Source: a virus. From it: a stretch of 64,000 bases of DNA. The stretch lies in IMG/VR virus record IMGVR_UViG_3300018481_000020, positions 17,458-81,457 of that record; one strand, written 5' to 3'. The notes under the pieces were generated by a model. The model was given only the letters and a program-made list of their open reading frames with translations, had not been told where the DNA came from and did not search any database. Below are positions 1 to 64,000 of the stretch, one piece after another. The position numbers and the translations under genes were made by a program. How positions within the stretch are numbered: position 1 is the first letter of the stretch; every line of letters starts with the position of its first letter.

Positions 1-57
1 CTGTACCAGGGCCCTGACTCCTACCTGAGCGAGCACTACGGACCGAGGACGCGATGA
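1..57 (+). CDS. C-terminal end of an unidentified protein (partial)
   Basis: The first 18 codons of the window are open in frame 1 and end at TGA 55-57, read as LYQGPDSYLSEHYGPRTR. The ATG of the next gene overlaps this stop (ATGA), the same tight spacing seen in the following genes, so this is probably the tail of a real upstream gene in the same operon. No function can be assigned from 18 residues. Confidence 0.5.
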   Translation: MYQGPDSYLSEHYGPRTR

Positions 58-209
58 GTCCCGGAGAGCACCGAAAGCAGGCTGAGCTGATCCTCAAGGA
101 GGTAGCCCAGGACCTGCCGGTGGCGCAGACCCAGCAGGCCCTGCAGGTGATGGGGATCCAGGTGCAGATGGCCCAGGCCCATGCCCTGCTCGCGGGGGAG
201 GTGACCTGA
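54..209 (+). CDS. Small helical protein, 51 aa
   Basis: ATG at 54 overlaps the upstream stop and TGA 207-209 overlaps the next ATG at 209. The 51-residue product is rich in Gln, Ala and Leu and looks fully alpha-helical (for example AQTQQALQVMGIQVQMAQA), possibly a short coiled coil. It is supported by overlap on both sides rather than by similarity. Function unknown; a small oligomeric accessory protein is possible. Confidence 0.6.
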   Translation: MSPGEHRKQAELILKEVAQDLPVAQTQQALQVMGIQVQMAQAHALLAGEVT

Positions 210-403
210 TGGACTTCCAGCAAGGTATGCGGATGGCCAAGCAGATGAAGAAGAAGGACGCCTACATCAGGACGGCCATCGACAAGACCGTAGCCGAGAA
301 CCATGGCGTGGTCGCGCTGAAGTTTCGCGACAGGGGTCGGCACATGGAGATCGAGATCCTCGATGAGCCCTTCGACACCGAAGTCCGGGTGTATCCGGGA
401 TGA
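209..403 (+). CDS. Small hypothetical protein, 64 aa
   Basis: It starts at ATG 209 (sharing a base with the upstream stop) and ends in an ATGA overlap with the nuclease gene at 400. The N-terminal half is basic and helical (QMKKKDAYIR). The C-terminal half looks like beta strands (VVALKFRD, HMEIEILDEP). Position directly before a Cas4-like nuclease suggests a DNA-metabolism partner, but this is inference from context only. Confidence 0.65.
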   Translation: MDFQQGMRMAKQMKKKDAYIRTAIDKTVAENHGVVALKFRDRGRHMEIEILDEPFDTEVRVYPG

Positions 404-1155
404 GATTCTCAGAGACCCTGAAGATGAATGACCCCGGGCTGGTGGTCAGCAGGAGACACGACGCCTGGGTGACCAAGGATGATCATCCGATCTTCAGTGA
501 GGAAGCCCTCAAGTTCGCGCAGAGAGAGCTGACCAAGGGCGATCGAGTGCGCAAGGGCACAGTGAGTGCCTCCTCCCTGGGTGAGTGCAAACGCGAGCAG
601 CAGTTCACCTTCGCGGGGATGGAAAAGCTCCCGATGGACGCGAAGAACGCGATGAAGGTGTCCAACGGCTCGTTCATGCACCTGAGGTGGCAGATGGCCG
701 GCATCACCGAGGGCTGGCTGCCACATGCGGAGGTATCGGTAGGAACCAACCCATACCAACTCTCCGGGACCATGGATGGAGTGCTCTACGAGGAGTCAGT
801 GCTGGAGCTGAAGTCGACCAACATGAATGGCTTCAGCCGGGTGCAGACCTTCGGGCCGATGATCCCGCACCTGTACCAGATGGCCACCTACATGCTGTGC
901 ACGGGGCGGGAGAAGGGTGTCTTCATCTATGAGTGCAAGGACAACCAGGAGTACAAGGAGATCCCGATCAAGCGCGATGAGTTGCCGATCGAGGATGCCA
1001 TGGGGTCAGCCAACCAGATCTGGGAGGCCATCGAGACCAAGCGGCTGTACGAACCACTGAACGACTGCCTGGACAAGAAGGGCTGGAGGTACAACTCCTG
1101 CCCGTTCCGGGATAGGTGCCTGGGGATCCATGAGTGGAGTGAGATCGATGGATGA
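400..1155 (+). CDS. Cas4/RecB-like PD-(D/E)XK exonuclease
   Basis: The 251-aa protein has the Cas4-type arrangement: an N-terminal Cys (C63 in LGECKRE), His94, Asp126 (SGTMDG), the E136-L-K138 motif, the downstream Gln160 motif (QMATYM), and a C-terminal Cys cluster (C223, C234, C240). Four cysteines placed around a PD-(D/E)XK core are typical of Fe-S-cluster Cas4/AddB-like nucleases. No cas1 or CRISPR repeats are nearby, so a role in phage recombination or replication, or in end processing, is more likely than adaptation. The start is set by the ATGA overlap at 400. Confidence 0.85.
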   Translation: MRFSETLKMNDPGLVVSRRHDAWVTKDDHPIFSEEALKFAQRELTKGDRVRKGTVSASSLGECKREQQFTFAGMEKLPMDAKNAMKVSNGSFMHLRWQMAGITEGWLPHAEVSVGTNPYQLSGTMDGVLYEESVLELKSTNMNGFSRVQTFGPMIPHLYQMATYMLCTGREKGVFIYECKDNQEYKEIPIKRDELPIEDAMGSANQIWEAIETKRLYEPLNDCLDKKGWRYNSCPFRDRCLGIHEWSEIDG

Positions 1156-1573
1156 CCTCCCAGTGGAGTACATCGCCGGCGTGCTGGATGCAGTGGGTGT
1201 GTTCAAGCTACGCAAGGTTCCGGGGAGTGGAACCAAGCTCGCCCAGATCAGTGTGCACGGGATGCCACCAGAGGTGTTGCGGGTACTGGCCCAAGCCACT
1301 GGAACGAGCGTGGTGAAGACCGAACGCAAGTACCACGGGGTGAGGTGTGCCGAGCACTGCACCGAGTCTCATGTGGACACCACCAGCGTCTCGCACAAGT
1401 GGGTGGTGACCGGAGTGAAGGCCACTGTGCTGCTGAGCACCGTGCTGCCCTATCTGCGGGCCAAGAGCGAGAAGGCGGCACATGTGCTCGAAGAGGGCAT
1501 GGCAGCCCCGTATAAGCCAGAGACGATGCGCAAGATGGAGCGCCTGGGCTGGGATGTGAGTCATGTCGCGTAA
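1148..1573 (+). CDS. LAGLIDADG-like DNA-binding protein, probably catalytically degenerate
   Basis: The 141-aa product opens with EYIAGVLDAVGVFKL, which matches the first helix and strand of LAGLIDADG endonucleases (usually YIAGFFDGDGSI). The later VLPYLRAKSEKA matches the conserved 'lPyLriKk.qA' segment of that fold. The usual acidic active-site residue after the first helix appears altered (DAVG instead of DGEG), so it may bind DNA without cutting. ATG 1148 overlaps the stop of the nuclease gene. A freestanding homing endonuclease remnant or a co-opted DNA-binding protein are both possible. Confidence 0.65.
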   Translation: MDDLPVEYIAGVLDAVGVFKLRKVPGSGTKLAQISVHGMPPEVLRVLAQATGTSVVKTERKYHGVRCAEHCTESHVDTTSVSHKWVVTGVKATVLLSTVLPYLRAKSEKAAHVLEEGMAAPYKPETMRKMERLGWDVSHVA

Positions 1574-1745
1574 AGGAATCTCAGAGGCGAACTCGAAGAT
1601 GACGCCTTGCCCAGTGTGTGGACGGAACGCAGTGATGGCATCAGGCAAGGTCCGCCGGCACCCAGGCAAGCGCCGGTTCGGGGATTCGATTCACGAACCC
1701 CTGTGCCCAGGAACCAGTGAGGTGGCGGGTGAAGATCATTCCTGA
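1563..1745 (+). CDS. Small zinc-finger-like protein, 60 aa
   Basis: The product contains a CPVCGRN knuckle near residue 16 and later His/Cys residues (RRHPGK, HEPLCPG), enough for a single small zinc-binding site. The start at 1563 overlaps the preceding gene by 11 nt and the product runs 17 nt into the next. No clear Shine-Dalgarno sequence is visible, so translational coupling is likely. Function unknown. Confidence 0.55.
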   Translation: MSRKGISEANSKMTPCPVCGRNAVMASGKVRRHPGKRRFGDSIHEPLCPGTSEVAGEDHS

Positions 1746-2145
1746 AGTACGAGCGCCTGAAGTGAAGAGATTCACTCGGAGGCTCACAGATGTAGAGGTT
1801 CTTGAGGGACTACCGAGTGTTGATGATCTCCATGACGAGTTGCTGAGGTATGCAGATGTGATCTTGGGGAGAGCAGATCCTCCGTTAGAGATCGATGGGT
1901 TCTACCTGGACCTGATGGAGGTGGCTGCCGCGTACTACGCGCGGGCCAAGGAGATCGACATGCTGATCCACTGGGAGGAGCAGAACAGACGAGTTATCCG
2001 AGGTAGCGGTTACTACAAGTTTCGTACCGGGCAGCTGAGGTCATTCATCGAGATGGCCAAGATGATGGCTGACCTGGGCTCACGCCGGCTCAGTCAGGAG
2101 AGATTGCTCTCCGAGCAACGGTATGACGCGGGGAATGGCGAATGA
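1729..2145 (+). CDS. Hypothetical helical protein, 138 aa
   Basis: I chose GTG 1729, which has GAGG seven bases upstream; GTG 1717 in the same frame is an alternative. The C-terminal two thirds is strongly helical and conserved-looking (YLDLMEVAAAYYARAKEIDMLI, then RTGQLRSFIEMAKMM). No catalytic motif is visible. It ends in an ATGA overlap with the wHTH gene at 2142. Function unknown. Confidence 0.65.
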   Translation: MKIIPEVRAPEVKRFTRRLTDVEVLEGLPSVDDLHDELLRYADVILGRADPPLEIDGFYLDLMEVAAAYYARAKEIDMLIHWEEQNRRVIRGSGYYKFRTGQLRSFIEMAKMMADLGSRRLSQERLLSEQRYDAGNGE

Positions 2146-2519
2146 GGATCGTCCCAGATCCCTCCTGGGAGGAGCACTACGCCAAGCGGCTACGAGCTGC
2201 GGGATGGGTATGCCATCCCCCAGGTCAGAGCTGTGTGGGTGCTGCGCATGCGTTCAATGGCAAACGGAGCACCTCACATGCTGCGAGTGTCTATGTGCTC
2301 CCCAGGACTGGCACACAGCGCTATCAGATCCTGGATGCGCTCAAGCGTGGGCCGGCCACTGATCCAGAGCTGCAGCAGCTGTTGGGGCTCAGTCCTAACT
2401 CAGAACGGCCTCGTCGCCTGGAGCTGGTCGATGGTGGCTTCGTGCGAGACTCAGGACGTGTACGGCGGCATCACGGCATGGAGCACACCGTCTGGGAGAT
2501 CTGTGATGACAGCGACTGA
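2142..2519 (+). CDS. Winged-helix DNA-binding protein, 125 aa
   Basis: The segment from about residue 63 (YQILDALKRGPATDPEL, then LLGLSP, then RRLELVDGGFVRDSG) has the helix-turn-helix-wing order of a winged-helix domain, with a wing rich in Arg and His. ATG 2142 overlaps the preceding stop as ATGA. Likely a phage transcriptional or DNA-modification accessory regulator; the target is unknown. Confidence 0.65.
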   Translation: MRIVPDPSWEEHYAKRLRAAGWVCHPPGQSCVGAAHAFNGKRSTSHAASVYVLPRTGTQRYQILDALKRGPATDPELQQLLGLSPNSERPRRLELVDGGFVRDSGRVRRHHGMEHTVWEICDDSD

Positions 2520-2664
2520 GCCAGAGCCCACGAGGCAGCAGATCCTCTCTGCCCTCGATGGAGCTCTGATCAGTCTGGAGGAATGGGCTGGTAGCAACGC
2601 AGACAGGTACAAGTACGTCGCAGAGGAGATAACCACACTGAAGTGGCTGAAGACTCAGTACTAG
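2506..2664 (+). CDS. Small hypothetical protein, 52 aa
   Basis: ATG 2506 (or GTG 2503) lies just inside the end of the wHTH gene and the frame runs to TAG 2664. The product is acidic and helical (EPTRQQILSALDGALISLEEWA). It is the last gene before a 73-nt intergenic gap, which suggests it closes a transcription unit. Unknown function. Confidence 0.5.
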   Translation: MTATEPEPTRQQILSALDGALISLEEWAGSNADRYKYVAEEITTLKWLKTQY

Positions 2665-2688
2665 ACATGACACGTCTCAACACACCTA

Positions 2689-2726
2689 CGTCCATACGAC
2701 TGGATGTGTTGCGTCCATACGACTGG
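2689..2726. repeat. Two 15-bp direct repeats upstream of the RHH gene
   Basis: The 15-mer CGTCCATACGACTGG occurs perfectly at 2689-2703 and again at 2712-2726, a 23-bp period close to two helical turns. The pair lies in the only sizeable gap of this region, immediately upstream of a ribbon-helix-helix gene. RHH proteins usually bind tandem short repeats and repress themselves, so this is a plausible operator. Confidence 0.6.
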
Positions 2727-2746
2727 GTTGATGTACGTTGGTGTAT

Positions 2747-2920
2747 ATGGAATCACAGCCCAATACTGCCCAGGTTCAACTGCGTCTGCCCATCGGGATG
2801 CTCACCGAGATCGATGAGGTGAAGGACCCGGAGATGTCCCGCTCGGCATGGATCAGAGGAGCTGTCCGGCTACGGATACGCAAGACTCGTACTGAACAGG
2901 AGAAAGAGGTCGGGACATGA
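2747..2920 (+). CDS. Ribbon-helix-helix (CopG/Arc-like) regulator, 57 aa
   Basis: The protein reads as one beta strand (QVQLRLP) followed by two helices (MLTEIDEV, then SRSAWIRGAVRLRIRK), the RHH fold that dimerises and inserts its strand in the DNA major groove. Starts at TTG 2738 and GTG 2741 are in frame; I prefer ATG 2747. No clear Shine-Dalgarno sequence is present, so a leaderless mRNA is possible. It overlaps the next gene as ATGA. Tandem repeats just upstream suggest autoregulation. Confidence 0.75.
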   Translation: MESQPNTAQVQLRLPIGMLTEIDEVKDPEMSRSAWIRGAVRLRIRKTRTEQEKEVGT

Positions 2921-3111
2921 GTGTGATGACCAAGGAGCTCAGAGCGGCTGGTAGTGCGCGTCAGAAGGCCATGCAGCGATACAAGGATGCGATCCTGGAG
3001 GCGAAGAGCAAGGGACTGACCAACGTGGAGATCGCCCATGTACTCGGGGTCAGTGAAGGTGCGATCCGGATGTTCGCCAAGAGGCATCATCTGCAGGCTA
3101 ACCAGAACTGA
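2917..3111 (+). CDS. Small helix-turn-helix protein, 64 aa
   Basis: The C-terminal half has a clear HTH signature (GLTNVEIAHVLGVSEGAIRMF) similar to sigma-region-4 or Hin-type recognition helices, preceded by a basic helix. It overlaps the RHH gene by 4 nt and probably forms a two-gene regulatory operon with it. DNA target unknown. Confidence 0.7.
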   Translation: MSVMTKELRAAGSARQKAMQRYKDAILEAKSKGLTNVEIAHVLGVSEGAIRMFAKRHHLQANQN

Positions 3112-3131
3112 CACAGAACACTGAGGATGAC

Positions 3132-3782
3132 ATGGCGCTCACAGTGCCCAAGGCCCTGATCAATGGCCACGTGTACCACAAGCCCACGGGTGTTCCATAC
3201 GCGCACGGGTGCAATCGGGAGTCAATCCGGGATGCAGCGCGTACGGAGAGATGGGACGGCATCGACCTGGACATCAATCCGAACAAGGAGCTGACCCCGT
3301 TCGTGCACCACCAGCTCTACCCCACCAAGAAGGATGCCTGGTACGACCCCAAACACCACATCAACGATAGTCACTCATGTCGGAAGCTGAGCGATGAGCA
3401 GATGAGCCGGCTACGGGTGCGCTACCAAGGTGTGTCGCGTCCGATACTCACTGCCAGGCAAGCAGCGGTCTTCTGTCGGGATGTGAATCATGGACCACTG
3501 ATCCCCTGTTTCGAGGCCAAGGGCAGGCATCCGTGCTATCTGGACCCCCACTGGTGGTATCGAGAGTTCGTGAAGGGCATTCCAGGGAGCTGCCATGTGG
3601 TGATCATGACCCTGCCCGGGACCAGGGACTTTGGCCTACAGAAGCTGGAGGCGGCCCATGAGGCCGGCCTGCCCACGATGTGGCTATGGCGCGGAGAGAC
3701 CGCTGCTACCAAGTCCAAGGCGTTCAGGGATGCAGTGGATCTGGTCAAGTCTCGCCCTGGTCGAGGGATCTACCGGATCTAG
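3132..3782 (+). CDS. GDPD-like phosphodiesterase
   Basis: The 216-aa protein keeps the order of glycerophosphodiester phosphodiesterase motifs: a His-Gly start (YAHGCNRES, about residues 24-32), an acidic strand motif (GIDLDIN, compare the family's gaElDv), then a His pair (PFVHH). GDPDs are metal-dependent TIM-barrel enzymes that split glycerophosphodiesters. The protein is a little shorter than typical family members (about 240-300 aa). It sits directly before a second phosphohydrolase-type gene. Phage use could be lipid or teichoic-acid turnover, but the substrate is not visible in the sequence. Confidence 0.65.
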   Translation: MALTVPKALINGHVYHKPTGVPYAHGCNRESIRDAARTERWDGIDLDINPNKELTPFVHHQLYPTKKDAWYDPKHHINDSHSCRKLSDEQMSRLRVRYQGVSRPILTARQAAVFCRDVNHGPLIPCFEAKGRHPCYLDPHWWYREFVKGIPGSCHVVIMTLPGTRDFGLQKLEAAHEAGLPTMWLWRGETAATKSKAFRDAVDLVKSRPGRGIYRI

Positions 3783-3784
3783 CC

Positions 3785-4771
3785 ATGGCCACGCTGCCTT
3801 CGTTCACACACATCCACTGCTCCTCGCGCTATGACCGCACGGTGGCCTCCCTGGAGCGAGATCTGGACAGCTGGATGAAGCAGTGCTCCTTGATCACCCT
3901 GACTGAGGTGGCCACTGATGCTCGGGCCAGGACCATGAGGGAGGTTGGTTGGGGACTGTGGAACTCGCCCAGCCACACCCTGCGTGCCGATGACTGCGCG
4001 ATCCTGTGGGATCTGAAGTACTGGCGCGAGCAGATGCACATGACCCGGAACCTGTATGGCCCGTTCCGCCAGGAGAAGCGAGTGATCAACGGGATCACTG
4101 CGTGTACCAACCTGCTGCGACACCAGAACACCGGGCACAAGCTGCTCACCAGCGTGACCCACATGCCTCTGCACGCGGGGATCAAGACTCCTGGACACAG
4201 GGATGCGCGCTGGGACATGTCTCAACGTGCGCGCGCGAGGAGGGTGGCCTACCAGGTCTCGGTGAGGGCCTGGAACACACACATCGATGCTCAGGTGCGC
4301 AAGCACAAGCCCGATGGGGTGCTGATCGTCTCGGACTGGAACTTCAACCTGAAGCTCACCTGGGTCAGGCGCTACCTGAACAACAGCTTCGGGGCTGGAT
4401 ATCACCAGGCCTGGACTCGATTCCCCACTCATGGAGGAAGCCTGCGTGGAGGCCCGGTAGCGCCCCTGGGAGCGCCTGGGCGGGGTAGAGGCGACCGGAT
4501 CATCGATGGCTCGATGATGGACAGTGGACTGCGAGTGAGCACCCATCCGAACCTGATGGCCAGGACCATCAGCTCCGATCACCGTCCCTACAAGGAGGGG
4601 TTCACCTTCACACGAAGAGCCGGCCACCCTGGCGGTCCGATCCAGGGCGGCGAGGACGCCTCTGGCGACATCTACGAGGGCGACGCCTGGTGGGGCTTCG
4701 GTGACTACATGGATGACGAGCTCTACCCGGTCGATACCGCCATAGAGGAAAAATCGGAAGGCGTACCCTGA
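3785..4771 (+). CDS. Endonuclease/exonuclease/phosphatase (EEP) superfamily protein
   Basis: The 328-aa product has EEP landmarks in order: LITLTEV (metal-binding Glu, compare iiaLQEv) near residue 35, a central VSDWNFNL (compare gDfN), and SSDHRPY (compare SDHrpv) near the end. The family includes DNase I-like nucleases and phosphodiesterases that use a divalent metal. The start is ATG 3785, two bases after the previous stop. The tail after residue 280 is acidic and likely disordered. It could be a DNA nuclease or a lipid or nucleotide phosphodiesterase. Confidence 0.7.
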   Translation: MATLPSFTHIHCSSRYDRTVASLERDLDSWMKQCSLITLTEVATDARARTMREVGWGLWNSPSHTLRADDCAILWDLKYWREQMHMTRNLYGPFRQEKRVINGITACTNLLRHQNTGHKLLTSVTHMPLHAGIKTPGHRDARWDMSQRARARRVAYQVSVRAWNTHIDAQVRKHKPDGVLIVSDWNFNLKLTWVRRYLNNSFGAGYHQAWTRFPTHGGSLRGGPVAPLGAPGRGRGDRIIDGSMMDSGLRVSTHPNLMARTISSDHRPYKEGFTFTRRAGHPGGPIQGGEDASGDIYEGDAWWGFGDYMDDELYPVDTAIEEKSEGVP

Positions 4772-4774
4772 GTC

Positions 4775-4918
4775 ATGGCCATACTGGGAGTGATACTGCT
4801 CGTCATCGGGATCGTGCTCAGCATCTACTGGCTGACGATCATCGGAGCGATTCTGCTGATCATCGGGCTGGTGCTCTGGTTCGTGCCTGTCGGTGGACAC
4901 AGAAGGCGCTACTACTAG
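4775..4918 (+). CDS. Small two-helix membrane protein, 47 aa
   Basis: ATG 4775 opens a 47-aa frame ending at TAG 4916-4918, whose G starts the next gene's GTG. Two hydrophobic helices (ILGVILLVIGIVLSIYW and IIGAILLIIGLVLWFV) are joined by a tiny turn and followed by a basic tail (HRRRYY). Closely similar small hairpin membrane proteins are common in actinobacteriophages. A holin-like or membrane-anchoring role is conceivable, but the gene is far from the lysis enzymes. Confidence 0.75.
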   Translation: MAILGVILLVIGIVLSIYWLTIIGAILLIIGLVLWFVPVGGHRRRYY

Positions 4919-5436
4919 TGATCTACATGGGCGTGGACCTCGGTGTGCACAAGCTCTCCTGTGCTGTCCTGGACGCCAGCGCGCCTGAGCATCCAACGAT
5001 CCTGGCGGTGGAGAGCGTGGAGGTGAGCAACGAGACATCTCGGGACCTGCAGCTGTGCGCTCTGGGCAGCTACGTCCATGACATGGCCCTGACCATGGAT
5101 GTGGGCTCGACCTGGATCGAAGAGGTGATCATCGGCAACAACCGCAAGTACTCCCTGCAGCTGGCCGAGGTGAAGGGCGCAGTGCTCTCCGACCTGGCTC
5201 ACCTACGTATGCAGAATGGGACAGATACCCGCACAGTGGACAACAAGGTGTGGAAGCGGGAGATCATCGGAGGGGGAAACGCCTCGAAAGAGGAGATCAA
5301 GAACTACATCATTGCTACTCACCCAAGTTACGCTCCTTTCTGTGGAGAACAGGACGAGTTCGATGCCGTGGCCATCGCCCTCTACGGACTCCGCATCTCC
5401 GCCAGGGCCAGCAAGCTCCACCTACAGCCTGGATGA
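4918..5436 (+). CDS. RuvC-like Holliday junction resolvase
   Basis: The 172-aa protein starts with MGVDLGVHKL (Asp7 in the first strand), has a second acidic strand (STWIEEVIIGNN, Glu68/69) and ends the fold with EQDEFDAVAIALYG (Asp146/149). This is the RNase H-fold resolvase pattern with the family's KreiiG.gnasKe-type segment (about residues 113-126). It cleaves four-way junctions during phage recombination, replication or packaging. The start is GTG 4918 overlapping the stop of the membrane protein; ATG 4927 is an alternative. Confidence 0.85.
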   Translation: MIYMGVDLGVHKLSCAVLDASAPEHPTILAVESVEVSNETSRDLQLCALGSYVHDMALTMDVGSTWIEEVIIGNNRKYSLQLAEVKGAVLSDLAHLRMQNGTDTRTVDNKVWKREIIGGGNASKEEIKNYIIATHPSYAPFCGEQDEFDAVAIALYGLRISARASKLHLQPG

Positions 5437-5500
5437 CTGGCTGACCAACACCCACCAGCAGGTGCCCGACGAGGACACTCAACGGTGGGTTTCATACTCT

Positions 5501-5956
5501 ATGGCCGATTTGTACCCCGAATGGCAGCGTAGGCCTGAGGGAGAAGGTCCTCGGTGTACAGATGTGGGCCTGCAGTACTACTTCGGGGAGGACACTGGCT
5601 CCCAGCCAACGATGAGCATCTCCCAGGTCAGGCGAGCATCGAAGCTCTGTGATGCCTGTCCCGTATTCTTCGAGTGCTTGCGACACAGCTTGGAGTTCCG
5701 GGAGGCGTACGGGGTCTGGGCGGGGACTTCGGGACGAGTACGCCGCCGGATCTTCAAGATGATGGACAATGGCCTCACCACGATCGGTGAGGTCATGGAG
5801 GTGTTTGAACGTGGCGAAGGTGACCGATATCGAGTCCCCCCGCAAAGGCAGGGGAGTAGCGCGTTCAAAGAGTTCGCCCCGGAGCCCGTCCCCAGAGCTG
5901 ATGGACAAGGCCAGGGCGGCCTACGAGCTGATGATCGGGGGGAAGTCGCGCTCTGA
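5501..5956 (+). CDS. WhiB-family Fe-S transcriptional regulator
   Basis: The product has the four WhiB cysteines (PRCTDVG, then CDACPVFFEC as C-x2-C-x5-C) followed by the GVWAGTSGRVRRR turn and basic helix, the signature of Wbl proteins. These hold a 4Fe-4S cluster and bind the principal sigma factor. The start is uncertain: ATG 5501 (151 aa) or GTG 5462. The 3' end overlaps the next gene by 146 nt, and the last 45 or so residues look low in conservation. A WhiB gene is a good marker for an actinobacterial host. Confidence 0.85.
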   Translation: MADLYPEWQRRPEGEGPRCTDVGLQYYFGEDTGSQPTMSISQVRRASKLCDACPVFFECLRHSLEFREAYGVWAGTSGRVRRRIFKMMDNGLTTIGEVMEVFERGEGDRYRVPPQRQGSSAFKEFAPEPVPRADGQGQGGLRADDRGEVAL

Positions 5957-6293
5957 GATCTCCGAGATCCTCGGCTATGAGCACGCTGAGGATGTCTCCC
6001 GGTTGATGACCCAGCGCTTCGCGGCTGATTCCTCGCACCTCTCCGCGCAGGAGACCAAGGACATCCGGGCCCTGGAGACGATGCGCCTGGACGCCCTGCA
6101 GGCTGCTGTGTGGCCCGCAGCCATGATGGGTGACCCCAAGAGCGTGGACTCTGCGGTGAAGATCATCCTGGCCCGGATGCGGGTGAACAACCTGGATCAG
6201 GTCGACCCGGTGGTGAACAAGCAGATGATCCTGGTGATGGGCGACAAGGAAGAGGACTACATCGCTGCCCTGAAGGCTGCGGCGGACGACTAG
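5811..6293 (+). CDS. HTH protein, candidate small terminase subunit
   Basis: Start GTG 5811 is supported by GGAGG at 5797-5801. The 160-aa product begins with a disordered basic/Ser/Pro leader, then an HTH (MIGGKSRSEISEILGYEHAEDVSRLM), then a long helical region (RALETMRLDALQAAVWPAAMMGDPKSVDSAV) typical of small-terminase-like DNA-binding phage proteins. The large terminase lies 11.5 kb downstream, so the assignment as TerS is tentative. It overlaps the WhiB gene extensively, which is unusual; ATG 5901 would shorten the overlap. Confidence 0.6.
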   Translation: MAKVTDIESPRKGRGVARSKSSPRSPSPELMDKARAAYELMIGGKSRSEISEILGYEHAEDVSRLMTQRFAADSSHLSAQETKDIRALETMRLDALQAAVWPAAMMGDPKSVDSAVKIILARMRVNNLDQVDPVVNKQMILVMGDKEEDYIAALKAAADD

Positions 6294-6315
6294 CGCTGAT
6301 CAGGAAGATGGAGAC

Positions 6316-6702
6316 ATGGGAGCTGCCTACGTACCGATGGAGATCGACCAGGGCGAGGACTGGACGACCTCGATCGTCTACACCGATGACTACGACGAGC
6401 CCTACAACGTGATCGCGCCCTGTCGGATGGACATCAAGTCCAACGGTGGTGCTACCCAGCTCAGCCTGAACACTCCTGAGGTCACGCTCCCCGAAGGAGA
6501 GATCCCCGAGCTGGGCATCTCATCGGAGATCGGTTTGATCCAGATCCACATCGAGGACTCGATCACCGCAGCCCTGATCCCCGGGGTCTACAAGTACGAC
6601 CTGTTCGTCACCGTCAACGATGGCAACGAGTACGCCGGCAACCAGGTGCAGCGGCTGGTCTACGGTGAGGTCGTCGTGAACCAGAGAGTGACCCAGCTAT
6701 GA
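6316..6702 (+). CDS. LtfC/p132-like beta-sandwich tail protein
   Basis: The 128-aa protein begins with an EIDQGEDW-type motif and continues as alternating strands to a YDLFV.V..G......LVYGEV ending, the pattern of the LtfC/p132/Gp6 beta-sandwich family found beside phage tail fibre genes. It is first in the tail-fibre cluster and 13 nt before a collagen-like fibre gene. Likely a structural adaptor in the adsorption apparatus. Confidence 0.65.
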   Translation: MGAAYVPMEIDQGEDWTTSIVYTDDYDEPYNVIAPCRMDIKSNGGATQLSLNTPEVTLPEGEIPELGISSEIGLIQIHIEDSITAALIPGVYKYDLFVTVNDGNEYAGNQVQRLVYGEVVVNQRVTQL

Positions 6703-6715
6703 GAAGGATGACCTG

Positions 6716-7396
6716 ATGGCCAACGTAGTCAGGCTGGTGAACGGTGGCACCATTCAGGTGCGCACAGGCGTGATCCAGGGGATCGGCCCACAGGGCCCGC
6801 GCGGGGTAGCTGGGCCACAGGGCATCGACGGAGCTCAGGGTCCAGTAGGTGAGGTCGGCCCGATGGGCCAGATCAACCAGCTCCAGGGCAAGACCACGGT
6901 GGCCACCAACAACCCGCTGGCTGCGAACACCAACACGGTGATCGCCTTCGGCTCGGTGGGCTACGACGACATGTCTGCGTTCACCTCCACCACCAACACC
7001 ACATTCACTGCGGCCGGGGACTACCTGTTGAGCGCCTATCTGCGGTTCAACGATGCTGCAGCTGGGCTGCGCGAGGTCTGGTTCGCGGTAGGTGCGACGA
7101 CCTTGATCAGGACCACTCGACAGAGTGTTGCCGGCTTCCCGTTCTACGTGGACCTGGCGGTGGCCTACCGAGCTGCAGGCGGTGAGGTGGCCAACGTGAT
7201 CGCGCGTAGCGCTGCAGCGACGGGGATCTCTGAGGGCTCGCTCACCGTGACCAGGGTGGGCTCTGGTCCGATCGGTCCAGTGGGTGTGGAGGGGCCAGTC
7301 GGCCCAGTGGGAGCCACTGGTGCCCAGGGTCCGCCTGGACCTGCTGGATCGGCGAACTCGGGTTTCGGTACTTACGCAGAGATCCTTCCGCACTAA
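6716..7396 (+). CDS. Collagen-like minor tail fibre protein
   Basis: The 226-aa product has two Gly-X-Y stretches (residues about 20-60, GIGPQGPRGVAGPQG, and about 183-215, GPIGPVGVEGPVGPVGATG) that flank a C1q/TNF-like beta domain (FTAAGDYLLSAYLRF). Collagen-like triple helices and C1q-like heads are common in trimeric phage fibres. The short N-terminal strand (VVRLVNGGTIQVRTG) may attach to the tail. Ten bases separate it from the giant fibre gene. Confidence 0.75.
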   Translation: MANVVRLVNGGTIQVRTGVIQGIGPQGPRGVAGPQGIDGAQGPVGEVGPMGQINQLQGKTTVATNNPLAANTNTVIAFGSVGYDDMSAFTSTTNTTFTAAGDYLLSAYLRFNDAAAGLREVWFAVGATTLIRTTRQSVAGFPFYVDLAVAYRAAGGEVANVIARSAAATGISEGSLTVTRVGSGPIGPVGVEGPVGPVGATGAQGPPGPAGSANSGFGTYAEILPH

Positions 7397-7405
7397 CATC
7401 TGTCT

Positions 7406-10400
7406 ATGACGTTCGACCAGGCGCAGTCTCCGCGTCTGGGCCAGCGCACGGCGATCGAGTCCACCTATGTCCGGATGTTCTCCGGGACAGAGATCCCCGA
7501 GGCAGCCTGGCCCGGACAGCTGATCTACCGCAACGAATCCCAGGGCCTACAGATCTTCAACGGGAATGCCTGGGAGGACGTGGTCGGTGGTGTCCCCGGC
7601 ACCCTGACCTTCGTCGGTACCACGATCCCGGTGGCACAGCATGCCGGCGACATCTGGTTCGACTCCGGAAACGGCAATCTGATGTACGTCGCGCACAGTC
7701 AGGGCGCGGATGCCATCGTGGCCGGCGAGTGGGAGCTGGTCTCGGCCGAGGTGCCCGCGATCACCGAGAACACCTACATCTACCACCAGGACACTCCACC
7801 AGGAGCAGGAGACACCCCACAGCCCAAGGAGAACGACTTCTGGTACGAGACCCCGGGGAACCACCAGTACTACTACGTCAGCGCCGCTCCTGGGACGCAC
7901 TGGGTCTCGGTCCGGGACACCGGTATCGAGCAGGCCCAGGAGGCTGCGGAGGGAGCCCAGGGCACCGCAGATGAGGCCCTGGGCACCGCGAACGAAGCCC
8001 TGACCGCAGTGGGTGCGATCCCACCGAGGACCGATGGGCAAGTGCCTGCGACCTCACCGGCCGTGACGGTGACCCCGTTCGCACTCCGTAGCGTGCGTGC
8101 CTCCTGGGGTTCGGTGAGCAATGCGGAACCGGTGCGCTACCAGGTCTATGTCTCGGATGCTCCGATGCCGGGGACTACCCCGGACCCGACCAAGCTGTTC
8201 GATACCACGGCCGCGCTCAGCGTGGTGATCCCGGCCACGGTGCGGAAGTACGTGCGGGTACGCGCGGTGGACGAGGACGGCGGCGCGGTCAGCTGGGGTG
8301 CCGAGGGCAATGCGATGCCGGTGGTGTTCGATCCGGTTGACCTGGTCAACCTCACCGAGGATGTCACTGACTACATCGACCAGCAGGAGATCGATGCGCT
8401 TGCTGGGATGGAGAGCAGCATCGCCCCGACCATCAAGGGCTACGTGGTCGAGTACGCGGTGAACTCTTCGGAGACGGTCGCGCCCACCACGGGCTGGTCC
8501 ACGGCTCAGCCAACTCGTACCCCTGGTCAGTTCATCTGGACCCGTACCACGGTGACCCGACACGACGACACCACCTCCACCACGGCACCTGCGCTGTTGA
8601 CTGGGAACACCGGTGCCACTGGTAGCCAGGGAATCCAGGGCTCGGCTGGGACAGCTGGGACTACCTACTACACCTGGCTGAAGTACGCATCGAGTGCGAC
8701 CCCAGCTGCGGGCGATATGTCCGACTCGCCGGCGGGGAAGACCTACATGGGCATCGGGGTGGGCAAGACCTCGGCCATCGAGAGCACTTTCTACACCGAT
8801 TACACCTGGTCGCTCATCCAAGGACCACAGGGAAACCAGGGCATTCCAGGCACACCGGGCGCAGATGGGGTCACTACCTACACCTGGGTCAAGTACGCCC
8901 CCAACGGAGCTCCTACCAACCTCCAGATCTCCGATCTGCCAGCAGGTATGACGCACATTGGTCTGGCCTTCAACAAGACCACGGCCACCGAGTCAACGGT
9001 CGCTACTGACTACACATGGTCCTTGATCCAGGGCCCACAGGGTTCACCAGGGATTCAAGGTAATCCCGGAGCGGACGGGATCACCTACTACACCTGGCTG
9101 AAATATGCCTCCAGTGCCACTCCAGCAGCCGGAGACATGGCTGATCTCCCAACTGGCAAGACCTATATGGGCATCGCGGTGGGCAAGACCTCTGCGGTTG
9201 AGTCGACGGTCTACACCGACTACAACTGGTCACTCATCCAGGGAGCACAGGGAAACCAAGGGATCCCGGGTACCCCTGGCGCTGATGGCGTGACGACGTA
9301 CACCTGGGTGAAGTACGCGCCCAACGGCACACCAAGTGATGCCCAGATCTCTGACCTGCCGGCCGGGATGACCCATATCGGTCTGGCGTTCAACAAGACG
9401 ACTGCCACGGAATCCACCTCAGCGGCGCAGTACCAATGGTCACTGATCCAGGGTCCACAAGGTAGTCCGGGCATCCCTGGCACACCGGGTGCTGATGGGA
9501 TCACCTATTACACGTGGCTCAAGTACGCATCCAGCTCTACTCCCCTTGCTGGGGACATGTCCGACTCTCCGGTCGGAAAGACCTATATGGGGATCGCGGT
9601 AGGGAAGACCTCGGCTACTGAGACCACCGTGTACGCCGACTACACCTGGTCCTTGATCCAGGGTCCACAGGGCAACCAGGGCATCCAGGGACCTGCTGGG
9701 GCAGACGGACAACCCACCTATACCTGGGTGAAGTACGGCACTTCTGTCGCCGGCGCAGGGATCAACGACTCGCCAGTGGGGATGACCTACATCGGGCTGG
9801 CCTTCAACAAGACCACTGCGGTCGAGTCGACCGACCCGTTGCAGTACCAGTGGTCGCTGATCCAGGGACCTCAGGGCTCACAGGGGATTCAAGGCCCTGC
9901 TGGGCCCAACGGCGCATCGCTGTACACCTGGCTGAAGTACGCGGACACCCCCACCACCGGGATGAACGATCTGCCGGCAGGCAAGACCTACATGGGTGTC
10001 GCGTACAACAAGACGAGCTCCACCGAGTCGAGCACCTACACCGACTACGAGTGGTCACTCATCCAGGGTCCACAGGGCAACACCGGCATCCAGGGTCCAG
10101 CTGGAGCCAATGGTCAGCCCACGTACACCTGGATCAAGTACGCACCGAACGGCACCCCCACTGATGTGCAGATCTCGGACCTTCCTGCTGGGATGACGTA
10201 CATCGGGTTCGCCTTCAACAAGACGGTTGCTGCTGAGTCCACTGTCGCGACCGACTACACCTGGTCGCTGATCCAAGGGCCGCAGGGTAACGCTGGTACG
10301 CCCGCCTCGATGGTCGACTTGGTCGCGACAACGCAGGTGCTGTCTGCGACTGCTGTCGCTGGTGCAGCAACCACTCCGACGACTGCGGTCGTGACCGGCA

Positions 10401-13400
10401 CGGCCACCAACACGACGATCAGCACCTGGACGTTCAACCCAGACGGAGCTGGGTTCGGAGCTGCCCCCGCGTACGTCTCTGTCGCCGGGAACGTGGTGAC
10501 CGTCACTGGTGCCACCATGACGGCCAAGTCGCTGGCGATCAGAGCCACCGGCGCGAGCGGTGTCACCGACACCATGACCATCGCCAAGGTCACCGCTTCT
10601 GTCGGCATCTCAGGTGCGCCGGTGATTACCTATCAGGCTGGCTCTAGCGCCACGACCGCACCGACCGGCTCCTGGGTGACGACTCCGCCGGCCACCACTC
10701 CAGGGCAGTTCCTCTGGACTCGCACGATCACGACGTACACCGACAACTCGACCGGTACTGCCTATGCGGTGGCCGCGCACGGCACCACTGGTACACCGGG
10801 TACCACCGTCACTGGCAACGTCATCGATTATCAGGTCGGCAGTAGCGGGACCTCGGTTCCGGTGAGCACCTGGGTGACCTCACCAGTGCCCGTCACCACC
10901 CCTGGCCAGTTCCTCTGGACCAGGACCACCACCAGCTACTCCGGTGGCGTGCCCTCGGCGGTCTCCTACTCGGTTGCAGCGCACGGTACGTCAGGAGCAG
11001 CTGGTGCCGACGCCATCACGGTGGTGCTGACCAACGAGTCCATGAACTTCGCAGGTGGCTTGACCGCTGCGCTCGGTGGCACTGAGGACACCGGGGTGAT
11101 TGCCTACAAGGGTGCGGTCCAGCAGACCATCGACGTGGGCACCATCACCGTGGTCGGTGCTCCTGCCGGCATCAGCGCGGCGATCCTCTCGGGCGATCTC
11201 AGCACCGCCCCGATCATCCGAGTTACGACTACCACGGGATTGACGGCCACTTCCGGCACCATCGACGTGGCCCTGATCGTTGCTGGCCAGTCGTTCACCA
11301 AGGTCATCTCCTGGGCGGTGAACCGCACCGGAGCCCAGGGTGGCCAAGGAAATCAGGGCAACAGCATCACCGCTGTCACTCCGTACTGGGCTCAGGTGAC
11401 CACAGGTGCAGCCGCGCCAACGCAACCGACCACCCAAGCGACGCCACCTGCCCCATGGGTGGCCACCGAACCGGCGTACGCCTCCAACACCGAGATGTAC
11501 ACCACCGAGAAGATCACCTACTCCAACGTCACCTACACCTACACCACGGTGGCGAAGTCCTCGACCTACTCCGGGATGCTTCCCAAGATCTCGCTGATCG
11601 GGACGAGCGGCAAGGCGTTTCGCGGAGTGGCGACGTACATGGAGTCCTCCACGAACCTCGTCGGGAACATCGTGATCGACACCCCGATCACGTTCACCGC
11701 CCAGATGTGCAAGTTCCGCATCTCGGGTTACAACTACCACAACCTCAACGGCACGATTGACCTTGAAGTGGCTGCCTACGCCTACACCACTCCATCGGTG
11801 GTGAATGCCTCGGCGGTCAACAGCGGCAACATGCCAGTCACGGTGCGCATTGGTCGGAAGATCTCCACCGGGACAATGCGCATCATCATCAAGTCAGAGG
11901 CTACGAGCAACTACTGGCAGTACCCAAGGATCGCAAATCTCGATGCGGAGATTGGTTCCACAACCGCTCCCGACTCGTGGCTGAGCGGCTGGACCATCAC
12001 CCGTATAGACGAGGCCACCACCCTGTCGAGCAGCGATCTGGTAGTTGCGCCCACCACCGCGAACCTCCCGGCAGACCTGTCCAGCAAGGTCCAGTGGGGT
12101 GCCAGCGCCCCAGTGAACGGGTCCACCATCGGCAAGGTCGGTGACCTCTACTACGTAAAGTCCGGTACCACCCCGAATACCCAGATCGACGCGATCTATG
12201 AGTGCACCACCGCGAACAACTGGACCATCCGCTATGTCGAGTCCGCTGCGATCAAGAACCTAGCGGTCGGGAAGATCACCGCGCTGGGCACCGAACTGTC
12301 CAAGCTCACCGGGGGTGGGCATCTGATCGACCCCAAACCGACGCTGGTTGCCAACGATCCGGTTGTCGGGTCCATCTCCTGGCCTCAGTTCAAGGTCAAG
12401 TATCAAGAGCACGAACTCACCGTCCCGTTGGGCAACACCGCGAACAAGTGGGTGATCTATCGGTGGAGTGGTACGGCTGGGTCCATTGCCTACTCCGACA
12501 CCAGACCCACACTGGCTGTGGGCGACATGATCCTGTTCTCCAACGTGAGCGGCGTCCCGTTCCGGGTGTTCGGCACCGTGCTGGTGGACGGTGACATGGT
12601 GATCGACGGCTCGCTGTCCACCAAGTCCCTCATTGCTAACGAGATCTACTCAGATGAGGGCTACTTCGGAAAGCTGGACGCAAATCAGATCGAAGCTGGG
12701 TCAGGCCTGATCAACGAGTTGGAGCTCATCGGTGGGTTGAAACTGAACGTGACGACCGCGTTCCCTGACGGCACGATGCGGCTCAACCCCAGAGAAGGTC
12801 TGTTCTTCGATCACCCCGATCCGGTAACCGGCCTTCCTACTGGCAAGAAGACCTACATCAAGGCAGATGGCACCGGCTCACAGTTCATCGGTAACGCGAC
12901 TTTGGACAACCTCACCGTGAACGGTGGGATGAACCTGTCCGGTGCGAACCTGGCGATCTCCGGGACAGTGCGGACACTGAATGGGTATGCAACCCCGACC
13001 AACCCAGTTTCGGTGACTGGTTCCCACCCGGTGAACACAGCTCGCGCCTCCTCTTGGTGGGATGGTACGGGTGGAGCCAGAGGGACCACGAGTGAGTACC
13101 ACGCCGGACTCTGCGACACCGTGGGTGGGGGCGAGTTCGTCACGGCCCGATACGGCATCTATGGAGGCCCTTATGGCGACATAGTGTGGGGCTCGCGCAT
13201 CGACAGCACCTCGTTCATCGAGGAGAGCCTTCCGACAGGATGGTCTCCAATAGGCGGAGTCACTCGGATTGGTGGCACCTACTACACCCTTTGCTGCCCC
13301 AGAAACGCCACCGGGGTGTACACCTACACCTCGTGGCGGATCTACAAGATCGCTCAAGGCGGCACGGTCACCGGCTCTTTCGACATGACTCATGGTCTCG

Positions 13401-14680
13401 GCTCGTCGTCGCGCATCCCCTCCATCGGAAACGACGGCACCAATCTCCTGTTCGCGATCCCCACCACGAGCGACACCCTCTACATTCGGACCTGCCTGCC
13501 CACCTTCACCGGCACGCTCGATTCAACCGGACAAATCTACTGCGGTGCCTACGCCACTACGACGAAGGGGATCATTCGCACATTCGCGGCGGGGCCGACC
13601 GGACTCGATCGGTATTACGTCATCTCGGCGGGTGGGTCTTACTGCCATACGACAGCCGGAGTTCGGACCAACGCGGAGAACTTCTCGCTTGCGGCCGGAA
13701 GTTGCAATGGCGCGTTCATCGACACCGCTGGTGGCGGAACGATCAAGACCCTGCACAGTGACGGAAAGGTCTACTCCTACACCTGGCTCAGTGGGACCTG
13801 GGCTGTCGGTCACTCCTGGTACGGAACCGCTCGTGCACCGAATGCGGCAGCAGAGACATTTGCCAAGGTCATCACAGTCACTCCACCTCGGTTTGCCGAC
13901 TGGACTGTCTCATTGTCCGAGGCACCACCTGGTACTGATGCCGACACCGCCAGTCCCAACGCGGCTCGGATCTATGCAGGGCCAGTTGGTGCCCCGACTT
14001 TTCAAGACCTCCTGACGAGCGGTGCACCGTGGTCGAAGACCTACACGACTCCCTGGCCGGTCACTACGCCGGGTGTTCCTACCAGCAACGGCTTCTCTAC
14101 CCGTCCAGGTGGACTGGGTGTACTGGAGTCCTGGGCGAAGCAAACTGATCTCGTCACACCTATCTGGCGGGTGCAAGGCTCGGGGGATGGGTTCATTGGA
14201 TCAGCTCTGTCATGGGACTCGACGGGCACTTCCACGGTGCCCACGGCGGGCTTCCGTAGCACCACCACCGACCAGACCCTCGCCACTTCCGGTGCGTGGG
14301 CTGCGCTCTTGCTCACCGGTACACCCGATCACAACGTCGGTGGGATCACGTACTCAGCCGGGGTGATCACGGTTCCCGTTGCAGGGATCTACGTGGTCAA
14401 CATCCTCGTCAACTGGGTGTCGTCCGCAGCCGGTGGTCGACGGATCGTTCAACTCGCACGATGGGCCTCAGCGGCGGGTGTACCCGTACTGGGCTTCAAC
14501 GGCAACTCGCTCGGGCGGCAGGAGATCAGTCCTAACTCATATGCCACGAACATGCTCGTCATACAGGCCAGCCTTGCGGCTGGAGACAAGCTGAGAACAG
14601 ATTGCTATCAGTCCTCGGGTGTGTCTCTTGCTATCGACAACAGCACTCCCGCCCATTTTGACGTTCGCAAGATTGGATAA
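7406..14680 (+). CDS. Giant tail fibre/host-recognition protein, 2424 aa, with alternating repeats
   Basis: The N-terminal region has short modules (QLIYRNESQGLQIFNG, DIWFDSGNG) typical of actinophage fibres. A fibronectin III-like domain follows at about 210-310. Residues about 420-965 hold eight ~70-aa units, each ending in a collagen-like linker (SLIQGPQGNQGIPG). Further beta-sandwich and Gly-X-Y parts follow, then an intramolecular fibre region (SLIANEIYSDEGYFGKLDANQIEAGS). The last 150 residues resemble a C1q-like trimeric head (VPVAGIYVVNILVNW). It most likely forms the main receptor-binding fibre. It is the largest gene in the window. Confidence 0.8.
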   Translation: MTFDQAQSPRLGQRTAIESTYVRMFSGTEIPEAAWPGQLIYRNESQGLQIFNGNAWEDVVGGVPGTLTFVGTTIPVAQHAGDIWFDSGNGNLMYVAHSQGADAIVAGEWELVSAEVPAITENTYIYHQDTPPGAGDTPQPKENDFWYETPGNHQYYYVSAAPGTHWVSVRDTGIEQAQEAAEGAQGTADEALGTANEALTAVGAIPPRTDGQVPATSPAVTVTPFALRSVRASWGSVSNAEPVRYQVYVSDAPMPGTTPDPTKLFDTTAALSVVIPATVRKYVRVRAVDEDGGAVSWGAEGNAMPVVFDPVDLVNLTEDVTDYIDQQEIDALAGMESSIAPTIKGYVVEYAVNSSETVAPTTGWSTAQPTRTPGQFIWTRTTVTRHDDTTSTTAPALLTGNTGATGSQGIQGSAGTAGTTYYTWLKYASSATPAAGDMSDSPAGKTYMGIGVGKTSAIESTFYTDYTWSLIQGPQGNQGIPGTPGADGVTTYTWVKYAPNGAPTNLQISDLPAGMTHIGLAFNKTTATESTVATDYTWSLIQGPQGSPGIQGNPGADGITYYTWLKYASSATPAAGDMADLPTGKTYMGIAVGKTSAVESTVYTDYNWSLIQGAQGNQGIPGTPGADGVTTYTWVKYAPNGTPSDAQISDLPAGMTHIGLAFNKTTATESTSAAQYQWSLIQGPQGSPGIPGTPGADGITYYTWLKYASSSTPLAGDMSDSPVGKTYMGIAVGKTSATETTVYADYTWSLIQGPQGNQGIQGPAGADGQPTYTWVKYGTSVAGAGINDSPVGMTYIGLAFNKTTAVESTDPLQYQWSLIQGPQGSQGIQGPAGPNGASLYTWLKYADTPTTGMNDLPAGKTYMGVAYNKTSSTESSTYTDYEWSLIQGPQGNTGIQGPAGANGQPTYTWIKYAPNGTPTDVQISDLPAGMTYIGFAFNKTVAAESTVATDYTWSLIQGPQGNAGTPASMVDLVATTQVLSATAVAGAATTPTTAVVTGTATNTTISTWTFNPDGAGFGAAPAYVSVAGNVVTVTGATMTAKSLAIRATGASGVTDTMTIAKVTASVGISGAPVITYQAGSSATTAPTGSWVTTPPATTPGQFLWTRTITTYTDNSTGTAYAVAAHGTTGTPGTTVTGNVIDYQVGSSGTSVPVSTWVTSPVPVTTPGQFLWTRTTTSYSGGVPSAVSYSVAAHGTSGAAGADAITVVLTNESMNFAGGLTAALGGTEDTGVIAYKGAVQQTIDVGTITVVGAPAGISAAILSGDLSTAPIIRVTTTTGLTATSGTIDVALIVAGQSFTKVISWAVNRTGAQGGQGNQGNSITAVTPYWAQVTTGAAAPTQPTTQATPPAPWVATEPAYASNTEMYTTEKITYSNVTYTYTTVAKSSTYSGMLPKISLIGTSGKAFRGVATYMESSTNLVGNIVIDTPITFTAQMCKFRISGYNYHNLNGTIDLEVAAYAYTTPSVVNASAVNSGNMPVTVRIGRKISTGTMRIIIKSEATSNYWQYPRIANLDAEIGSTTAPDSWLSGWTITRIDEATTLSSSDLVVAPTTANLPADLSSKVQWGASAPVNGSTIGKVGDLYYVKSGTTPNTQIDAIYECTTANNWTIRYVESAAIKNLAVGKITALGTELSKLTGGGHLIDPKPTLVANDPVVGSISWPQFKVKYQEHELTVPLGNTANKWVIYRWSGTAGSIAYSDTRPTLAVGDMILFSNVSGVPFRVFGTVLVDGDMVIDGSLSTKSLIANEIYSDEGYFGKLDANQIEAGSGLINELELIGGLKLNVTTAFPDGTMRLNPREGLFFDHPDPVTGLPTGKKTYIKADGTGSQFIGNATLDNLTVNGGMNLSGANLAISGTVRTLNGYATPTNPVSVTGSHPVNTARASSWWDGTGGARGTTSEYHAGLCDTVGGGEFVTARYGIYGGPYGDIVWGSRIDSTSFIEESLPTGWSPIGGVTRIGGTYYTLCCPRNATGVYTYTSWRIYKIAQGGTVTGSFDMTHGLGSSSRIPSIGNDGTNLLFAIPTTSDTLYIRTCLPTFTGTLDSTGQIYCGAYATTTKGIIRTFAAGPTGLDRYYVISAGGSYCHTTAGVRTNAENFSLAAGSCNGAFIDTAGGGTIKTLHSDGKVYSYTWLSGTWAVGHSWYGTARAPNAAAETFAKVITVTPPRFADWTVSLSEAPPGTDADTASPNAARIYAGPVGAPTFQDLLTSGAPWSKTYTTPWPVTTPGVPTSNGFSTRPGGLGVLESWAKQTDLVTPIWRVQGSGDGFIGSALSWDSTGTSTVPTAGFRSTTTDQTLATSGAWAALLLTGTPDHNVGGITYSAGVITVPVAGIYVVNILVNWVSSAAGGRRIVQLARWASAAGVPVLGFNGNSLGRQEISPNSYATNMLVIQASLAAGDKLRTDCYQSSGVSLAIDNSTPAHFDVRKIG
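8663..10300 (+). repeat. Eight ~70-residue repeats, alternating A and B types
   Basis: Units begin with YTWLKYA (type A, carrying KTYMG) or YTWVKYA/YTWIKYA (type B, carrying MTHIG or MTYIG and AFNKT) and each ends in WSLIQGPQG or WSLIQGAQG plus a collagen-like stretch. They alternate A-B-A-B through four pairs. Unit length in DNA is about 210 bp. DNA identity between the same types is high by eye, so the array is a likely site for recombination and copy-number change. Confidence 0.85.
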
Positions 14681-14685
14681 CACGG

Positions 14686-14958
14686 ATGGTTGATCTACCC
14701 ACGTTCACGAACCTCACTGCCGCACAGGCTGCGACACTCCTGGACACGTTCAAGCCGTTCGAGGGAGCCACCCAGGCGCAGACACGGGACGCCTATCTTG
14801 CAGACCTGCGGGAGTGGCTGATGGCTAAGGCCAAAATCCACCGACAAGAAGTCCGAGCAGCTGCACAGGTTCAAGAGGTGATTGCGGAGAACGAACAGAT
14901 GGAGACCTCGCTACCGGTGGTGGTCAAGCCGACACCGCCAGAACCGCCGCCACCGTGA
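14686..14958 (+). CDS. Small tail-associated protein, 90 aa
   Basis: It follows the giant fibre gene by 5 nt. The product has an N-terminal helical part (LTAAQAATLLDTFKPFEG), a long charged helix, and a proline-rich end (KPTPPEPPPP). Its position suggests a fibre accessory or chaperone. Function unknown. Confidence 0.6.
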   Translation: MVDLPTFTNLTAAQAATLLDTFKPFEGATQAQTRDAYLADLREWLMAKAKIHRQEVRAAAQVQEVIAENEQMETSLPVVVKPTPPEPPPP

Positions 14959-14999
14959 CGACTAGCGTGAACTGAGACCATGAACTAGAGGAGGCAGCC

Positions 15000-15326
15000 A
15001 TGCCAGGAACCACCCCAGCTCAAGCCTTCCGGATCCCGATCACCACGGATGATCCGGATGTGGTCGACGACATCACCCAGCTGGCCAAGATGATCGAGAA
15101 GCGGGTGATGGGGGTCTACGCGACCACTGCCGCGCGCGATACCGCTACCGCGACAGCCGGGGTGGAGGAGGGTATGTTCGCCTTCACTAAGGACGCTAAC
15201 AAGGTCTGGTACTACGACGGAGCGGCTTGGGTGGCCTTCCCTCCGCCCCAGCCCACGATCACCTCGGGGACCTCGGTGCCGGCCAACTCCTCGGGTGTCA
15301 ACGGCGACATCTTCTTCAAGGTGTGA
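15000..15326 (+). CDS. Minor tail/fibre base protein, 108 aa
   Basis: A strong ribosome-binding site (AGAGGAGG) precedes ATG 15000. The product starts PAQAFRIPITTDDPDVVDDITQLAKMIEK and carries a FTKDANKVWYYDGAAWV module like those found at the base of actinophage fibres. The end (SGVNGDIFFKV) resembles the GDIWF-type module in the giant fibre. Likely a structural fibre or adaptor protein. Confidence 0.65.
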   Translation: MPGTTPAQAFRIPITTDDPDVVDDITQLAKMIEKRVMGVYATTAARDTATATAGVEEGMFAFTKDANKVWYYDGAAWVAFPPPQPTITSGTSVPANSSGVNGDIFFKV

Positions 15327-15327
15327 C

Positions 15328-16437
15328 GTGCCGATCTACCAGAAGGTCGACGATGTCTGGACCCAGGCCCAGCGTCCCTACGTCCATCTCAATGATGTCT
15401 GGACGGCGGGCAAGAACGCCTATGTGAAGCGCAGCGGGGTCTGGGTCCAAGCCTACGAGTACGACGTGCTCCCACCGAAGCCACCTGAGGTGTCGCTGAG
15501 CATCTACGAGGACCGGAATGGCAACAAGCTGGTCACCAGGTGGATCAGGGTAGGAATACGCCTGCCCGGGGCCAGCAACGACGCGGACGCTCGCCTGGTG
15601 CGGGTGCTGACCGACTACGCGGGGAAAGCGCCCACCACCCAGTTCGGGGGCACCTGGACTGCCTATTCGGACTCCAGCTACCCCAGCGAGCCGTGGAGCG
15701 AGTGGCGCTACAACACCTACGGTGTGCACAAGGACACCAGTGTTGATATCGGCAAGCAGTGGCCACGCAACGCCAAGGCTGGCACCATCATTGCCGGGGA
15801 GCGGTACTACCACTTCGGAGCCTGGAGCCTGGACAACAACGGGAACTGGAGCATCGGCACCCAGGCCAGGATCTGGGTGCCCAAGGCCTCGGTGGACGCT
15901 CCGAACATCATCATCAAGGAAGCCCACGTCCAGCCGGTCTACTCGGGCTCCTGGACCTCGTCCGGGTACACCTCCGGTTCCCTGGTCCAGCAGAGCTCCC
16001 CACGATCCCAGGGCTTGTGGTTCTACGGCCATCAGTTCACCGACATGATCGGGGCGCACACCACCTATGGGGAGAGGATCAGCGTTCGGGCTGCCCAGAT
16101 CTACATCAAGCGCGAGGATGACAATGGTGCGGCGAACGCAAATATCTACCTGTTCCGGACGGGTTACCCCTATATGAGCTCGCTGCCAGCTGCGGGGCAG
16201 TACCTCAGCGTTGCGGAAACCGTCAAGCTGGGCACCCTGGCCAAGGGTCAGGCCAAGTGGTTCGAGCTGCCGGACTCTTTCAAGAACAACCTGAACAAGG
16301 ACATCAAGGGCATGGGGTTGCACAACAAGGATCCGGTCAAGGCCACCGCCTTCCCGGAGGACTACTCCTCCGTCGTCGGCACGGCCGTCAATCTGCGGGT
16401 CGGTGAGGTGCATATCGTCTGGCAGGAGGAACTGTAG
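15328..16437 (+). CDS. Minor tail protein, 369 aa
   Basis: GTG 15328 lies one base past the upstream stop. The N-terminus has three W/Y-rich mini-repeats (KVDDVWTQAQRPYVHLNDVWTAG, then KRSGVWVQAYEY), a feature of actinophage minor tail proteins that display phage-specific ends. The middle is Fn3-like (VSLSIYEDRNGNKLVTRWIRVGI) and the C-terminal 150 residues form a beta-rich domain. It likely contributes to cell-surface binding. Confidence 0.7.
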   Translation: MPIYQKVDDVWTQAQRPYVHLNDVWTAGKNAYVKRSGVWVQAYEYDVLPPKPPEVSLSIYEDRNGNKLVTRWIRVGIRLPGASNDADARLVRVLTDYAGKAPTTQFGGTWTAYSDSSYPSEPWSEWRYNTYGVHKDTSVDIGKQWPRNAKAGTIIAGERYYHFGAWSLDNNGNWSIGTQARIWVPKASVDAPNIIIKEAHVQPVYSGSWTSSGYTSGSLVQQSSPRSQGLWFYGHQFTDMIGAHTTYGERISVRAAQIYIKREDDNGAANANIYLFRTGYPYMSSLPAAGQYLSVAETVKLGTLAKGQAKWFELPDSFKNNLNKDIKGMGLHNKDPVKATAFPEDYSSVVGTAVNLRVGEVHIVWQEEL

Positions 16438-16475
16438 AACCAGGAATGACTAGCCAACACAGTGAGGATGAAGAC

Positions 16476-16874
16476 ATGAGCGAGAAGAAGACGAACCTGG
16501 CCGAAGAGAACGCCGAGCGCACGCGCGAGGGCAACCAAGCCAATGTGGAGGGCGATGACAACTCCCAAGTGGTAGATGCCGGGGTTCCTGGCCAGATCCA
16601 GTACCCCGACCGTGAGGTGTATGCGGAGCGAGCAGCCGCGTTTGCTGCTGGCAAGGTGGACACCTTGTATCCCGAGGAGGAGACCGGCGACCGCCAGGTC
16701 TACAACACCCTCCCCGAGCGGGAGACTGGTGATGAGACCGGGGAGGAGACCGAGCCGGCTGCGATGCGTGGCATGGGCACCGACCCCAACGAGGACAATG
16801 AGGGTGGCGACACCAAGACCGGTGACAAGGACGACGACACCAAGTCCAGGAGCCAGAAGAGGAAGCAGTCTTGA
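16476..16874 (+). CDS. Acidic, disordered protein, 132 aa
   Basis: ATG 16476 has GAGGA 7 bases upstream; ATG 16446 is in frame but less well placed. The protein is almost wholly charged, with Glu, Asp, Thr and Gly rich runs (EEETGDRQ, ERETGDETGEETE) and a Lys/Arg end. No fold is obvious. It lies between tail and lysis genes, and its function is unknown. Confidence 0.65.
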   Translation: MSEKKTNLAEENAERTREGNQANVEGDDNSQVVDAGVPGQIQYPDREVYAERAAAFAAGKVDTLYPEEETGDRQVYNTLPERETGDETGEETEPAAMRGMGTDPNEDNEGGDTKTGDKDDDTKSRSQKRKQS

Positions 16875-16990
16875 GCAGTGGCCGTGGTCCTGAGCCCGAA
16901 GACGAGGTCAGTGACGAAGACGTATTTGACCCGGAGGAAGAGGCTCAGGAAGACGAACCCGAGGCAGAAGAGGATTCCGAAACCCCCTAG
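16871..16990 (+). CDS. Very acidic mini-protein, 39 aa
   Basis: A TTG at 16871 overlaps the previous stop (TTGA) and opens a 39-codon frame to TAG 16990. The product is nearly all Glu, Asp and Pro (DPEEEAQEDEPEAEED). The codon pattern and tight spacing fit a real gene, but a TTG start and low complexity make this uncertain. Confidence 0.35.
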   Translation: MSSGRGPEPEDEVSDEDVFDPEEEAQEDEPEAEEDSETP

Positions 16991-17002
16991 AGAGAAGATC
17001 TG

Positions 17003-17536
17003 ATGTCCACATCGGTGAACGGTTGGCCGGTACTCCAATCAGGCTCCAAGATGCTGCACAAATGGGATGTACCGGACTGTGACCGGCACTTGATCCTGCG
17101 ACGGGGCTCGGCTGGGTTCCTATTGATCCACAACGCCACCTTCATCGATCGCTTCGTGGAGAGGCTGGACCGGCATGGCTCGGTCTGGGATGAGTGGGGG
17201 CACGCGGTCCGTCCGATCAGGGGACAGACCTCGGGTTATTCCAACCATGCTTCTGGGACGGCCACCGATCTGAATGCGACAAGGCACCCCAGAGGGGTAC
17301 GTACCCGGTCAACATGGACCGATCATCAGCTCAGCCAGATCCACCGCCGGCTGAAGATGTACGAGGGCTGTCTGACCTTTGGTGGTGACTGGACCAAGAT
17401 CCCGGATGCGATGCACTGGGAGATCTCCGATGACCTGGGACACTGCGAGCGGGTCGCCCGGAGACTGCTGCGCACCAAGATCGGCAAGGCCGTCCTGGAT
17501 GACAACCCTGGCCAGCGCCGGGTGATCATGTCATGA
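17003..17536 (+). CDS. M15-family peptidase (endolysin or virion peptidase)
   Basis: The 177-aa product carries the M15/VanY zinc ligands: His82 and Asp89 in SNHASGTATDL and His138 in DAMHWEI. Such peptidases cut L-Ala-D-Glu or D-Ala-D-Ala bonds in peptidoglycan. There is no cell-wall-binding domain, no signal peptide and no transmembrane helix. It is followed by a small gene in ATGA overlap and then the large terminase. Likely the lytic peptidase of the phage; a separate amidase or muramidase was not seen outside the tape measure. Confidence 0.8.
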   Translation: MSTSVNGWPVLQSGSKMLHKWDVPDCDRHLILRRGSAGFLLIHNATFIDRFVERLDRHGSVWDEWGHAVRPIRGQTSGYSNHASGTATDLNATRHPRGVRTRSTWTDHQLSQIHRRLKMYEGCLTFGGDWTKIPDAMHWEISDDLGHCERVARRLLRTKIGKAVLDDNPGQRRVIMS

Positions 17537-17835
17537 GACCACCGCCGACCTGCACCATCACTGGCTCGTTCGAGCAAGGAAAGCGTCCGGTCCAGGGCCT
17601 GGTCCGGTTCACGCCGGAGCGGCTCTGGGTGATCCAGGAGGGGATCGCCTGGGCCGTTCTGGCACCTGAGGTGGTGCTGGAGGCCGATGGCAGCTTCGTG
17701 GTGGCGGTGACTCCCACCAACGTCGACCCGGTGCCCTGGCGTTACCTCGTGGAGACCCCCGCTGGCAGCTTCAAGATCGCGGTAGCCATGAACGAGATGG
17801 GGCACACACTCAGGGAGCTGCTGCAGCGCGGATGA
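17533..17835 (+). CDS. Small beta-sandwich structural protein, 100 aa
   Basis: The product is strand-rich (TCTITGSFEQG, GLVRFTPERLWVIQEG, GSFVVAVTPTNVDP, WRYLVETPAGSFKIAV), consistent with a prealbumin or Ig-like fold used by phages in fibres. It overlaps both the M15 gene and the terminase by 4 nt (ATGA at both ends), so its translation is coupled to both. Exact role unknown. Confidence 0.6.
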   Translation: MRPPPTCTITGSFEQGKRPVQGLVRFTPERLWVIQEGIAWAVLAPEVVLEADGSFVVAVTPTNVDPVPWRYLVETPAGSFKIAVAMNEMGHTLRELLQRG

Positions 17836-19337
17836 GCCAGATCGTACTGGGGCGAGGACCGCGCAGCGATGACGAACTGTACGAGCTGGTCAGGACGCTG
17901 TGGGGAAAGACCATCCCACGGCACAAGGTCTGCCCGGAGCACGACGCCCCCTTCGACGCCTTCGCCGCTGCCTACTTCCGGCGGGGCTCCTCGATCCTGA
18001 TCCACGGCTCGCGTGGCCTGTCCGGCAAGAGCGTGCTGATGTCCATCCTGGGACTCACCGTGGCAGCCGTGCGGGGCAGCGACGTGAACATCGTGGGTGG
18101 CTCCCTGAACCAGTCGATCAACATCCACAACACCATCAGGGACGCTTGGGACTACGAGAACGCACCGAGCTACATGGTCAAGGAGGAGAGCGCGACCAAG
18201 ATCCACCTGTACAACAAGGCGAAGATCATGCCGCTGACCGCCTCCCAGAAGTCCGTGCGTGGCCCGCACCCGCCGACCCTGCTGCTGGATGAGATCGACG
18301 AGATGGAGCTGCCGATCCTGGACGCGGCGCTGGGCCAGCCGCTGCCCCAGGAGAACTGGCAGGGCGAGATCATCCGCCCGCAGACCACGATGAGCTCGAC
18401 CTGGCAGTACCCGGACAAGACCTTCTACACCGTCTACCAGCGGTTCCTGGAGAAGGGCGACCCGATCTACACCTGGTGCTACAAGGACACCTCCAACCCG
18501 ATCGACGGCTGGCTGGACCAGGAGACGATCGATGAGAAGAAGCGGGACATCCCCGCTGAGATGTGGCGAGTCGAGTACGACCTGGGTGAGCCCTCGATCG
18601 GGAACCGTGCGATCGACTCCGAATCGGTGGAGCGGATGTTCTGCCTGGATCCCGAGCCGATCAAGAAGAAGGAGTCCAAGGACTACCTGGAGTACGAGTT
18701 CGAGAAGCCGAAGCAGGACGCCGAGTACGTGATCGGTGCGGACTGGGCCCAGTCCCAGGACTTCACCGTGATCACCGTGGCCGATGTGACCCGGATGCCG
18801 ATCAAGGTCGTCTACTGGCTCCGGGTGCGCCGGCAGCCCTACCCGGTGATGATCGGTCACTTCAACCGGCTGATGAAGGCCTACAACGCCGAGGGCATCC
18901 ACGACGCCACCGGGCTGGGAGCGGTGGTCGCGGACTACGTGGACCGGCGCGCACGGGGCTTCCAGATGGTCGGAGCCCAGCGGGACAACATGCTCAGCGA
19001 GTACATCTCCTCGGTGGAGAACGATCGCTGGAGGGTGCCTCGGGTGCCGATCTTCTACAAGCAGCACCTGTACGCCAGCGTGGAGATGATCTACGCACGC
19101 GGGAAGGAGTTCCACCTCCCCGACGAGATCTGTTCGATGGCACTGGTCTGGCGGATGGTCAGCAAGCGGGCCATCGCTGCCCAGCCGGTGGTGATCGCCG
19201 GCACCAACGATCCGAGCTGGATCGAGAACGAGATGCAGCACAACAAGGACGCCCAGCGGAAGCCCGGCAAGTGGGTCGTCGGCTCGGTGCAGAACAAGAG
19301 CCTGGAAGCGCCACCCGAGTTCGACCTGATGGTATGA
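17832..19337 (+). CDS. terL: Terminase large subunit
   Basis: The 501-aa protein has an ATPase with a Walker A variant (GSRGLSGKS, residues 59-67) and Walker B (LLLDEID, 150-156). An RNase H-fold nuclease follows, starting with IGADWAQSQDFT (Asp304) and continuing DATGLGAVVADYVD. It cuts and translocates concatemeric DNA into the procapsid. Its position among fibre genes, about 5 kb before the portal, is atypical. The start overlaps the previous gene as ATGA. Confidence 0.92.
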   Translation: MSQIVLGRGPRSDDELYELVRTLWGKTIPRHKVCPEHDAPFDAFAAAYFRRGSSILIHGSRGLSGKSVLMSILGLTVAAVRGSDVNIVGGSLNQSINIHNTIRDAWDYENAPSYMVKEESATKIHLYNKAKIMPLTASQKSVRGPHPPTLLLDEIDEMELPILDAALGQPLPQENWQGEIIRPQTTMSSTWQYPDKTFYTVYQRFLEKGDPIYTWCYKDTSNPIDGWLDQETIDEKKRDIPAEMWRVEYDLGEPSIGNRAIDSESVERMFCLDPEPIKKKESKDYLEYEFEKPKQDAEYVIGADWAQSQDFTVITVADVTRMPIKVVYWLRVRRQPYPVMIGHFNRLMKAYNAEGIHDATGLGAVVADYVDRRARGFQMVGAQRDNMLSEYISSVENDRWRVPRVPIFYKQHLYASVEMIYARGKEFHLPDEICSMALVWRMVSKRAIAAQPVVIAGTNDPSWIENEMQHNKDAQRKPGKWVVGSVQNKSLEAPPEFDLMV

Positions 19338-19344
19338 GGTAGTT

Positions 19345-19923
19345 ATGACCAAAAATCTTAATGTGGGCGATGTGATCTGTACCCGCAGCGACAGTCCACA
19401 GAGCGCGTGGATCAGGTTCCAAGCCGCGATCATGGGCCGGCCGAACACCGTCAACCACGTGGCCATCTTCATGGGCCCTGGCTCAGACAATGTTGATCGG
19501 GTGATCGAGGCCCGACCAGGTGGAGTGGGCTGGCGTGATGCCGCCTCCTACCTGGAGGACTACTGGACCATCGACAACTCCGAGCAGCCGAAGACAGCAC
19601 GCCATCGGGAGAAGATCGGCAAGGCTGCGCTCGCACTGCTGGGCACCCCGTACGACTGGGTCGGGATCGGGCAGAACGCGATGGAGGCGATCCATGCCCC
19701 GGACATCTACCGGAGCAAGCGTTGGAAGAACGGGAAGTCCCCGGACCACGTGGTCTGCAGCTCGTTGGCTGACTGGGTCTACGCCGAGGCCGGCCTGGCC
19801 AACCCGGGCAAGACCGGACGGGGCGACGCACTCACCACCCCAGGGGACTGGGCCGAGTTCATCGTGACCAAGGCCTGGGAGCGGTTCGAGCGCCCTCGCG
19901 GAGTGACACCGTCCGGAGAATGA
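19345..19923 (+). CDS. NlpC/P60-like (permuted papain-fold) hydrolase
   Basis: The 192-aa product shows a permuted NlpC/P60-type order: His38 in VNHVAIFMG first, then VIEARPGGVGW, then the Cys motif VVCSSLADWVY (Cys138). Such enzymes cut peptidoglycan peptides or amides. With the nearby M15 peptidase it may form the lysis pair, or it may act in entry. No signal peptide is visible. It follows terL by 7 nt. Confidence 0.65.
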   Translation: MTKNLNVGDVICTRSDSPQSAWIRFQAAIMGRPNTVNHVAIFMGPGSDNVDRVIEARPGGVGWRDAASYLEDYWTIDNSEQPKTARHREKIGKAALALLGTPYDWVGIGQNAMEAIHAPDIYRSKRWKNGKSPDHVVCSSLADWVYAEAGLANPGKTGRGDALTTPGDWAEFIVTKAWERFERPRGVTPSGE

Positions 19924-19927
19924 AGTC

Positions 19928-20296
19928 ATGGCAGGGATCTCATTAGCACCAGCAGTGCTGGACGTGTCTGGGATCAGAGCCGGCGACCGGAACATGTTCC
20001 AGCTCACAATCCGGACCAGCGGTACCGCCTTGAACCTGACTGGATACGAGATCACCGCTCAGGCTCGCACCACGGCTTCCGCTCCAGCTCACCTCGATGC
20101 CGTGGTGACCATCACCAACGAGACCGGTGGGGTTTGTCTGGTCCGGTGGCCAGGCGAGGCCGTGCGTACCTGGCTGGGCGGGCAGAACTCCGTCAATGGC
20201 GTCTGGGATCTCCAGCTGCTCGATTCGGCTGGGAACGATCCCTGGACGGTACTGACCGGGAGCTTCAAGGCCGAGATGGATGTCACCCATGAGTGA
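19928..20296 (+). CDS. Beta-sandwich tail-fibre accessory protein, 122 aa
   Basis: The sequence DVSGIRAGDRNMFQLTIRTSG...NLTGYEITAQARTT followed by a WDLQLLDSAG segment fits the LtfC/BppU-N-like beta-sandwich group and resembles the gene at 6316. It probably forms a structural base for the fibre proteins that follow. The next gene starts before its stop. Confidence 0.55.
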   Translation: MAGISLAPAVLDVSGIRAGDRNMFQLTIRTSGTALNLTGYEITAQARTTASAPAHLDAVVTITNETGGVCLVRWPGEAVRTWLGGQNSVNGVWDLQLLDSAGNDPWTVLTGSFKAEMDVTHE

Positions 20297-20582
20297 GTAC
20301 GTAGAGATCACCATAGATCTGAACAACTCCCCGGCGGTCACGATCCCCGGCGCTTCCGCCGATATCACCTTCACCGCGCCGACACCATCAGTCACTGTGC
20401 AGGCCGAGGCCCCTGCGATCACCGTGGGTGTTCCCGGACCTGCCGGTCCCGGGATGGCAGTGGTGCATCATGGGACAAATCCCAACGTAGCCCGACCTGC
20501 AGCCCCCTGGGTGCTCTGGTTGGGCACCGCCACTCCCGCCAACGCCCTCGCCTGGGATGCGTGGGAGACCGAGAACATCTAG
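20289..20582 (+). CDS. Small collagen-motif tail protein, 97 aa
   Basis: I chose ATG 20289; ATG 20280 is in frame. The product has a strand-rich front (SEYVEITIDLNNSPAVTIPG), a short Gly-Pro segment (GVPGPAGPGMAV) and an end reading WVLWLGTATPANALAWD. The collagen-like linker and WLGT end suggest a fibre segment. Function inferred from context only. Confidence 0.6.
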   Translation: MSEYVEITIDLNNSPAVTIPGASADITFTAPTPSVTVQAEAPAITVGVPGPAGPGMAVVHHGTNPNVARPAAPWVLWLGTATPANALAWDAWETENI

Positions 20583-20590
20583 GAGATCTG

Positions 20591-20812
20591 ATGGAAGCCG
20601 AACGACCAGTCCGTGGATGCGACATTTGTGGCATCTCGGATGACCACCCTCGTCACGTCATCGGCACGGCCGACGGCGGAACTTCGATGCGGCACATGGA
20701 CTGCTGCCGCGAGGCGGGATGCCCCGATGGCACCTGCGATGTGGTCACCAAGGGAGCCTTTGATCTTCGTGGTGACGAGCTGGTGCAGCACCTGACAACG
20801 AGGAGTGAATGA
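20591..20812 (+). CDS. Small zinc-finger-like protein, 73 aa
   Basis: ATG 20591 follows an AGGAGATCTG ribosome-binding site. The protein has CDICGISDDHPRHV near the start and a HMDCCREAGCPDGTC cluster, giving enough Cys/His for one or two zinc sites. Similar short CxxCG..DDHPRH proteins occur among actinophage tail genes. Its role is not known. Confidence 0.65.
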   Translation: MEAERPVRGCDICGISDDHPRHVIGTADGGTSMRHMDCCREAGCPDGTCDVVTKGAFDLRGDELVQHLTTRSE

Positions 20813-20813
20813 G

Positions 20814-21212
20814 ATGGCACTAGACCAGACCCGGGCGAACGAGATCCTGACCTGGATGCACGGCGGTGCCGCTCCCACGGCACTGACCGGTCCGATCCGG
20901 GTTCGACAGATGACCGCGAACGGCACCGCGACGGCCAACGGAACCGAGGTCGCCACTGGTGGTGGCTATACCTCCGGCGTCGGTGCGCCCTCGGTGACCT
21001 ACGGGGCGGCTGCGACCGGCACCCAGGCCACCAACGCGGCGATCAACATCACCAACTACCCCAGGGTAGAGACGGTGAACGGCGTCGAGATCTGGGACTC
21101 CGGCGGTACCCCGAAGCGGGTGGAGTGGGGAGCCCTGGCCTCGCCCAAGACGATGGCCATCGGTGACACCCTGTCCTACGCCTCGGGAGCCATCACCTCC
21201 GCGCTGGCCTGA
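20814..21212 (+). CDS. Tail fibre-type protein, 132 aa
   Basis: ATG 20814 has AGGAG at 20801-20805. The sequence follows the common phage tail-fibre family layout: an N-terminal helix (DQTRANEILTWMHGG), an IRVRQMT strand, a GTEVATGGGYT loop, VEIWDSG, and an end of SPKTMAIGDTLSYASGAI. It probably forms a trimeric knob or fibre segment. The gene at 49743 belongs to a related family. Confidence 0.7.
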   Translation: MALDQTRANEILTWMHGGAAPTALTGPIRVRQMTANGTATANGTEVATGGGYTSGVGAPSVTYGAAATGTQATNAAINITNYPRVETVNGVEIWDSGGTPKRVEWGALASPKTMAIGDTLSYASGAITSALA

Positions 21213-21238
21213 TCCGCACCCCGAGAAAGGGGTGAGCG

Positions 21239-23740
21239 ATGGCTGTCGCGTTCGTCCGTAGCCACGGCAACTCGTTCATCAAGGTCAACGGCGGCACTGT
21301 CTACCTCACCACGTCGCTGGTCCCTGCGGGCAGCCTGCTGGTCATGGCTATGGTGCACGACAACACAGCGACTGCCAACAGCCCGACCGCCTCGATCATC
21401 TCCAAGGGTGCGGGCGAGACCAACTCGTGGGTGCTCCTCGGGCGGGCCACCTATCCAAATGCCGGTACTGCTGGTGCGTTCGCCAGCGGTGAGTTGTGGG
21501 TGATCAAGACCACGGTGGACTGGGCCAGCGGCACCTCGCTGAGCTGCCAGTACACCCCCACGAACACGATGAAGGCCCAGAACCTCCTGGAGTTCTCCGG
21601 GGCCGAGGCGACGGTGCGTGGCACAGTCGGGACGGCTTACTCCACCACGACTACAGCGGCCAACGCATCGACCTCCTCCAGCACTGCTGTGATCGGTGAT
21701 CTAGCCCTTGGACTTCTCTTCGGTTCCAATGTCGCGGCTGCCCAAGCCGGGAGCACTCACGCTCTCGGCGGTACGTGGAGTACTCCCATTGGGGTCGGGT
21801 CCACGGGCGGCAACGTAGCCACCAACAACTTCGGCGTCGCCCAGTACAAGACGATGAACGCCGCCGCTTTCGCGTCGATGGTCAACTCGGCAGCGATGAC
21901 GGCGGGCAACGGCTCCATTTGTGCGATCTTGCAACCTGCTCTCGTTACCCAGCAGGCCACGGCATCGTTGGTCGCCACCTCCACCTTGGAGGCCGCCGGC
22001 TTCCAGCAGACACAGGCGACCGCAGCCCTGGTAGCCACCTCGACACTGACTGCCACTGCTACGCGCACGGCTGCGGGCGTAACCAGCTACCGCGTGCTGG
22101 ATGAGTTCACGCCGCCCGACAACAACTTCACTGATACTGCACCGATCACGGTCAGCATGGAGTTCTACGTCGATGCAGACGGATGCACGGCGACAAAGGC
22201 GTACTTCGACCGTTCGACTGCCTTTGCCTCCGACACATGGACGATGAAGTTGTGGCAGGTGGATAGCCCCACTACGGGCACAGTGCTCGCCACGAAGGCG
22301 CTCACCTATGACGCAGCCACTCCGGCTGGCTGGGTAGCAGTCACCTTCGACAGCCCGGTCCCGCTGACGGCCAACCAGCGATACCGGGTTTCCGGGACAC
22401 CGGCTTCTGAGAACTACGCTGCGACCGGGGGTTGGTGGACGGGTACTGGACCGGGTGCTGCGGGGATAGACGACGGACCACTGCACGCACCGCCGTCCGG
22501 CACTCCGGGGCAGGGCCAGTTCGTCTACTCGACCAATGGCTTCACGGTCGAGTCCTTCAACGGCGGCAACTACTGGGTTGATATCGAGGTCAGTGCTCCC
22601 GGTGCCGGTGGCCCGGTCACCCAGCAAGCTACTGCTGCCCTGGTCGCGACCTCGACCCTGACTGCGACGGCTGTTCGTCAGCCGCAAGCCGCTGCCAGTC
22701 TGACCGCCACCTCGACCTTGACCACTACGGCTGTTCGGGTGCCCCAGGCGACCGCTGCCCTGGTTGCGACCTCGACGCTGACCACCACCGGCGTGCGCGT
22801 ACCACAGGCTGCCGTCAGTCTTATCGCCACTTCCACACTGGCTGCCACCAGTGTGGTCACTCGGTTCGCAGCTGCCGCTCTGACGGCTGCCTCGACGTTT
22901 GGTGCGGCTGGTGTGCGGGAGCCCCAGGCAGCGGTACCGCTGGTGGCTACCTCCACTCTGACCGTCACAGCACTGCGGACCGTGCCGGCAAGTGCTGCTC
23001 TCACCGCTACCTCGACGTTGACCAGCGAAGCGGTCGGAGTCGGTGTCGTCTCAGCAAGTGCTTCGCTGACTGCGGTCTCCACGCTGACCGCCGGCGCTGT
23101 TCGGGAACCACAAGCAGCAGCCTCCCTGGTCAGCACCTCCACGCTGAGCGTCACCGGTACCCGGACCCAGCTGGCGACCGCCGCCCTGACTGCCTCCTCG
23201 ACCCTGGCTGCGTCGGCAGTACGGGTACCCCAAGCCGCTGCCAGCCTTACTGCCACCTCCACCCTCACCGTCACAGCGGTGCGCGTGGTTGTTGCCTCGG
23301 CACCCCTGAGCGCTACCTCTACGCTGGCCTCGGCAGCGGTAGGCATCGGCATCGTCCAGGCCACGGCCACCCTGAGCGCCACCTCGACCCTGAGTGTGAC
23401 CGGTACTCGGGTTCCTCAAGCAGCAGCCTCACTGGTCGCCACCTCGACACTGACCACCATCGGCGTGCGGGTATCTGGGGCGACAGTGGTCCTGAGCGCC
23501 ACCTCCACACTGACCGTCACGGGTGTACGGGTAGCCCAGGCGACGGTCGCTCTGAGTGCCACCTCGACACTGAGCATCGCTGGCGTCCGGGTGCCACAGG
23601 CCGCCGCATCACTGGTGGCTGCTTCGGTCCTGTCTACTACCGGGACTGTCTCCGTCATGGGGACTATCCGGAACCTCAGTGGGGCTGCCATCCAGGTCAG
23701 ACATCCAGATGCGAGCTGGCATGCCCTCACTCCTGTCTGA
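21239..23740 (+). CDS. Tandem-repeat tail protein with a DUF4082-like insert, 833 aa
   Basis: Residues 1-235 form a beta-rich N-terminal domain. Two ~20-aa repeats (LVATSTL core) follow. Then comes a DUF4082-like domain at about 283-458 (WVAVTFDSPVPLTANQRY, ending NYWVDIEV), then 17 more copies of the ~20-aa repeat, then a short domain (VMGTIRNLSGAAIQVRHPD). The DUF4082 ending is a known carbohydrate-associated beta-sandwich. The repeat array probably makes a thin fibrous stalk. The last gene before the capsid module; likely displayed on the tail. Confidence 0.75.
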   Translation: MAVAFVRSHGNSFIKVNGGTVYLTTSLVPAGSLLVMAMVHDNTATANSPTASIISKGAGETNSWVLLGRATYPNAGTAGAFASGELWVIKTTVDWASGTSLSCQYTPTNTMKAQNLLEFSGAEATVRGTVGTAYSTTTTAANASTSSSTAVIGDLALGLLFGSNVAAAQAGSTHALGGTWSTPIGVGSTGGNVATNNFGVAQYKTMNAAAFASMVNSAAMTAGNGSICAILQPALVTQQATASLVATSTLEAAGFQQTQATAALVATSTLTATATRTAAGVTSYRVLDEFTPPDNNFTDTAPITVSMEFYVDADGCTATKAYFDRSTAFASDTWTMKLWQVDSPTTGTVLATKALTYDAATPAGWVAVTFDSPVPLTANQRYRVSGTPASENYAATGGWWTGTGPGAAGIDDGPLHAPPSGTPGQGQFVYSTNGFTVESFNGGNYWVDIEVSAPGAGGPVTQQATAALVATSTLTATAVRQPQAAASLTATSTLTTTAVRVPQATAALVATSTLTTTGVRVPQAAVSLIATSTLAATSVVTRFAAAALTAASTFGAAGVREPQAAVPLVATSTLTVTALRTVPASAALTATSTLTSEAVGVGVVSASASLTAVSTLTAGAVREPQAAASLVSTSTLSVTGTRTQLATAALTASSTLAASAVRVPQAAASLTATSTLTVTAVRVVVASAPLSATSTLASAAVGIGIVQATATLSATSTLSVTGTRVPQAAASLVATSTLTTIGVRVSGATVVLSATSTLTVTGVRVAQATVALSATSTLSIAGVRVPQAAASLVAASVLSTTGTVSVMGTIRNLSGAAIQVRHPDASWHALTPV
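22618..23660 (+). repeat. Array of 17 degenerate ~60-bp (20-aa) repeats
   Basis: Each copy reads roughly A-x-A-x-L-x-A-T-S-T-L-x-x-x-x-V-R-V-P-Q, for example AAASLTATSTLTTTAVRVPQ. Two units (ending GVGVVS and GIGIVQ) are 22 aa long. Two more copies lie upstream at about 21,950-22,070, before the inserted DUF4082-like domain. The array is long, Ala/Thr/Ser-rich and likely beta-structured. Confidence 0.85.
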
Positions 23741-23773
23741 GTCGCGGAGTGACATTGCCGGGAGACTGGAGGC

Positions 23774-24658
23774 ATGAGGAGTGCGTTCGGAGTCGAGCAT
23801 GTGGTGGCTGCGCCAGTCTCGAAGTCGCTCAGTGGCGGAGTCTTCAAGCCGGCCTCGAAGCTGAGCCAGGCTGAGCGCAAGACGGTGGGTGGCTACCGGA
23901 AGGCCAAGGGTGTCACCACCAGTGACGCGGAGTGGGCCAGGAACATGGGACAGGTCAAGCGACTCCACGACCAGCCCCATCCGGGAATGAGACACACCAA
24001 GACGGTGCACGGCAAGCAAGGAACCACTGAGCACTACAAGCACAACAGTCGCTCCACCGTGGTGCCACCGGGAGCTGAGGGGTTCCATGTCCGTACCGGG
24101 GGCAAGAAGGGCACCTCCTACATCCACATGAAGGACAGCGCTGGCAAGAGCGTGACCAGGCACGAGGTGGCCCACTCCACCCCGAAACGCACCAGCTACC
24201 GGATGAAGCAGATCGTCGACAACCCGAAGAAGACGATGGCCGAGGAGGGCCGGGCGGACTACGTCGCCTCGGGGCACTACCTGAAGAAGAAGCCCCAGAG
24301 TGGCTATGCCCAATCAGCTCGGTACCGCAACGCCGAGGCACGTGGGGAGAAGAGCGCGAAGAGTGCCCGGAAGTATGGTGGCAAGCCAGCGCGTGGTCTC
24401 ATGCGCGCAAGAAACGCACCATCTCGGTTCAAGGTGAAGCAAGCCAGTGGTTCGATGTCTCGAACGATGAACAAGCCAGTGGGTCGTCAGGAGATCGACG
24501 AGTACCGCCGGGTGCAGGACAAGATGCATGGCGGAGCTCCGAAGACTCCCGGGATGAGCACTCGCAAGAAGGTGGCCATCGGAGCCGGCACTACCGGTGT
24601 GGCCGGTGGCGGTACCTACGCTGTTTCGCGGAACAGGAAGAAGAGGTCGAATGGCTGA
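23774..24658 (+). CDS. SAFGVEH-tagged basic virion protein with a zincin-like HEVAH motif
   Basis: The 294-aa protein starts MRSAFGVEHVVAAPVSK, the first of the tagged set. HEVAH at residues 130-134 and EEGRAD at 157-162 match the spacing of zincin-type metallopeptidases of the ImmA/IrrE-like sort. The rest is strongly Lys/Arg-rich. The C-terminus has a small-residue stretch (VAIGAGTTGVAGGGTYAV) and a basic tail (RNRKKRSNG). Position directly before the portal, with overlap, argues for a virion or assembly role. Activity is inferred from the motif only. Confidence 0.7.
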   Translation: MRSAFGVEHVVAAPVSKSLSGGVFKPASKLSQAERKTVGGYRKAKGVTTSDAEWARNMGQVKRLHDQPHPGMRHTKTVHGKQGTTEHYKHNSRSTVVPPGAEGFHVRTGGKKGTSYIHMKDSAGKSVTRHEVAHSTPKRTSYRMKQIVDNPKKTMAEEGRADYVASGHYLKKKPQSGYAQSARYRNAEARGEKSAKSARKYGGKPARGLMRARNAPSRFKVKQASGSMSRTMNKPVGRQEIDEYRRVQDKMHGGAPKTPGMSTRKKVAIGAGTTGVAGGGTYAVSRNRKKRSNG

Positions 24659-26534
24659 CGTGCGGCTCCCTCAGGGCGACATCTCCACCTGGGACGAGGA
24701 CAACGCAGGGGACGAGGTTCCACAGCGCACCAAGCCCATGGACGAGCTGGGTGTCACCGGGGTCAAGCGTGTCTCTGGCTATGTCGATGAGGAGTTCTTG
24801 CCGGCGCTTCGGGGCCGCAAGGCGGTCCGGGTCTACCGGGAGATGTCTGCCAACGACTCCATGGTCGGTGCGCTGCTGTTCAGTATCGACAAGCTGCTGC
24901 GCGAGGTGGAGTGGAAGGTGCTCCCCGCCGAGCAGTCTGATGAGGGAGTAGCCGCCCAGGAGTTCCTGGAGTCCTGCATGGACGACATGAACGAGCCGTG
25001 GGATGGGTTCATCGGTGAGGTGCTCTCGATGATGACCTATGGCTGGAGCTGGCACGAGATCGTCTACAAGCGCCGGATCGGTCCCTGGGAGAAGGATCCC
25101 CGCAAGCGCAGCAAGTACCAGGACGGGCTGATCGGGTGGCGCAAGATGCCGATCCGGGCCCAGGAGACATTAATGCGCTGGTCCTTCGACGAGACCGGTG
25201 GGGTGAAGGCGATGATCCAGATGGCCCCGCCCCGGTACCAGACAACGGTGATCCCGATCGAGAAGTCGATCCTGTTCCGGACCGCGATCGCCAAGGGCAA
25301 CCCCGAAGGCGTCTCGCTGCTGCGTACCGCCTATCGCGCCTGGTACTTCAAGAAGCGTCTGGAGGAGTTCGAGGCGATCGGTGTCGAGCGCGACCTGGCC
25401 GGGATGCCGGTGGCCAAGGTGCCGGCGGACTACCTGACCGCAGCCAAGGGCACGCCCCAGGCCAAGACGGTGGATGCCTACCGGAAGATGGTCCGTGGGG
25501 TGCGGCGGGACGAGAACGAAGGACTGGTGCTCCCGAACCAGTACGACCCGGACACCAAGCAGCCACTGTTCGAGTTCGAGCTGATGAGCTCGGGAGGAAC
25601 CCGGCAGTTCGACACGAACTCGATCATCCAGCGCTACGAGCAGCGGATCCTGATGAGCGTGCTGGCCGACTTCATCCTGGTCGGGCACGAGTCAACCGGC
25701 TCCTACTCGTTGCACACTGACAAGACCGGGATCTTCCGGGCAGCCCTGAACTCCCTCGTCAAGTCCATCGCGGACACCTTGAACAGGTATGCAGTGCCTC
25801 GGCTATTCGCCCTGAACGGCTGGAAGCTCGACGAGCTGCCCAGGTTCGAGCCCACCAACGTGGACCCGCCCGATCTGACCCAGCTGGCCTCGTTCATCTC
25901 GGCCACCGCTGGTTCGGGGATGCAGTGGTTCCCGGACCCGGAGCTGGAGAAGTACGTGCGCGAGATCGCGCGCCTGCCGGAGATGACGGATGAGGATGTG
26001 GACTACAAGCGTCAGATGCGCCAGCAGGAGCAGGCGATGGAGTTCGCTGGCTCCCAGATGGAGCTGCTCGGGATGAAGCAGAAGGCCGAGATGACCGCTC
26101 AGGGATACACGCCGGAGCAGGCCGAGATGGCCGCTGCCTCACCGACACCGGAGATGGCTGCCCAGGAGGCTGAGCAGGCTCAGATGATGAACCAGCCGCC
26201 CCCGGAGGATCCGGCCGAGGGAGCTCGGCACAGCCGAGACCTGGAGCGGATGACCACCGAGGAGAAGATCGCGGAGAAGACCCATGCTCGGGAGAAGGAG
26301 AAGCTGCGGCTCCAGGACACCATGTCCAACCGAGACCACGGTAGGACCAAGGAGCAGATGCGCCTGAAGGACCGCTCGGCGGCCCAGAATGCGAAACTGA
26401 CCTCACAGACCCTGAAGGACAAGGCCAAGTACAGCCGGCCCAGCCAGGGACCTGCGAAGCCACCTGCAAAGAAGCCTCCTGCGAAGAAGTCCAACGTGGC
26501 CGCGAAGAAGCCACCACCGAAGAAGAAGAGGTAG
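24651..26534 (+). CDS. Portal protein (DUF935/Mu gp29-like)
   Basis: The 627-aa product has the portal core at about 30-445 (VYREMSANDSMVGALLFSIDKLLREVEW, later FILVGHESTGSYSLHTDK). A helical, Gln/Met-rich clip-to-tail region follows, then a basic Lys/Pro/Ala tail (KPPAKKPPAKKSNVAAKK). The tail resembles histone-like DNA-contact ends and is unusual for portals. Start ATG 24651 has GAGG upstream and overlaps the previous gene by 8 nt. Twelve copies would form the packaging vertex. Confidence 0.88.
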   Translation: MADVRLPQGDISTWDEDNAGDEVPQRTKPMDELGVTGVKRVSGYVDEEFLPALRGRKAVRVYREMSANDSMVGALLFSIDKLLREVEWKVLPAEQSDEGVAAQEFLESCMDDMNEPWDGFIGEVLSMMTYGWSWHEIVYKRRIGPWEKDPRKRSKYQDGLIGWRKMPIRAQETLMRWSFDETGGVKAMIQMAPPRYQTTVIPIEKSILFRTAIAKGNPEGVSLLRTAYRAWYFKKRLEEFEAIGVERDLAGMPVAKVPADYLTAAKGTPQAKTVDAYRKMVRGVRRDENEGLVLPNQYDPDTKQPLFEFELMSSGGTRQFDTNSIIQRYEQRILMSVLADFILVGHESTGSYSLHTDKTGIFRAALNSLVKSIADTLNRYAVPRLFALNGWKLDELPRFEPTNVDPPDLTQLASFISATAGSGMQWFPDPELEKYVREIARLPEMTDEDVDYKRQMRQQEQAMEFAGSQMELLGMKQKAEMTAQGYTPEQAEMAAASPTPEMAAQEAEQAQMMNQPPPEDPAEGARHSRDLERMTTEEKIAEKTHAREKEKLRLQDTMSNRDHGRTKEQMRLKDRSAAQNAKLTSQTLKDKAKYSRPSQGPAKPPAKKPPAKKSNVAAKKPPPKKKR

Positions 26535-26536
26535 TC

Positions 26537-26806
26537 ATGTACAGCGCATTCGGTGTAGATCATGGAGTGGTATCCACGACGACAGTCTCCAAGGGCCTCA
26601 ACCCGTTCAAGGCGTTCGTGGGAGCGAAGAAGGCCAAGCCGGCGGCTCAGTTCAAGCCCGTCAATCCCGGAATCAATCCTGGGTTCGGAACTCGAAAGAT
26701 CGCTCCCGGTGGACCAGTGCAGCGTGGATCCAGTGGTGGCTCGAACGCCATGGAGGACCAGCGGAAGACCGCTCTAGCTGCGGTACAGAAGCCACGGAAG
26801 GTGTAG
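26537..26806 (+). CDS. SAFGVDHG-tagged small basic protein, 89 aa
   Basis: The N-terminus MYSAFGVDHGVVSTTTVSKGL shares the tag and, at DNA level, a 21-bp exact match (26573-26593) with the gene at 38175. The remainder is Lys/Pro/Gly-rich and probably disordered (KKAKPAAQFKPVNPG). It sits 2 nt after the portal gene and 2 nt before a 1234-aa protein. Likely an internal head protein. Confidence 0.75.
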   Translation: MYSAFGVDHGVVSTTTVSKGLNPFKAFVGAKKAKPAAQFKPVNPGINPGFGTRKIAPGGPVQRGSSGGSNAMEDQRKTALAAVQKPRKV

Positions 26807-26808
26807 CC

Positions 26809-29800
26809 ATGCCGTACACGTCAGATGCTCAGCGCAAGTTCATGCACGCGAAGCATCCTGAGATCGCGGCGAAGTGGGATGCCGAGATCCGTGGGAAGAA
26901 GAAGAAGATCGCGAAGGGCTGGGCCAAGCCGATCGGCATCGGCGTGGGAGCCAGCGTGCTCGGTGGTGCTGCGGCCAACCAGATTCCTCCAGTGCAGAAG
27001 ACTGAGTGGTACCAGGAGCGCCGGCGCAAGAAGAAGAAGAAGGGTCAGATCAAGAAGATGCTGGCCCCGGTCAGCGATGACCCCTTCTTCAACCAGGAGG
27101 CGGCCCAGAAGACCTTCGACCTGATCATGAAGATGGACGACGACACCGCTGCGGTGTTCTGCTACATCGTCGCCTCGGACCTCCTGGAGCGGGAGGTGGA
27201 GGAGAACCGGGTCACCCTGCAGAAGCACCTGGACGAGGTGGTGGCCAAGCGACTGACTGATCTGAAGAAGGCCACCCTGCGGGCGGTCAGCAAGGGCATG
27301 GAGAATCCTCAGCCGTACGCCCAGGCGCTGGCCATGATCGACTCGATGATCAGCAAGGCTGATGACGACATCCCGGACTGGGAGTTCGAGCGCAAGATCA
27401 AGCGCGACCCCTCCTCGGGTCGGTTCCGGACCAAGTTCAGGTCCACGCCGCTGAAGAAGCCGATGCCAGACAAGACTGCGAAGACGCTGGGGATCGCAGG
27501 TATCACCGGTGATAGGTACAAGAACAAAATGAGTCCCAAGGAGAAGGCCCGCTACCAGCACCAGTACCTGCAGATAGCCGACTTCCTGGGCGCGGTGAAT
27601 GCTGCCACCGATGGCGACAACGAGACCTTGGTCCACTTCCGGAACGAGGCGACCGGAGAGACCTGGGCAGAGAAGGCCACCAGCACCAAGCCCATGACCA
27701 CCATGCTGGAAGAGAACGTCTGGGCGGTAGCTGCCGAGGCGAAGCCAACCACCCTGTCCGTGGGCGGGGCGGCGTTCAGCCTGGCTGGAGCAGCCGGCAA
27801 GACCATGTCTGCTGATCAGGTGAAGGCCTTCAACACCGCTGGGGAGAAGAGTGACGAGTGGAAGGCCTCCTGGCTCACCGACGATAACGGGCAGAACCAG
27901 AATGCTCGGCTCTACCAGCGCACGCACACTTTGGGGACGGTGGCCCAGGAGCTGGGGCCTGATGGCAGCAAGGTTCAACTGGCCGGCAAGATGGCCTCGA
28001 TCGTCGGACAGTACGGACCTCAGGCCGAAGAGGTGCTCGGGCCCAGTGCCAGGAAGACCGCCTACCGGTACCGGGGCACGGAGCGGACTCCCGACGAGCG
28101 GCTGATCGGTATGTACTCCCGGGCTATCGATCAGAACAAGCGCCAGGGCGGGCTCAACCCCTTCGAGGAACAGGCTGAGAACCGGATCAGGACTGCGCGC
28201 GGAGCCAAGAAGCAGCCGTTCGGGTCTGAGACCGGAGTACGTGGCAAGGGATCTTCGCGGCCTATGGCTCAGCCCGGAGTCACGCCGGCGATCACCCAGA
28301 TGGTCCGGGAGCGAGAGGCTGCTGCCGGTCGTGCACCGGATTGGCGTGAGCGGGAGTTGGGCCGGGTGGCAGTACAGCGCTACCTGATGGACGAGCTGCC
28401 CTCCAAGAAGTACTACAAGCTCCAGCTGGCATCAGGGAACACGCCGCCTTCCGAGGGTGTGATCATCAACTCCGAGGGCCAGATCGTCACCCAGGCCGTG
28501 GGCTATGGCGATGACCACTACCTGCCGTTCAACCTGAAGAACCTCAAGGGACTCAAGGGCGGGGAGTACATCCGGAACCGCTCGGTGGGTGGGCTGACCG
28601 CCGAGGATGTGTACACCGGGCTGATCAGCGGAGCCCGCCGGGTGACCGTGGTATCCCGCTCGGGAACGTTCACGATGGAGTTCAAGCCGGACTTCCGGGG
28701 TGGTCGGCGGCACAACGACAAGGCTCGGCGGATGACCAGGCGCTACGAGCAGGTCCTGGATGCGGTGCAGTCTGAGCAGGTAGAGCGGGCCCCCGTGCCG
28801 ATGCGTTGGCGCAAGATGATCGAGGAAGAGGTCAAGGCCGAGTACGGGCCCACTGCTTCACCGCGTCTGGTTCGGGCCGAGATCGATGCTCGGGAGAGGG
28901 AGTTCAAGGCCAACCCTCAGGTCAACGGTCGGGACATGGATCGGGCCGAGGCCAGCATCAGCCAGTTCGAGGAGCAGCAGAAGCGAGGCCTGGTCAGTGC
29001 ACAGGACGTGGCCGACTACCGCAAGCAAATCCATAGTGAGCTGCGCGATCTCAAGGAGATCCACTTCCGGCTGAACGGGGTCGGCTACGAGGCTGCCCTG
29101 GACTCCTTGCGCGAGCAGTTCCCCTACTACATCGACGCCCAGTCGCACCCGACCGCAGAGAACCTGGAGGGTGAGATCCAGGAGCACGAGATGGACATGG
29201 GCTACGTGGAGCCCGGCCGGAATCGACCCACCTCGGCCCAGGCTGGCTGGTTCGGCACTCGCAAGGAGGAGAGCGGCAAGTTCTCTGCGGCCTACTCCGA
29301 TTACCAGCGTGGTCTGCCGGGTACGCCGGAGCCGCACGGGCACCCGCGTGAGAAGGGGAAGTTCAAGCCCACCAACGTCACTTCTTCCACCGGCTCTTCT
29401 GGCGGCGGTGCGAGTGTAGGCCTGCGTTCGGATCGTGAGCGGACTCGGGACGCTGCGATTGAGGCCCTCCAGGCGAACCAGGCCAAGGAAGGTGTGATCA
29501 GCTCCGCAGTGGCCCTGCAGCAGGCAGTCAAGGTGCACAAGCCGCCCACGGGTATCTCCACCCCGGAATGGTGGTATCACTCCGAGGATCAGATGCGGGA
29601 GTACCTGGGCAACGATGCGAACCGGAAGAAGTTCGACACCACCGTCAGCCAGATCGGAGCGGCCGACTTCGATGAGGCCGGAGCCTCACGGCCGTGGCAG
29701 GCCTACCAGACCGCCCGCAAGCGCACCGGTGGTGGTAAGCCCTACTCCCCTGAGCACGCAAACACCTGGCCGACGGAGGGCCCGTACAAGTTCACTGGTG

Positions 29801-30513
29801 ACAACGAGCGGGATGCCTACCGGGCCAGCCCGTTGCCCGGTGCGGTTGATATTGAGGTCAAGCGACTGGATGGTGAGGACACCTCACTGAAGTTCGGTCG
29901 ACCACTGTCCGCGCTCAACGGCCGTGAACTCCGCGAGGAGTTCGAGCTGTCCAAGAACGTGCGCGAGGCGATGAAGACTGCGAAGCTGCAGGGCACGGCA
30001 GCCCAGGACGCACTGGGCTCGCAGTTCCAGAACTCTGGATCTGCCTTCGCCAGCAACTTCTTCCGCGACGACGCTGGTGCCGCCAAGCACTTGGAGAACA
30101 TCCACCGGATGCACCACCTGAAGTCAAAGAGTGGTGGTGGAACCACGGGTGGCGGACCTGTCGGTGGAGTCGGTGGCTTCGGACGGCCCACTCCTCCCCG
30201 ACCTGGTGGACAAGCTCCTAGTGGAGCCAGGGTCCAACCTCCGCAAGGTGGTGGTGACAGTAGTGGTCGGTTCGTGGAGCTCGACCCAGACGACGAGAGG
30301 TTGGTCGAGGACGCTCGTCGGAAGTACCTGAAGGCTGCCGAGCAACTCATCTTGAATCCGGAGAGTCAAGAAGAACATGATGCGCTGTACATGTTCAAGG
30401 AAGGGATGAAGGGGTCTCATCCGGCGAAGGGATTCAATGAGCACACCAAGTGGCTCGAAGAGCTGCCTGACAAGACTCGGACGAAGCTATATGCGCAAGC
30501 GGGCTACTCGTGA
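26809..30513 (+). CDS. Large capsid-module protein, 1234 aa, unknown function
   Basis: It starts MPYTSDAQRKFMHAKHPE, a motif (MPY.SdAQRk.mHA) seen at the start of small phage head proteins, then a small-residue stretch (IGIGVGASVLGGAAANQIPP). A KRDPSSGRF motif at about residue 199 and HPREKGKF at about 847 are known phage linker motifs. A mid-region (YIRNRSVGGLTAEDVYTG, SRSGTFTMEFKPDFRG) is well structured. Long helical and disordered parts follow. It lies between the portal and the MuF-like gene. Internal head or ejected protein is the best guess; no enzyme motif was recognised. Confidence 0.65.
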   Translation: MPYTSDAQRKFMHAKHPEIAAKWDAEIRGKKKKIAKGWAKPIGIGVGASVLGGAAANQIPPVQKTEWYQERRRKKKKKGQIKKMLAPVSDDPFFNQEAAQKTFDLIMKMDDDTAAVFCYIVASDLLEREVEENRVTLQKHLDEVVAKRLTDLKKATLRAVSKGMENPQPYAQALAMIDSMISKADDDIPDWEFERKIKRDPSSGRFRTKFRSTPLKKPMPDKTAKTLGIAGITGDRYKNKMSPKEKARYQHQYLQIADFLGAVNAATDGDNETLVHFRNEATGETWAEKATSTKPMTTMLEENVWAVAAEAKPTTLSVGGAAFSLAGAAGKTMSADQVKAFNTAGEKSDEWKASWLTDDNGQNQNARLYQRTHTLGTVAQELGPDGSKVQLAGKMASIVGQYGPQAEEVLGPSARKTAYRYRGTERTPDERLIGMYSRAIDQNKRQGGLNPFEEQAENRIRTARGAKKQPFGSETGVRGKGSSRPMAQPGVTPAITQMVREREAAAGRAPDWRERELGRVAVQRYLMDELPSKKYYKLQLASGNTPPSEGVIINSEGQIVTQAVGYGDDHYLPFNLKNLKGLKGGEYIRNRSVGGLTAEDVYTGLISGARRVTVVSRSGTFTMEFKPDFRGGRRHNDKARRMTRRYEQVLDAVQSEQVERAPVPMRWRKMIEEEVKAEYGPTASPRLVRAEIDAREREFKANPQVNGRDMDRAEASISQFEEQQKRGLVSAQDVADYRKQIHSELRDLKEIHFRLNGVGYEAALDSLREQFPYYIDAQSHPTAENLEGEIQEHEMDMGYVEPGRNRPTSAQAGWFGTRKEESGKFSAAYSDYQRGLPGTPEPHGHPREKGKFKPTNVTSSTGSSGGGASVGLRSDRERTRDAAIEALQANQAKEGVISSAVALQQAVKVHKPPTGISTPEWWYHSEDQMREYLGNDANRKKFDTTVSQIGAADFDEAGASRPWQAYQTARKRTGGGKPYSPEHANTWPTEGPYKFTGDNERDAYRASPLPGAVDIEVKRLDGEDTSLKFGRPLSALNGRELREEFELSKNVREAMKTAKLQGTAAQDALGSQFQNSGSAFASNFFRDDAGAAKHLENIHRMHHLKSKSGGGTTGGGPVGGVGGFGRPTPPRPGGQAPSGARVQPPQGGGDSSGRFVELDPDDERLVEDARRKYLKAAEQLILNPESQEEHDALYMFKEGMKGSHPAKGFNEHTKWLEELPDKTRTKLYAQAGYS

Positions 30514-32528
30514 CCATTGCGCCGTTCGTCGAGCTCGGGTTCCACCCGACTGATCTGCGGCCTGGGGATCTGCCCAAGACCGGGGCATTCCTCGGATCCC
30601 CGGCCGAGGCGATGGAGGCCGCGCTGGCCATCGTCCGGGCTCGGATGGTCGACCAGATGCACGCCGAGATCAAGGGGATCGCACAACCCACTCAAGCCCA
30701 GCTGCTGACCATCATGGACCTGGCCTGGCAGGGCATCTTCCCGGCGTTCCGGAAGGTGTCCGCCCCGATGATGGCCGATGCCTATATCCGGGCATACCGC
30801 TCAGCTGATGCCGGTGACGTACCGCTGAGTGTGATCTACGCACTGGCTGACAAGCATGCGGAGAAGGTGGGGCTGTACTTCTACGGATCCTCCCGCGAGG
30901 CTATGGCCGAGGGGTTCAACACCCTGGTCAACCGGCGATTGCCGGCCAAGGCTGCTGCTGGGAAGTTGATGGATGCCTGGGGTCTGACTCCACGGCAGGT
31001 GCAGGCGTTCATTGCTTCCCAGCAGCTCGATACTCCAGTGAAGTCGGCGTCCCCATTCGCACTGAAGGCCAGGGCCCGGGCCTACATCGACCGAGCCTTC
31101 ACCTCCAGGGCCAAGAAGCTGAGTGCTCAGGAGGAGCACAACATCGAGGAGCAGGCGAAGCAGTACGCCTGGATGTGGCTCCAGGACAAGGGCCGGCTGT
31201 CGAAGAAGGCCCAAAAGATCTGGATCACCGCCAAGGACGAGAAGGTGTGCAAGGTCTGCGGTCCGCTGAACGGGAAGAAGGTCGGAGTCAATGAGCAGTT
31301 CCGCACCCCCAAGGGAGAGTTCTGGACTCCCGGTGTGCACCCGAACTGCCGCTGCTATATCCGGCTGATCGAGAACCGGTTCTCCAAGTCCGCCTTCGGG
31401 ATAGTCAGGAAGGACCTGGCCGGCACTGCCCTGGCGGAGTTCAACGAGCTGCACCCACGCACGGAGTCAGGTCGGTTCGGTACCAAGGCCCGGACCAAGA
31501 CCATCGATGTGGATGAGGAGTTCAAGCGGCTGGTGTCCCAGCCGAGCTTGATCAAGCCGGTACGACACCTCACCTACGCCGATGCCGAGCCTGATCCCGA
31601 GATCGACGAGCAGTTCTTCCAGCTGATCTCAGCCCAGCCGAAGCGGCGGGGGTTCACCTCGGTCTGGGGCAGCCCACTGGAGGTGAAGACCTTCCGGGAG
31701 GAGGCAAAAGCACAGATCGCTGATGTCGAGCCGATGATCAACTTCGCCGCTGACGTGGCGGTAGAACTAAGAGCCAAGTCCAGGCTGGAGACCAAGCCGA
31801 AGCAGCGGATGAAGACTCCGACCATCCCTGTCGGGCAGCCGGCGTTCGCCGTGATCCAGAACGAACTACTTGGAGACGGAGAGATCGACCGGATCCGTTT
31901 CAACCACGGCGTCACCTTCCATACCGACGCGATCGGCGCGGCCCAGGAGGCTGGCGAGCTGAAGAAGGAAATCGTCGATCGCAAGGTGGACGACATGATC
32001 GACCAGCTCGCTAAGGATCGTGGGCGGACGGTCAAGATGGAGGACCCGAAGACCGGGGAGATGCTCTACGCCAAGATGAGGCCCAAGGACATCGAGGCGA
32101 TTGCTGACTGGTACGGGCGGAGCGCTACCTCGCATCACCACGATGACTTCGATCCTGAAGACCTGGAAGATGAAGGTGCTCAGCTCGACTGGGGGGACCG
32201 GGAGGGGACTGTGGTCACTTGGTACAACGAGAAGGGCGAGGCCTGGGGAACAGACCAGATGTCCTATCGCCATCTAGGTCACACTTACTTTGCGCAACGA
32301 TCCTCGGACTACGAGGTCTATGTGGCCGGGATTGACCAGATTGCGACTGATAGTGAAGTGAACGACATCAGCGGTAGCGCGAACAGCAGGCACCGGGAGT
32401 TCAGTGTCGATGGCGACTACGTGCTCCGCCCGGAGACAGTGAAGCGGACCAAGGCTGATCACTTCTACGACGCCACCAGCTTCATGATGGACCCGGAGGG
32501 ATCCGTGGAACTGCCCAAGGACGAGTAG
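30510..32528 (+). CDS. MuF-like minor capsid protein with a long C-terminal extension
   Basis: Residues 1-290 match the Mu gpF-like head morphogenesis fold, with KDEKVCKVCGPLNGKKV and the closing VHPNCRCYIRL Cys pair. At residue 294 the peptide SAFGIVRKD follows immediately, then an ELHPRTESGRFG linker and about 350 residues of unknown, partly acidic domain (EAIADWYGRSAT; DWGDREGTVVTWYNEKGEAWG). MuF proteins attach near the portal and often carry effector domains at the C-terminus. GTG 30510 overlaps the preceding stop. Confidence 0.8.
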   Translation: MTIAPFVELGFHPTDLRPGDLPKTGAFLGSPAEAMEAALAIVRARMVDQMHAEIKGIAQPTQAQLLTIMDLAWQGIFPAFRKVSAPMMADAYIRAYRSADAGDVPLSVIYALADKHAEKVGLYFYGSSREAMAEGFNTLVNRRLPAKAAAGKLMDAWGLTPRQVQAFIASQQLDTPVKSASPFALKARARAYIDRAFTSRAKKLSAQEEHNIEEQAKQYAWMWLQDKGRLSKKAQKIWITAKDEKVCKVCGPLNGKKVGVNEQFRTPKGEFWTPGVHPNCRCYIRLIENRFSKSAFGIVRKDLAGTALAEFNELHPRTESGRFGTKARTKTIDVDEEFKRLVSQPSLIKPVRHLTYADAEPDPEIDEQFFQLISAQPKRRGFTSVWGSPLEVKTFREEAKAQIADVEPMINFAADVAVELRAKSRLETKPKQRMKTPTIPVGQPAFAVIQNELLGDGEIDRIRFNHGVTFHTDAIGAAQEAGELKKEIVDRKVDDMIDQLAKDRGRTVKMEDPKTGEMLYAKMRPKDIEAIADWYGRSATSHHHDDFDPEDLEDEGAQLDWGDREGTVVTWYNEKGEAWGTDQMSYRHLGHTYFAQRSSDYEVYVAGIDQIATDSEVNDISGSANSRHREFSVDGDYVLRPETVKRTKADHFYDATSFMMDPEGSVELPKDE

Positions 32529-32550
32529 CGCAGATGAGGACGATGGAGCT

Positions 32551-33591
32551 ATGAGCACAGTGCATGAGCTGCTGGCCACCGACGACACGTTCCGTGAGGT
32601 GGCTGATCTGCTGTTCGGTGGGGGCGGGGACCAGCTGATCAGCAAGATGAACCCGGCCCAGTCCGATGTGGGTTCCCATGGCGGGATGTCGGATCAGAAG
32701 AAGCGGAAGATCACCGCCGGCCTGAGCGCAGTAGGTGCGGCTGCTGGTGGTGCTGGTCTGGCGCTCGGGGGACACAACGTCAGGCGTGGCTACAAGACCG
32801 CTCGTGGCCTGCAGAAGGCCGGCCAACTCGCTGGTGGGAAGAAGAAGGCACTCAAGACTGCCGTCAGTCACGAGAAGCTGGCCACTGGACTGGTTCCACT
32901 GGAGATAGCTGGTCTGACCGGTGAGATCGCGGCCACCAAGATCCTGCACGGGGACACCAAGAAGAAGCAAGGCTCATTGGTCAAGAAGAACCTGGGTGAA
33001 CTGCTCAACAACGCTTCAGACAAGGCACCGAGCAAGCGGAACGCTACCAAGGCTGTACTGGACCCGAACAAGCGGCGCAAGGGTCTGGAGTACACCAAGA
33101 AGACCGGAGGCGCGCTGCGCCGACTGCCGGACAAGGTGAAGACCACCAACGAGGTGAAGAAGTCAGAATCGCCCACAGACCAGGTCGAGGTGGTCTGGGA
33201 GGGCGAGATCGCCAAGGCGGACTCCGACAAGCAGCAACTCTTCGGCTGGGCCTCGGTGATCGAGGTCAACGGCGAGCCGGTGGTGGACCTGCAGGGTGAC
33301 TACATCTCCGCCGATGAGATGGAGAAGGCCGCCTACTCCTATGTGCAGAAGTCTCGCAAGGGCGGGGACATGCACCTGCGTGATGAGTGGGAGCCGATCC
33401 AGAAGTCGGAGATGATCGAGAGCTTCATCGTCACACCCGAGAAGCGTGAGGCCATGGGTCTGCCGGAATCGGTGCCCACCGGCTGGTGGGTGGGGTTCAA
33501 GGTCAACGACCCCGATGTCTGGTCCAAGGTGAAGTCGGGCGAGCGGACCGGGTTCTCGATCCACGGGCAGGGTCGGCGCACGCCGGCGTGA
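32551..33591 (+). CDS. XkdF-type prohead protease with a membrane-like N-terminal extension
   Basis: The last 130 residues match the XkdF putative phage serine protease family: QLFGWASVIEVNGEPVVDLQGDYI, then ESFIVTPEKREAMGLPES, then VGFKVNDPDVWSKVKSGERTGFSIHG. The first 200 residues are unusual, with a small-residue stretch (ITAGLSAVGAAAGGAGLALGG) and a long Lys-rich region. The family is thought to process scaffold and head proteins. Neighbours (scaffold, tagged proteins) are candidate substrates. Confidence 0.75.
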   Translation: MSTVHELLATDDTFREVADLLFGGGGDQLISKMNPAQSDVGSHGGMSDQKKRKITAGLSAVGAAAGGAGLALGGHNVRRGYKTARGLQKAGQLAGGKKKALKTAVSHEKLATGLVPLEIAGLTGEIAATKILHGDTKKKQGSLVKKNLGELLNNASDKAPSKRNATKAVLDPNKRRKGLEYTKKTGGALRRLPDKVKTTNEVKKSESPTDQVEVVWEGEIAKADSDKQQLFGWASVIEVNGEPVVDLQGDYISADEMEKAAYSYVQKSRKGGDMHLRDEWEPIQKSEMIESFIVTPEKREAMGLPESVPTGWWVGFKVNDPDVWSKVKSGERTGFSIHGQGRRTPA

Positions 33592-33595
33592 TCCG

Positions 33596-34912
33596 ATGAT
33601 CAGCGCATTCGGCGTGGACCACGGGGGCGAGGTCTCGAAACTGGACGACCAGCAGAAGAAGCAAGCCGCTGCCGGTACCGCCGTAGGAGTCGGTGGGGCT
33701 GCGGCTGCCTCCCAGGTCCGGGTGCCCGAGCACTCGCACTACAACAAGAAGACCCGGGCCTACCTGCACACACTGCCAGCTGGGGTGCACGAGGTGGACA
33801 CCGCGATGCTGGGCAAGCGCCCCCGCAAGCTCGGAGCCAGGAAGCAGCAGACTCCGTACGTGGCCGCGATGGCTCAGGAACGTCCCGCGCCTTACTCGCC
33901 GGTGCCGATCACTCGATACAAAGGTGACAAGGGCGTCATCCAGCGTGACAACGCCCACTCGGTGATGGCAAACGCGATGAAGGGCAGGAAGACCACCATC
34001 AAGATCGAGGACTCTCCGCATCACCGTCCGGTTCGTCCCGCTGGTGAGGAAGCGGTCCGTCGACTCCAGGGCAGGTACCAGCAGCGCCGGCTGAGGCAGA
34101 ACACGAATCTGTCTGAGAAGAAGATCAACCAGCACGTGAAGGCATACAAGCCAAGCTCGCGGAAGGCCAACACCACTAAGCGCCCGCACGGTGTGATCGA
34201 GGATCAGATCAAGTCCAGTCGGCACAAGTACGGGGCCAAGGTGGCCTTGGGTCTGATTCGCAAGGATCAGCGACGCCGAGACACGGCCGCTGGAGCTGCC
34301 GGGGTGGCGGGCGGAGGCGTACTGGCCACCACCCCGGTTCGGCGCTCGGGAGCCAAGGTGAAGATCCACGAGACCAAGTCGGGACCAAGGATCAGGTCAG
34401 CCGAGGCCAAGAAGATCGTCAGTCCCGGCTACCGGCCAGGCAACCGACGGGCCATCCAGGGGATGGCACACAAGCTGCCGAAGAACGCTCAGGGCCCAAC
34501 CAAGGTGATCAGATACAAGGGCGGCCAGGTGATCCCCTGGGACGGCAACCACCGTGCCACCGCACGGATCGCGCGCGGGGACAAGTCCATCCCGGTCAAG
34601 GTGATCGAGGGTGGTGAGCGGCCAGCAGTCAGCGTCACCCGAAATGCCATCCATGTGGGACAACAGCGGGTGCACCAGCGTCGGATGAACCGTGGGGACT
34701 TCACATCTCTGGGCAAGCCGAGCAAGCCAGGCAAGGCCTACCACGCCATCGCCAACGCCTCTCCGACTCGATCCGGCCGCAAGGAGCTGACCACCGTCCG
34801 AGCTGCCTCCGGTCCGACCAAGGCAGCGCTGCGTACCAAGCAAGGTGCGACAGTTACCGCAGGAGCAGCTCTCCTGGGAACTGCTCACCACCTGAACCGG
34901 AAGAAGGACTGA
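33596..34912 (+). CDS. SAFGVDHG-tagged basic virion protein with two ParB-like modules
   Basis: The 438-aa product starts MISAFGVDHGGEVSKL. Module 1 (residues 105-140, ITRYKGDKGVIQRDNAHSV) and module 2 (304-340, VIRYKGGQVIPWDGNHRATA, ending IPVKVIEG) align with each other. Module 2 resembles the ParB/sulfiredoxin-like fold, with DGNHRATA where ParB has GERR or DGHHR. Three small-residue stretches (22-39, 230-247, about 420-432) and a very basic composition resemble the other tagged proteins. The ParB-like assignment is moderate confidence; activity is unknown. Confidence 0.65.
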   Translation: MISAFGVDHGGEVSKLDDQQKKQAAAGTAVGVGGAAAASQVRVPEHSHYNKKTRAYLHTLPAGVHEVDTAMLGKRPRKLGARKQQTPYVAAMAQERPAPYSPVPITRYKGDKGVIQRDNAHSVMANAMKGRKTTIKIEDSPHHRPVRPAGEEAVRRLQGRYQQRRLRQNTNLSEKKINQHVKAYKPSSRKANTTKRPHGVIEDQIKSSRHKYGAKVALGLIRKDQRRRDTAAGAAGVAGGGVLATTPVRRSGAKVKIHETKSGPRIRSAEAKKIVSPGYRPGNRRAIQGMAHKLPKNAQGPTKVIRYKGGQVIPWDGNHRATARIARGDKSIPVKVIEGGERPAVSVTRNAIHVGQQRVHQRRMNRGDFTSLGKPSKPGKAYHAIANASPTRSGRKELTTVRAASGPTKAALRTKQGATVTAGAALLGTAHHLNRKKD

Positions 34913-34913
34913 G

Positions 34914-35804
34914 ATGGCGCGAGCAATGAGCGACACCGAGATCAGGCATCGCAAGAAGCTCCAGGCCGGGGCCTCCCAGGCTGGCGGCGTGCTCGGACTG
35001 ACTGCGCTCGGCGGCACCATGGTGGCCAGCAGGGGCGGTCGGAACACCCTGCGCAAGATCCCACAGCTGAAGTCGCGACTGGCTGCCCCGCCGCCCAAGG
35101 ACCCGAACCGGGACCGGATCAAGGGCGCGGTCACCCCAGTGCTGGCCACCGGGGCTGGTATCGGTGGAGCCTCGGCGTTCAACTTCGCCTCCTATACCCG
35201 CGCGGAGTCCAAGAAGCGACAGAAGCCAGCGGTGGTCGGCCAACCACCGTCACGGATCAAGAAGAGAGAGGACGAGCCGATGGAGATGGGCTACTACGGT
35301 GAGGTCGGCCGTCCCGTCCGACTCACCGAGATCGAGGTGCCAGTCAGCAAGGCCTGGCAGCCATCGGCCGGGAACTTCGACTCCGAGACCGCTCGGAAGA
35401 AGCGGACCAAGGGATACCAGGGCGCTGCCCTGGTCGGGGCGGGTGCCGGTGGTGCCTATGCCGGACATCACGGGATGAAGGCCGCACACGCGGCTGGCAA
35501 GATCAAGCCAGTCTCGATGGGCCTCATGGAGACCAGGACGGTTGACGCCCATGGGACCACCCGCCGGGTGCCGAAGGTGGCCGGCAGAAGGGGTTCCAAG
35601 AAGGCGCACGTGATCGAGGAGAAGGCGATCCCGACGAAGGCGCTGAAGGCTGCTGGCAAGCATGGTGGTCGAACTGCCCTTGGAGTGGGTGCGGTGGCCG
35701 CTGCTGCCGGCACTCATCGGGCGCTGAAGCGCAAGGAGAAGGGCTCCTGGCAGCCATATGCGAAGCGTGACTCGGCCAGCGCGTTCGGAATCAACCACGC
35801 ATGA
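34914..35804 (+). CDS. Multi-segment membrane-like virion protein with a C-terminal SAFGINHA tag
   Basis: The 296-aa protein has at least four small-residue stretches (QAGGVLGLTALGGTMVAS, VLATGAGIGGASAFNFAS, AALVGAGAGGAYAGHH, TALGVGAVAAAAGTH), each followed by Lys/Arg/His. Its last residues are SASAFGINHA, so the tag is at the opposite end from the other family members. It lies between the ParB-like gene and the scaffold. Likely an internal or ejected protein able to contact the host membrane. Confidence 0.65.
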   Translation: MARAMSDTEIRHRKKLQAGASQAGGVLGLTALGGTMVASRGGRNTLRKIPQLKSRLAAPPPKDPNRDRIKGAVTPVLATGAGIGGASAFNFASYTRAESKKRQKPAVVGQPPSRIKKREDEPMEMGYYGEVGRPVRLTEIEVPVSKAWQPSAGNFDSETARKKRTKGYQGAALVGAGAGGAYAGHHGMKAAHAAGKIKPVSMGLMETRTVDAHGTTRRVPKVAGRRGSKKAHVIEEKAIPTKALKAAGKHGGRTALGVGAVAAAAGTHRALKRKEKGSWQPYAKRDSASAFGINHA

Positions 35805-35844
35805 GTGGACAGCACCGTGAGACTGAGAACTAGAGGTAGATGAA

Positions 35845-36675
35845 ATGCCACGTCCAAGGATGAACTTGACCGACATGGATATCGATGAGATCTCCACGGT
35901 CGACAAGGCAGCGAACCAGCTCTCGCGGTTCGTCATCGCGAAGAGGGCTCCCGAGGAGGATGAGATGCCCAAGCTTTTCAACCAGGAGGGACAGCCCCTC
36001 GATGAGCAGGACCTTGAGTTCGGTGATGTTGTGTTCGACGACCAGGGCAATGCCTATGAGTACGTCGAAGACGGCGACACCGAAGAGTACGAAGTGCACG
36101 AAGAAGAGTCTCAGCCAGAGCTTGCCGGAGTCGGCAAGCGGGCACCGGAACAGTCCGCCTTCTTCGAGAACAAGCCTCAGCAGGGCTCGTTCACTGCATC
36201 GGTGATGGAGGAGCTCTCCAAGGCGTTCTCCGATGAGGATCGCGACCAGGTGATCGCCAAGGCGCTGGGTCGGGTCGAGCAGATCGAGTCCCAGTTCAGT
36301 GAGGTCGCCAAGGCGGCCCAGGCTGAGCGCGACCTTCGGCTCACTCGGGAGTACATCTCCAAGGCCGCCGAGTACAACCTCCCGGTCGACGCAGCTGAGC
36401 TTGGTCCGGTGCTCTACCGGATGGCCGAGCAGATGAGCTATGACGACTGCTCGGTGATCGCCAAGTGCCTGGAGACGGCCGGCGAGATCATCTACGAAGA
36501 GGTCGGCTACCAGGGTGGCGGCGACAACGCCGATGTCTACTCCCAGGTCGCGCAGCACGCCTACGACACATTCGGCAAGGCCGAGGACTTCACTGAGGTC
36601 ACGGCCATCAACAAGGTGTTCGACGACAACCCGGATGCCTACGACGAGTACCTGGCCGCGCAGCGGAACCAGTAG
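35845..36675 (+). CDS. Capsid scaffold protein
   Basis: The 276-aa product begins RPRMNLTDMDIDEISTVDKAANQLSRFVIAKR, a motif common at the N-terminus of scaffold or XkdF-associated phage proteins. It continues with a very acidic region and then long helices (VMEELSKAFSDEDRDQVIAKALGRVEQIESQF). Its place just before decoration and major capsid genes fits. It is a probable protease substrate during head maturation. Confidence 0.7.
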   Translation: MPRPRMNLTDMDIDEISTVDKAANQLSRFVIAKRAPEEDEMPKLFNQEGQPLDEQDLEFGDVVFDDQGNAYEYVEDGDTEEYEVHEEESQPELAGVGKRAPEQSAFFENKPQQGSFTASVMEELSKAFSDEDRDQVIAKALGRVEQIESQFSEVAKAAQAERDLRLTREYISKAAEYNLPVDAAELGPVLYRMAEQMSYDDCSVIAKCLETAGEIIYEEVGYQGGGDNADVYSQVAQHAYDTFGKAEDFTEVTAINKVFDDNPDAYDEYLAAQRNQ

Positions 36676-36693
36676 GAAAGGTAGGGAAGCTCG

Positions 36694-37098
36694 ATGGCAT
36701 ACGAAGAGAGCCTCAGATCCATCACGCTGAACGCGGATGCGTCTCTGGGCATCTACACGGGCGTGCCGGGCCAGCCGGGCTCCCCCGATCCTCACGGAGC
36801 GAAGCAGTATCACTTCGTGAAGGTGACTGGGGTCCACCAGGTAGGTCTCGCCGACGCTGCCGCCACTACGGTGGTCGGGGTGCTGCAGAACAAGCCTCAA
36901 GGTCCAGGCCAGGCTGCCACGGTCGGCTACCACGGAGTGACCAAGGTCGTCTCCGACGTGGCGCTCACCGCTGGTGACCCGATCAAGGTCAGTGCCGATG
37001 GCCAAGCCGCGAAGACCGGAGCTGGTCCCACTGTCGGGATCGCGCTCAACACCACTGCTACCGCTGGAGAACTCGCCGTTGTTCTCCTGACGATCTGA
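36694..37098 (+). CDS. Capsid decoration/cement protein (DUF2190-like)
   Basis: The 134-aa product has the small beta-barrel pattern of capsid decoration proteins (GVLQNKPQGPGQAATVGYHGVTKVVSDVALTAGDPIKVSADG, ending AVVLLTI). It is encoded between scaffold and major capsid with a GAAAGGTAGGGA ribosome-binding region upstream. It likely binds the outside of the expanded head. Confidence 0.75.
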   Translation: MAYEESLRSITLNADASLGIYTGVPGQPGSPDPHGAKQYHFVKVTGVHQVGLADAAATTVVGVLQNKPQGPGQAATVGYHGVTKVVSDVALTAGDPIKVSADGQAAKTGAGPTVGIALNTTATAGELAVVLLTI

Positions 37099-37111
37099 GA
37101 GGAGTCAAGAC

Positions 37112-38110
37112 ATGCCGAACCCCACTCAGAGCGATCTCCACGTCAACGTTCCGCTGACCAACGTCAGCGTCGCGTACATGCAGGACAAGGCGACGTTCAT
37201 CGCGGACAAGGTGTTCCCGAGAGTTCCGGTCAACAAGCAGAGCGACCTGTACTGGAAGTACTCGAAGTCCGATTGGCGTCGTACCGACGCGCAGAAGCGT
37301 GCGCCCGGTACCGAGACTGCTGGTGTTGGCTGGAAGGTCGACACGGGGCAGTACTTCGCCGAGGTCTGGGGTGTCCACAAGGACATCGACGACCAGGTGC
37401 GGGCCAACGCCGACAGCAACTGGCGGCTGGACTCGGACGCCACCACCTTCGTCACGAACCAGCTCCTGCTGCGCCGTGACCTGGACTGGAACGACAAGTT
37501 CTTCAAGACCGGCCAGTGGGGTACCGACCTCGCCGGAGTCACCGGGACTGTAGGTGCTGGTCAGTTCCTGCAGTGGAGCGACCCGAACTCAGACCCGATC
37601 GTGCAGTTCTCGGACTTGCAGACCAACTTCGTGGAGCAGTCTGGTCGCAAGGCCAACACGATGGTCCTCGGAGCGCGAGCGATCACCCAGCTGAAGAACC
37701 ACCCGGACATCATTGACCGGATCAAGTACACCCAGCGTGGTGTGGTGACCACCGATCTGCTCGCCAGCCTGTTCGATGTCGAGCGGATCCTGGTCAGCTA
37801 CGCGACGGTGACCGACGTGGCCGAGATCAACGACGCCAAGGCTCAGGACGCTGCGGCGACGTACCGGTTCATGTCCAACTCCAAGTCGGCGCTGCTCTGC
37901 TACACCCCGAGCTCGCCGTCGCTGATGACGCCGGCCGCTGGCTATTGCTTCACCTGGAACGGATACCTGGCTGGCAACAAGTTCGGGATCCGGATCAAGA
38001 ACTTCCGGATGGAGCCGATCGCTGCGGACCGCATCGAGGGAGAAATGACCTACGACATGCGCGTCGTGGCGCGGGACATGGGCATCTTCCTGTCCAACGC
38101 TGTGGCCTGA
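37112..38110 (+). CDS. Major capsid protein
   Basis: The 332-aa product has HK97-fold features of the 'major capsid protein E' type: an N-terminal VAYMQDKATFIADKVFPRVPV, the E-loop region (SDLYWKYSKSDWRRTDAQKRAPGTE), a central VLGARAITQLKNHPDIIDRIKYT, and YRFMSNSKSALLCYTP near the end. A hairpin follows its stop. Cleavage of an N-terminal pro-region is not evident from the sequence. Confidence 0.88.
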   Translation: MPNPTQSDLHVNVPLTNVSVAYMQDKATFIADKVFPRVPVNKQSDLYWKYSKSDWRRTDAQKRAPGTETAGVGWKVDTGQYFAEVWGVHKDIDDQVRANADSNWRLDSDATTFVTNQLLLRRDLDWNDKFFKTGQWGTDLAGVTGTVGAGQFLQWSDPNSDPIVQFSDLQTNFVEQSGRKANTMVLGARAITQLKNHPDIIDRIKYTQRGVVTTDLLASLFDVERILVSYATVTDVAEINDAKAQDAAATYRFMSNSKSALLCYTPSSPSLMTPAAGYCFTWNGYLAGNKFGIRIKNFRMEPIAADRIEGEMTYDMRVVARDMGIFLSNAVA

Positions 38111-38124
38111 TCACACGATCTGAG

Positions 38125-38155
38125 GTGGGCTGTGGGTTAACCTCCTGCAGCCCAT
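38125..38155 (+). terminator. Hairpin after the major capsid gene
   Basis: GTGGGCTG at 38125-38132 pairs with CAGCCCAT at 38148-38155 (8 bp with one G-U), loop 15 nt, followed by only CTTTC. The loop contains the palindrome GGTTAACC (38135-38142). The weak U-tract suggests a partial terminator or mRNA 3' stabiliser that keeps capsid mRNA abundant relative to downstream genes. Confidence 0.55.
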
Positions 38156-38174
38156 CTTTCAATAGGAGCCAAGG

Positions 38175-38507
38175 ATGGAATCAGCGTTCGGTGTAGACCA
38201 CGGAGAGATCTCCACGACGACAGTCTCCAAGTTCGCATCCACTCTCGTTGCTGGTGGCGCTGGTGGTGTTGCTGGATCCAAGCGAGCCAAGAAGAAGTAC
38301 AAGAGTCAGGCGGCAACTTCGGGAATGCTGCGTACTGCAGGTGGCGAGCTCGCTGGCCAGACGGTTGGCGGTCTAGCTGGATTGGCTGCTGCTCGGGGTC
38401 GGCCAACTGGGATCCTGGCTGGCGGCGCAGCTGGCAGTGTCGGGGGCGGCGTCCTCGGCAACGCATCAGCACGCGGGAAGGCCAAGCGCGAGGGGTGGAC
38501 GAAGTAG
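38175..38507 (+). CDS. SAFGVDHG-tagged Gly/Ala-rich protein, 110 aa
   Basis: It starts MESAFGVDHGEISTTTVSKF after an AATAGGAGCC ribosome-binding site. The 21-bp block 38211-38231 is identical in DNA to 26573-26593 in the first small tagged gene, a sign of recent shared origin. Two small-residue segments (TLVAGGAGGVAG and GILAGGAAGSVGGGVLG) and a basic tail (SARGKAKREGWTK) follow. Probable internal or membrane-active virion protein. Confidence 0.75.
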   Translation: MESAFGVDHGEISTTTVSKFASTLVAGGAGGVAGSKRAKKKYKSQAATSGMLRTAGGELAGQTVGGLAGLAAARGRPTGILAGGAAGSVGGGVLGNASARGKAKREGWTK

Positions 38508-39032
38508 ATGCCCAGTCAACTGCTCGCCAACGACAAGATCTCCTTCGTGGTCTGCAAGCCGTTCACCTCGCGCGGCAAGGACTACCAGACAGGTGACGAC
38601 TTCCCGCAGGAGGAAGCCCGAGACATCGAGGTGTTCGTCCGAGCCCGGTTCGTGATCCCGGTGGTCGACGACATCGAGGACAAGAAGTTCATCCGGCACT
38701 GGCACAAGGAGATCCGCCCCAAGGACGAGGTGCTGGCCCGGCTGTTCCATGACCGGGTCCAGCTGCGGATGCACCACGAGCCGGACTCCGAAGAGGTGGT
38801 CAGCATCGAGAAGCTGGTCCGTCCGAACTCTCCGGACGTGCCAGACGACGATGGTCAGCCCGAGCTGCCCTTCGATGAGCCCGCCGTGGCGGCCCACAAG
38901 GACCAGTACGACCCCAGCTACCACACGGTGGTCGAGGTCAACGAGTACCTGGCTGTCCATCCAGAGGAGCGAGAGCGCATTCTCGAAGATGAGCGCGGCG
39001 GCAAGAACCGCAAGGGAATCTTGGAGGTGTGA
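38508..39032 (+). CDS. Head-associated protein with SH3-like start, 174 aa
   Basis: The N-terminal 60 residues (FVVCKPFTSRGKDYQTGDDFP, then FVRARFVIPVV) look like a small SH3-like barrel seen in phage head-completion proteins. The C-terminal TVVEVNEYLAVHPEERERILEDERGGKNRKGILE is a helical motif common in actinophage head genes. The middle is acidic. Likely a head-to-tail interface or capsid-associated protein. Confidence 0.6.
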   Translation: MPSQLLANDKISFVVCKPFTSRGKDYQTGDDFPQEEARDIEVFVRARFVIPVVDDIEDKKFIRHWHKEIRPKDEVLARLFHDRVQLRMHHEPDSEEVVSIEKLVRPNSPDVPDDDGQPELPFDEPAVAAHKDQYDPSYHTVVEVNEYLAVHPEERERILEDERGGKNRKGILEV

Positions 39033-39385
39033 TGACGACCAGTGCATTCGGAGTCGACCACGGCTTCGAGGATGTTGAGAAGGCTTTCGGCATGGGCGGC
39101 GGTGGCGCGTTGGGCGGTGGCCTGCGCAAGCTCGGTCAGAACATCGGGATGGGCGCGCGCAAGGGTGCGGCCGGAGCCGGCAAGATGGCCCGGCCCAACG
39201 TCGGTGCGGGCGGGGCTCGTGGAGTTCTGGGTAGGGGCCAGGTTCAGGCCGGTCGTGGTCTGAAGCAGGCTAGTAACTTCGCCATGAAGCGGCCCGGACT
39301 CACTGGCGGGCTCGCCGCCGGCGGTACAGCTGGTGCCGTCGGTGGCGGTGGGTACGCCATGGGGAACCGCCGTAGGCAGTACTGA
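39032..39385 (+). CDS. SAFGVDHG-tagged Gly-rich protein, 117 aa
   Basis: The protein opens MTTSAFGVDHGFEDVEKAF after GGAGG (39023-39027) and ends in RPGLTGGLAAGGTAGAVGGGGYAMGNRRRQY-type sequence (residues about 87-117), a small-residue membrane-like segment plus cationic end. The middle is Gly/Arg-rich. Its stop overlaps the next ATG. Same family as the following gene. Confidence 0.75.
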   Translation: MTTSAFGVDHGFEDVEKAFGMGGGGALGGGLRKLGQNIGMGARKGAAGAGKMARPNVGAGGARGVLGRGQVQAGRGLKQASNFAMKRPGLTGGLAAGGTAGAVGGGGYAMGNRRRQY

Positions 39386-39726
39386 TGTACAGCGCGTTCG
39401 GGGTCGACCATGGAGACATCTCCAAGGGCCTCAAGCTGAGCTGGGCCAAGCGACCCAGGAAGCTGACCCGTGCCCAGATACGCACTCAGGGCCAGGGCAC
39501 TGGCAAGGGCACCCGGACCGAAGCCGTCACCAGGAAGCTGAAGAACGCCACCGAGACTCCCGTCTCGATCGCCGGCACGGGTCGCGCTGCTGGTCGAGGT
39601 ATCACTGGAACTGGCGCGTTCATGCAGAACCACCCTGGGGTCACCGGCTCCGCTCTGGTGGGAGGGGGCGGAGCAGCCGCGTATCACCACCTGAAGCAGA
39701 AGGAACCGAAGCGGAGGTCATCCTGA
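39385..39726 (+). CDS. SAFGVDHG-tagged basic protein, 113 aa
   Basis: The start reads MYSAFGVDHGDISKGL. The C-terminal module HPGVTGSALVGGGGAAAYHH is the same as in the previous gene ('PG[LV]TG' followed by small residues) and ends KEPKRRSS. The middle is Lys/Arg/Thr-rich. It overlaps the neighbours on both sides by 1 nt, so the genes are translated together. Confidence 0.75.
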   Translation: MYSAFGVDHGDISKGLKLSWAKRPRKLTRAQIRTQGQGTGKGTRTEAVTRKLKNATETPVSIAGTGRAAGRGITGTGAFMQNHPGVTGSALVGGGGAAAYHHLKQKEPKRRSS

Positions 39727-40238
39727 TGGCCATGACGTACGTCTACGACGGACCCGGTGTCACCCGGAAGGACACCATCCGCTACCTGCTTCAGGACACC
39801 GACCCGGATGGGGCCGGGGAATGGCTGCTCTCGGACGAGGAGATCAGCTGGCACATCACTGAGTGGGGTGACATCTGGCACTCCGACCAGATGATCGCCT
39901 CCTTCGCTGCGGAGACCATCGCCGCTCGGTACGCGCGTGAGGCGTCCTACAGTGCCGATGGAGTGTCCATCAGCCTTGGTCCGGTGGGAGACCAGTACCG
40001 GGCGCTGGCGGCGTCCCTGCGGGAACGGCACAAGATGCACAACGTCGGCGGCTTCCCGGACATGGGTGGCCTCTCCCCGAACGAGCCGCTGGAGCCGAAC
40101 ACCAAGCCGTTCGCCTTCGGCAAGGGCATCCATGACTTCGTGGAGGCTGGTCAGCAGGAGTTCGGTGGCATCTACCCGCCCGACCAGGAGGTTGGGAACT
40201 GGAAGGTCCCGGACTACGAGAGGGTGGTCGAGCCATGA
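39726..40238 (+). CDS. Head-tail connector (adaptor, gp6-like)
   Basis: The 170-aa product starts with YDGPGVTRKDTIRYLLQDTDPDGAGEWLLSDEEISWHI, the common actinophage adaptor motif, followed by helices (SFAAETIAARYAREASYSADG). ATG 39726 sits on the stop of the tagged gene. It forms the first ring below the portal. C-terminal Pro-rich tail is variable. Confidence 0.75.
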   Translation: MAMTYVYDGPGVTRKDTIRYLLQDTDPDGAGEWLLSDEEISWHITEWGDIWHSDQMIASFAAETIAARYAREASYSADGVSISLGPVGDQYRALAASLRERHKMHNVGGFPDMGGLSPNEPLEPNTKPFAFGKGIHDFVEAGQQEFGGIYPPDQEVGNWKVPDYERVVEP

Positions 40239-40465
40239 CCTACAGCCGAGAGAAGTACAACGCGCTGCGTTCGGCCAGGGTGCCGCACAAGCTGGCCCTG
40301 TCACTGTCCCAGGACAGCATCCCCAACATCGGGTCGGATCCGGTCTACGTCGAGGGTGACCCGATCGAGCATCTCGCTGACAACGCGAACCCCACGGCGA
40401 ACACGAACAAGATCAACGAGATCGTCGACCGGCTGAACGAGGTCATCCACGCGAGGAACGAGTAG
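40235..40465 (+). CDS. Small head-tail region protein, 76 aa
   Basis: Short protein with a disordered front (YSREKYNALRSARVPHKLALSLS) and a helical end (NTNKINEIVDRLNEVIHARNE). It overlaps the adaptor gene by 4 nt. Head-fibre-like or connector accessory; not recognised. Confidence 0.6.
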   Translation: MTYSREKYNALRSARVPHKLALSLSQDSIPNIGSDPVYVEGDPIEHLADNANPTANTNKINEIVDRLNEVIHARNE

Positions 40466-40467
40466 CC

Positions 40468-40893
40468 GTGAGCACCCAGGTGCACAGTCCGATCACGGGG
40501 TACGCCCGGCGTTACGTGCGCAGCCGCGCGACGGCGGTGATGGAGTACACCTGTCAGATCTATCGGGGAGCCAAGCCCGATGCCTATGACGAGGACACCC
40601 TGATCTACACCGTGGGCGGTGTGAAGGAGCTGATCTACGACGGGATCTGCCGGATCTGGGAGCTCTCCAGCGCCAGCTCGATCGTGGTCGGGGACACCGA
40701 TGTGTACCAACAGGCGACCAACCTGTCCATCCCTTGGGACGAACCAGCGATCATCAGGCGATACGACGAGGTGGTGATCACCTCTGCTCCCCAGGACTCC
40801 CAGATGGTCGGAGAGCGCTTCGAGATCCAGACCGTGGCCAAGGCCGGTGAGCTCCGGGCCACTCGGCGCTTCGAGGTCACCGGGGTGATGTGA
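40468..40893 (+). CDS. Head-tail stopper-like protein, 141 aa
   Basis: GTG 40468 follows the previous stop by two bases. The sequence (AVMEYTCQIYRGAKPDAYD, YDGICRIWELSS, SIPWDEPAIIRRYDEVVIT, RFEIQTVAKAGELRATRRFEV) fits the small beta-barrel head-closure proteins of actinophages. It overlaps the next gene by one base. Confidence 0.65.
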   Translation: MSTQVHSPITGYARRYVRSRATAVMEYTCQIYRGAKPDAYDEDTLIYTVGGVKELIYDGICRIWELSSASSIVVGDTDVYQQATNLSIPWDEPAIIRRYDEVVITSAPQDSQMVGERFEIQTVAKAGELRATRRFEVTGVM

Positions 40894-41351
40894 TGCCGGT
40901 CCTCGGAACGGCCAACATCAGCAAGCTGGCGGACGCGCTGCGCGAGACTGCGAATCAGTCTGAACTGACCACTCAGCAGGTGCTGGTGCAGAGTGCCAAC
41001 CACATCCTGGCCGAGATGGAAGCCCGAGTCCCAGTGCGGTCCGGCAACCTGCGCCAGTCCCTGGGTGTGCAGGTCCATTCCAACAAAGTGATCATCGGAC
41101 CGAACGAGAAGCAGGCTCCCTATGCCGGCTACGTGGAGTTCGGGACCAGGCCGCACGAGATCCGTCCGAGGAAGCAAGGCGGGGTGCTGGTCTTCAACAT
41201 CGGGGGTCGCAAGGTGTTCACCAGGAAGGTGAGCCACCCCGGCACCAAGCCGCAGCCCTACGTGGCTCCGGCCTTCAAGGCGTGGGTGGACAGTCTGGGG
41301 ACGATGGCTGCAGAAGCGAATGTGAAGGTGATCAAGAACAATGCCGCCTAG
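40893..41351 (+). CDS. HK97 gp10-like neck/tail-completion protein
   Basis: The 152-aa protein has the gp10 pattern: MEARVPVRSGNLRQSLGV, then PYAGYVEFGTRPHEIRP, then HPGTKPQPYVAPAF. These proteins sit at the head-tail joint. I chose ATG 40893, which overlaps the stop (TGATG); a GTG sits three bases upstream. Confidence 0.8.
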   Translation: MPVLGTANISKLADALRETANQSELTTQQVLVQSANHILAEMEARVPVRSGNLRQSLGVQVHSNKVIIGPNEKQAPYAGYVEFGTRPHEIRPRKQGGVLVFNIGGRKVFTRKVSHPGTKPQPYVAPAFKAWVDSLGTMAAEANVKVIKNNAA

Positions 41352-41811
41352 TTCCATCTCCCGAGGACCGATCACCAACCGGCTGCTGGCCGAGTTGGAG
41401 ACCGAGGGGTTCCCGGTGGGCGCCAAAGCATCACCAAATGTGGCCTACGGCTGGTCTGGAGAGCCGAACACACCTGGGGTCACCTTCACCCCTTGGGTCA
41501 CACTGACGCCCGGGGCATCGACGCTACAGACCCCCTCAGGAGCACTGGGGGACACCCAGACGGAGTGGCGACTGAGCTACAACGTCTTCTACGCCGGCCT
41601 GTCTCGCAAGCAGACCGAGGCGCTGGCTGACCGGATGCGAATGAACCTGACGAACATCAACCGGGAGTCCGTCGATACTCCGACCGGCAAGTGGCGGATC
41701 CAGAAGACCACCTGCACCGCCATCGGCAACACCACCCGGATCGGATCCGCCTATCCGGACTATTTCACTCAAGCAGACTCATTCGAGATCTGGATCACGA
41801 AGGGAAACTGA
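41341..41811 (+). CDS. Tail terminator protein
   Basis: The 156-aa product begins with a helix (GPITNRLLAELETEGFPVG) followed by strands (WRLSYNVFYAGLSRKQTEALADRM; KWRIQKTTCTAIGNTTRIG), the order of the phage tail-terminator fold. It overlaps the previous gene by 11 nt and lies two genes before the tail tube gene. It would cap the tail tube and set the joining face. Confidence 0.65.
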   Translation: MPPSSISRGPITNRLLAELETEGFPVGAKASPNVAYGWSGEPNTPGVTFTPWVTLTPGASTLQTPSGALGDTQTEWRLSYNVFYAGLSRKQTEALADRMRMNLTNINRESVDTPTGKWRIQKTTCTAIGNTTRIGSAYPDYFTQADSFEIWITKGN

Positions 41812-41812
41812 C

Positions 41813-42007
41813 ATGCCACGAAGCAGGGAAGTCAAGATCACCAAGGACGACCAGGAGGGTTACGTGCTGCCATCGTCGGTCAAGGCGTGGGAGCGCCACG
41901 GCTGGACGGCTGAAGATGATGGAAGTAACGAACCAAGCTCCACCGGACCTGAACCGGCTGCCGGAAACCAGCAGGCACCGGCCGAGGGCAAGACCAAGGA
42001 AGGCTGA
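41813..42007 (+). CDS. Small protein before the tail tube, 64 aa
   Basis: The first 35 residues (KITKDDQEGYVLPSSVKAWERHGWTAEDD) form a compact motif of the kind found in short proteins encoded next to tail tube genes. The rest is a Pro/Ala/Glu-rich disordered tail. Role unknown. Confidence 0.6.
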   Translation: MPRSREVKITKDDQEGYVLPSSVKAWERHGWTAEDDGSNEPSSTGPEPAAGNQQAPAEGKTKEG

Positions 42008-42010
42008 CCA

Positions 42011-42490
42011 ATGGCCCGGATCATCCCGAACGAGAACACCTGGATTGGTTTCACCACGGCTTCGATCACCAACCTGGCTGCGCCGACGGCGGCCCAGATT
42101 GCTGCCTGCATCGACCTGACCGGGTTCTGCATCAGCCTCAACGCTTCGGCACGAGGCAACACGGTGCCCACCCCGTCCTTCGACTCGCTGTTCGAGACCA
42201 GCACCGCTGGTACCTCGGCCGCGACCTTCGATGCCGACTTCTACCGTGACGACGAGGATGACGAGGCCTGGGAGACGCTGCCACGCGGTACTCGCGGGAC
42301 GTTCATCATCGCTCGGTACGGCGGCAGTGGTGCTGACAACCTTCCGATCGCCGGCGACGACGTGGAGGCCTGGGAGGTGATGGTCACCTCGCGGACGATG
42401 GCCAACATGACCTCGAACACGGTGCTCACCTTCACCGCCTCCTGTGCGGTGAACGTCGAACCCGCTGAAGACGCGGTGATTGCTGCCTGA
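42011..42490 (+). CDS. Major tail (tube) protein
   Basis: The 159-aa product has the strand-rich layout of tail tube proteins (NTWIGFTTASITNLAAPTAAQI, FCISLNASARGNTVPTPSF, GTFIIARYGGSG, VEAWEVMVTSRTM, VLTFTASCAVNVEPAEDAVI). Its place, with the chaperones and tape measure directly after, supports this. No Ig-like add-on domain is present. A 57-nt gap with no visible signal follows. Confidence 0.8.
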   Translation: MARIIPNENTWIGFTTASITNLAAPTAAQIAACIDLTGFCISLNASARGNTVPTPSFDSLFETSTAGTSAATFDADFYRDDEDDEAWETLPRGTRGTFIIARYGGSGADNLPIAGDDVEAWEVMVTSRTMANMTSNTVLTFTASCAVNVEPAEDAVIAA

Positions 42491-42547
42491 GGCGTCGCTG
42501 CGGGGATAGCATCTGATACATCCCATCCTCCCTCCAGGAAGTGACAG

Positions 42548-42979
42548 ATGCCCTCCGCAGCGAAGACCGTAGAAGCACGGCAGAAGCAGTCTGAGACCAC
42601 CAAGCGGGCCACGCTCGACGAACTGGTCAACAAGCCTCGCAGCACTACCGAGTTCTCCCTGTTCCTCTCCGATGGGAACGGCGGGACCAACGAGGTCACC
42701 TTGAAGTATCAGGCGATCGGCATGCGTGCCTACGACAAGATGGTGGCCAAGCACCCGCCCAAGCCCGACCAGCGCGCCGAGGGTGCCTCCTTCGACATGG
42801 ATAGCTTCGCGCCGGCGCTCATTTCAGCCTGCTCCATCGAGCCGGAGATCAGTGTTGAGGAGGCCAAGAAGATCTGGAACTCCGAGGACTGGTCGCGCGG
42901 GGATGTGATGGTCCTGTTCCGGGAGGCGGTCGAGCTGAACAACCGAGGCCTGGACATCCCTTTCAACGGCAGAGACTGA
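42548..42979 (+). CDS. Tail assembly chaperone, short form (G-like)
   Basis: The 143-aa product (TLDELVNKPRSTTEFSLFLSDGNGG...VTLKYQAIGMRAYDKMVAKHPP, EISVEEAKKIWNSEDWSRGDV) fits the upstream member of the tail assembly chaperone pair. It ends at TGA 42979, shortly after a canonical slippery heptamer. It is needed for tape measure folding and tail-length control. It is not found in the mature virion in known systems. Confidence 0.85.
   Translation: MPSAAKTVEARQKQSETTKRATLDELVNKPRSTTEFSLFLSDGNGGTNEVTLKYQAIGMRAYDKMVAKHPPKPDQRAEGASFDMDSFAPALISACSIEPEISVEEAKKIWNSEDWSRGDVMVLFREAVELNNRGLDIPFNGRD
42958..42964 (+). other. -1 ribosomal frameshift slippery site CCCTTTC
   Basis: CCCTTTC reads C CCT TTC in the zero frame (Pro-Phe), so both tRNAs can re-pair after a -1 slip (CCC TTT). 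The zero frame stops 12 nt later, while the -1 frame is open through 43332. This is the standard arrangement for siphovirus tail assembly chaperones. Confidence 0.85.
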
Positions 42980-43332
42980 GGAGGGACACCAACTTCTACC
43001 TGGAGATGTCCTACTGCCACGAGAAGGGCATCCCACACTCGGAGTTCTTGGAATGGGATGCCGAGGACCGGTCGAAGACCTTGGCCTTCTCACTGGAGTC
43101 CGCTGCTCGCTGCCAGATGTGCGGAACAGCCGACTGGGAGTGGGAGGACAACAAGTTCGCCTTCACCGCAGTCGAGGAGTTCTGCAGGGGTTGCTACCAG
43201 AAGTCTGTGTTCTCTGACCAGCAGGGCTCGTCACTTCCGGGTACCAATGTCAAACTGATCCCGACAACCCCACAACTCACAGCCCAGATGGCGAGCAAGG
43301 CGCGCAAGCGGGCCAAGATGAGAATGGAATAG
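42964..43332 (+). CDS. Tail assembly chaperone, frameshift extension (T-like)
   Basis: Reading from the slippery site in the -1 frame gives RRDTNFYLEMSYCHEKGIPHSEFLEWDAEDRSKTLAF-type sequence, then AARCQMCGTADWEW and an EEFCRGCYQKS segment with Cys pairs that could bind zinc. The fused product would be about 261 aa. No independent start is well placed (ATG 43006 lies inside), so expression by frameshift is likely. Confidence 0.8.
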   Translation, partial: QRQRLRRDTNFYLEMSYCHEKGIPHSEFLEWDAEDRSKTLAFSLESAARCQMCGTADWEWEDNKFAFTAVEEFCRGCYQKSVFSDQQGSSLPGTNVKLIPTTPQLTAQMASKARKRAKMRME

Positions 43333-43339
43333 GACGAGC

Positions 43340-46300
43340 ATGACTTCCCAGCCGGTGGAAGCCAACGTCGTACTGACCACTGACAACGCTCAGTATGACC
43401 AGGCGATGATGGGTTCGGCCCAGTCCACCGACGCGCTTGGGAAGTCCATCGACTCACTCGGTCAGAAGATCAACCAGCTCTCGAAGTCTGCCGGCAAGAA
43501 GCTGCTGACCTTTACTGCTGCCGACGTGGCCCTGATCGGTGGAGCCACCGCAGCCTTGTCCAGCTACGAGAAGCAGATGTCCCGGCTGCAGTCCCAGTCG
43601 GCCATCTTGTCCCGGACCAGTGACCAGCAGAACCGCACCATGAAGGACTACACCGGTGCGGTGAAAGGGTTGCGCAGCGAGTTTGGTACGACCACTGCTG
43701 AGGCAGCCAAGCTGGTGGGGACCCTGTCCAAGGTCACTGGCCTACGCCAGTCCCGGGACCTGGGTGAGCTCTCCAAGGTCTTCGTGGAGATGTCGCATGC
43801 CACCGGGGAGAGCAGCGAGGGCCTGGCCAACTCGCTGACCAACCTGCAGAAGATCATGGGCACGGAGATCAACTCCAAGAACACCCGCCAGTACGCCGAT
43901 ACCTTCACCTACCTGTCCTCTCAGACCAACATGAGTGCGACTGGACTGGCTGACTTCACCGCCCAGCTGGCTCCGATGGGTCGCTCCATCGGTATGAACG
44001 AGAAGCAGGTAGCCGGGTTCGCTACCGCCTTCACCCGAGCCGGATCAGAGGGCATGGGCGCTGCCACGGTCTTCACCAAGGTCACCGGTGACATCTCCAA
44101 GTCCCTGGCCAGTGGCTCCCCGGAGATCGCGCACTACGCGAACCTGATCGGGGTCACCAACAAGCAGTTCAAGTCGATGGATGGCGGTGAGCAGCTGCTT
44201 CGGATCATGGAGTCCATCTCCGCGATGGGTCCCCAGGCTGCTACCGAGCTGGAACGACTGGGCCTGGACGGCACCCGGTCGATGCGCGCAATCCAGGCTG
44301 TGATCAACGAGAAGGGCGGTATCCGAGAGGCCCTCGGCATGGCCGATGATCCCCGGGCCAGTGGTTCCTCACAGCGAGGCTCAGAGGCTTCCATGAAGTC
44401 GCTGAACGACGAGTACGACCATCTGCGGGAGAACCTGAAGCAGACCGCAGAGGCGATGGGCAGCTACTTCATGCCGGCGATGAACGCCTTCGTCAGCGGG
44501 ATGGTCGTGGCCACTCAGGCTGTCGAGAATCTCGCCGAAGGACCGCTGGGCGAGTTCACCGGAATGGTGATGCGGGTCATCGCTCCCCTTGCCGGCGGAG
44601 CTGGAGCGATGCTGCTCTTCGCCGGGGCCCTGCTCAAGATCGCTGGTGCCTTCACGCTGCTGCGGAACTCTGGTTCACGCGGAATCATGGAGGGCCTTCG
44701 TGGTGGGTCACGGATCGTCCAAGGGGCTGATGGTCGTTTCGCGGCTGCGGGTGGGGGCACCCTGGGTGTTCGCGGTGCCCAGATCGCTGAGCAAGGCACC
44801 TGGTTCCAGCGGGGCCTGTACAACACTGGTCAGGCCATCGGAGCTCCTCTCGCCGGCATCGGTAGTGGCTCACGCGAGGGCTGGATACGGGCCCGGCAAG
44901 CGGTCGACCCGAACTGGTCTCCTTCGGAGAGACGACGTGGTCCGCTCTCCTACCTGGCCGGCGGGCTGGGCCGGGGGATCGAGACCTTCGCCACCCCGTT
45001 GTGGGACCAGATGCGCTACGACGATCCGACGAAGCGCTCGACCTGGTTGGGCCGGCAGGCACCGTGGGCCAGCCTGAAGGACACGCAGAACCTGAGTAAG
45101 GCGATGGGCCAGACCGGGTTGGCTCAGGCGCAGTATCAGCTTCAGAAGTCTCAGGTGGGCCGGATCGAAGCGGACCCGATGCTCACCAATGCTCAGCGCA
45201 AGCAGCAGCTGGACAACGTCCGCCAGATCCAGGAAGAGACGAAGCAGCGGATCGACGCCGGCAAGGCGGCCGAGATAGCTGCACGCGACGAGATCGCCGC
45301 CAAGCGGACCAACACCGCAGAGACGGACAAGAACTCCAAGGGCTTCGGTCGTCTTACCCGAGCTGTCGGCGGCTTCACAGCAGGTATGGGTGGCGGTCTC
45401 TACGGCGCAGGAAAAGCCGGCGTCCAGGGAATCATGGCCTCCGGGATGGCCGGCCAGGCAGGCGGGATGGCTGCCACGGTCGCGGGCGGCGCGACAGGCT
45501 CACAGGCGCTGATGCTGGGCGGCACCGGCGCGATGATCGGCTCGATGGTCGCCCCCGGTATAGGGACTGCGGTCGGGGCCGGGATCGGCACTATTGCCGG
45601 ACTGGCCATGGACGCATCCGGGGCCAACGACAGCCTCACCGACTCGCTGAAGAACCTGGACGACCAGGCTGCTGAGGTCGCGAAGAGTGGCTCCGGGCTC
45701 AGCGATTTTCGCGAGGCCACCGCGAAGCACCGGGAGGAACTGGACAAGTTCGAGGCGAGTGTCGGATCCACCGCAGAAGGAAGGCGCGTTGACGAGTTCT
45801 GGAACGCCGCGCCGTCACTAGAGAAGTTCAAGCAGGCTCCCTCCACGGTGAAGAACTGGCTGGAGGGTGCGGTCGGCTCCTCTGATGTGGAAGAGGGAGA
45901 GAGGGAGGCACGCAAGCGAGAGGACAAGGCCCAGAGGTATGAGGTAACCGCGCGGGAGCTGGCCAAGACTGGCGGCGTCGACATCACAGGCACCCCGCAG
46001 CAGCAGCTCAAGCAGCTGGACGAGTTCATGTCCACCGAGGGCGCACAGATGCTGGATGACGCCAAGGTCGACTTCAAGGATCTAGCCGAAGCTAGCAAGA
46101 CCACAGGCTTCGTGTTCAACAACCCACTCCTGCCTGGTGCCCAGAAGGACAAGGGCAAGTCTCAGTACGACCTCTTCATGGAGAAGATCGAGGACCGACC
46201 GCTGGGCGAGACCGTGGAGGACCGGGTCGCGACCACACAGGGTGGCCGAGCGCTGATGGGCTCCGATGAGGTCAAGAAGTCGGTGCGGCTGCAGGGTGAT

Positions 46301-49282
46301 GTCGGAGCCTTCTACGACGCGACCAACCACCTCTTCACCACGCTGAAGGAATCCGGGTTGTCCAACCTGGAGATCCTGCGGCAGATGAAGCAGGCCACCC
46401 AGGACATCCGGGACGACAACAACCGTTACTCCGAGATCGCGGGACAGGTCGCGCTGAAGGCACAGCAGTCGCTGACCGCACAGGCTCCCGGTATGGGTCG
46501 AGCAGGTGCCTTCCAGCAACAGATCGACATCGGCAAGTCGATGATGAGCATCAAGCCGACGACTCCTCAGGGTCGTGAGGATATCGAGCAGGCGAAGCAG
46601 ATGACGGTCCAGGCGTTCCAGGACCAGGACGCCTACTTCCGGCAGCTGATCCTGGCCCAGCAGGCCTACGAACGAAATCGAGCCCGGGCACAGCAGGACT
46701 ACAGCATCCAGCGGTCCTACCAGGAGTACGACTTCCAGCTGAGTCGGGAACGTGCCGAGGAGAGCTTCAACCGGAACCGCGCTCGGGCAGTGGCCGACTA
46801 CTACCGCAACGTGCGACGGGCCCACTACGACTTCAACCTCCAGCGTCGCCGGCAGGAGCAGGACTTCAACCACCAGGTTGAGGTGATGACCAAGCAGCAG
46901 GCGATGAGCGTCTACAACATCTACGAGCGGGTGCAGGCACAGCGCACCTCCTCGGCGAACTGGCTGCTGTCCAATGCTGGTGACCAGCTCAAGCGGATGG
47001 AGGAGCAGGCAGCGAACCTCGACAAGCTCCGCAAGATGGGGGTCTCGACCAACGTCATCCAGCAGATGAAGCTGGATGACCCTCAGAACGCCCAGCAGCT
47101 GTCCCGGTTCGTCACCGAGCTCACGCCACAGATGATCCGGCAGTTCAACAAGGTGGCCGGTACCCAGCGACTGAAGGCGGCCAAGGAGCTGGTCACCGAC
47201 CCCTCCAGCCTGGAGTGGCGAGAGATGGTGCGCTCGCACCGGCAGTCGATGGACCGTGCTGCCATGGACATGCGCCGCACGATGCGGCAGGGCCGCCAGG
47301 ACTTCAGGCGCGGCCTGAAGGAGATGGACGAAGACTTCGACATCATGATGGAGGACCAGGCCGAGGACTACGTCACCAACATGAATCGGCAGGAGAAGCA
47401 GTACAAGCGGACCATGGACCAGGCCGCCGAGGACATGGGGCACATGGCCGATGAGGTGCTGGGCAGCATTACTGATGTCTTGGTGCAGGCCGGGGACAAG
47501 CTGACCGGAGCAGCCCAGACCCAGGCACGGCAGGCCCTGGCGGCCTTCAGGAACCTGAAGAACGAGGCCACGCCCGAGGCCGAAGCGCTGATGAAGGAGC
47601 TCTCCCAGGTCTTCGGGTTCAAGTACACGAGCCCACTGAAGGGCGGCGGAGATGGCAACCGTGGACAACCCGCCAGCCCTCGATCAATCAGCCCTGCGAA
47701 CAGGGCTGCTGGTGGTGTGCTGCCGGGGTACACCCCTGGCGTAGACGTGCATCACTTCACCTCCAAGACAGCTGGCGATCTGAACCTCTCCGGTGGTGAG
47801 GCGGTGATGGTCCCGGAGTGGACCAAGGCTGTCGGCGGCAAGGGTGCTGTCGATGATATGAACCGGAAGGCGCGGGGTGCTCCGGGCAGGTCCTACCTTC
47901 AGGGCCCTGCCTTCGCCCAAGGTGGTGTCTGGCACCCCGGTAGGCGGTCCTCGGACGCGGCGGACACCCTGGACAGGGCCTGGGACATCAACTCGCCCGG
48001 CGGCACGGGCACCCCCGTGCGGGCGTTCCTGGACGGCATCGTGACCAGGGCGGTTCGGCAACTGACCTCCTACGGTAACTACGCGATGATCAACCACCAG
48101 GCGGCGAACCTGCAGACTCTCTATGCGCACATGTCGAAGCTGTACGTGCGAGCGGGTCAGCACGTCGACCGGGGCGAGATGATCGGTCGTGAAGGCTCTG
48201 TGGGTAACTCATCCGGTCCACACCTTCACTTCGAGATCGGTGGTGGACAGAGCGCCATCCGACGTGCGGGTACTGGCGGCAGCTGGGCTGGAGGCGGTGG
48301 TGGCGGAATGACCACGGGCCAGATCGTCCAGAGCGTTCTCAAGACGCTCTACCCGAAGTCCGAGCGTGCTGCCAAGGCGATGGACGGCGTGCACCCACTG
48401 TGGCCAGGTGACATCTCGGAGGTGATCAACCGGCTGGCCAAGAAGAAGATCGGCAAGCTGATCGAGAAGTACGGAGCACCTGGCGGCGATTCTGGATACG
48501 GTCTGGCCGGTCTGCCGTCGGGAGCCAGGTTCAGTGCCAATGCCAAGGGTGTCTGGGATGCGCTACGAGCTGTCGGGTTCAACAAGATCCACACCGCCGG
48601 AATCATGGGCAACATGCTGCACGAGTCTGGCTTCGACCCGCACATCATCCAGGGCGGCGGCCACTCGATGAACCCAGGCGATGCCGGGAGTGGTGGCTAC
48701 GGGCTGGTGCAGTGGACACCCGGTCGCAAGCTGACCCCGTACCTGCACGGGAAGCTACCGACAGTGGCCACCGAGGTCAACGCACTGGCAGCACAGCTGT
48801 CTGGTAGGGGCTCATCTCCAGAAGGCGCAGCGGGTGCAGCCCTGCGTGCTACCCGGACAGTCCCTGCGGCCACCATCGCGTTCGAGACGAAATACGAGCG
48901 GCACGCGGATCCACCGATCCAGCCGGGGCGACAAAGAGATGCGCAAGCTTTCTACCGCCGGTATGCAGCCGATGGTGCGGTCGTCAGCGGCGCTCAGCAG
49001 ATGACGGTGGGTGAGGCCGGCCCGGAGGCAGTGATCCCGCTGAACGACCGGGGCGCGAACTTCATGAGAGATGTGATGGCCTCGACTATGGGTGGGCGCG
49101 GCGTCACTCCGGCTCTGGGCGCAGGAACGAACGTCTACAACACCTCCATCGACCGGTCCACCAACTTCACCGGTGCGATCACGGTCCAGGCCAACAACCC
49201 CCAGGAGCTGATCGGAAAGCTGAAGGCACGCCAGCGCGTGATGGCCCTGAGTCGCCCGTCACTGACAGGATCGGCAGCATGA
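43340..49282 (+). CDS. Tape measure protein with M23 peptidase and phage-lysozyme domains
   Basis: The 1980-aa protein sets tail length. Long helical and coiled-coil regions alternate with small-residue hydrophobic stretches (about 410-435 GMVMRVIAPLAGGAGAMLL and about 690-760, rich in Gly/Ala). Tyr/Arg/Gln-rich repeats (NRARAQQDYSIQRSYQEYDF) lie at about 1115-1180. An M23 peptidase (about 1550-1640, ending GPHLHFEIGGG) and a phage tail lysozyme domain (about 1735-1830, GIMGNMLHESGFDP and YGLVQWTPGRKL) follow. The two muralytic domains would open the cell wall during DNA entry. Confidence 0.92.
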   Translation: MTSQPVEANVVLTTDNAQYDQAMMGSAQSTDALGKSIDSLGQKINQLSKSAGKKLLTFTAADVALIGGATAALSSYEKQMSRLQSQSAILSRTSDQQNRTMKDYTGAVKGLRSEFGTTTAEAAKLVGTLSKVTGLRQSRDLGELSKVFVEMSHATGESSEGLANSLTNLQKIMGTEINSKNTRQYADTFTYLSSQTNMSATGLADFTAQLAPMGRSIGMNEKQVAGFATAFTRAGSEGMGAATVFTKVTGDISKSLASGSPEIAHYANLIGVTNKQFKSMDGGEQLLRIMESISAMGPQAATELERLGLDGTRSMRAIQAVINEKGGIREALGMADDPRASGSSQRGSEASMKSLNDEYDHLRENLKQTAEAMGSYFMPAMNAFVSGMVVATQAVENLAEGPLGEFTGMVMRVIAPLAGGAGAMLLFAGALLKIAGAFTLLRNSGSRGIMEGLRGGSRIVQGADGRFAAAGGGTLGVRGAQIAEQGTWFQRGLYNTGQAIGAPLAGIGSGSREGWIRARQAVDPNWSPSERRRGPLSYLAGGLGRGIETFATPLWDQMRYDDPTKRSTWLGRQAPWASLKDTQNLSKAMGQTGLAQAQYQLQKSQVGRIEADPMLTNAQRKQQLDNVRQIQEETKQRIDAGKAAEIAARDEIAAKRTNTAETDKNSKGFGRLTRAVGGFTAGMGGGLYGAGKAGVQGIMASGMAGQAGGMAATVAGGATGSQALMLGGTGAMIGSMVAPGIGTAVGAGIGTIAGLAMDASGANDSLTDSLKNLDDQAAEVAKSGSGLSDFREATAKHREELDKFEASVGSTAEGRRVDEFWNAAPSLEKFKQAPSTVKNWLEGAVGSSDVEEGEREARKREDKAQRYEVTARELAKTGGVDITGTPQQQLKQLDEFMSTEGAQMLDDAKVDFKDLAEASKTTGFVFNNPLLPGAQKDKGKSQYDLFMEKIEDRPLGETVEDRVATTQGGRALMGSDEVKKSVRLQGDVGAFYDATNHLFTTLKESGLSNLEILRQMKQATQDIRDDNNRYSEIAGQVALKAQQSLTAQAPGMGRAGAFQQQIDIGKSMMSIKPTTPQGREDIEQAKQMTVQAFQDQDAYFRQLILAQQAYERNRARAQQDYSIQRSYQEYDFQLSRERAEESFNRNRARAVADYYRNVRRAHYDFNLQRRRQEQDFNHQVEVMTKQQAMSVYNIYERVQAQRTSSANWLLSNAGDQLKRMEEQAANLDKLRKMGVSTNVIQQMKLDDPQNAQQLSRFVTELTPQMIRQFNKVAGTQRLKAAKELVTDPSSLEWREMVRSHRQSMDRAAMDMRRTMRQGRQDFRRGLKEMDEDFDIMMEDQAEDYVTNMNRQEKQYKRTMDQAAEDMGHMADEVLGSITDVLVQAGDKLTGAAQTQARQALAAFRNLKNEATPEAEALMKELSQVFGFKYTSPLKGGGDGNRGQPASPRSISPANRAAGGVLPGYTPGVDVHHFTSKTAGDLNLSGGEAVMVPEWTKAVGGKGAVDDMNRKARGAPGRSYLQGPAFAQGGVWHPGRRSSDAADTLDRAWDINSPGGTGTPVRAFLDGIVTRAVRQLTSYGNYAMINHQAANLQTLYAHMSKLYVRAGQHVDRGEMIGREGSVGNSSGPHLHFEIGGGQSAIRRAGTGGSWAGGGGGGMTTGQIVQSVLKTLYPKSERAAKAMDGVHPLWPGDISEVINRLAKKKIGKLIEKYGAPGGDSGYGLAGLPSGARFSANAKGVWDALRAVGFNKIHTAGIMGNMLHESGFDPHIIQGGGHSMNPGDAGSGGYGLVQWTPGRKLTPYLHGKLPTVATEVNALAAQLSGRGSSPEGAAGAALRATRTVPAATIAFETKYERHADPPIQPGRQRDAQAFYRRYAADGAVVSGAQQMTVGEAGPEAVIPLNDRGANFMRDVMASTMGGRGVTPALGAGTNVYNTSIDRSTNFTGAITVQANNPQELIGKLKARQRVMALSRPSLTGSAA

Positions 49283-49743
49283 GGAACACTGCGGCAGTCA
49301 AGACCGGGCTGGACTACATGGCCGCAGAGATCTCCTACGGCACTAGGTGGGTCAACCTCAACGACCAGGAGGTCTACAAGATCGGGGCGGAGCAGACCCG
49401 GGACTCCACTGCTAAGACCTGGCGCAAGGTGACTGCGGAGTCTCCGATCCTGGGTGGCAACTACCTGATCCACGCGGTCCCGGACATGGTCCAGGAGCAC
49501 ATCTCCGTCTGGGTCTACGGTCAGACCCAGACCGAGGTCAGCGACAACCTGTTCGGTCTGGTGGACCTGTTCGAGCAGTACGACTTCCGGATCCGGTGGA
49601 CCTTCGATGAGTACCGGGAGTACTGGCGTTGCCAGCTGGCTGATGCCACCTACTCCCGAAGCAACATCTGGACGCACAGCCTGATGGCCAAGGCCGACTT
49701 CGCCGTGCCGAGATACCCCGATGTGACCAGGGAACGAATCTGA
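49279..49743 (+). CDS. Minor tail protein (distal tail-like), 154 aa
   Basis: It overlaps the tape measure stop as ATGA, the usual position of the distal tail gene, but it is shorter than most. The sequence is beta-rich (EISYGTRWVNLNDQEVYKIGAEQTRD, HISVWVYGQTQTEVSDNLFGLVDLFEQYDFRIRWTFDEY). Likely the first baseplate protein. Confidence 0.65.
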   Translation: MRNTAAVKTGLDYMAAEISYGTRWVNLNDQEVYKIGAEQTRDSTAKTWRKVTAESPILGGNYLIHAVPDMVQEHISVWVYGQTQTEVSDNLFGLVDLFEQYDFRIRWTFDEYREYWRCQLADATYSRSNIWTHSLMAKADFAVPRYPDVTRERI

Positions 49744-50183
49744 TGGGGGGTCAACTCACCATCTGGGGTGCCAGCCAGCTCCTGATGTCCTACTTCTCCA
49801 AGACCGTGGAGGCACCCCCGGACCTGTACCTGGCCCTGATCAGGGTGATCGCGCCCACCCCCTACGTCTCCGGATCCGAGCTGGATGAACCAACCAACAC
49901 CGACTACGCCCGGGTCGCGATCCCCAACGACCTGGATGCCTGGATGAACGAGTCCCAGCCCCAGGAGGTGCACAACCTGGAGCCAGTGGAGTTCATCACC
50001 GCAGTGTCCGACTGGGGTGAGGTCCGCTACTGGGCGCTGTGCAATGCCGAGGTGGATGGCTACAGCCTGCTCGTCGGAGAGCTGGAAACCCCCATGGTGG
50101 TCTCCACCGGAGACCAGGTCGTGATCGAGGAGGGTGACCTGAGCGTGGCCCTGGGCCCGTTCTTCCTGGTCGAGGAGGAGTAA
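49743..50183 (+). CDS. Minor tail protein, tail-fibre family, 146 aa
   Basis: The pattern LTIWGASQLLMSYFSKTVEAPPDLYLALIRV, YARVAIPND, YWALCNAEVDGYSLLVGELETP, and EEGDLSVALGPFF matches the phage tail-fibre family that is also represented at 20814. It overlaps the previous gene by one base. Probably a baseplate-attached structural protein. Confidence 0.65.
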   Translation: MGGQLTIWGASQLLMSYFSKTVEAPPDLYLALIRVIAPTPYVSGSELDEPTNTDYARVAIPNDLDAWMNESQPQEVHNLEPVEFITAVSDWGEVRYWALCNAEVDGYSLLVGELETPMVVSTGDQVVIEEGDLSVALGPFFLVEEE

Positions 50184-51161
50184 ATGGCTGTGATCAAGGT
50201 GGTCCCAGGACGCACCGAGGTCCAGCTGGTGGCCCACAACCGAGCCAGCTGGGTGCCGCCCCTCCTCAAGGACGTGCCCGGCGGGCTGTACCCGTTGATG
50301 AGCGCGGCCTTCGAGGTCGACGAGTACCGGATCCTGGATGGCTGGCCGGTGCCGGTCCCGGAGTTCGACATCTGCGTCAACGTGCTGGTCAGTGCCGAGG
50401 GAGACGCGCTGGGCAACCGGGACGAGCCGACCGCGCTGACCACGAATGCGGACATGCGCTGGATCGCAGACTCGAACTACTACGACCAGACCTCGTTGAC
50501 CTGGACCCCGATCCAGTCCGATGCACCACCGTGGACCACCACCCCGGAGCACGCGCCCTCGCTGATCAGTGACTACGAGTACCGGATCGGGGACGAGCGG
50601 TTCGTGGACATGACCGCGCTGAACTTCGACTCCAACACGGCTGACTACATGTGGAACGACCTGGGCCTGTACATGGGCGGGGTCGAGGGCTACACGGTGG
50701 TGATGGTGCTCTGCCCGAACTCGATCTACGGCAATGACCCAACGGTGATCGACAACGGCCTGTGGGGACCGGCCAGCACTGAAGGTGCCTGGCACACCTT
50801 CACCGTCCGGGACCAGGCAGTGTGCATGACCACCGAGCTGAACCCGGAGCAGAAGGGAGTCTCCATCGGGAACGCGCTGGCCTCCACCGCGCCCACCTTC
50901 CTGGCGATGGTGATCGGTAGGCCTCAGACGACGCTGTACGCCGGTCCAGGGCCTTCCAACCTGGTGGTGAAGTCATTGCCCTCCGGAGTGGCTCCCACGC
51001 CGCTGAGCACCCATTTCTGGCTCGGGAACGCGCCTTCCTCAGCGACCGGGACCATGGACATGGCGCTGCTCGACCTGGGCATCTATGGCGGGCCGCTGAC
51101 CAGCTCCGAGGTGGTCACCGAGTTCGCTGCGCTGAGCTCGATCTACGGCGGTGATACGTGA
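50184..51161 (+). CDS. Minor tail protein with a lectin-like (LamG/ConA-type) domain
   Basis: The 325-aa product has a strand-rich N-terminal part (VQLVAHNRASWVPPLLKDVPGGLYPLM). From about residue 150 the pattern (NDLGLYMGGVEGYTVVMVLCPNSIYG, HTFTVRDQAVCMTTEL, FLAMVIGRPQTTLYAG, MDMALLDLGIYGGPLTSSEV) is typical of concanavalin/LamG beta-sandwich domains that often bind sugars. Likely a baseplate adhesin. Confidence 0.65.
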   Translation: MAVIKVVPGRTEVQLVAHNRASWVPPLLKDVPGGLYPLMSAAFEVDEYRILDGWPVPVPEFDICVNVLVSAEGDALGNRDEPTALTTNADMRWIADSNYYDQTSLTWTPIQSDAPPWTTTPEHAPSLISDYEYRIGDERFVDMTALNFDSNTADYMWNDLGLYMGGVEGYTVVMVLCPNSIYGNDPTVIDNGLWGPASTEGAWHTFTVRDQAVCMTTELNPEQKGVSIGNALASTAPTFLAMVIGRPQTTLYAGPGPSNLVVKSLPSGVAPTPLSTHFWLGNAPSSATGTMDMALLDLGIYGGPLTSSEVVTEFAALSSIYGGDT

Positions 51162-53410
51162 AGTCCCTGACCGCCTATCCATCCGAGCAGCAGCCGCTGG
51201 GCTACTTCCGGATCTTCGTCCGGCCTCCCGGCGGCTATCGGCGCGAGATCACCGTGTTCCGTGGTGCTCCGGTCCGGGTGGATGGAGTGACCACCCAGGA
51301 CCCGTTCACCGACGTGACCGCCAGCCTGGCGCTGCCTCAAGTCACCGTCTTCGACACTCCCGGTGAGGGAGACCTGGGCTGGCTGGTGCCGGACACCGAT
51401 GTCGACATCGTGTTCCAGAACGTGGGGGACTATGAGTTCGACTGGCGCTGGGAGGGCTACATCGCCTCCTACAACTTCAGCCTGTCCGGTGCTGACTCTG
51501 CCTACAACATTGACCTGAAGGGAGCCTTCTTCGGGTTGGACGACTACCTGGCCATCCCGCAGTTCCCGAAGCGACCGATCCCGTACGAGATCCTGATGGC
51601 CCAGGCCTTCGACCAGACTGAGCACCCGGCGCACCTGGGCAAGTTCCGGATCCTGTTCCCGGCCGACTGGTCGCTACGAGTGCCACCGTTCAAGGATCCG
51701 ACCTATTTGAGCATGCTGAAGCCCTGGGGGATCGCCACCGATCACCTCTGGACCGGGTTCACTGCCCGCAACACCGGGTCCTGGGAGCCGCTGCTCTCCG
51801 GTTTCGTACAGAGTCTGCTGACCGTGATGTTCGCCGAAGGTGGTTCCCAGTGGAGCATCCGGAACCGGGGCAACCGCCGGCCCGAGCTGTACCTGCGTCG
51901 GATCCCGGAGGCCGACAGCGACAGGATCGTCGAGATCCATCTCGGAGCTCCTGGGGTGATCATTGACGGCAGTCGAGACTTTACCCAGCGTGCCGGGGTG
52001 ATCTTCGGGTCCGGAGCAGACGAGGCCGGCATCACCTACTCCAACATCGAGGTCTCCCCAGACGGTCGACGGACCTACTACAAGCCGTACGCCTACTCCC
52101 CACGGATGTGGCCACGGAAGTCCAACCCGAACTTCGACAAGCGGTTGAAGCCCAAGGAGACGATGGTCCGGTTCCAGGACGGTGTCGATGAGGTCTCCGC
52201 GATGAAGATCGCCCAGGGCCAGTACCAGCGGTTCGCGGAGCCGGGGATCACCGGATCGATCACGCTGACCACCGATCCTCGGCTGAGCTCGGGGGAGCTG
52301 ATGCCCCGGCTGCTGATCAAGGGTGGGATGACGATCCGGATCAACGGCCTGTTCGGAGTCCGGGAGGGAGTGCTGGCACATGTCACCCAGGCTGTTGCGG
52401 ACTTCAACGGGCTGACCATGTCGCTGACCTTCGACACCAAGTACCGCGACCAGCTGACCGTGGAGGAGGTCCGGGCCCGCACCCGGGACGCGCTCACCCC
52501 GATGCGGGCGCTGCAGATCGGCAAGTACTCAAACACCATCCAGGATCTGATCCTGCCGTGGTCCTACAAGGCAGGCTCCGGGGTGGTGCCGACGCCGGCG
52601 AAGGCGTTCTTCGCCGAGAAGCTGCCGGCCGATGCCACCTTCCCGTACGAGACGTGGACCCGGCTGTACCCACCGAAGAACCCCTCCTACAAGTCCTGGT
52701 ACATCGAGATCGGTAAGACCCATACCAGCAACTCCAACAACAACTGGAGCTCGATGAAGCGCGGCGGGATCGCCACCGCCTCGATCCCGATCCGGATGGG
52801 TCAGGCTGGCACGATCCGGCTCACCCAGATAGCTGCTTACGACAAGGACGGCAACGTGCTGCCGGTGAAGTTCCATGTCAGCCTGTACTACGTGAACTCG
52901 GTAGCAGTGGACTCGATGCCGCAGTTCCCGGGTGCGCGCGGCAGTGAGGACTTCCCGGACTACCTCGCGGCCCGCAAGATCGCTGTCAAGGGTGCAACCA
53001 TCATCCCGACCACCTTCCAGACGGCGCTGGGGCAGAAGGCCCAGACACACCCGTTCTACAAGGGTGCCTTCGAGACCGTGCAGCCCGACGGCACTCACTT
53101 CCCCTGGGGCGCGGATGTCCAGCTGGCCGATGAGTCCCAGGTCGTTGGCTGGGGCAACTACTACGAGCCGGCCGGCTACTCCCCGGGCCGATTCTCCAAG
53201 GGTGCCGCGCGCACCGGGCTGCTGGAGGACGCCACTCCCTGGGGTTGGGACCTGACCGGGCCCGGGAACCTGAACCTGGACAAGCCGGCCGACAACGCCA
53301 AGGAGGAGTACGCCGGATGCTTGTTCATCATGATCTACTGCCAAGACCAGTTCGATGAGTCGGTGTTCTTTATGGGTCGCTTCATTCGACAAGAACCAGG
53401 ACAGAGCTGA
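51158..53410 (+). CDS. Baseplate hub/minor tail protein, 750 aa
   Basis: GTG 51158 overlaps the previous stop. The N-terminal 430 residues have the long beta-rich and mixed layout (VRVDGVTTQDPFTDVTASLALPQVTVFD, ISGSTxxx-like DFTQRAGVIFGSGADEAGITYSN, VRFQDGVDEVSAMKIAQGQYQRF, GSITLTTDPRLSSGELMPR) typical of siphovirus tail hub (gp27-like) proteins of actinophages. The C-terminal 300 residues are a beta-rich, possibly carbohydrate-binding, extension. It probably forms the tail tip. Confidence 0.7.
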   Translation: MKSLTAYPSEQQPLGYFRIFVRPPGGYRREITVFRGAPVRVDGVTTQDPFTDVTASLALPQVTVFDTPGEGDLGWLVPDTDVDIVFQNVGDYEFDWRWEGYIASYNFSLSGADSAYNIDLKGAFFGLDDYLAIPQFPKRPIPYEILMAQAFDQTEHPAHLGKFRILFPADWSLRVPPFKDPTYLSMLKPWGIATDHLWTGFTARNTGSWEPLLSGFVQSLLTVMFAEGGSQWSIRNRGNRRPELYLRRIPEADSDRIVEIHLGAPGVIIDGSRDFTQRAGVIFGSGADEAGITYSNIEVSPDGRRTYYKPYAYSPRMWPRKSNPNFDKRLKPKETMVRFQDGVDEVSAMKIAQGQYQRFAEPGITGSITLTTDPRLSSGELMPRLLIKGGMTIRINGLFGVREGVLAHVTQAVADFNGLTMSLTFDTKYRDQLTVEEVRARTRDALTPMRALQIGKYSNTIQDLILPWSYKAGSGVVPTPAKAFFAEKLPADATFPYETWTRLYPPKNPSYKSWYIEIGKTHTSNSNNNWSSMKRGGIATASIPIRMGQAGTIRLTQIAAYDKDGNVLPVKFHVSLYYVNSVAVDSMPQFPGARGSEDFPDYLAARKIAVKGATIIPTTFQTALGQKAQTHPFYKGAFETVQPDGTHFPWGADVQLADESQVVGWGNYYEPAGYSPGRFSKGAARTGLLEDATPWGWDLTGPGNLNLDKPADNAKEEYAGCLFIMIYCQDQFDESVFFMGRFIRQEPGQS

Positions 53411-53772
53411 TGGACAACAGCATCACTGACGAGCAGGCGCACAACTGGCTCCAGGAGATAGCGGAGAGTGGCTGGGTCAGTCTGCACTTCGACAACCCCG
53501 CGCTCGGTGGTGAGGATCGTGCAGAGATCTCCGGTGGTGCCTACGCCCGGTACAAGATGGTCTGGACCCGGCCCAACAACCGAGCGATCTGGTCCTTGGC
53601 CGACGCCAGGTACACCGGACTGCAGCAGACCAAGATCACCTACTTCGGAGTCTGGAACGCCGGGGTCAAGGGGTTCCTACGTGCCTACGGAGAACTGCCC
53701 AACCCCGCCATGATCCTGAACGGCAAGGGCTACGTCCTGCACGCTGGATTGATCGCGATCAGCTTCGGCTGA
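53410..53772 (+). CDS. Minor tail protein, 120 aa
   Basis: The product (SITDEQAHNWLQEIAESGWVSLHFDNPALGG...ISGGAYARYKMVWTRPNNRAIWSLADARYTGL, ending NPAMILNGKGYVLHAGLIAISFG) matches the phage tail-fibre-like beta family with a VWNA..G.flr.ygel..p segment. It is the last rightward gene before the convergent leftward operon and overlaps the previous gene by one base. Confidence 0.65.
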   Translation: MDNSITDEQAHNWLQEIAESGWVSLHFDNPALGGEDRAEISGGAYARYKMVWTRPNNRAIWSLADARYTGLQQTKITYFGVWNAGVKGFLRAYGELPNPAMILNGKGYVLHAGLIAISFG

Positions 53773-53787
53773 CCTGTTTTTGGGCAT

Positions 53788-53990
53788 AAAAAAAGGACCT
53801 AGAGTCCCCGACTCCCCTCCGAAGAGGAGAGCCGGGGGCTCTAGGTCTGGGGCGATCACCCCGGGTAGTCCGCTGCCTGGTCTGGCTAGACGAACGGGTC
53901 CTGCGTGATCCAGAGGACCATACTTACTGTTGAACCAGTGTGGACCCTTCTAAATCGGGGTGACCTAGTGTGATACGCACCTATCACACT
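53788..53990 (-). ncRNA. Candidate short leftward non-coding RNA, about 200 nt
   Basis: An extended -10 box on the minus strand (53997-54005) would place a transcript start near 53990. The next terminator lies at 53796-53847 with its U-tract to about 53788. The interval carries only an 11-codon ATG frame (MVLWITQDPFV) without a ribosome-binding site. A 5' palindrome, a small GGGGTGATCGCCCC hairpin and the terminator would give a structured RNA. This is a hypothesis from sequence alone. Confidence 0.45.
53796..53847 (-). terminator. Strong intrinsic terminator for leftward transcripts
   Basis: A 15-bp stem (arms 53796-53810 and 53833-53847, one G-U) encloses a second stem with loop CGAA. Read on the minus strand, the hairpin is followed by CCTTTTTTTATG (seven U). 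On the plus strand there is no U-tract, so it works mainly for leftward transcripts, though the hairpin may also slow rightward RNA polymerase. Confidence 0.85.
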
Positions 53991-53991
53991 A
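53966..53991. promoter_or_regulatory. Perfect 10-bp-arm palindrome TAGTGTGATA-N6-TATCACACTA
   Basis: Arms 53966-53975 and 53982-53991 are exact inverse repeats with spacer CGCACC. It abuts the predicted start of the leftward transcript from the box at 53997-54005. This could be a repressor operator or a 5' stem-loop. No U-tract follows on either strand, so it is not a terminator. Confidence 0.65.
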
Positions 53992-53996
53992 CATTC

Positions 53997-54005
53997 ATTA
54001 TAGCA
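53997..54005 (-). promoter_or_regulatory. Extended -10 promoter element TGCTATAAT
   Basis: The minus strand reads TGCTATAAT (plus-strand ATTATAGCA at 53997-54005), a perfect match to TGnTATAAT. The region is locally AT-rich in a GC-rich genome. A good -35 at 17 bp is not evident, which an extended -10 can tolerate. It lies downstream of the GIY-YIG gene and points to the leftward terminator. Confidence 0.5.
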
Positions 54006-54022
54006 CATACACTTCAGTATGG

Positions 54023-54745
54023 CTATCTCTTGTGCCGGAAAGGTGCTGTGGTAGTGAACTTGATGTGGTTCCACAGCACGATGGGTTGACCCTCGTAGAG
54101 CCTGACCATCGCCTTCTCCAAGCGATCAGACTGATCCCGGTTCTCCGTGTGCGCTGTCCTGACCCAAAGCGCTCGTCGGTCCATAGCTTTTTCCCGGTGC
54201 TCCTGCTGCTGCTTGATCGAGGCATTGTCATATGCCTCACGCTCAGCGTGAGTGCCATAGTCGCGCAGGTAGTCCTCCATCACCTTGAGTGCTGGCGTGC
54301 TACGTCCTACGCCTCTGGCGTGCTGCTTCAGACGGGTACTGAGGATGTTCGACCGGCCGACGTACCGAGGAAGCGCCTCGATGAAACGAGGTTCGTACCC
54401 GTTCGGTGTGAGCTCGAAGATGACATAGACCCCGTACTGTTGCCGGTCTCGTCGGTACTCCTCACTCATGTAATCCTTGTACTGAGAGAGCAGACAGGCC
54501 GGATGCCACTCAGCCATGGCCAGCAGCACTTCGTCACCCTCAGCCCGTCGTGGTGGAGCATCCCAACCCCTGAAACCATGAGCCTTCAACGGGCTTTCCC
54601 ATGGATTACCTAAATCTCGGCTGGCCCGAGGCTGGCTAGCGATCAGAGCATCGAACTCTGGATCAGCCACTGGGTTTGCCTGTGGAACTACCGAAGGTTC
54701 ATGAACCGGTACGTTCACGAACCGTTCTGCACTTGTTTCTGTCAT
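54023..54745 (-). CDS. GIY-YIG-type endonuclease-like protein
   Basis: The 240-aa protein has a YGVYVIF strand at about residue 104, then RYVGRSNILSTRLKQHARG (Arg131), the core of the GIY-YIG catalytic domain, followed by a helical part with YGTHAEREAYD. The first 90 residues are disordered and Pro-rich. I chose ATG 54745 (AAGGAATGGAGC upstream). It could be a freestanding homing endonuclease or a host-DNA nuclease. It is bracketed by two similar terminators. Confidence 0.65.
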   Translation of the reverse strand: MTETSAERFVNVPVHEPSVVPQANPVADPEFDALIASQPRASRDLGNPWESPLKAHGFRGWDAPPRRAEGDEVLLAMAEWHPACLLSQYKDYMSEEYRRDRQQYGVYVIFELTPNGYEPRFIEALPRYVGRSNILSTRLKQHARGVGRSTPALKVMEDYLRDYGTHAEREAYDNASIKQQQEHREKAMDRRALWVRTAHTENRDQSDRLEKAMVRLYEGQPIVLWNHIKFTTTAPFRHKR

Positions 54746-54778
54746 GCTCCATTCCTTTCTGGTTGTAAGACACAAAAA

Positions 54779-54824
54779 GGACCTGTGGGGCCGCCCCTCC
54801 GAAGAGAGACGGCCCCGTGGGTCC
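54779..54824 (-). terminator. Intrinsic terminator, second of a similar pair
   Basis: Arms 54779-54793 and 54810-54824 pair over 15 positions with three G-U. The minus strand continues CCTTTTTGTG. It abuts the stop of the 34-codon gene. The stem begins with GGACCT and the loop contains CCTCCGAAGAG, as in the terminator at 53796-53847. Confidence 0.8.
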
Positions 54825-54929
54825 CTATGCTTCCAGCGTCTGCTGAAGTGTCTTCAGCTCGATGACCAGATCGATGAACGTCTGGACCACCGCGATGGCC
54901 ATCCTGATGAATCCGAGTAACCAGCTCAT
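54825..54929 (-). CDS. Tiny hydrophobic peptide, 34 aa
   Basis: ATG 54929 lies seven bases after GGAGG and overlaps the stop of the upstream gene (ATGA). The peptide starts MSWLLGFIRMAIAVVQTFID and continues as an amphipathic helix (LVIELKTLQQTLEA). The strong ribosome-binding site, coupling and terminator right after it argue for a real gene. A membrane-associated peptide is likely; the function is unknown. Confidence 0.65.
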   Translation of the reverse strand: MSWLLGFIRMAIAVVQTFIDLVIELKTLQQTLEA

Positions 54930-55264
54930 CCCCATACCTCCTCTCGGAAGTAGGCGTGAGCAGTCTTGCGTGCCAGCACGGGATCACTCCCGAGCTTCCA
55001 CCCAGGCCAGCCGACACCTGGCTTGTCGTCCTTGCCGACCACGTACGCCGTCAGATCCGGCTCACCTTTGAAGGTGGTGTGCTCGGTCACCTTGCGGAGC
55101 ATCCCACCGACATGACGACGATGGCATCCCCGACCCTGCATCACGCGCAGGATCGTGGCGAGCTGACCATACGAGATCGGTCGAGTGGACTCAGCTGCCA
55201 GGCCGACCAGCAGTACGTACACCGATATCCACCGAGGCTCGACCTGGATGTCCTCCGCACTCAC
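54926..55264 (-). CDS. Small winged-helix-like protein, 112 aa
   Basis: GTG 55264 overlaps the stop of the ParB-like gene (GTGA). The segment ISYGQLATILRVM, then RHVGGMLRKV, then PDLTAYVVGKDDKPGVGW resembles the winged-helix domains of the alkyltransferase C-terminal type (SYGqLA...). No catalytic PCHR motif is present, so DNA binding without repair activity is the best guess. Confidence 0.55.
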   Translation of the reverse strand: MSAEDIQVEPRWISVYVLLVGLAAESTRPISYGQLATILRVMQGRGCHRRHVGGMLRKVTEHTTFKGEPDLTAYVVGKDDKPGVGWPGWKLGSDPVLARKTAHAYFREEVWG

Positions 55265-56160
55265 TGCACCTCGGGCATGAAGTCCGTGCCCGGCCGGAAA
55301 CGCAGCTGGAAGCGGTCGGTCTGGGTGACGTAGTCGTTCCAGGACTTGATCCCGTTGGCCAGGAAGATCGTCGGCCGCCAGGTGGGCGAGGTCTTGTAGT
55401 AGGCATCGGAGATCAGCCACTTGCGGAATGCCAGGATCGGGCTGCCGGACTCCAGGTTGACACCGTCAACCACCCTGTCCAGGAACTCCTCCTGAGCCGA
55501 GGGACCCTTCTCGCTGTGAATGGCGATCACAGCGAGCAGCACCGTCGATGAGGTCCGCATCCCGTAACGGCCGAACTCCTTGGCGATCATGTAGCCGGAA
55601 CGGATCGACTCCTGGACGACCTTGCCGATCTCGGGGTCATCCAGTGCTTCCAGGATGTCGACGGTGGTCATGGCCCATGCCGGTTGGCTGAGCCTGGTGC
55701 TGGTGTTGACGACCTCCGGATAGGCCAGTACCTGTCGAGTAGTCGCCGCCAGCACGTTCACGTCGGTGTAGCCGGCGATCTTGAGGCTGTCACCAGGTGA
55801 GCGAACCGCTCCGGTGTCGATGACCCCGAAGGTATCCGGGTCGGCGTCGAATGCCACCAACGACGGGATGTGCTTGCGCTGGCTGGCGATGGCGGTGAGC
55901 CGGTGCCGTCCATCGAGGACGTAGCCGGTGGGATCCAGTGCGATCGGCTGGTGGGTCATCTTCCACTCATCGTTCTCGATCGCGTGCAGGATCTTGCTGA
56001 TGTTGCGCTGCTTGAGCGTTCGCTGGTTGCGCTCAGGCGAGACCGTCAGCCACTCCCGAGCTTGCTGCGGACTGATCCTCATCGGAACGATCCGTGGCCC
56101 CTTGACCTTGGGCCTTCTGGTGGACTTCTTCCCATCGGTGTTGCTAGTGGGTTCTGACAT
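55261..56160 (-). CDS. ParB/sulfiredoxin-like DNA-binding or nuclease protein, 299 aa
   Basis: The first third has a ParB-like core (RISPQQAREWLTVSPERNQR, then QPIALDPTGYVLDGRHRLTAIA). The rest is helical (SLKIAGYTDVNVLAATTRQVLAYPE, TTVDILEALDDPEIGKVVQES). Phage ParB-like proteins often work as nucleases or in DNA segregation or antirestriction. The gene is in the middle of the leftward operon and shares GTGA with the next gene. Confidence 0.7.
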   Translation of the reverse strand: MSEPTSNTDGKKSTRRPKVKGPRIVPMRISPQQAREWLTVSPERNQRTLKQRNISKILHAIENDEWKMTHQPIALDPTGYVLDGRHRLTAIASQRKHIPSLVAFDADPDTFGVIDTGAVRSPGDSLKIAGYTDVNVLAATTRQVLAYPEVVNTSTRLSQPAWAMTTVDILEALDDPEIGKVVQESIRSGYMIAKEFGRYGMRTSSTVLLAVIAIHSEKGPSAQEEFLDRVVDGVNLESGSPILAFRKWLISDAYYKTSPTWRPTIFLANGIKSWNDYVTQTDRFQLRFRPGTDFMPEVQ

Positions 56161-56167
56161 GTTGTTC

Positions 56168-56320
56168 TCATTCCTTCATGGTGTGGTTGTCGTACTCGTC
56201 CCATGCGTCATCGATCCATCGGTGGGTCGATGTTTTGAACCCGCACAGGCACTTGATCACCGCACCAGCCGAGGTTTCCTTGACCTCAACCGGGCGATGC
56301 ATTGCTGTGGCTCTCGCCAT
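56168..56320 (-). CDS. Small zinc-ribbon-like protein, 50 aa
   Basis: The frame encodes AVIKCLCGFKTSTHRWIDDAW-type sequence near its centre, with a Cys pair and His that could hold a zinc. The start is uncertain (ATG 56320 or ATG 56302) and the upstream Shine-Dalgarno is weak. It overlaps the previous gene. Function unknown. Confidence 0.45.
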   Translation of the reverse strand: MARATAMHRPVEVKETSAGAVIKCLCGFKTSTHRWIDDAWDEYDNHTMKE

Positions 56321-56570
56321 ATTTCTTGCCGATCACGAAGCCGAGACAGTAGATCTGCATCGCGGCTAACGGATCGTTCACACTGGCCTCGCCGTTCGCG
56401 TGCTGATACGCAGCAACCGCTTCGGCGGCATGCTTGGCCAGCTCTCCCAACTCCAGACCAGCCACCTCAAGAAACGGTGGGTTGTCTGACACCTGGCTCT
56501 CTAGGTCACCGACCACTGAGTCCAGGGTGCTCTTCAGTTCGTTCTCCTGGTTGGTACGCCATTGAGGCAT
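56286..56570 (-). CDS. Hypothetical helical protein, 94 aa
   Basis: ATG 56570 has AGGAAGGAATAGTC upstream. The protein is acidic and helical (ENELKSTLDSVVGDLESQV, LELGELAKHAAEAVAAYQHANG), ending with an IYCLGFVIGKKYG segment. No recognised domain. It lies after a strong hairpin and before the zinc-ribbon gene. Confidence 0.6.
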   Translation of the reverse strand: MPQWRTNQENELKSTLDSVVGDLESQVSDNPPFLEVAGLELGELAKHAAEAVAAYQHANGEASVNDPLAAMQIYCLGFVIGKKYGESHSNASPG

Positions 56571-56590
56571 GACTATTCCTTCCTGGTAGG

Positions 56591-56632
56591 CACAGGGAGA
56601 GGAGCCCTGGGGGTGGGTCACCTCTCCCTGTG
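56591..56632 (-). terminator. 12-bp-arm intercistronic hairpin
   Basis: CACAGGGAGAGG (56591-56602) and CCTCTCCCTGTG (56621-56632) are exact inverse repeats with an 18-nt loop. No U-tract follows on the minus strand. It lies between the stop at 56638 and the next ribosome-binding site, so it may be a weak terminator, an RNA-processing site or a 3' stabiliser. Confidence 0.5.
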
Positions 56633-56637
56633 GGCTC

Positions 56638-57402
56638 TTAGAACTCGACGACCTCGTCGTCCCCGAACCGGTCCTTGATCATCTCCTCACGCTTGCTGCC
56701 GGCCTCGGCTCGGAGCACCACTGCGAGGACCAGGTCCTTCTCCTTCATCGTTCGCATGGTGGCCACGTCGCCGTGGAACAAGATGGCCTCTTCATCGAGC
56801 ATCTCCGTGAACAGCTTGAGCATGGGGTTCCCCTGCTCCAGATTCTCGGAGATCAGGTCAGTCGCCTTGGGTCGCTGCATCATGTCCTGGAGCCAGTCGA
56901 ACATGACACCGGTGCCAGTCGTGTCGTCCTCACCTTCCTCGCTTGAACCCATGGAGATCGGCTCACCCCAGGTGATCTGGTCCTCCTTGATCACGTAGGG
57001 AAGTGAGTACAAGGCCCAGCCACCATCGCGATCGTGGATGGTGGTGGTCAGGCACGGTGAGACCCAGCCCTTCTCGGCAGCGTCCGGATAGGTCTCCGAG
57101 ACGTACTGCATCTCCTTGGGCATCCAGTCCTTGCCAGTCACCGGCGACTCCTTCAGCTTCGAGGTGTAGGACTCGAAGGTGATGGACACGACATCGGCGC
57201 TGAAGCCCATCACCCCGATCGAGGCCGCCTGCAACGCAACGTCCCGATCTACCGGGCACTGCGCCATGATGGCCATGTCCTCGCCCCTCCAGAAATGCAG
57301 GTAGATCGCCAGGTCCGGGTTCTCAGGCAGCTCCGCCACCCAGTCATCCTTGGTCTGCTGCATCACGTCGTTGATCTGTGTGATCTGTTCCTTCAGGCTC
57401 AT
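56638..57402 (-). CDS. Hypothetical protein, 254 aa
   Basis: ATG 57402 has GGGAGACGAGTC upstream and ATGA-overlaps the previous gene. The protein has mixed helix and strand (PDLAIYLHFWRGEDMAIMAQCPVDRDVALQAA, SPCLTTTIHDRDGGWALYSLPYVI) and an acidic middle. No catalytic motif recognised. Codon use and overlaps make it a confident gene with unknown function. Confidence 0.65.
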   Translation of the reverse strand: MSLKEQITQINDVMQQTKDDWVAELPENPDLAIYLHFWRGEDMAIMAQCPVDRDVALQAASIGVMGFSADVVSITFESYTSKLKESPVTGKDWMPKEMQYVSETYPDAAEKGWVSPCLTTTIHDRDGGWALYSLPYVIKEDQITWGEPISMGSSEEGEDDTTGTGVMFDWLQDMMQRPKATDLISENLEQGNPMLKLFTEMLDEEAILFHGDVATMRTMKEKDLVLAVVLRAEAGSKREEMIKDRFGDDEVVEF

Positions 57403-58061
57403 GACTCGTCTCCCTGCGTTGCGAGCTCGATTCCGTCCAGCACGTCCCGTTCCCGCCAGGTCGTGCCCAGGTGATGTCCAGCCAGGTAGGAAGCGCACGC
57501 GCAGGCTGTTCCGACGAGCAGCCACACGTCCCAGACCTTGCCGGGGTCGACATCTCGATGAGCGAACCCGGTGATGTGGGACAGGTGCGCTACGCCTCCC
57601 TCGATGTACTCGTTGAAGTACGCCAGCACACTTGAGTCCTCAGCGAAGCCCTTCGCCATCGTGCGCGAGGCTTCCCGGAACGGCTCCTCGGTGAAGATCA
57701 GCTCCAGCTTGTTGAAGTGGTCGAAGATCCTGACCGCCTGATGCTGCTGGTGCCCGACCATCACGCCGTCGGTGAAGGTCTCCAACACCAACGCCAGCAG
57801 GTACTCCGCCATCACCTGCGAGGTCAGCTCCATCAGCTGATCAGCATTGGTGGGCATCGTCGACCCAGCGAAGTGCCGATAGCCACGTCGAGTGATCGCC
57901 ATCAGCCGGTCCCCGTAGTAGTCCCGCATCGCGTTGAATCCTGGAGGGAAACCCTGCTCTCGGGGGTCTCCGGGACCGAGCACCGTGACCGGTCCACGAT
58001 CGCCGTGGTCGTCTCTGGTCCTCTCGAACGAAGCCCTGACTTCCTCGATCAGATCAGCCAT
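57399..58061 (-). CDS. Hypothetical protein, 220 aa
   Basis: ATG 58061 overlaps the previous stop (ATGA). The product is helical (VMAEYLLALVLETFTDGVMVGHQQH, IFDHFNKLELIFTEEPFREASR) with a hydrophobic C-terminal segment (VWDVWLLVGTACACASYLAGHHLG) that may be buried or membrane-associated. Unknown function. Confidence 0.65.
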   Translation of the reverse strand: MADLIEEVRASFERTRDDHGDRGPVTVLGPGDPREQGFPPGFNAMRDYYGDRLMAITRRGYRHFAGSTMPTNADQLMELTSQVMAEYLLALVLETFTDGVMVGHQQHQAVRIFDHFNKLELIFTEEPFREASRTMAKGFAEDSSVLAYFNEYIEGGVAHLSHITGFAHRDVDPGKVWDVWLLVGTACACASYLAGHHLGTTWRERDVLDGIELATQGDES

Positions 58062-58330
58062 CACATCTCCCGAGATTCTAGAAACTGCAGGTAGCTGCTG
58101 ATCAATCCCGGTGTCAGGAACACCGGCACCAGCTGGGGCTGGTCTGCCTGGTAGGCCCGGCCAGCCACGAAGCACAGCACCGCGACGCTCTGCTCTTCCC
58201 GAGTCAGCTCCACCTCATTGGCCAAGCAGACCTTGGTGATCATGTCTCGGATCTCATTCTCTTCGTCGCCACCGACATCTACGCCGGCAGCGGCGATCGC
58301 CTCCTGAGTGAAGGCGGTCTCGATATCCAT
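58061..58330 (-). CDS. Hypothetical protein, 89 aa
   Basis: ATG 58330 follows AGGGAGATTCAG. The product is acidic and helical at the front (EAIAAAGVDVGGDEENEIRDMITKVC) and has an EEQSVAVLCFVAGRAYQ core. Similar in style to the 94-aa protein, perhaps of the same group. Unknown function. Confidence 0.6.
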   Translation of the reverse strand: MDIETAFTQEAIAAAGVDVGGDEENEIRDMITKVCLANEVELTREEQSVAVLCFVAGRAYQADQPQLVPVFLTPGLISSYLQFLESREM

Positions 58331-58353
58331 CTGAATCTCCCTTACATGGTGGA

Positions 58354-58389
58354 GTCCGGGGGCCAGCGTTGAACAACTGACCCCCGGAC
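58354..58389 (-). terminator. 9-bp-arm GC-rich intercistronic hairpin
   Basis: GTCCGGGGG (58354-58362) pairs exactly with CCCCCGGAC (58381-58389); inside it GTTG pairs with CAAC. No U-tract follows on the minus strand. It separates the AAA+ gene from the 89-aa gene. Likely a weak terminator or processing signal. Confidence 0.5.
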
Positions 58390-58410
58390 GCTTTCGGTGT
58401 AGCGGTGTAA

Positions 58411-59913
58411 CTAGGCAGCTACGACGATCTCACCCTCGTCGTTGACGTAGGCGCTCTGCTGGATCGCCTTGCCCACCAGCTTCGTGAGTGCCACATCGAT
58501 CTCGGGCTCATCCTTCTTGCGAGCCTTCGCGTCGGTGTGCATCTGCCAGGCCGACCGGAGCTCATCCGCGCAACGCACGAAGTCATCGGTCGACATCGGC
58601 TGACCCTCCTCACCGGTGCGGATCAAGGTGTAGACCTCGACCCCCTCCAGCGCCTGCACGATCCAGGACGGAGCGAAGCCCTCGTAGGCGGTGTGCAGAC
58701 GCTCGTAGTCGAGGTCCTCACGCTGCCCTGCCGGGATCATCACATTGATCAGCTTCTCCACTCCCTCACGATCGAGGTCGGAGACGTAGATCATCCGGTT
58801 GATGCGGCCGGCCCGGGTCAGCTCCGGCGGGAGCTTCTCCGGGTAGTTCGAGGTCATCAGCAACATCACCTCGCGACCCTTGGTGCGCATCCCGTCGAAC
58901 TGCTCCATCAACTCGTCCATCTTGCGCGGGTTGTCGGAGAGCAGCTTCTCGACATCTTCGATCACCACAGCGACCGGAGTGCCGAGCAGCTCGGCGAACC
59001 TCATCACGTGCTTGAGGTCCTCGTCGTAGCGCGCCTGGATGAAGCTCCAGTCGTGCTCCAGGCAGAACTGCGCGGTGATCGCAGCGGCCAGCGTCTTGCC
59101 GGTGCCGTTCTCACCGTGCATCAGCACCTTGTTGCCCAGCAGAGACGGCTTCACCTTGCGGAGCAGCTCGCTCTTCTGGATCCGACCCCAGATGGAGTAC
59201 GTCAGCGCGTCACCCACCGTCTGGGCGTAGACGACCTTCTCGCGATCGATCGTGTACGGGTTGAAGAACTCCGGCTCCTTGTAGGCACCGCCCGCGATCC
59301 GGCCGACACCGATCAGCGCCTTGTTCCGGTAGATGCTGTCCTGCCGGATGTAGGACTCGACCAGCATCAGCAGGCCACGGATCTCCACCTCGTACTTCTT
59401 CTTGGCCATGACGTAGATCTGGAAGGCCATTCCATAGTCCTCGTCAGGGCGCTCCTGGAGATAGAACTCCGCGCCATAGGGCGGGAACTTCAGGAGCCCG
59501 AACGGCACCTGGATCTCCTCGGTCGGGGAGATCTTCACGGTACGCAGCTCGGGGAGCTGCCCACCGAAGAACGACCGGATCTCCTTGCCGATCGCGGTCA
59601 TGCCGAAGACATCCTTCAGCGCCTTGTTGAAGGCGACGGCACCGTCCATCGGACGGCAGTCGAACGGCTTCGTGAACTCGTGCATGGCCTCTTCAGCCTC
59701 AGCCTGAGCCAGCAGCATGTTCGCTGCCTTCTTCAGACCCATCTTCGCCGGCACCTGGGGGAGGGCGATACGAATGCCCCCATCCTCGCGGTACTCGAAT
59801 GCGGACTCGACGGTGATCCGACCTCCTGCGACTTCTCGCAGGAAGGCGCTCGCCTTCTTCACGTCCTTCTTGGCCTGCTTGTCTTCCCACATGCTGTCTT
59901 CACCTTGTGCCAT
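58411..59913 (-). CDS. AAA+ ATPase, 500 aa
   Basis: The C-terminal half is a standard AAA+ domain: Walker A HGENGTGKT (residues 266-274), Walker B VAVVIEDVE (314-322), sensor-1 TSN (354-356) and an arginine-finger region LTRAGRINR (365-373). The N-terminal 250 residues form a family-specific helical/beta domain. Such single-domain phage AAA+ proteins may remodel host or phage complexes or act in DNA metabolism; the target is not visible. Confidence 0.85.
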   Translation of the reverse strand: MAQGEDSMWEDKQAKKDVKKASAFLREVAGGRITVESAFEYREDGGIRIALPQVPAKMGLKKAANMLLAQAEAEEAMHEFTKPFDCRPMDGAVAFNKALKDVFGMTAIGKEIRSFFGGQLPELRTVKISPTEEIQVPFGLLKFPPYGAEFYLQERPDEDYGMAFQIYVMAKKKYEVEIRGLLMLVESYIRQDSIYRNKALIGVGRIAGGAYKEPEFFNPYTIDREKVVYAQTVGDALTYSIWGRIQKSELLRKVKPSLLGNKVLMHGENGTGKTLAAAITAQFCLEHDWSFIQARYDEDLKHVMRFAELLGTPVAVVIEDVEKLLSDNPRKMDELMEQFDGMRTKGREVMLLMTSNYPEKLPPELTRAGRINRMIYVSDLDREGVEKLINVMIPAGQREDLDYERLHTAYEGFAPSWIVQALEGVEVYTLIRTGEEGQPMSTDDFVRCADELRSAWQMHTDAKARKKDEPEIDVALTKLVGKAIQQSAYVNDEGEIVVAA

Positions 59914-59952
59914 TACAGGTTGAACCTTTCCGAGTTGTGTTACAGGGGGTTG

Positions 59953-60213
59953 TCATTCGATGGGACCGAGACCGTCACGTGCGGCCCCGATATCTACACG
60001 ACACGAGTCGTACCTGGCGTCGTGGTGATGAGCGTGCTGGTTCCGATAGCCCTCATCGAAAAGCACATCGACCTTGCTCTCCAGGCCCTCCACCGCACCG
60101 GTCCGTAAATAGGTACCGGTGCGATTCGCGACTCTGGTGGCAAGCGGCGGGGATAGTGGCTTGTCCGCCTTGTAGATCAGGTCTACGGCTACCCGCAGCC
60201 GATAGATGGTCAT
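59953..60213 (-). CDS. Hypothetical protein, 86 aa
   Basis: ATG 60213 has GAAGGGAACAGT upstream. Short N-terminal strands (MTIYRLRVAVDLIYKAD) lead into a GTYLRTGAVEGLESKVDVLFDEGY segment and a His/Asp-rich stretch (NQHAHHHDARYD) that could bind metal. Unknown function. Confidence 0.55.
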   Translation of the reverse strand: MTIYRLRVAVDLIYKADKPLSPPLATRVANRTGTYLRTGAVEGLESKVDVLFDEGYRNQHAHHHDARYDSCRVDIGAARDGLGPIE

Positions 60214-60244
60214 ACTGTTCCCTTCATGATTCTGTTGGAGTGAG

Positions 60245-60622
60245 CTAGTTGTCGTCCTCTGCTGCTATCTCCTCCTTCCCGAGTAGACGTTCAGCGGTGG
60301 CCATTGCACCGGGCAGTGGCGCTAACCAGTGCCCCTTCGCGTCGAAGTGCACAACGGTCAAGAATGTCTCCGAGCCTTCGCGGTTCTCCACGAGCGCGGT
60401 CCTAATCATCTGGTCCTCACTGAGGTTCAGATAGGCGATCGCCTTGAGCTTTGGCGACTGGACCTGGGCCTTGCGGACGGCAACGTACTGGCTGTAGTCG
60501 GTACCGCCAACACGAGCCAGTACGTTGCCTCCACGACCCAGGAACACCACGCCCTTCGTGCCTTGCGCCACAAGCCCGGCAATGCTCCTGCCGAGCTTGG
60601 TGTCTCTGGGTGCAAAACTCAT
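60245..60622 (-). CDS. Hypothetical protein, 125 aa
   Basis: ATG 60622 overlaps the previous stop. The product starts with small beta strands (GVVFLGRGGNVLARVGGTDYSQYVA) and continues with AIAYLNLSEDQMIRTALVEN. An acidic C-terminus (KEEIAAEDDN) ends it. Not recognised. Confidence 0.6.
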   Translation of the reverse strand: MSFAPRDTKLGRSIAGLVAQGTKGVVFLGRGGNVLARVGGTDYSQYVAVRKAQVQSPKLKAIAYLNLSEDQMIRTALVENREGSETFLTVVHFDAKGHWLAPLPGAMATAERLLGKEEIAAEDDN

Positions 60623-60897
60623 TTCGCAGCTGCCTCCTCCGGTTCGTATGGTCCGAACTCGAAGTCCATGAGCTTGCGCATGGACTCGCTCGGGTTGCCG
60701 ATCACAACCTGCCTGACGAGTACGTCGTTCTCGTCGTACATGGCCATCGCCAGGCACGCATTACGCAGGCCGCCGCCCTTTCCGTTTCCGTCGAAGGCTG
60801 TCGTGAACTTCTGCCGAACGAAGCTCTCGCTCGGGTTCAAGTTCGCGGATTCGCTCTCCAGCACGTACCTGAGCGAGCCCACTCTCTGTTTGATCAT
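60619..60897 (-). CDS. Hypothetical protein, 92 aa
   Basis: A strong ribosome-binding site (GGAGAGGAA) precedes ATG 60897. The protein (LRYVLESESANLNPSESFVRQKFTTAFDG, ACLAMAMYDENDVLVRQVV) has mixed helix and strand with an acidic tail. It lies just after a GC-rich hairpin. Unknown function. Confidence 0.6.
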   Translation of the reverse strand: MIKQRVGSLRYVLESESANLNPSESFVRQKFTTAFDGNGKGGGLRNACLAMAMYDENDVLVRQVVIGNPSESMRKLMDFEFGPYEPEEAAAK

Positions 60898-60923
60898 TTC
60901 CTCTCCTCAAGGTGGCGCGACAA

Positions 60924-60951
60924 AGGGGCGGGGGATCTCTCCCCCGCCCCT
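60924..60951 (-). terminator. 12-bp GC-rich hairpin after the coiled-coil gene
   Basis: AGGGGCGGGGGA (60924-60935) and TCCCCCGCCCCT (60940-60951) pair exactly across a four-base loop; the minus strand continues TTTGTC. The short U-run after a very stable stem makes partial termination likely. It sits 7 nt past the stop of the 452-aa gene. Confidence 0.65.
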
Positions 60952-60958
60952 CCATCAC

Positions 60959-62317
60959 TCAGGCGTTCGCGAGGTTCTTCGGGTCCCGTGCGGACTTGCC
61001 GACGAGGTCCTTCAGCAGCTTGTCGATCAGCTTGACTTCCTCCCGGATGCCCTTGTGCATGGCAGTCCAGTTGAACTTCTCGCTGGCATCCCTGGGCCCG
61101 TACTGCTCGTCGTAGTGCTCACGAGCGAGCTCGATGAGCCTGGTCATCGAGTAGCCGTTCCCGAGGAGCCGAGCCTCCGCCACGAACACGCGACCCGCGT
61201 ACTCCGAGAAGCCGTCCTTGTTGCCCGACTTCTCGAAGGACTGCACCCGACCGAGAACCTCGGTAAGGCGGTTGCCCACCGCCTGCTCCTGAGCGCTGTT
61301 CAGAGCGATGGCGTTGTCCTGACGCTCCATCTCCAGGTCGCGTCCGTCGGGCTCGGTGCCCTCCTCCGGAAGGAGGTCGACGTGGACGTTGCCGTCGATG
61401 TCGTGGATCACGACGGGCTCCATGTTCGGACCAGACTTGACCACGTTGGACTCAGCCACGACGGTCTCCAGGTCAGACTTGGCCGCATCGAGCTGCTTCT
61501 TCGCGGACTCGATCGTCTTCAGCTCGGCCTTCATCCTGGCGTTGGACTTCTCCAGGTCCTTCGTGACCCGACCCAGGTAGCGCTTGCCCCTACCCGTACG
61601 GGCGAGGAACACCAGCACCGCTCCCGCGATCACGGCAGCGAACGCGATCTGAGCACCGAACAGCGCCAGACCCGCGACCGAGCCCAGCCCGAAGGCAGCC
61701 CAGGCACGGAACGGAGCCGACCAGACCCAGGCGGAGACCGCCGTGGCCTTGGTCCAGGCCCACGCCGGCACGGTGTACCGGAGCACCCAGGTCTTGGCCG
61801 TGGGCCAGGCAGTCTTGGCCGCCCAGCCGGCAGCGAACGCCGCTGCCACCTTGACCTTGCGGGCTGCTGCCTTGGACTTGCCCCACGCCTTGCGCCAGGC
61901 CCGCTTGGCCTTGGCCCACGCTCGACGTGCCTCCCAGCGGAGACGACGGACCCACCTCGGGCCCTTCATCTTCCGCATGGCCACCGCCCTGTTCTTGGCA
62001 CGCCTGTACTCGCGCCGCTTGCGGTCCGCCTTGGCCTTGGCCTTCTTGGCCTTCTTGCGGGCCTTGGCCTCGGCCTTCTCGGCCTCCTTGTGAGCCCTGG
62101 CTGCTTCGGCCTCGTTCTGTGCCTGCCTGGCCTGCTCCCGAGCGAGCTCCTTCTTGGCCTTCCGGATGACCTTCTCGGCCTGCTTGATGGCCTTCCTGGC
62201 CTCGGCCTCGGTCACGACGACCACCTCGGTCGACTTGTTCTTCTTCTTGCTGGAGCCGGCCTTGGCCTGACTCTTGCGCGCCTTCTGCGCGGCTTGCGTT
62301 GCGGACATAACTTGCAT
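60959..62317 (-). CDS. Basic Trp/Lys-rich membrane coiled-coil protein, 452 aa
   Basis: Residues 35-110 form a charged coiled coil (AIKQAEKVIRKAKKELAREQ, then EKAEAKARKKAKKAKAKADRK). Residues about 120-200 are rich in Trp, Arg and Lys in short repeats (RWEARRAWAKAKRAWRKAWG). One or two transmembrane segments follow at about 205-240 (GSVAGLALFGAQIAFAAVIAG). A coiled coil and an acidic globular C-terminus end it. The protein could link phage DNA or complexes to the membrane. Start ATG 62317 or 62308. No similar family is recognised. Confidence 0.65.
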   Translation of the reverse strand: MQVMSATQAAQKARKSQAKAGSSKKKNKSTEVVVVTEAEARKAIKQAEKVIRKAKKELAREQARQAQNEAEAARAHKEAEKAEAKARKKAKKAKAKADRKRREYRRAKNRAVAMRKMKGPRWVRRLRWEARRAWAKAKRAWRKAWGKSKAAARKVKVAAAFAAGWAAKTAWPTAKTWVLRYTVPAWAWTKATAVSAWVWSAPFRAWAAFGLGSVAGLALFGAQIAFAAVIAGAVLVFLARTGRGKRYLGRVTKDLEKSNARMKAELKTIESAKKQLDAAKSDLETVVAESNVVKSGPNMEPVVIHDIDGNVHVDLLPEEGTEPDGRDLEMERQDNAIALNSAQEQAVGNRLTEVLGRVQSFEKSGNKDGFSEYAGRVFVAEARLLGNGYSMTRLIELAREHYDEQYGPRDASEKFNWTAMHKGIREEVKLIDKLLKDLVGKSARDPKNLANA

Positions 62318-62367
62318 CTCATTTCATGGTTGTAGGACGCCCTTATGAGCGACCCTGGACATGCAAA

Positions 62368-62396
62368 AAGCCCCAGGACATCTGGTCCTGAGGCTT
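62368..62396 (-). terminator. Intrinsic leftward terminator
   Basis: AAGCC-C-CAGGAC (62368-62379) pairs with GTCCTG-A-GGCTT (62385-62396); the minus strand then reads TTTTTGC. It lies between the zinc-ribbon gene at 62490 and the coiled-coil gene. It probably ends the upstream transcript or attenuates the next gene. Confidence 0.75.
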
Positions 62397-62433
62397 CCCG
62401 TGTGCGCGGGCATGCTGACGCCTTTGCACACTA

Positions 62434-62461
62434 CTATTGTATCAGATACTAGACACAATAG
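62434..62461 (-). promoter_or_regulatory. Palindromic promoter/operator region
   Basis: CTATTGT (62434-62440) and ACAATAG (62455-62461) are perfect inverse arms around a 14-bp centre; inside is a smaller palindrome GTATCAGATAC (62439-62449). On the minus strand the left arm provides TGATACAAT, a good extended -10 box (62436-62444). The start would lie near 62428, about 60 nt before the terminator at 62368. A regulated, attenuated leftward promoter is a reasonable reading. Confidence 0.45.
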
Positions 62462-62489
62462 CCAGCCCGAGCAGGTTCTAGTGGCTCTT

Positions 62490-63179
62490 TCAGTTGCTGA
62501 TCCCCGGTAGCTGCCACTCATCGTCAGCCAAGGTGGCTTCAGAATGGCACTCCTGGCAGACCAGCATGGCGGTGTGGTTGGCCTCTTCGGTCGGATCGCT
62601 GAGCGGAACGTAGTGCTCCACGTCATTGATCTTCAGCACGCCGGCACGTCCGGCGTAGGTGACCCGCCGGACGACCTTCAACCCCACATTGCGATCACCA
62701 CAGTTGGGACAGGTGACCGCCTTGGGGATGATCGCCGGTGCGTTCACCGACAGCCGGTCGGCTAGATCCTGGAAGGCCTTGAACGCCCAGTCCGGGATCT
62801 CGGATGGGAACTCCTTCTTCATCCAGGTGCGAGCCTCTCGATACCGGTAGTTGCTGATCGGTACCACCTTGAGCCGACTGAACCAACCGATCGACTCCTC
62901 CGGATCGTTCCTGCTGAAGTACTTGCAGAGCACGAAGGAGTTCAGTAGTCGTTCCTCCCAGTCCGGAAATGTCTTCGCGTGCTTCTCTGCGTCGATCATC
63001 CTGAGGATGACGAAGTCACGCTCCAGCATCGTGTTCGCGGTGGCCAGTATGGCCGCATCACCGACATCGAAGTTGAGCTGCTCGTCGAGGGGCATGATCT
63101 CGTCCTCGACAACCTCCGAAACCCCCAGGAACGAGTTGGACTCCAGCATCAGAGCCAGCAGCGGATGTGGATCACTCAT
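62490..63179 (-). CDS. Zinc-ribbon protein, 229 aa
   Basis: ATG 63179 is seven bases after GGAGG and overlaps the stop of the next gene. The N-terminal 150 residues are helical (MLERDFVILRMIDAEKHAKTFPDWEERLLNSF). A CPNCGDRN pair near residue 157 and a CQECHSEA pair near 211 make a four-Cys zinc site, with HYVPLSD between them (HNH-like look but no clear HNH). Unknown function; DNA or RNA binding is plausible. Confidence 0.6.
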   Translation of the reverse strand: MSDPHPLLALMLESNSFLGVSEVVEDEIMPLDEQLNFDVGDAAILATANTMLERDFVILRMIDAEKHAKTFPDWEERLLNSFVLCKYFSRNDPEESIGWFSRLKVVPISNYRYREARTWMKKEFPSEIPDWAFKAFQDLADRLSVNAPAIIPKAVTCPNCGDRNVGLKVVRRVTYAGRAGVLKINDVEHYVPLSDPTEEANHTAMLVCQECHSEATLADDEWQLPGISN

Positions 63180-63429
63180 TTCCATACCTCCTGGTGATGT
63201 AGATCTGGGCAATGGACTGGAACCAGGCCAACCACCCGACAGAGGTGGCTGGCGCTGAGGTTCCGTACGGACGAGGATCGATGGCGTCCTGGGCCGGTTC
63301 TCCATACCCGCCAGGACACACCTCGATCAGCTCGTCCGGGTTGCCAGCCCAGACGAAGGACACCTCGTGTGCCTTGTCGTAGTAGGCGAAGTGCGCGTGG
63401 TTATCCGCGTTCTGTGGCATCTGTGGCAT
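63172..63429 (-). CDS. Hypothetical protein, 85 aa
   Basis: ATG 63429 has GGAGAAGGCAG upstream. The protein (HAHFAYYDKAHEVSFVWAGNPDELIEV) is compact and rich in aromatic residues, ending SVGWLAWFQSIAQIYITRR. It overlaps both neighbours by a few bases. Unknown function. Confidence 0.55.
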   Translation of the reverse strand: MPQMPQNADNHAHFAYYDKAHEVSFVWAGNPDELIEVCPGGYGEPAQDAIDPRPYGTSAPATSVGWLAWFQSIAQIYITRRYGNE

Positions 63430-63547
63430 CTGCCTTCTCCTTCCGGGCTCGCATCTCGGCCGCCTCCATCAGATTGGCGATCCGGTTCAGCGAGGTGGCG
63501 ATGCTGTTGATGTCCTGCCACATCCGCATCTCTCCTTGGCTGACCAT
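63401..63547 (-). CDS. Small helical protein, 48 aa
   Basis: ATG 63547 shares a base with the stop of the upstream gene; GGAAGGCGTG precedes it. The product is a single amphipathic helix (MWQDINSIATSLNRIANLM, then EAAEMRARKEK). It overlaps the 85-aa gene by 29 nt. Likely an oligomeric accessory peptide; unknown. Confidence 0.55.
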   Translation of the reverse strand: MVSQGEMRMWQDINSIATSLNRIANLMEAAEMRARKEKADATDATERG

Positions 63548-63720
63548 CACGCCTTCCTTCGGGAGATGTGTACGTAGGTCAAGTTCTGGTGGTGGGTGAC
63601 CAGATCGACCTCCAGGTCTGAGGGGATCACCAGCGTGATCCCTTCGTCGCGCAGGGTGTTGATCTCCGCTGCGGCGATCTCACTGGTGAACATGACCACC
63701 TCGTTGATCTTGACCGCCAT
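63547..63720 (-). CDS. Small hypothetical protein, 57 aa
   Basis: ATG 63720 overlaps the upstream stop by one base. Product: AVKINEVVMFTSEIAAAEINTL, then ITLVIPSDLEVDLV and a basic end (VHISRRKA). A short alpha/beta protein of unknown function. Confidence 0.55.
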   Translation of the reverse strand: MAVKINEVVMFTSEIAAAEINTLRDEGITLVIPSDLEVDLVTHHQNLTYVHISRRKA

Positions 63721-63998
63721 CAGACGGCGTCCGGGTCGAAGCCGGCCCGCTCCCGCTTCTCGGCCTTGGCCAGCAGATCGAGCACTGCTTGTTGGCTGGG
63801 AGCCTCTTGGTCATTCCAGTGGACCACTGCAGCGGATGTCTCTGCCAAAGCGTGTCGCGCCCATGCACGCAAAGTCGTCTCCGGAGGTTCTACGTCCGGG
63901 AAGAGGGTCTGCCACACCGCGTATAGCACCTCGTTCACTGCAGCGATCTTGCTCGGCTGCACGTTGCGGTTCTCGTCCATCCAGCCTTGAGACACCAC
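63720..63998 (-). CDS. Hypothetical protein at the window edge (start uncertain)
   Basis: The frame is open to the window edge; GTG 63998, GTG 63995 and ATG 63980 are possible starts, or the gene may begin beyond the window. The product is helical (KIAAVNEVLYAVWQTLFPDV, TTLRAWARHALAETSAAVVHW, AVLDLLAKAEKRERAG). Unknown function. Confidence 0.5.
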   Translation of the reverse strand: MVSQGWMDENRNVQPSKIAAVNEVLYAVWQTLFPDVEPPETTLRAWARHALAETSAAVVHWNDQEAPSQQAVLDLLAKAEKRERAGFDPDAV

Positions 63999-64000
63999 AA

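Follow-up and report, generated by a model that had tools for sequence, protein, structure and literature searches.

A short peptide tag at the ends of diverse basic proteins in a group of uncultured phages is a probable capsid-loading signal

Seven exact copies of the pattern GCNTTYGGNRTNRANCAY and one degenerate copy lie in the window, a 64,000-nucleotide stretch of an IMG/VR virus record of 81,457 bases in which the tag occurs on the coding strand only. In dinucleotide-preserving shuffles 0.01 such copies were expected, and none of 100 shuffles reached seven. A sequence-only reading had named eight SAFG sites as marks of at least eight tagged proteins, and all eight sites exist; they and the other features given below are on the plus strand. 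Six of the copies follow the start methionine within a few residues, as had been reported. The peptide reads SAFGVEH at residues 3–9 (23780..23800) of a HExxH metallopeptidase-like protein (gene 23774–24658), and SAFGVDH, starting at residue 3 and extended to SAFGVDHG, in an 89-aa protein (26543..26563; gene 26537–26806), in a protein with weak evidence for a ParB/sulfiredoxin-like fold (33602..33622; gene 33596–34912) and in the products of genes 38175–38507 (38181..38201) and 39385–39726 (39391..39411). The SAFGVDH of gene 39032–39385 (39041..39061) starts at residue 4, or at residue 5 with a GTG start at 39029. One copy is C-terminal: SAFGINH (35778..35798) belongs to SASAFGINHA, which does form the end of the protein encoded at 34914–35804. 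The degenerate copy, FSK-SAFGI-VRK (31380..31412), is internal to the MuF protein of gene 30510–32528. Its SAFGIV (31389–31406) stands at residue 294 as stated, but not exactly at the end of the MuF domain, since the domain match ends at residue 284 and the tag lies in the linker, 10 residues further on.

The MuF head protein passes the curated cut-off of PF04233 (33.5 bits against 29.6). Gene 32551–33591 encodes an XkdF-type (Peptidase_S78_2) prohead protease, the proposed processing enzyme, which matches PF14550 at E=4.5e-22 (78.8 bits, curated cut-off 24); tagged genes flank the protease gene. A scaffold-like protein (35860..36675, with the ORF extending to 35845) and the major capsid protein (MCP; 37112..38110, phrog_1005, E=7.3e-89) are untagged and are candidate receptors of the tag. 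Core proteins lack the tag (MCP 0/70, scaffold 0/69, protease 0/45), with the exception of two MuF proteins that have internal copies; a single SEYGITH in a w43006 relative was rejected as a chance match. Every copy had been placed between the portal and the first connector. This rule fails in the window itself, where gene 23774 lies upstream of the portal gene (24651–26534), and in relatives, where tagged genes are also found beside fibre-like genes 10–20 kb upstream and, in one phage (G010), after the tape measure gene. Clustering in a broader sense holds: the late cluster contains all 53 tagged genes of seven genomes, and most tagged genes lie between the protease and the connectors.

Several other features of these head genes were observed. 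The portal protein ends in a Lys/Pro-rich tail, KKPPAKKPPAKK (26460–26534), which is present in relatives too. A 1234-aa protein begins with an N-terminal module, MPYxSxAQRxxxHAxHPxIAxxWDxE (26809–26890), which is also found on other basic head proteins in relatives (G001, L219, L225, L229) and may be a second head tag of a mobile kind. In several phages the MuF linker is followed by an HPRxxxGRF or RDxxGRF-like motif (31413–31480), which in some carriers comes after the tag. The N-terminal region of the protease (32650–32670) contains NPAQSDV (NPTQSDL in relatives), which matches the start of the MCP, MPNPTQSDLHVN (37115–37135); this stretch of the protease may mimic the arm of the capsid protein. 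PHROG 1530, labelled DNA methyltransferase, strongly matches the protease (E=3.9e-25), and this label is probably an annotation error. A homology of the tag to the protease N-terminus (LLFGGGGDELISK), suggested by eye, was rejected after its profile score proved no better than that of shuffled proteins.

Proteins packed with DNA are often basic. The carriers had been described as otherwise dissimilar, which is true of their sequences but not of their character, as all of them share a basic, Gly/Ala-rich composition. After removal of the tag, 212 carriers formed 82 single-linkage groups at E <1e-3, an upper estimate because low-complexity filtering may split true families. Every one of the 212 bodies has a net positive charge, compared with 23% among 536 untagged proteins; the median net charge per residue is +0.137 versus -0.029, Gly+Ala content is 30% versus 17%, and GxxxG-type repeats are present in 71% versus 13%. 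Of the 101 basic genes in the interval from protease to tail tube of tag-positive loci, 88 carry the tag. Basic genes are fewer (median 1 versus 4) in tag-negative relatives, which are represented by only five loci. Nearly all of the more than 200 tagged proteins have no known function; a Pfam search with 20 large carriers returned almost nothing but one Gly-zipper above cut-off (in L230). Enzyme-like carriers comprise the HExxH family and, at low confidence, a putative ParB/sulfiredoxin-like fold: the AlphaFold2 model of the 33596–34912 protein has a mean pLDDT of 46.5, and its leading fold matches are to ParB/sulfiredoxin at a best E of only 6.6e-3. This protein had no Pfam match and no PDB sequence match. 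The AlphaFold2 model of the metallopeptidase-like protein (mean pLDDT 40) was discarded as unusable. Metallopeptidase, ParB-like and MuF-linked domains have been discussed as packaged and injected (PMC5512222).

A pattern scan of IMG/VR gave at least 119 stretches, and among the matches listed about half were real tags and the rest chance frames. In 30 whole records with pattern-matched loci, the window's own included, the matches lay on one strand per record, and a reversed control pattern was found in none of the 30. Since these records were picked via the pattern, a fair test requires a sample picked by the MCP alone, for which 80 viral loci were chosen regardless of the tag. Nearly every locus in this sample with an MCP identity of at least 74% was tagged, apart from a few short or edge loci that had no tag or in which gene calling was impossible; at 63–71% identity the tag was patchy, and below 60% it was present in none of the gene-called loci. 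Two scans run to completion support its specificity: SAFGI[DE]HG returned 27 stretches, all terminal tags except for one unrelated internal family seen three times, and S.WGV[DE]HG returned nine, four or five of them apparently genuine tags of the phage group. A master set of related IMG/VR phages (147 loci, forming 62 groups at 97% identity) had 471 matches on the tag strand versus none on the opposite strand. Isolates with an MCP 42–47% identical carried neither a SAFG[VI]xH tag nor any other repeated terminal peptide, none of the cultured relatives found had the tag, the peptide had no match in a phage collection, and a literature search for it returned no paper. A GTDB scan yielded only five MCP relatives, the best 59% identical, which were untagged apart from the fifth (38%), which could not be gene-called; the label 'actinophage' used in the sequence-only reading is therefore unproven. 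The tag is specific to one group of uncultured phages, and it is real, strongly selected and more widespread than first noted.

The search for the motif at protein ends, which had been proposed as a check, found 225 distinct contexts. The tag is N-terminal in 180 of these (at residue 3 in 144), C-terminal in about 37 and internal in a few, and a single phage has as many as nine copies. The core is SAFG[VI][DE]H, and the tightest C-terminal copies read SAFGVEH-stop. Some relatives have SxWGV[DE]H instead, and SVWG, SPWG, SYWG, SAWG and SPFG variants occur in relatives with an MCP 67–71% identical. Two multi-copy W phages (L215 and L230) contain the W form only, which would follow if a single partner served all copies within a phage, although recent duplication predicts this equally. 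A W copy inside an SAFG phage was seen in only one clear case, SAWGIEH in L018, a sequence that L029 and L064 also have.

Among 206 SAFG copies the residues S, A, F, G and H are invariant, which for the searched letters is partly built in because the set was gathered by peptide search. The diversity of codons and the absence of DNA identity are not artefacts of this collection. Third codon positions are near-random, with near-maximal entropy; all six Ser and four Gly codons are used, those of Gly4 about equally; SAFGVDH is encoded by 86 distinct DNA versions among 98 copies; and the 47 within-phage pairs that share one seven-residue peptide all differ in their DNA. Invariant residues together with near-random third positions indicate that selection acts on the peptide and, judged by these codons, the tags are old and kept by selection at the protein level. 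The 21 identical bases reported between genes 26537 and 38175 (26573–26593 and 38211–38231) do exist, but they encode STTTVSK, just past the tag, and the bases of the tag core differ between the two genes. Together with the 0/47 identical pairs, this leaves the idea that the tag spreads by recent duplication unsupported, and recent DNA copying of the tag was rejected. In G018 the ParB-like gene and an apparent 34914-type gene form a single protein of 827 residues that is tagged at both ends, and in W-form relatives the 34914-type protein stops before the point where SAFG phages append the tag, which suggests that the tag is modular. The SWxPYAKR stretch before the C-terminal tag of the window (35740–35765) resembles the GRSYxP with which the untagged 34914-type proteins of relatives end.

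A new finding is an h-x-K triplet, a putative release site, that separates the tag from the body whichever end is tagged. It is VSK in genes 23774–24658 (23816..23824, a family-wide pattern), 26537–26806 (26585..26593, the end of the 21 common bases), 33596–34912 (33632..33640) and 38175–38507 (38223..38231), VEK in 39032–39385 (39074..39082) and ISK in 39385–39726 (39418..39426), and for the C-terminal tag of 34914–35804 it is YAK, upstream of the tag (35757..35765). [IVF]xK follows N-terminal tags in 173 of 176 cases, or 72 of 75 with one per group, against a mean of 4.3 in random windows of the same proteins, which measure enrichment and not blind prediction because the patterns were picked after viewing the sequences; the gap is 0–5 residues in nearly all. 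Upstream of C-terminal or internal tags, h-x-K is present in 38 of 40 contexts, and when C-terminal representatives of the commonest (SWxPY) tail type are set aside it precedes the tag in 18 of the remaining 19 (random mean 2.1, to be read in the same way). The order of triplet and tag thus flips with the tagged end, the triplet always standing between tag and body, and MuF proteins with an internal copy have K triplets on both sides of it. Such a flip fits a putative release site, whereas in a docking motif of two parts the order should stay fixed.

The observed tag, its positions, the protein-level selection, the late accessory genes that carry it, the basic carriers and the reversal of h-x-K are probably best explained by a capsid-loading signal with a protease cut site, similar to the capsid targeting sequence (CTS) of T4 but usable at either end. 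SAFG[VI][DE]H would be a short docking peptide, located at either terminus and rarely in a linker, that draws accessory head proteins into the procapsid and is connected to its cargo by a flexible spacer and the h-x-K triplet. Its receptor would be the scaffold, capsid or portal protein; when the gene content of tagged and untagged relatives was compared by eye for a receptor gene, no gene fitted the pattern. After assembly a cut at the triplet, probably made by the neighbouring XkdF-type prohead protease, would free the basic, Gly/Ala-rich cargo, which would stay with the packaged DNA and be ejected with it. This reading is weakened by those tagged genes that neighbour fibre-like genes or follow the tape measure gene, and by the lack of a tag on the scaffold and major capsid proteins, which are the usual substrates of prohead proteases.

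Encapsulin cargo-loading peptides are short terminal peptides that recruit unrelated cargo to an HK97-fold shell. They resemble the tag in kind, in being short, terminal and placed on unrelated cargo, but that shell is not a phage head and the peptide has no processing site. The T4 internal proteins IPI, IPII and IPIII, divergent small head proteins, have a short N-terminal CTS of 10 residues, cut by the prohead protease gp21, in which the targeting and processing residues are separable (PMC9026906). Here, too, a short conserved N-terminal peptide stands on several unrelated proteins that are encoded with the head genes of a phage having a prohead protease, and one peptide would combine separate targeting and processing residues. 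The cleavage motif of gp21 is [LI]-x-E. The putative cut site of the tag is [IV]-x-K, with K and not E in the third position, and the protease is XkdF-type; the tag also differs from the T4 CTS in being C-terminal (about 37 contexts) and internal as well, and in having a nearly invariant core, carriers of about 82 groups and as many as nine copies in one phage. As it is not restricted to the N-terminus, the tag would be T4-like in its working but falls outside the T4-CTS family as defined. Loading, receptor, cleavage and ejection are here parts of the best explanation that we infer from sequence. The T4 analogy of the sequence-only reading survives in the protein-end positions, the late cluster, the variable accessory set, the untagged core, the selection on the peptide and the h-x-K triplet, but not in the strict portal-to-connector location or the spread by recent DNA duplication. 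In phage P1, the head-packaged DarB has an N-terminal capsid targeting signal of <30 residues and the ParB-like DdrB belongs to the same packaged set, but the Dar proteins share no consensus (PMC9024508), unlike the single consensus across all carriers here. In SPN3US, where many head proteins are packaged and ejected, the prohead protease gp245 removes N-terminal propeptides from several of them after the short motif A-x-E, but these propeptides are mostly long and a short tag at both ends has not been described (PMC10052503).

Alternatively, the peptide could bind the carriers to a shared hub to form an internal core or ejection apparatus with glycine-zipper membrane segments and DNA-binding basic tails, in which the carriers would be structural parts and not a varying cargo, and removal of the tag would be unnecessary. 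The zipper-like Gly/Ala-rich segments in 71% of the carriers, the one Pfam Gly-zipper, the basic bodies and the late-cluster location would all suit such an inner body, but a carrier set of about 82 groups that varies by phage is unlike a fixed structure and the h-x-K triplet is left unexplained unless the tag is removed, so that we regard this as unlikely. The triplet beside each tag and the position of tagged genes on both sides of the protease gene would also be expected if SAFGxxH were purely a recognition site for the XkdF-type protease, with entry into the head by other means. That is improbable given the untagged MCP, scaffold and protease, all of them typical prohead protease substrates, and given that some C-terminal tags end no more than seven residues from the stop, where a cut would remove almost only the tag.

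Targeting to the portal, neck or tail lumen, and not to the head interior, would accommodate the tagged genes among neck and connector genes, the one after the tape measure gene and the several beside fibre-like genes; we consider it very improbable, since the majority of tagged genes map to the interval from protease to connectors and the carriers are strongly basic, like DNA-associated proteins. It is hardly credible that the element acts at the DNA level, as a recombination seed, homing target or translation enhancer whose translation is conserved by chance: the 21 bp common to genes 26537 and 38175 point that way, but the full use of Ser and Gly codons, the 86 DNA versions of SAFGVDH, the absence of DNA-identical within-phage pairs and the presence of the tag at C-termini do not.

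Beyond the capsid-loading reading itself, it is plausible, if somewhat short of probable, that the tag constitutes a phage-wide, position-independent encapsidation code, in which a seven-residue label and a release site load an interchangeable set of basic effectors and ejection proteins into the heads of an entire clade of uncultured phages. How phages select the proteins packed beside their DNA is poorly known. If the capsid-loading reading is true, a single searchable label would provide a testable packaging rule by which packaged proteins could be recognized from sequence alone, the present set would hold over 200 candidates for packaged proteins, and the peptide might serve as a compact tag with which proteins could be loaded into virus-like particles.

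Follow-up and report, generated by a model that had tools for sequence, protein, structure and literature searches.

Does the short interval between two converging operons of a phage genome hold an RNA gene, or only the places where transcription stops? The interval is a 250-bp gap in a window of 64,000 nucleotides, the whole stretch of DNA that was analyzed, comprising bases 17458-81457 of an 81,457-base IMG/VR virus record. Rightward replication and structural genes stop at 53772, and the leftward genes occupy the stretch between 54023 and the record end. An earlier note, made from the sequence alone, had proposed a leftward non-coding transcription unit in this gap. That proposal is supported here by a lineage-wide promoter family and by a strand-specific fold that exceeds chance, and judged from sequence comparison and folding models the short non-coding stretch is probably a real small-RNA gene.

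The phage and the gap

The portal protein was only ~45% identical to those of the nearest cultured relatives, mostly Arthrobacter phages, and portals with 72-90% identity were encoded on several dozen further IMG/VR contigs, so the lineage is an uncultured one. We take the phage to be an uncultured soil phage, with an actinobacterial assignment that derives from the nearest cultured phages. No prophage or host came out of a search of bacterial and archaeal genomes with the portal protein.

The coordinates of the features discussed below are collected in Table 1. Gene calls were made with a simple script. The last leftward gene had no Pfam or PHROG family match, and as a marker for closer relatives it yielded no usable homologue, only one weak, partial match in another record. 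No terminator was seen between this gene and the RNA unit. Open reading frames in or reaching into the gap had coding log-odds of -25 to +2.5, where the flanking genes reach about +25 to +43, and these codon statistics bear out the earlier statement that the gap holds no credible gene. Coding remnants in the gap were also considered and rejected because the coding scores were too low. A search for tRNA or tmRNA genes over the whole window found none.

Table 1. Features at the convergence point and the second promoter unit in the window.
Feature	Position	Strand	Description
Last rightward structural gene	53410..53772	+	120 aa, PHROG 240 head protein
Rightward terminator-like hairpin	53759..53779	+	UUCG loop and T-run; overlaps late operon end, convergent with leftward terminator
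Intrinsic terminator	53788..53847	-	23-pair hairpin 53796-53847, U7 53794-53788, then ATGCCC
Central 112-nt RNA domain (predicted)	53854..53965	-	10-bp closing helix GGUCACCCCG/CGGGGUGAUC around multibranch core
5' hairpin	53966..53991	-	perfect 10-bp arms, 6-nt loop, at predicted RNA 5' end
-10 TATAAT	53997..54002	-	part of lineage promoter motif
Lineage promoter motif AGTGTATGTGCTATAAT	53997..54013	-	conserved spacer element and extended -10
-35 hexamer TAGCCA	54020..54025	-	4/6 matches, 17 bp from -10, overlaps end of leftward gene
Last leftward gene	54023..54775	-	168-250 aa depending on start
Second family unit of the window	62357..62470	-	promoter with TGATACAAT (62436-62444), 5' hairpin, terminator, GCATGTCC

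A promoter class of the lineage

The perfect extended -10 element TGCTATAAT that had been noted on the minus strand at 53997-54005 is present, and it is part of the sole sigma-70-type promoter match in 46000-64000 (10/12 matches, spacer 17, TG present). By count alone a single extended -10 match is not significant: TGnTATAAT with at most one mismatch occurs at 2 sites in the 64 kb, this one included, where 4.6 are expected. The sequence upstream of this -10, AGTGTATGTGC, is not random, and the spacer element of the promoter is TGAAGTGTATG. The significance of the promoter lies in a motif of the lineage and its matrix score, not in its count.

This motif, TGTaGTGTwTgTGnTAyAaT, is common to 22 distinct sites in this phage and related IMG/VR phages. 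The pattern AGTGTNTGTGNTANAAT with up to 2 mismatches gave 20 matches in 26 records against 1 control match, and positions 53997..54013 fit it with 0 mismatches. Among the 22 aligned sites the TA.A.T of the -10 is invariant and most TGTnGTGTnTnTG spacer positions are invariant or nearly so, a conservation that inside AGTGTnTGTGnTAnAAT stems partly from site selection, the search pattern having contained its own consensus. The search pattern included neither the TGT immediately upstream nor the context (terminator, gene downstream). The conservation of TGTnGTGTnTnTG between -35 and -10 exceeds what a sigma factor needs. The promoter in the gap deviates from the motif once, with TGA for TGT, so that its spacer, like its -35 hexamer TAGCCA, is weaker than consensus. 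A motif matrix trained without the sites of the window scored 21.2 here and 20.5 at 62470(-), while every other position of the window stayed below the reporting cut-off of 4; chance scores, taken from six simulated windows, peaked at 11.3. Both sites fall in non-coding leftward gaps, the second at 62470-62433, and at the head of the leftward arm the matrix has a third site, around base 8,680 in record numbering.

Nearly all units of the family have a short leader behind the promoter, then an intrinsic terminator and then a gene. Most of the terminators lie at a distance of 64 to about 190 nt from the -10, and CATGTCC or a close variant comes after the terminator; 2 of the 22 units escaped the automatic terminator scan, with a hairpin and T-run visible by eye. 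The downstream gene is on the same strand and mostly at most 150 nt from the terminator, distances that follow from a simple ribosome-binding-site rule with a doubtful start in some units. One site (G006c) sits upstream of a second promoter. The scan detected a hairpin near the 5' end in 18/22 units, with mostly unrelated arm sequences. The energy of these hairpins averaged -9.5 across units versus -4.7 in shuffles (z -4.6), and individually they went beyond shuffles in only about a third of the units. The second unit of the window stands directly upstream of the gene at 60959-62308; it is conserved in several relatives, with a best identity of 74% over about 110 nt. The U-tracts of leader and operon-end terminators, in the window and in relatives, often precede ATGCCC or GCATGTCC, the role of which is not obvious.

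Some units carry inserts, one of them a tRNA and others further hairpins. The tRNA gene (L146:1400-1465, minus strand) is flanked within its leader unit by the 5' hairpin and the terminator. Together with other structured RNAs in the same slot it indicates that this phage group does place RNA genes in such units. A further structured RNA was seen just upstream of a leftward leader promoter in seven phages (L002:8679-8795 on the minus strand, L133, L139, L143, L144, L145 and L146), with compensatory changes in 15/26 pairs, a level reached by 0/500 shuffles; compared with Rfam it gave no credible match. Elsewhere in the window a very stable fold (z -6.5) occurs at 60400-60540 on the minus strand, inside a predicted coding sequence.

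The unit in the gap has the family promoter motif, the 5' hairpin and the terminator, and lacks a downstream gene on the same strand. It fits the anatomy of the family with a 112-nt insert, but is a deviant member and the one clear case without a downstream gene.

Predicted structure of the RNA

Transcription is expected to start at ~53990, which would give a leftward RNA of ~200 nt running from about 53990 to about 53789. The predicted transcript is folded end to end, with an energy of -111.5 kcal/mol (z -8.2, 0/200 shuffles). The centre alone (53854-53965) had a fold z of -4.2. Its ensemble diversity was 0.027 against a shuffle mean of 0.216, with 0/500 shuffles as low, whereas the opposite strand of the same DNA gave 0.242 and was as loose as the shuffles. 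In these models the strand asymmetry of the fold is the best direct evidence for a selected leftward RNA structure.

Because the RNA body is unique to this record, the case for selection on the core is built on how a single sequence folds relative to its shuffles. A covariance model of the core matched only itself among 34 phage records, and no homologue of the core occurred in 33 relatives or in a phage collection. Megablast and distant BLAST searches in isolated phages likewise returned no homologue. Rfam gave no credible match at gathering or relaxed thresholds, and none above the gathering score. Pairing of the core with translation starts of the window genes was not significant, the best duplex being equalled by 5/60 shuffles.

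At the 3' side, the strong terminator with a seven-U tract described earlier is present; its arms, 53796-53819 and 53824-53847, form 23 pairs in the fold. The palindrome with perfect 10-bp arms at the predicted start was also found as described. Inverted repeats of this kind are not rare by themselves (5 distinct ones in the window versus 0.9 per shuffle), and it is the position at +1 that counts. The earlier note had considered the palindrome a possible repressor operator, a reading for which we found no support: a hairpin is often present here in the other family units, but its sequence differs, which fits an RNA structure and not a shared protein site. Furthermore, the half-site has no second copy in the window, and the single match of the palindrome pattern across IMG/VR was unrelated; it lies in AT-rich sequence just behind an apparent open reading frame and has the look of an ordinary terminator. 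The palindrome is best read as a 5' hairpin of the family type. This offers an explanation of the earlier reading, as hairpins at RNA 5' ends can resemble operators.

The syntenic place in relatives

Sixteen syntenic IMG/VR loci contain the last rightward gene, and in 16/16 of them a leftward terminator with a T-run at its end comes directly after it. Where the site had significant BLAST matches in relatives, they fell on this terminator. The promoter and body of the present unit occurred at the syntenic place in 0/16 relatives, an absence that is weak evidence since the records are fragments. Kept in all these relatives, the terminator is thus the end of the leftward operon that the lineage conserves, and the RNA unit, the promoter and body of which they lack at this place, is an insertion specific to this phage. 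Insulation of the two operons, the other function suggested earlier, is not needed to explain the unit, as all these relatives keep the leftward terminator where the promoter of the unit is absent. Close relatives that retain the terminator but lack the promoter and palindrome had been named as grounds for refuting the unit. This is literally what is seen, but the leftward arm is mosaic there and these relatives have no convincing homologue of the neighboring leftward gene, so that the loss points to an insertion in this phage and leaves transcription undisproved.

What stands upstream of the terminator varies among the relatives, with protein genes in several, a pseudoknot-like RNA in L079, L082 and L083, and another promoter-like RNA unit in L097. 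The RNA of the first three lies just upstream of the leftward terminator and contains a hairpin GGGAUAG...CGAGUCCC, the loop of which matches an upstream stretch; the loop matches GUGCAUC/GAUGCAC and GUGCGUC/GACGCAC suggest a covarying pseudoknot. At the convergence point of L083 more than 500 nt of successive strong hairpins with no evident gene are found on the RNA strand 3' of the last rightward gene.

Interpretation of the unit

The account that we favor, and hold to be somewhat more probable than all others together, is a discrete leftward non-coding RNA of ~200 nt that stands alone, would be made from a promoter of the lineage class and may act in trans. Host RNA polymerase would read the interval from a promoter class that the lineage uses repeatedly, and the RNA would consist of the 5' hairpin, the multibranched 112-nt domain and the terminator shared with the leftward operon end. 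The unit would thus be a small RNA embedded in a 3' end with its own promoter, overlapping the end of the upstream gene. As no leftward gene follows, the RNA itself is the likely product. The hairpins may protect both RNA ends, and the folded core may bind a protein or RNA in trans when the leftward operons are active.

There is a smaller yet real chance that the unit is an orphaned attenuator leader, of which the promoter and 5' hairpin remain after the downstream gene was lost or never captured, the short RNA being idle. Nearly all other units precede a same-strand gene, most within about 150 nt of the terminator, while here the first leftward open reading frame with a ribosome-binding site comes only 354 nt on and encodes 35 aa antisense to the late genes; the presence of the unit in one phage only points the same way. 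Decay would not, however, yield a 112-nt core that is folded far better than shuffles on the transcribed strand only, and the -10 is still perfect. That promoter match, hairpin and fold are all chance features of a 3' untranslated region ahead of a real terminator is improbable. By count the single elements are each near chance, but their joint arrangement (-35, 17 bp, extended -10, hairpin, core and U7 terminator) is not, and the matrix score far above simulated windows and the fold statistics also argue against coincidence.

Two readings that assign the site to regulation of the operons themselves carry little weight. In the manner of Q and AlpA, a phage factor could recognize the -35/-10 spacer element and let polymerase read through the terminator, which would yield RNA antisense to the late operon. 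Conservation of the spacer element clearly exceeds the needs of sigma, and a promoter-embedded element with a downstream intrinsic terminator is the architecture of the lambdoid Q and AlpA systems (PMC6606751, PMC9371919). We nevertheless consider such gating quite improbable at this site: none of the 22 units has a -10-like TAnnnT pause element in the region about 7-22 nt past the -10, no homologue of Q or AlpA turned up, the part of the leftward genes covered by domain scans yielded no antiterminator family, the terminator is unusually strong and antisense RNA to the late operon would be an odd output. Very unlikely too is the earlier combination of a repressor-binding palindrome with a unit that merely separates the operons. 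The palindrome at the start site is perfect and the two operons do converge, whereas the differing hairpins of other units, the single half-site and the relatives that insulate by terminators alone speak against it.

Going beyond the stand-alone RNA proposed above, the lineage might rely on a recurring module for control of its leftward operons, in which a promoter containing a recognition element is followed by a short leader, often headed by a hairpin, and by a terminator. One copy of the module might have become a free-standing, structured RNA gene of a novel type, with the transcription machinery of the phage or host as its target in trans. This extension is speculative and we regard it as doubtful.

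Comparison with known systems

Cluster A mycobacteriophages (L5, D29, StarStuff) produce abundant non-coding RNAs from Pleft (PMC5712189). The predicted RNA is like these in being small, apparently non-coding and under a strong leftward promoter in what would be an Actinobacteria phage. The Pleft RNAs are encoded at the genome end, where the early operon begins, and have no evident stem-loop terminator (PMC5712189), whereas the present RNA is at the tail of a leftward operon and has a strong terminator. No sequence relation to the Pleft RNAs was found in the phage collection.

The wider family resembles the lambdoid Q promoter (PMC6606751) and the PalpB/AlpA system of Pseudomonas (PMC9371919) in having a conserved stretch between -35 and -10, a putative embedded element, and after it a short leader, an intrinsic terminator and a gene. 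It differs in lacking the -10-like pause element, and the present unit differs also in lacking a downstream gene. With the pause element absent in 22/22 units we do not class the family with these systems; the likeness appears to be one of architecture. The family suggests that terminators gate transcription in this lineage by way of a promoter-internal element.

Should the interpretation hold, a phage group of which the present searches yielded no isolate gains a concrete RNA gene. More useful is the repeated promoter-leader-terminator module that the analysis exposed. Among bacterial small RNAs, those of 3' ends that have their own promoter show a promoter overlapping the end of the upstream gene and share the terminator of the operon. 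By this general description the unit in the gap is like them in both respects, and it would differ from them in its multibranched 112-nt core and in being a phage gene.
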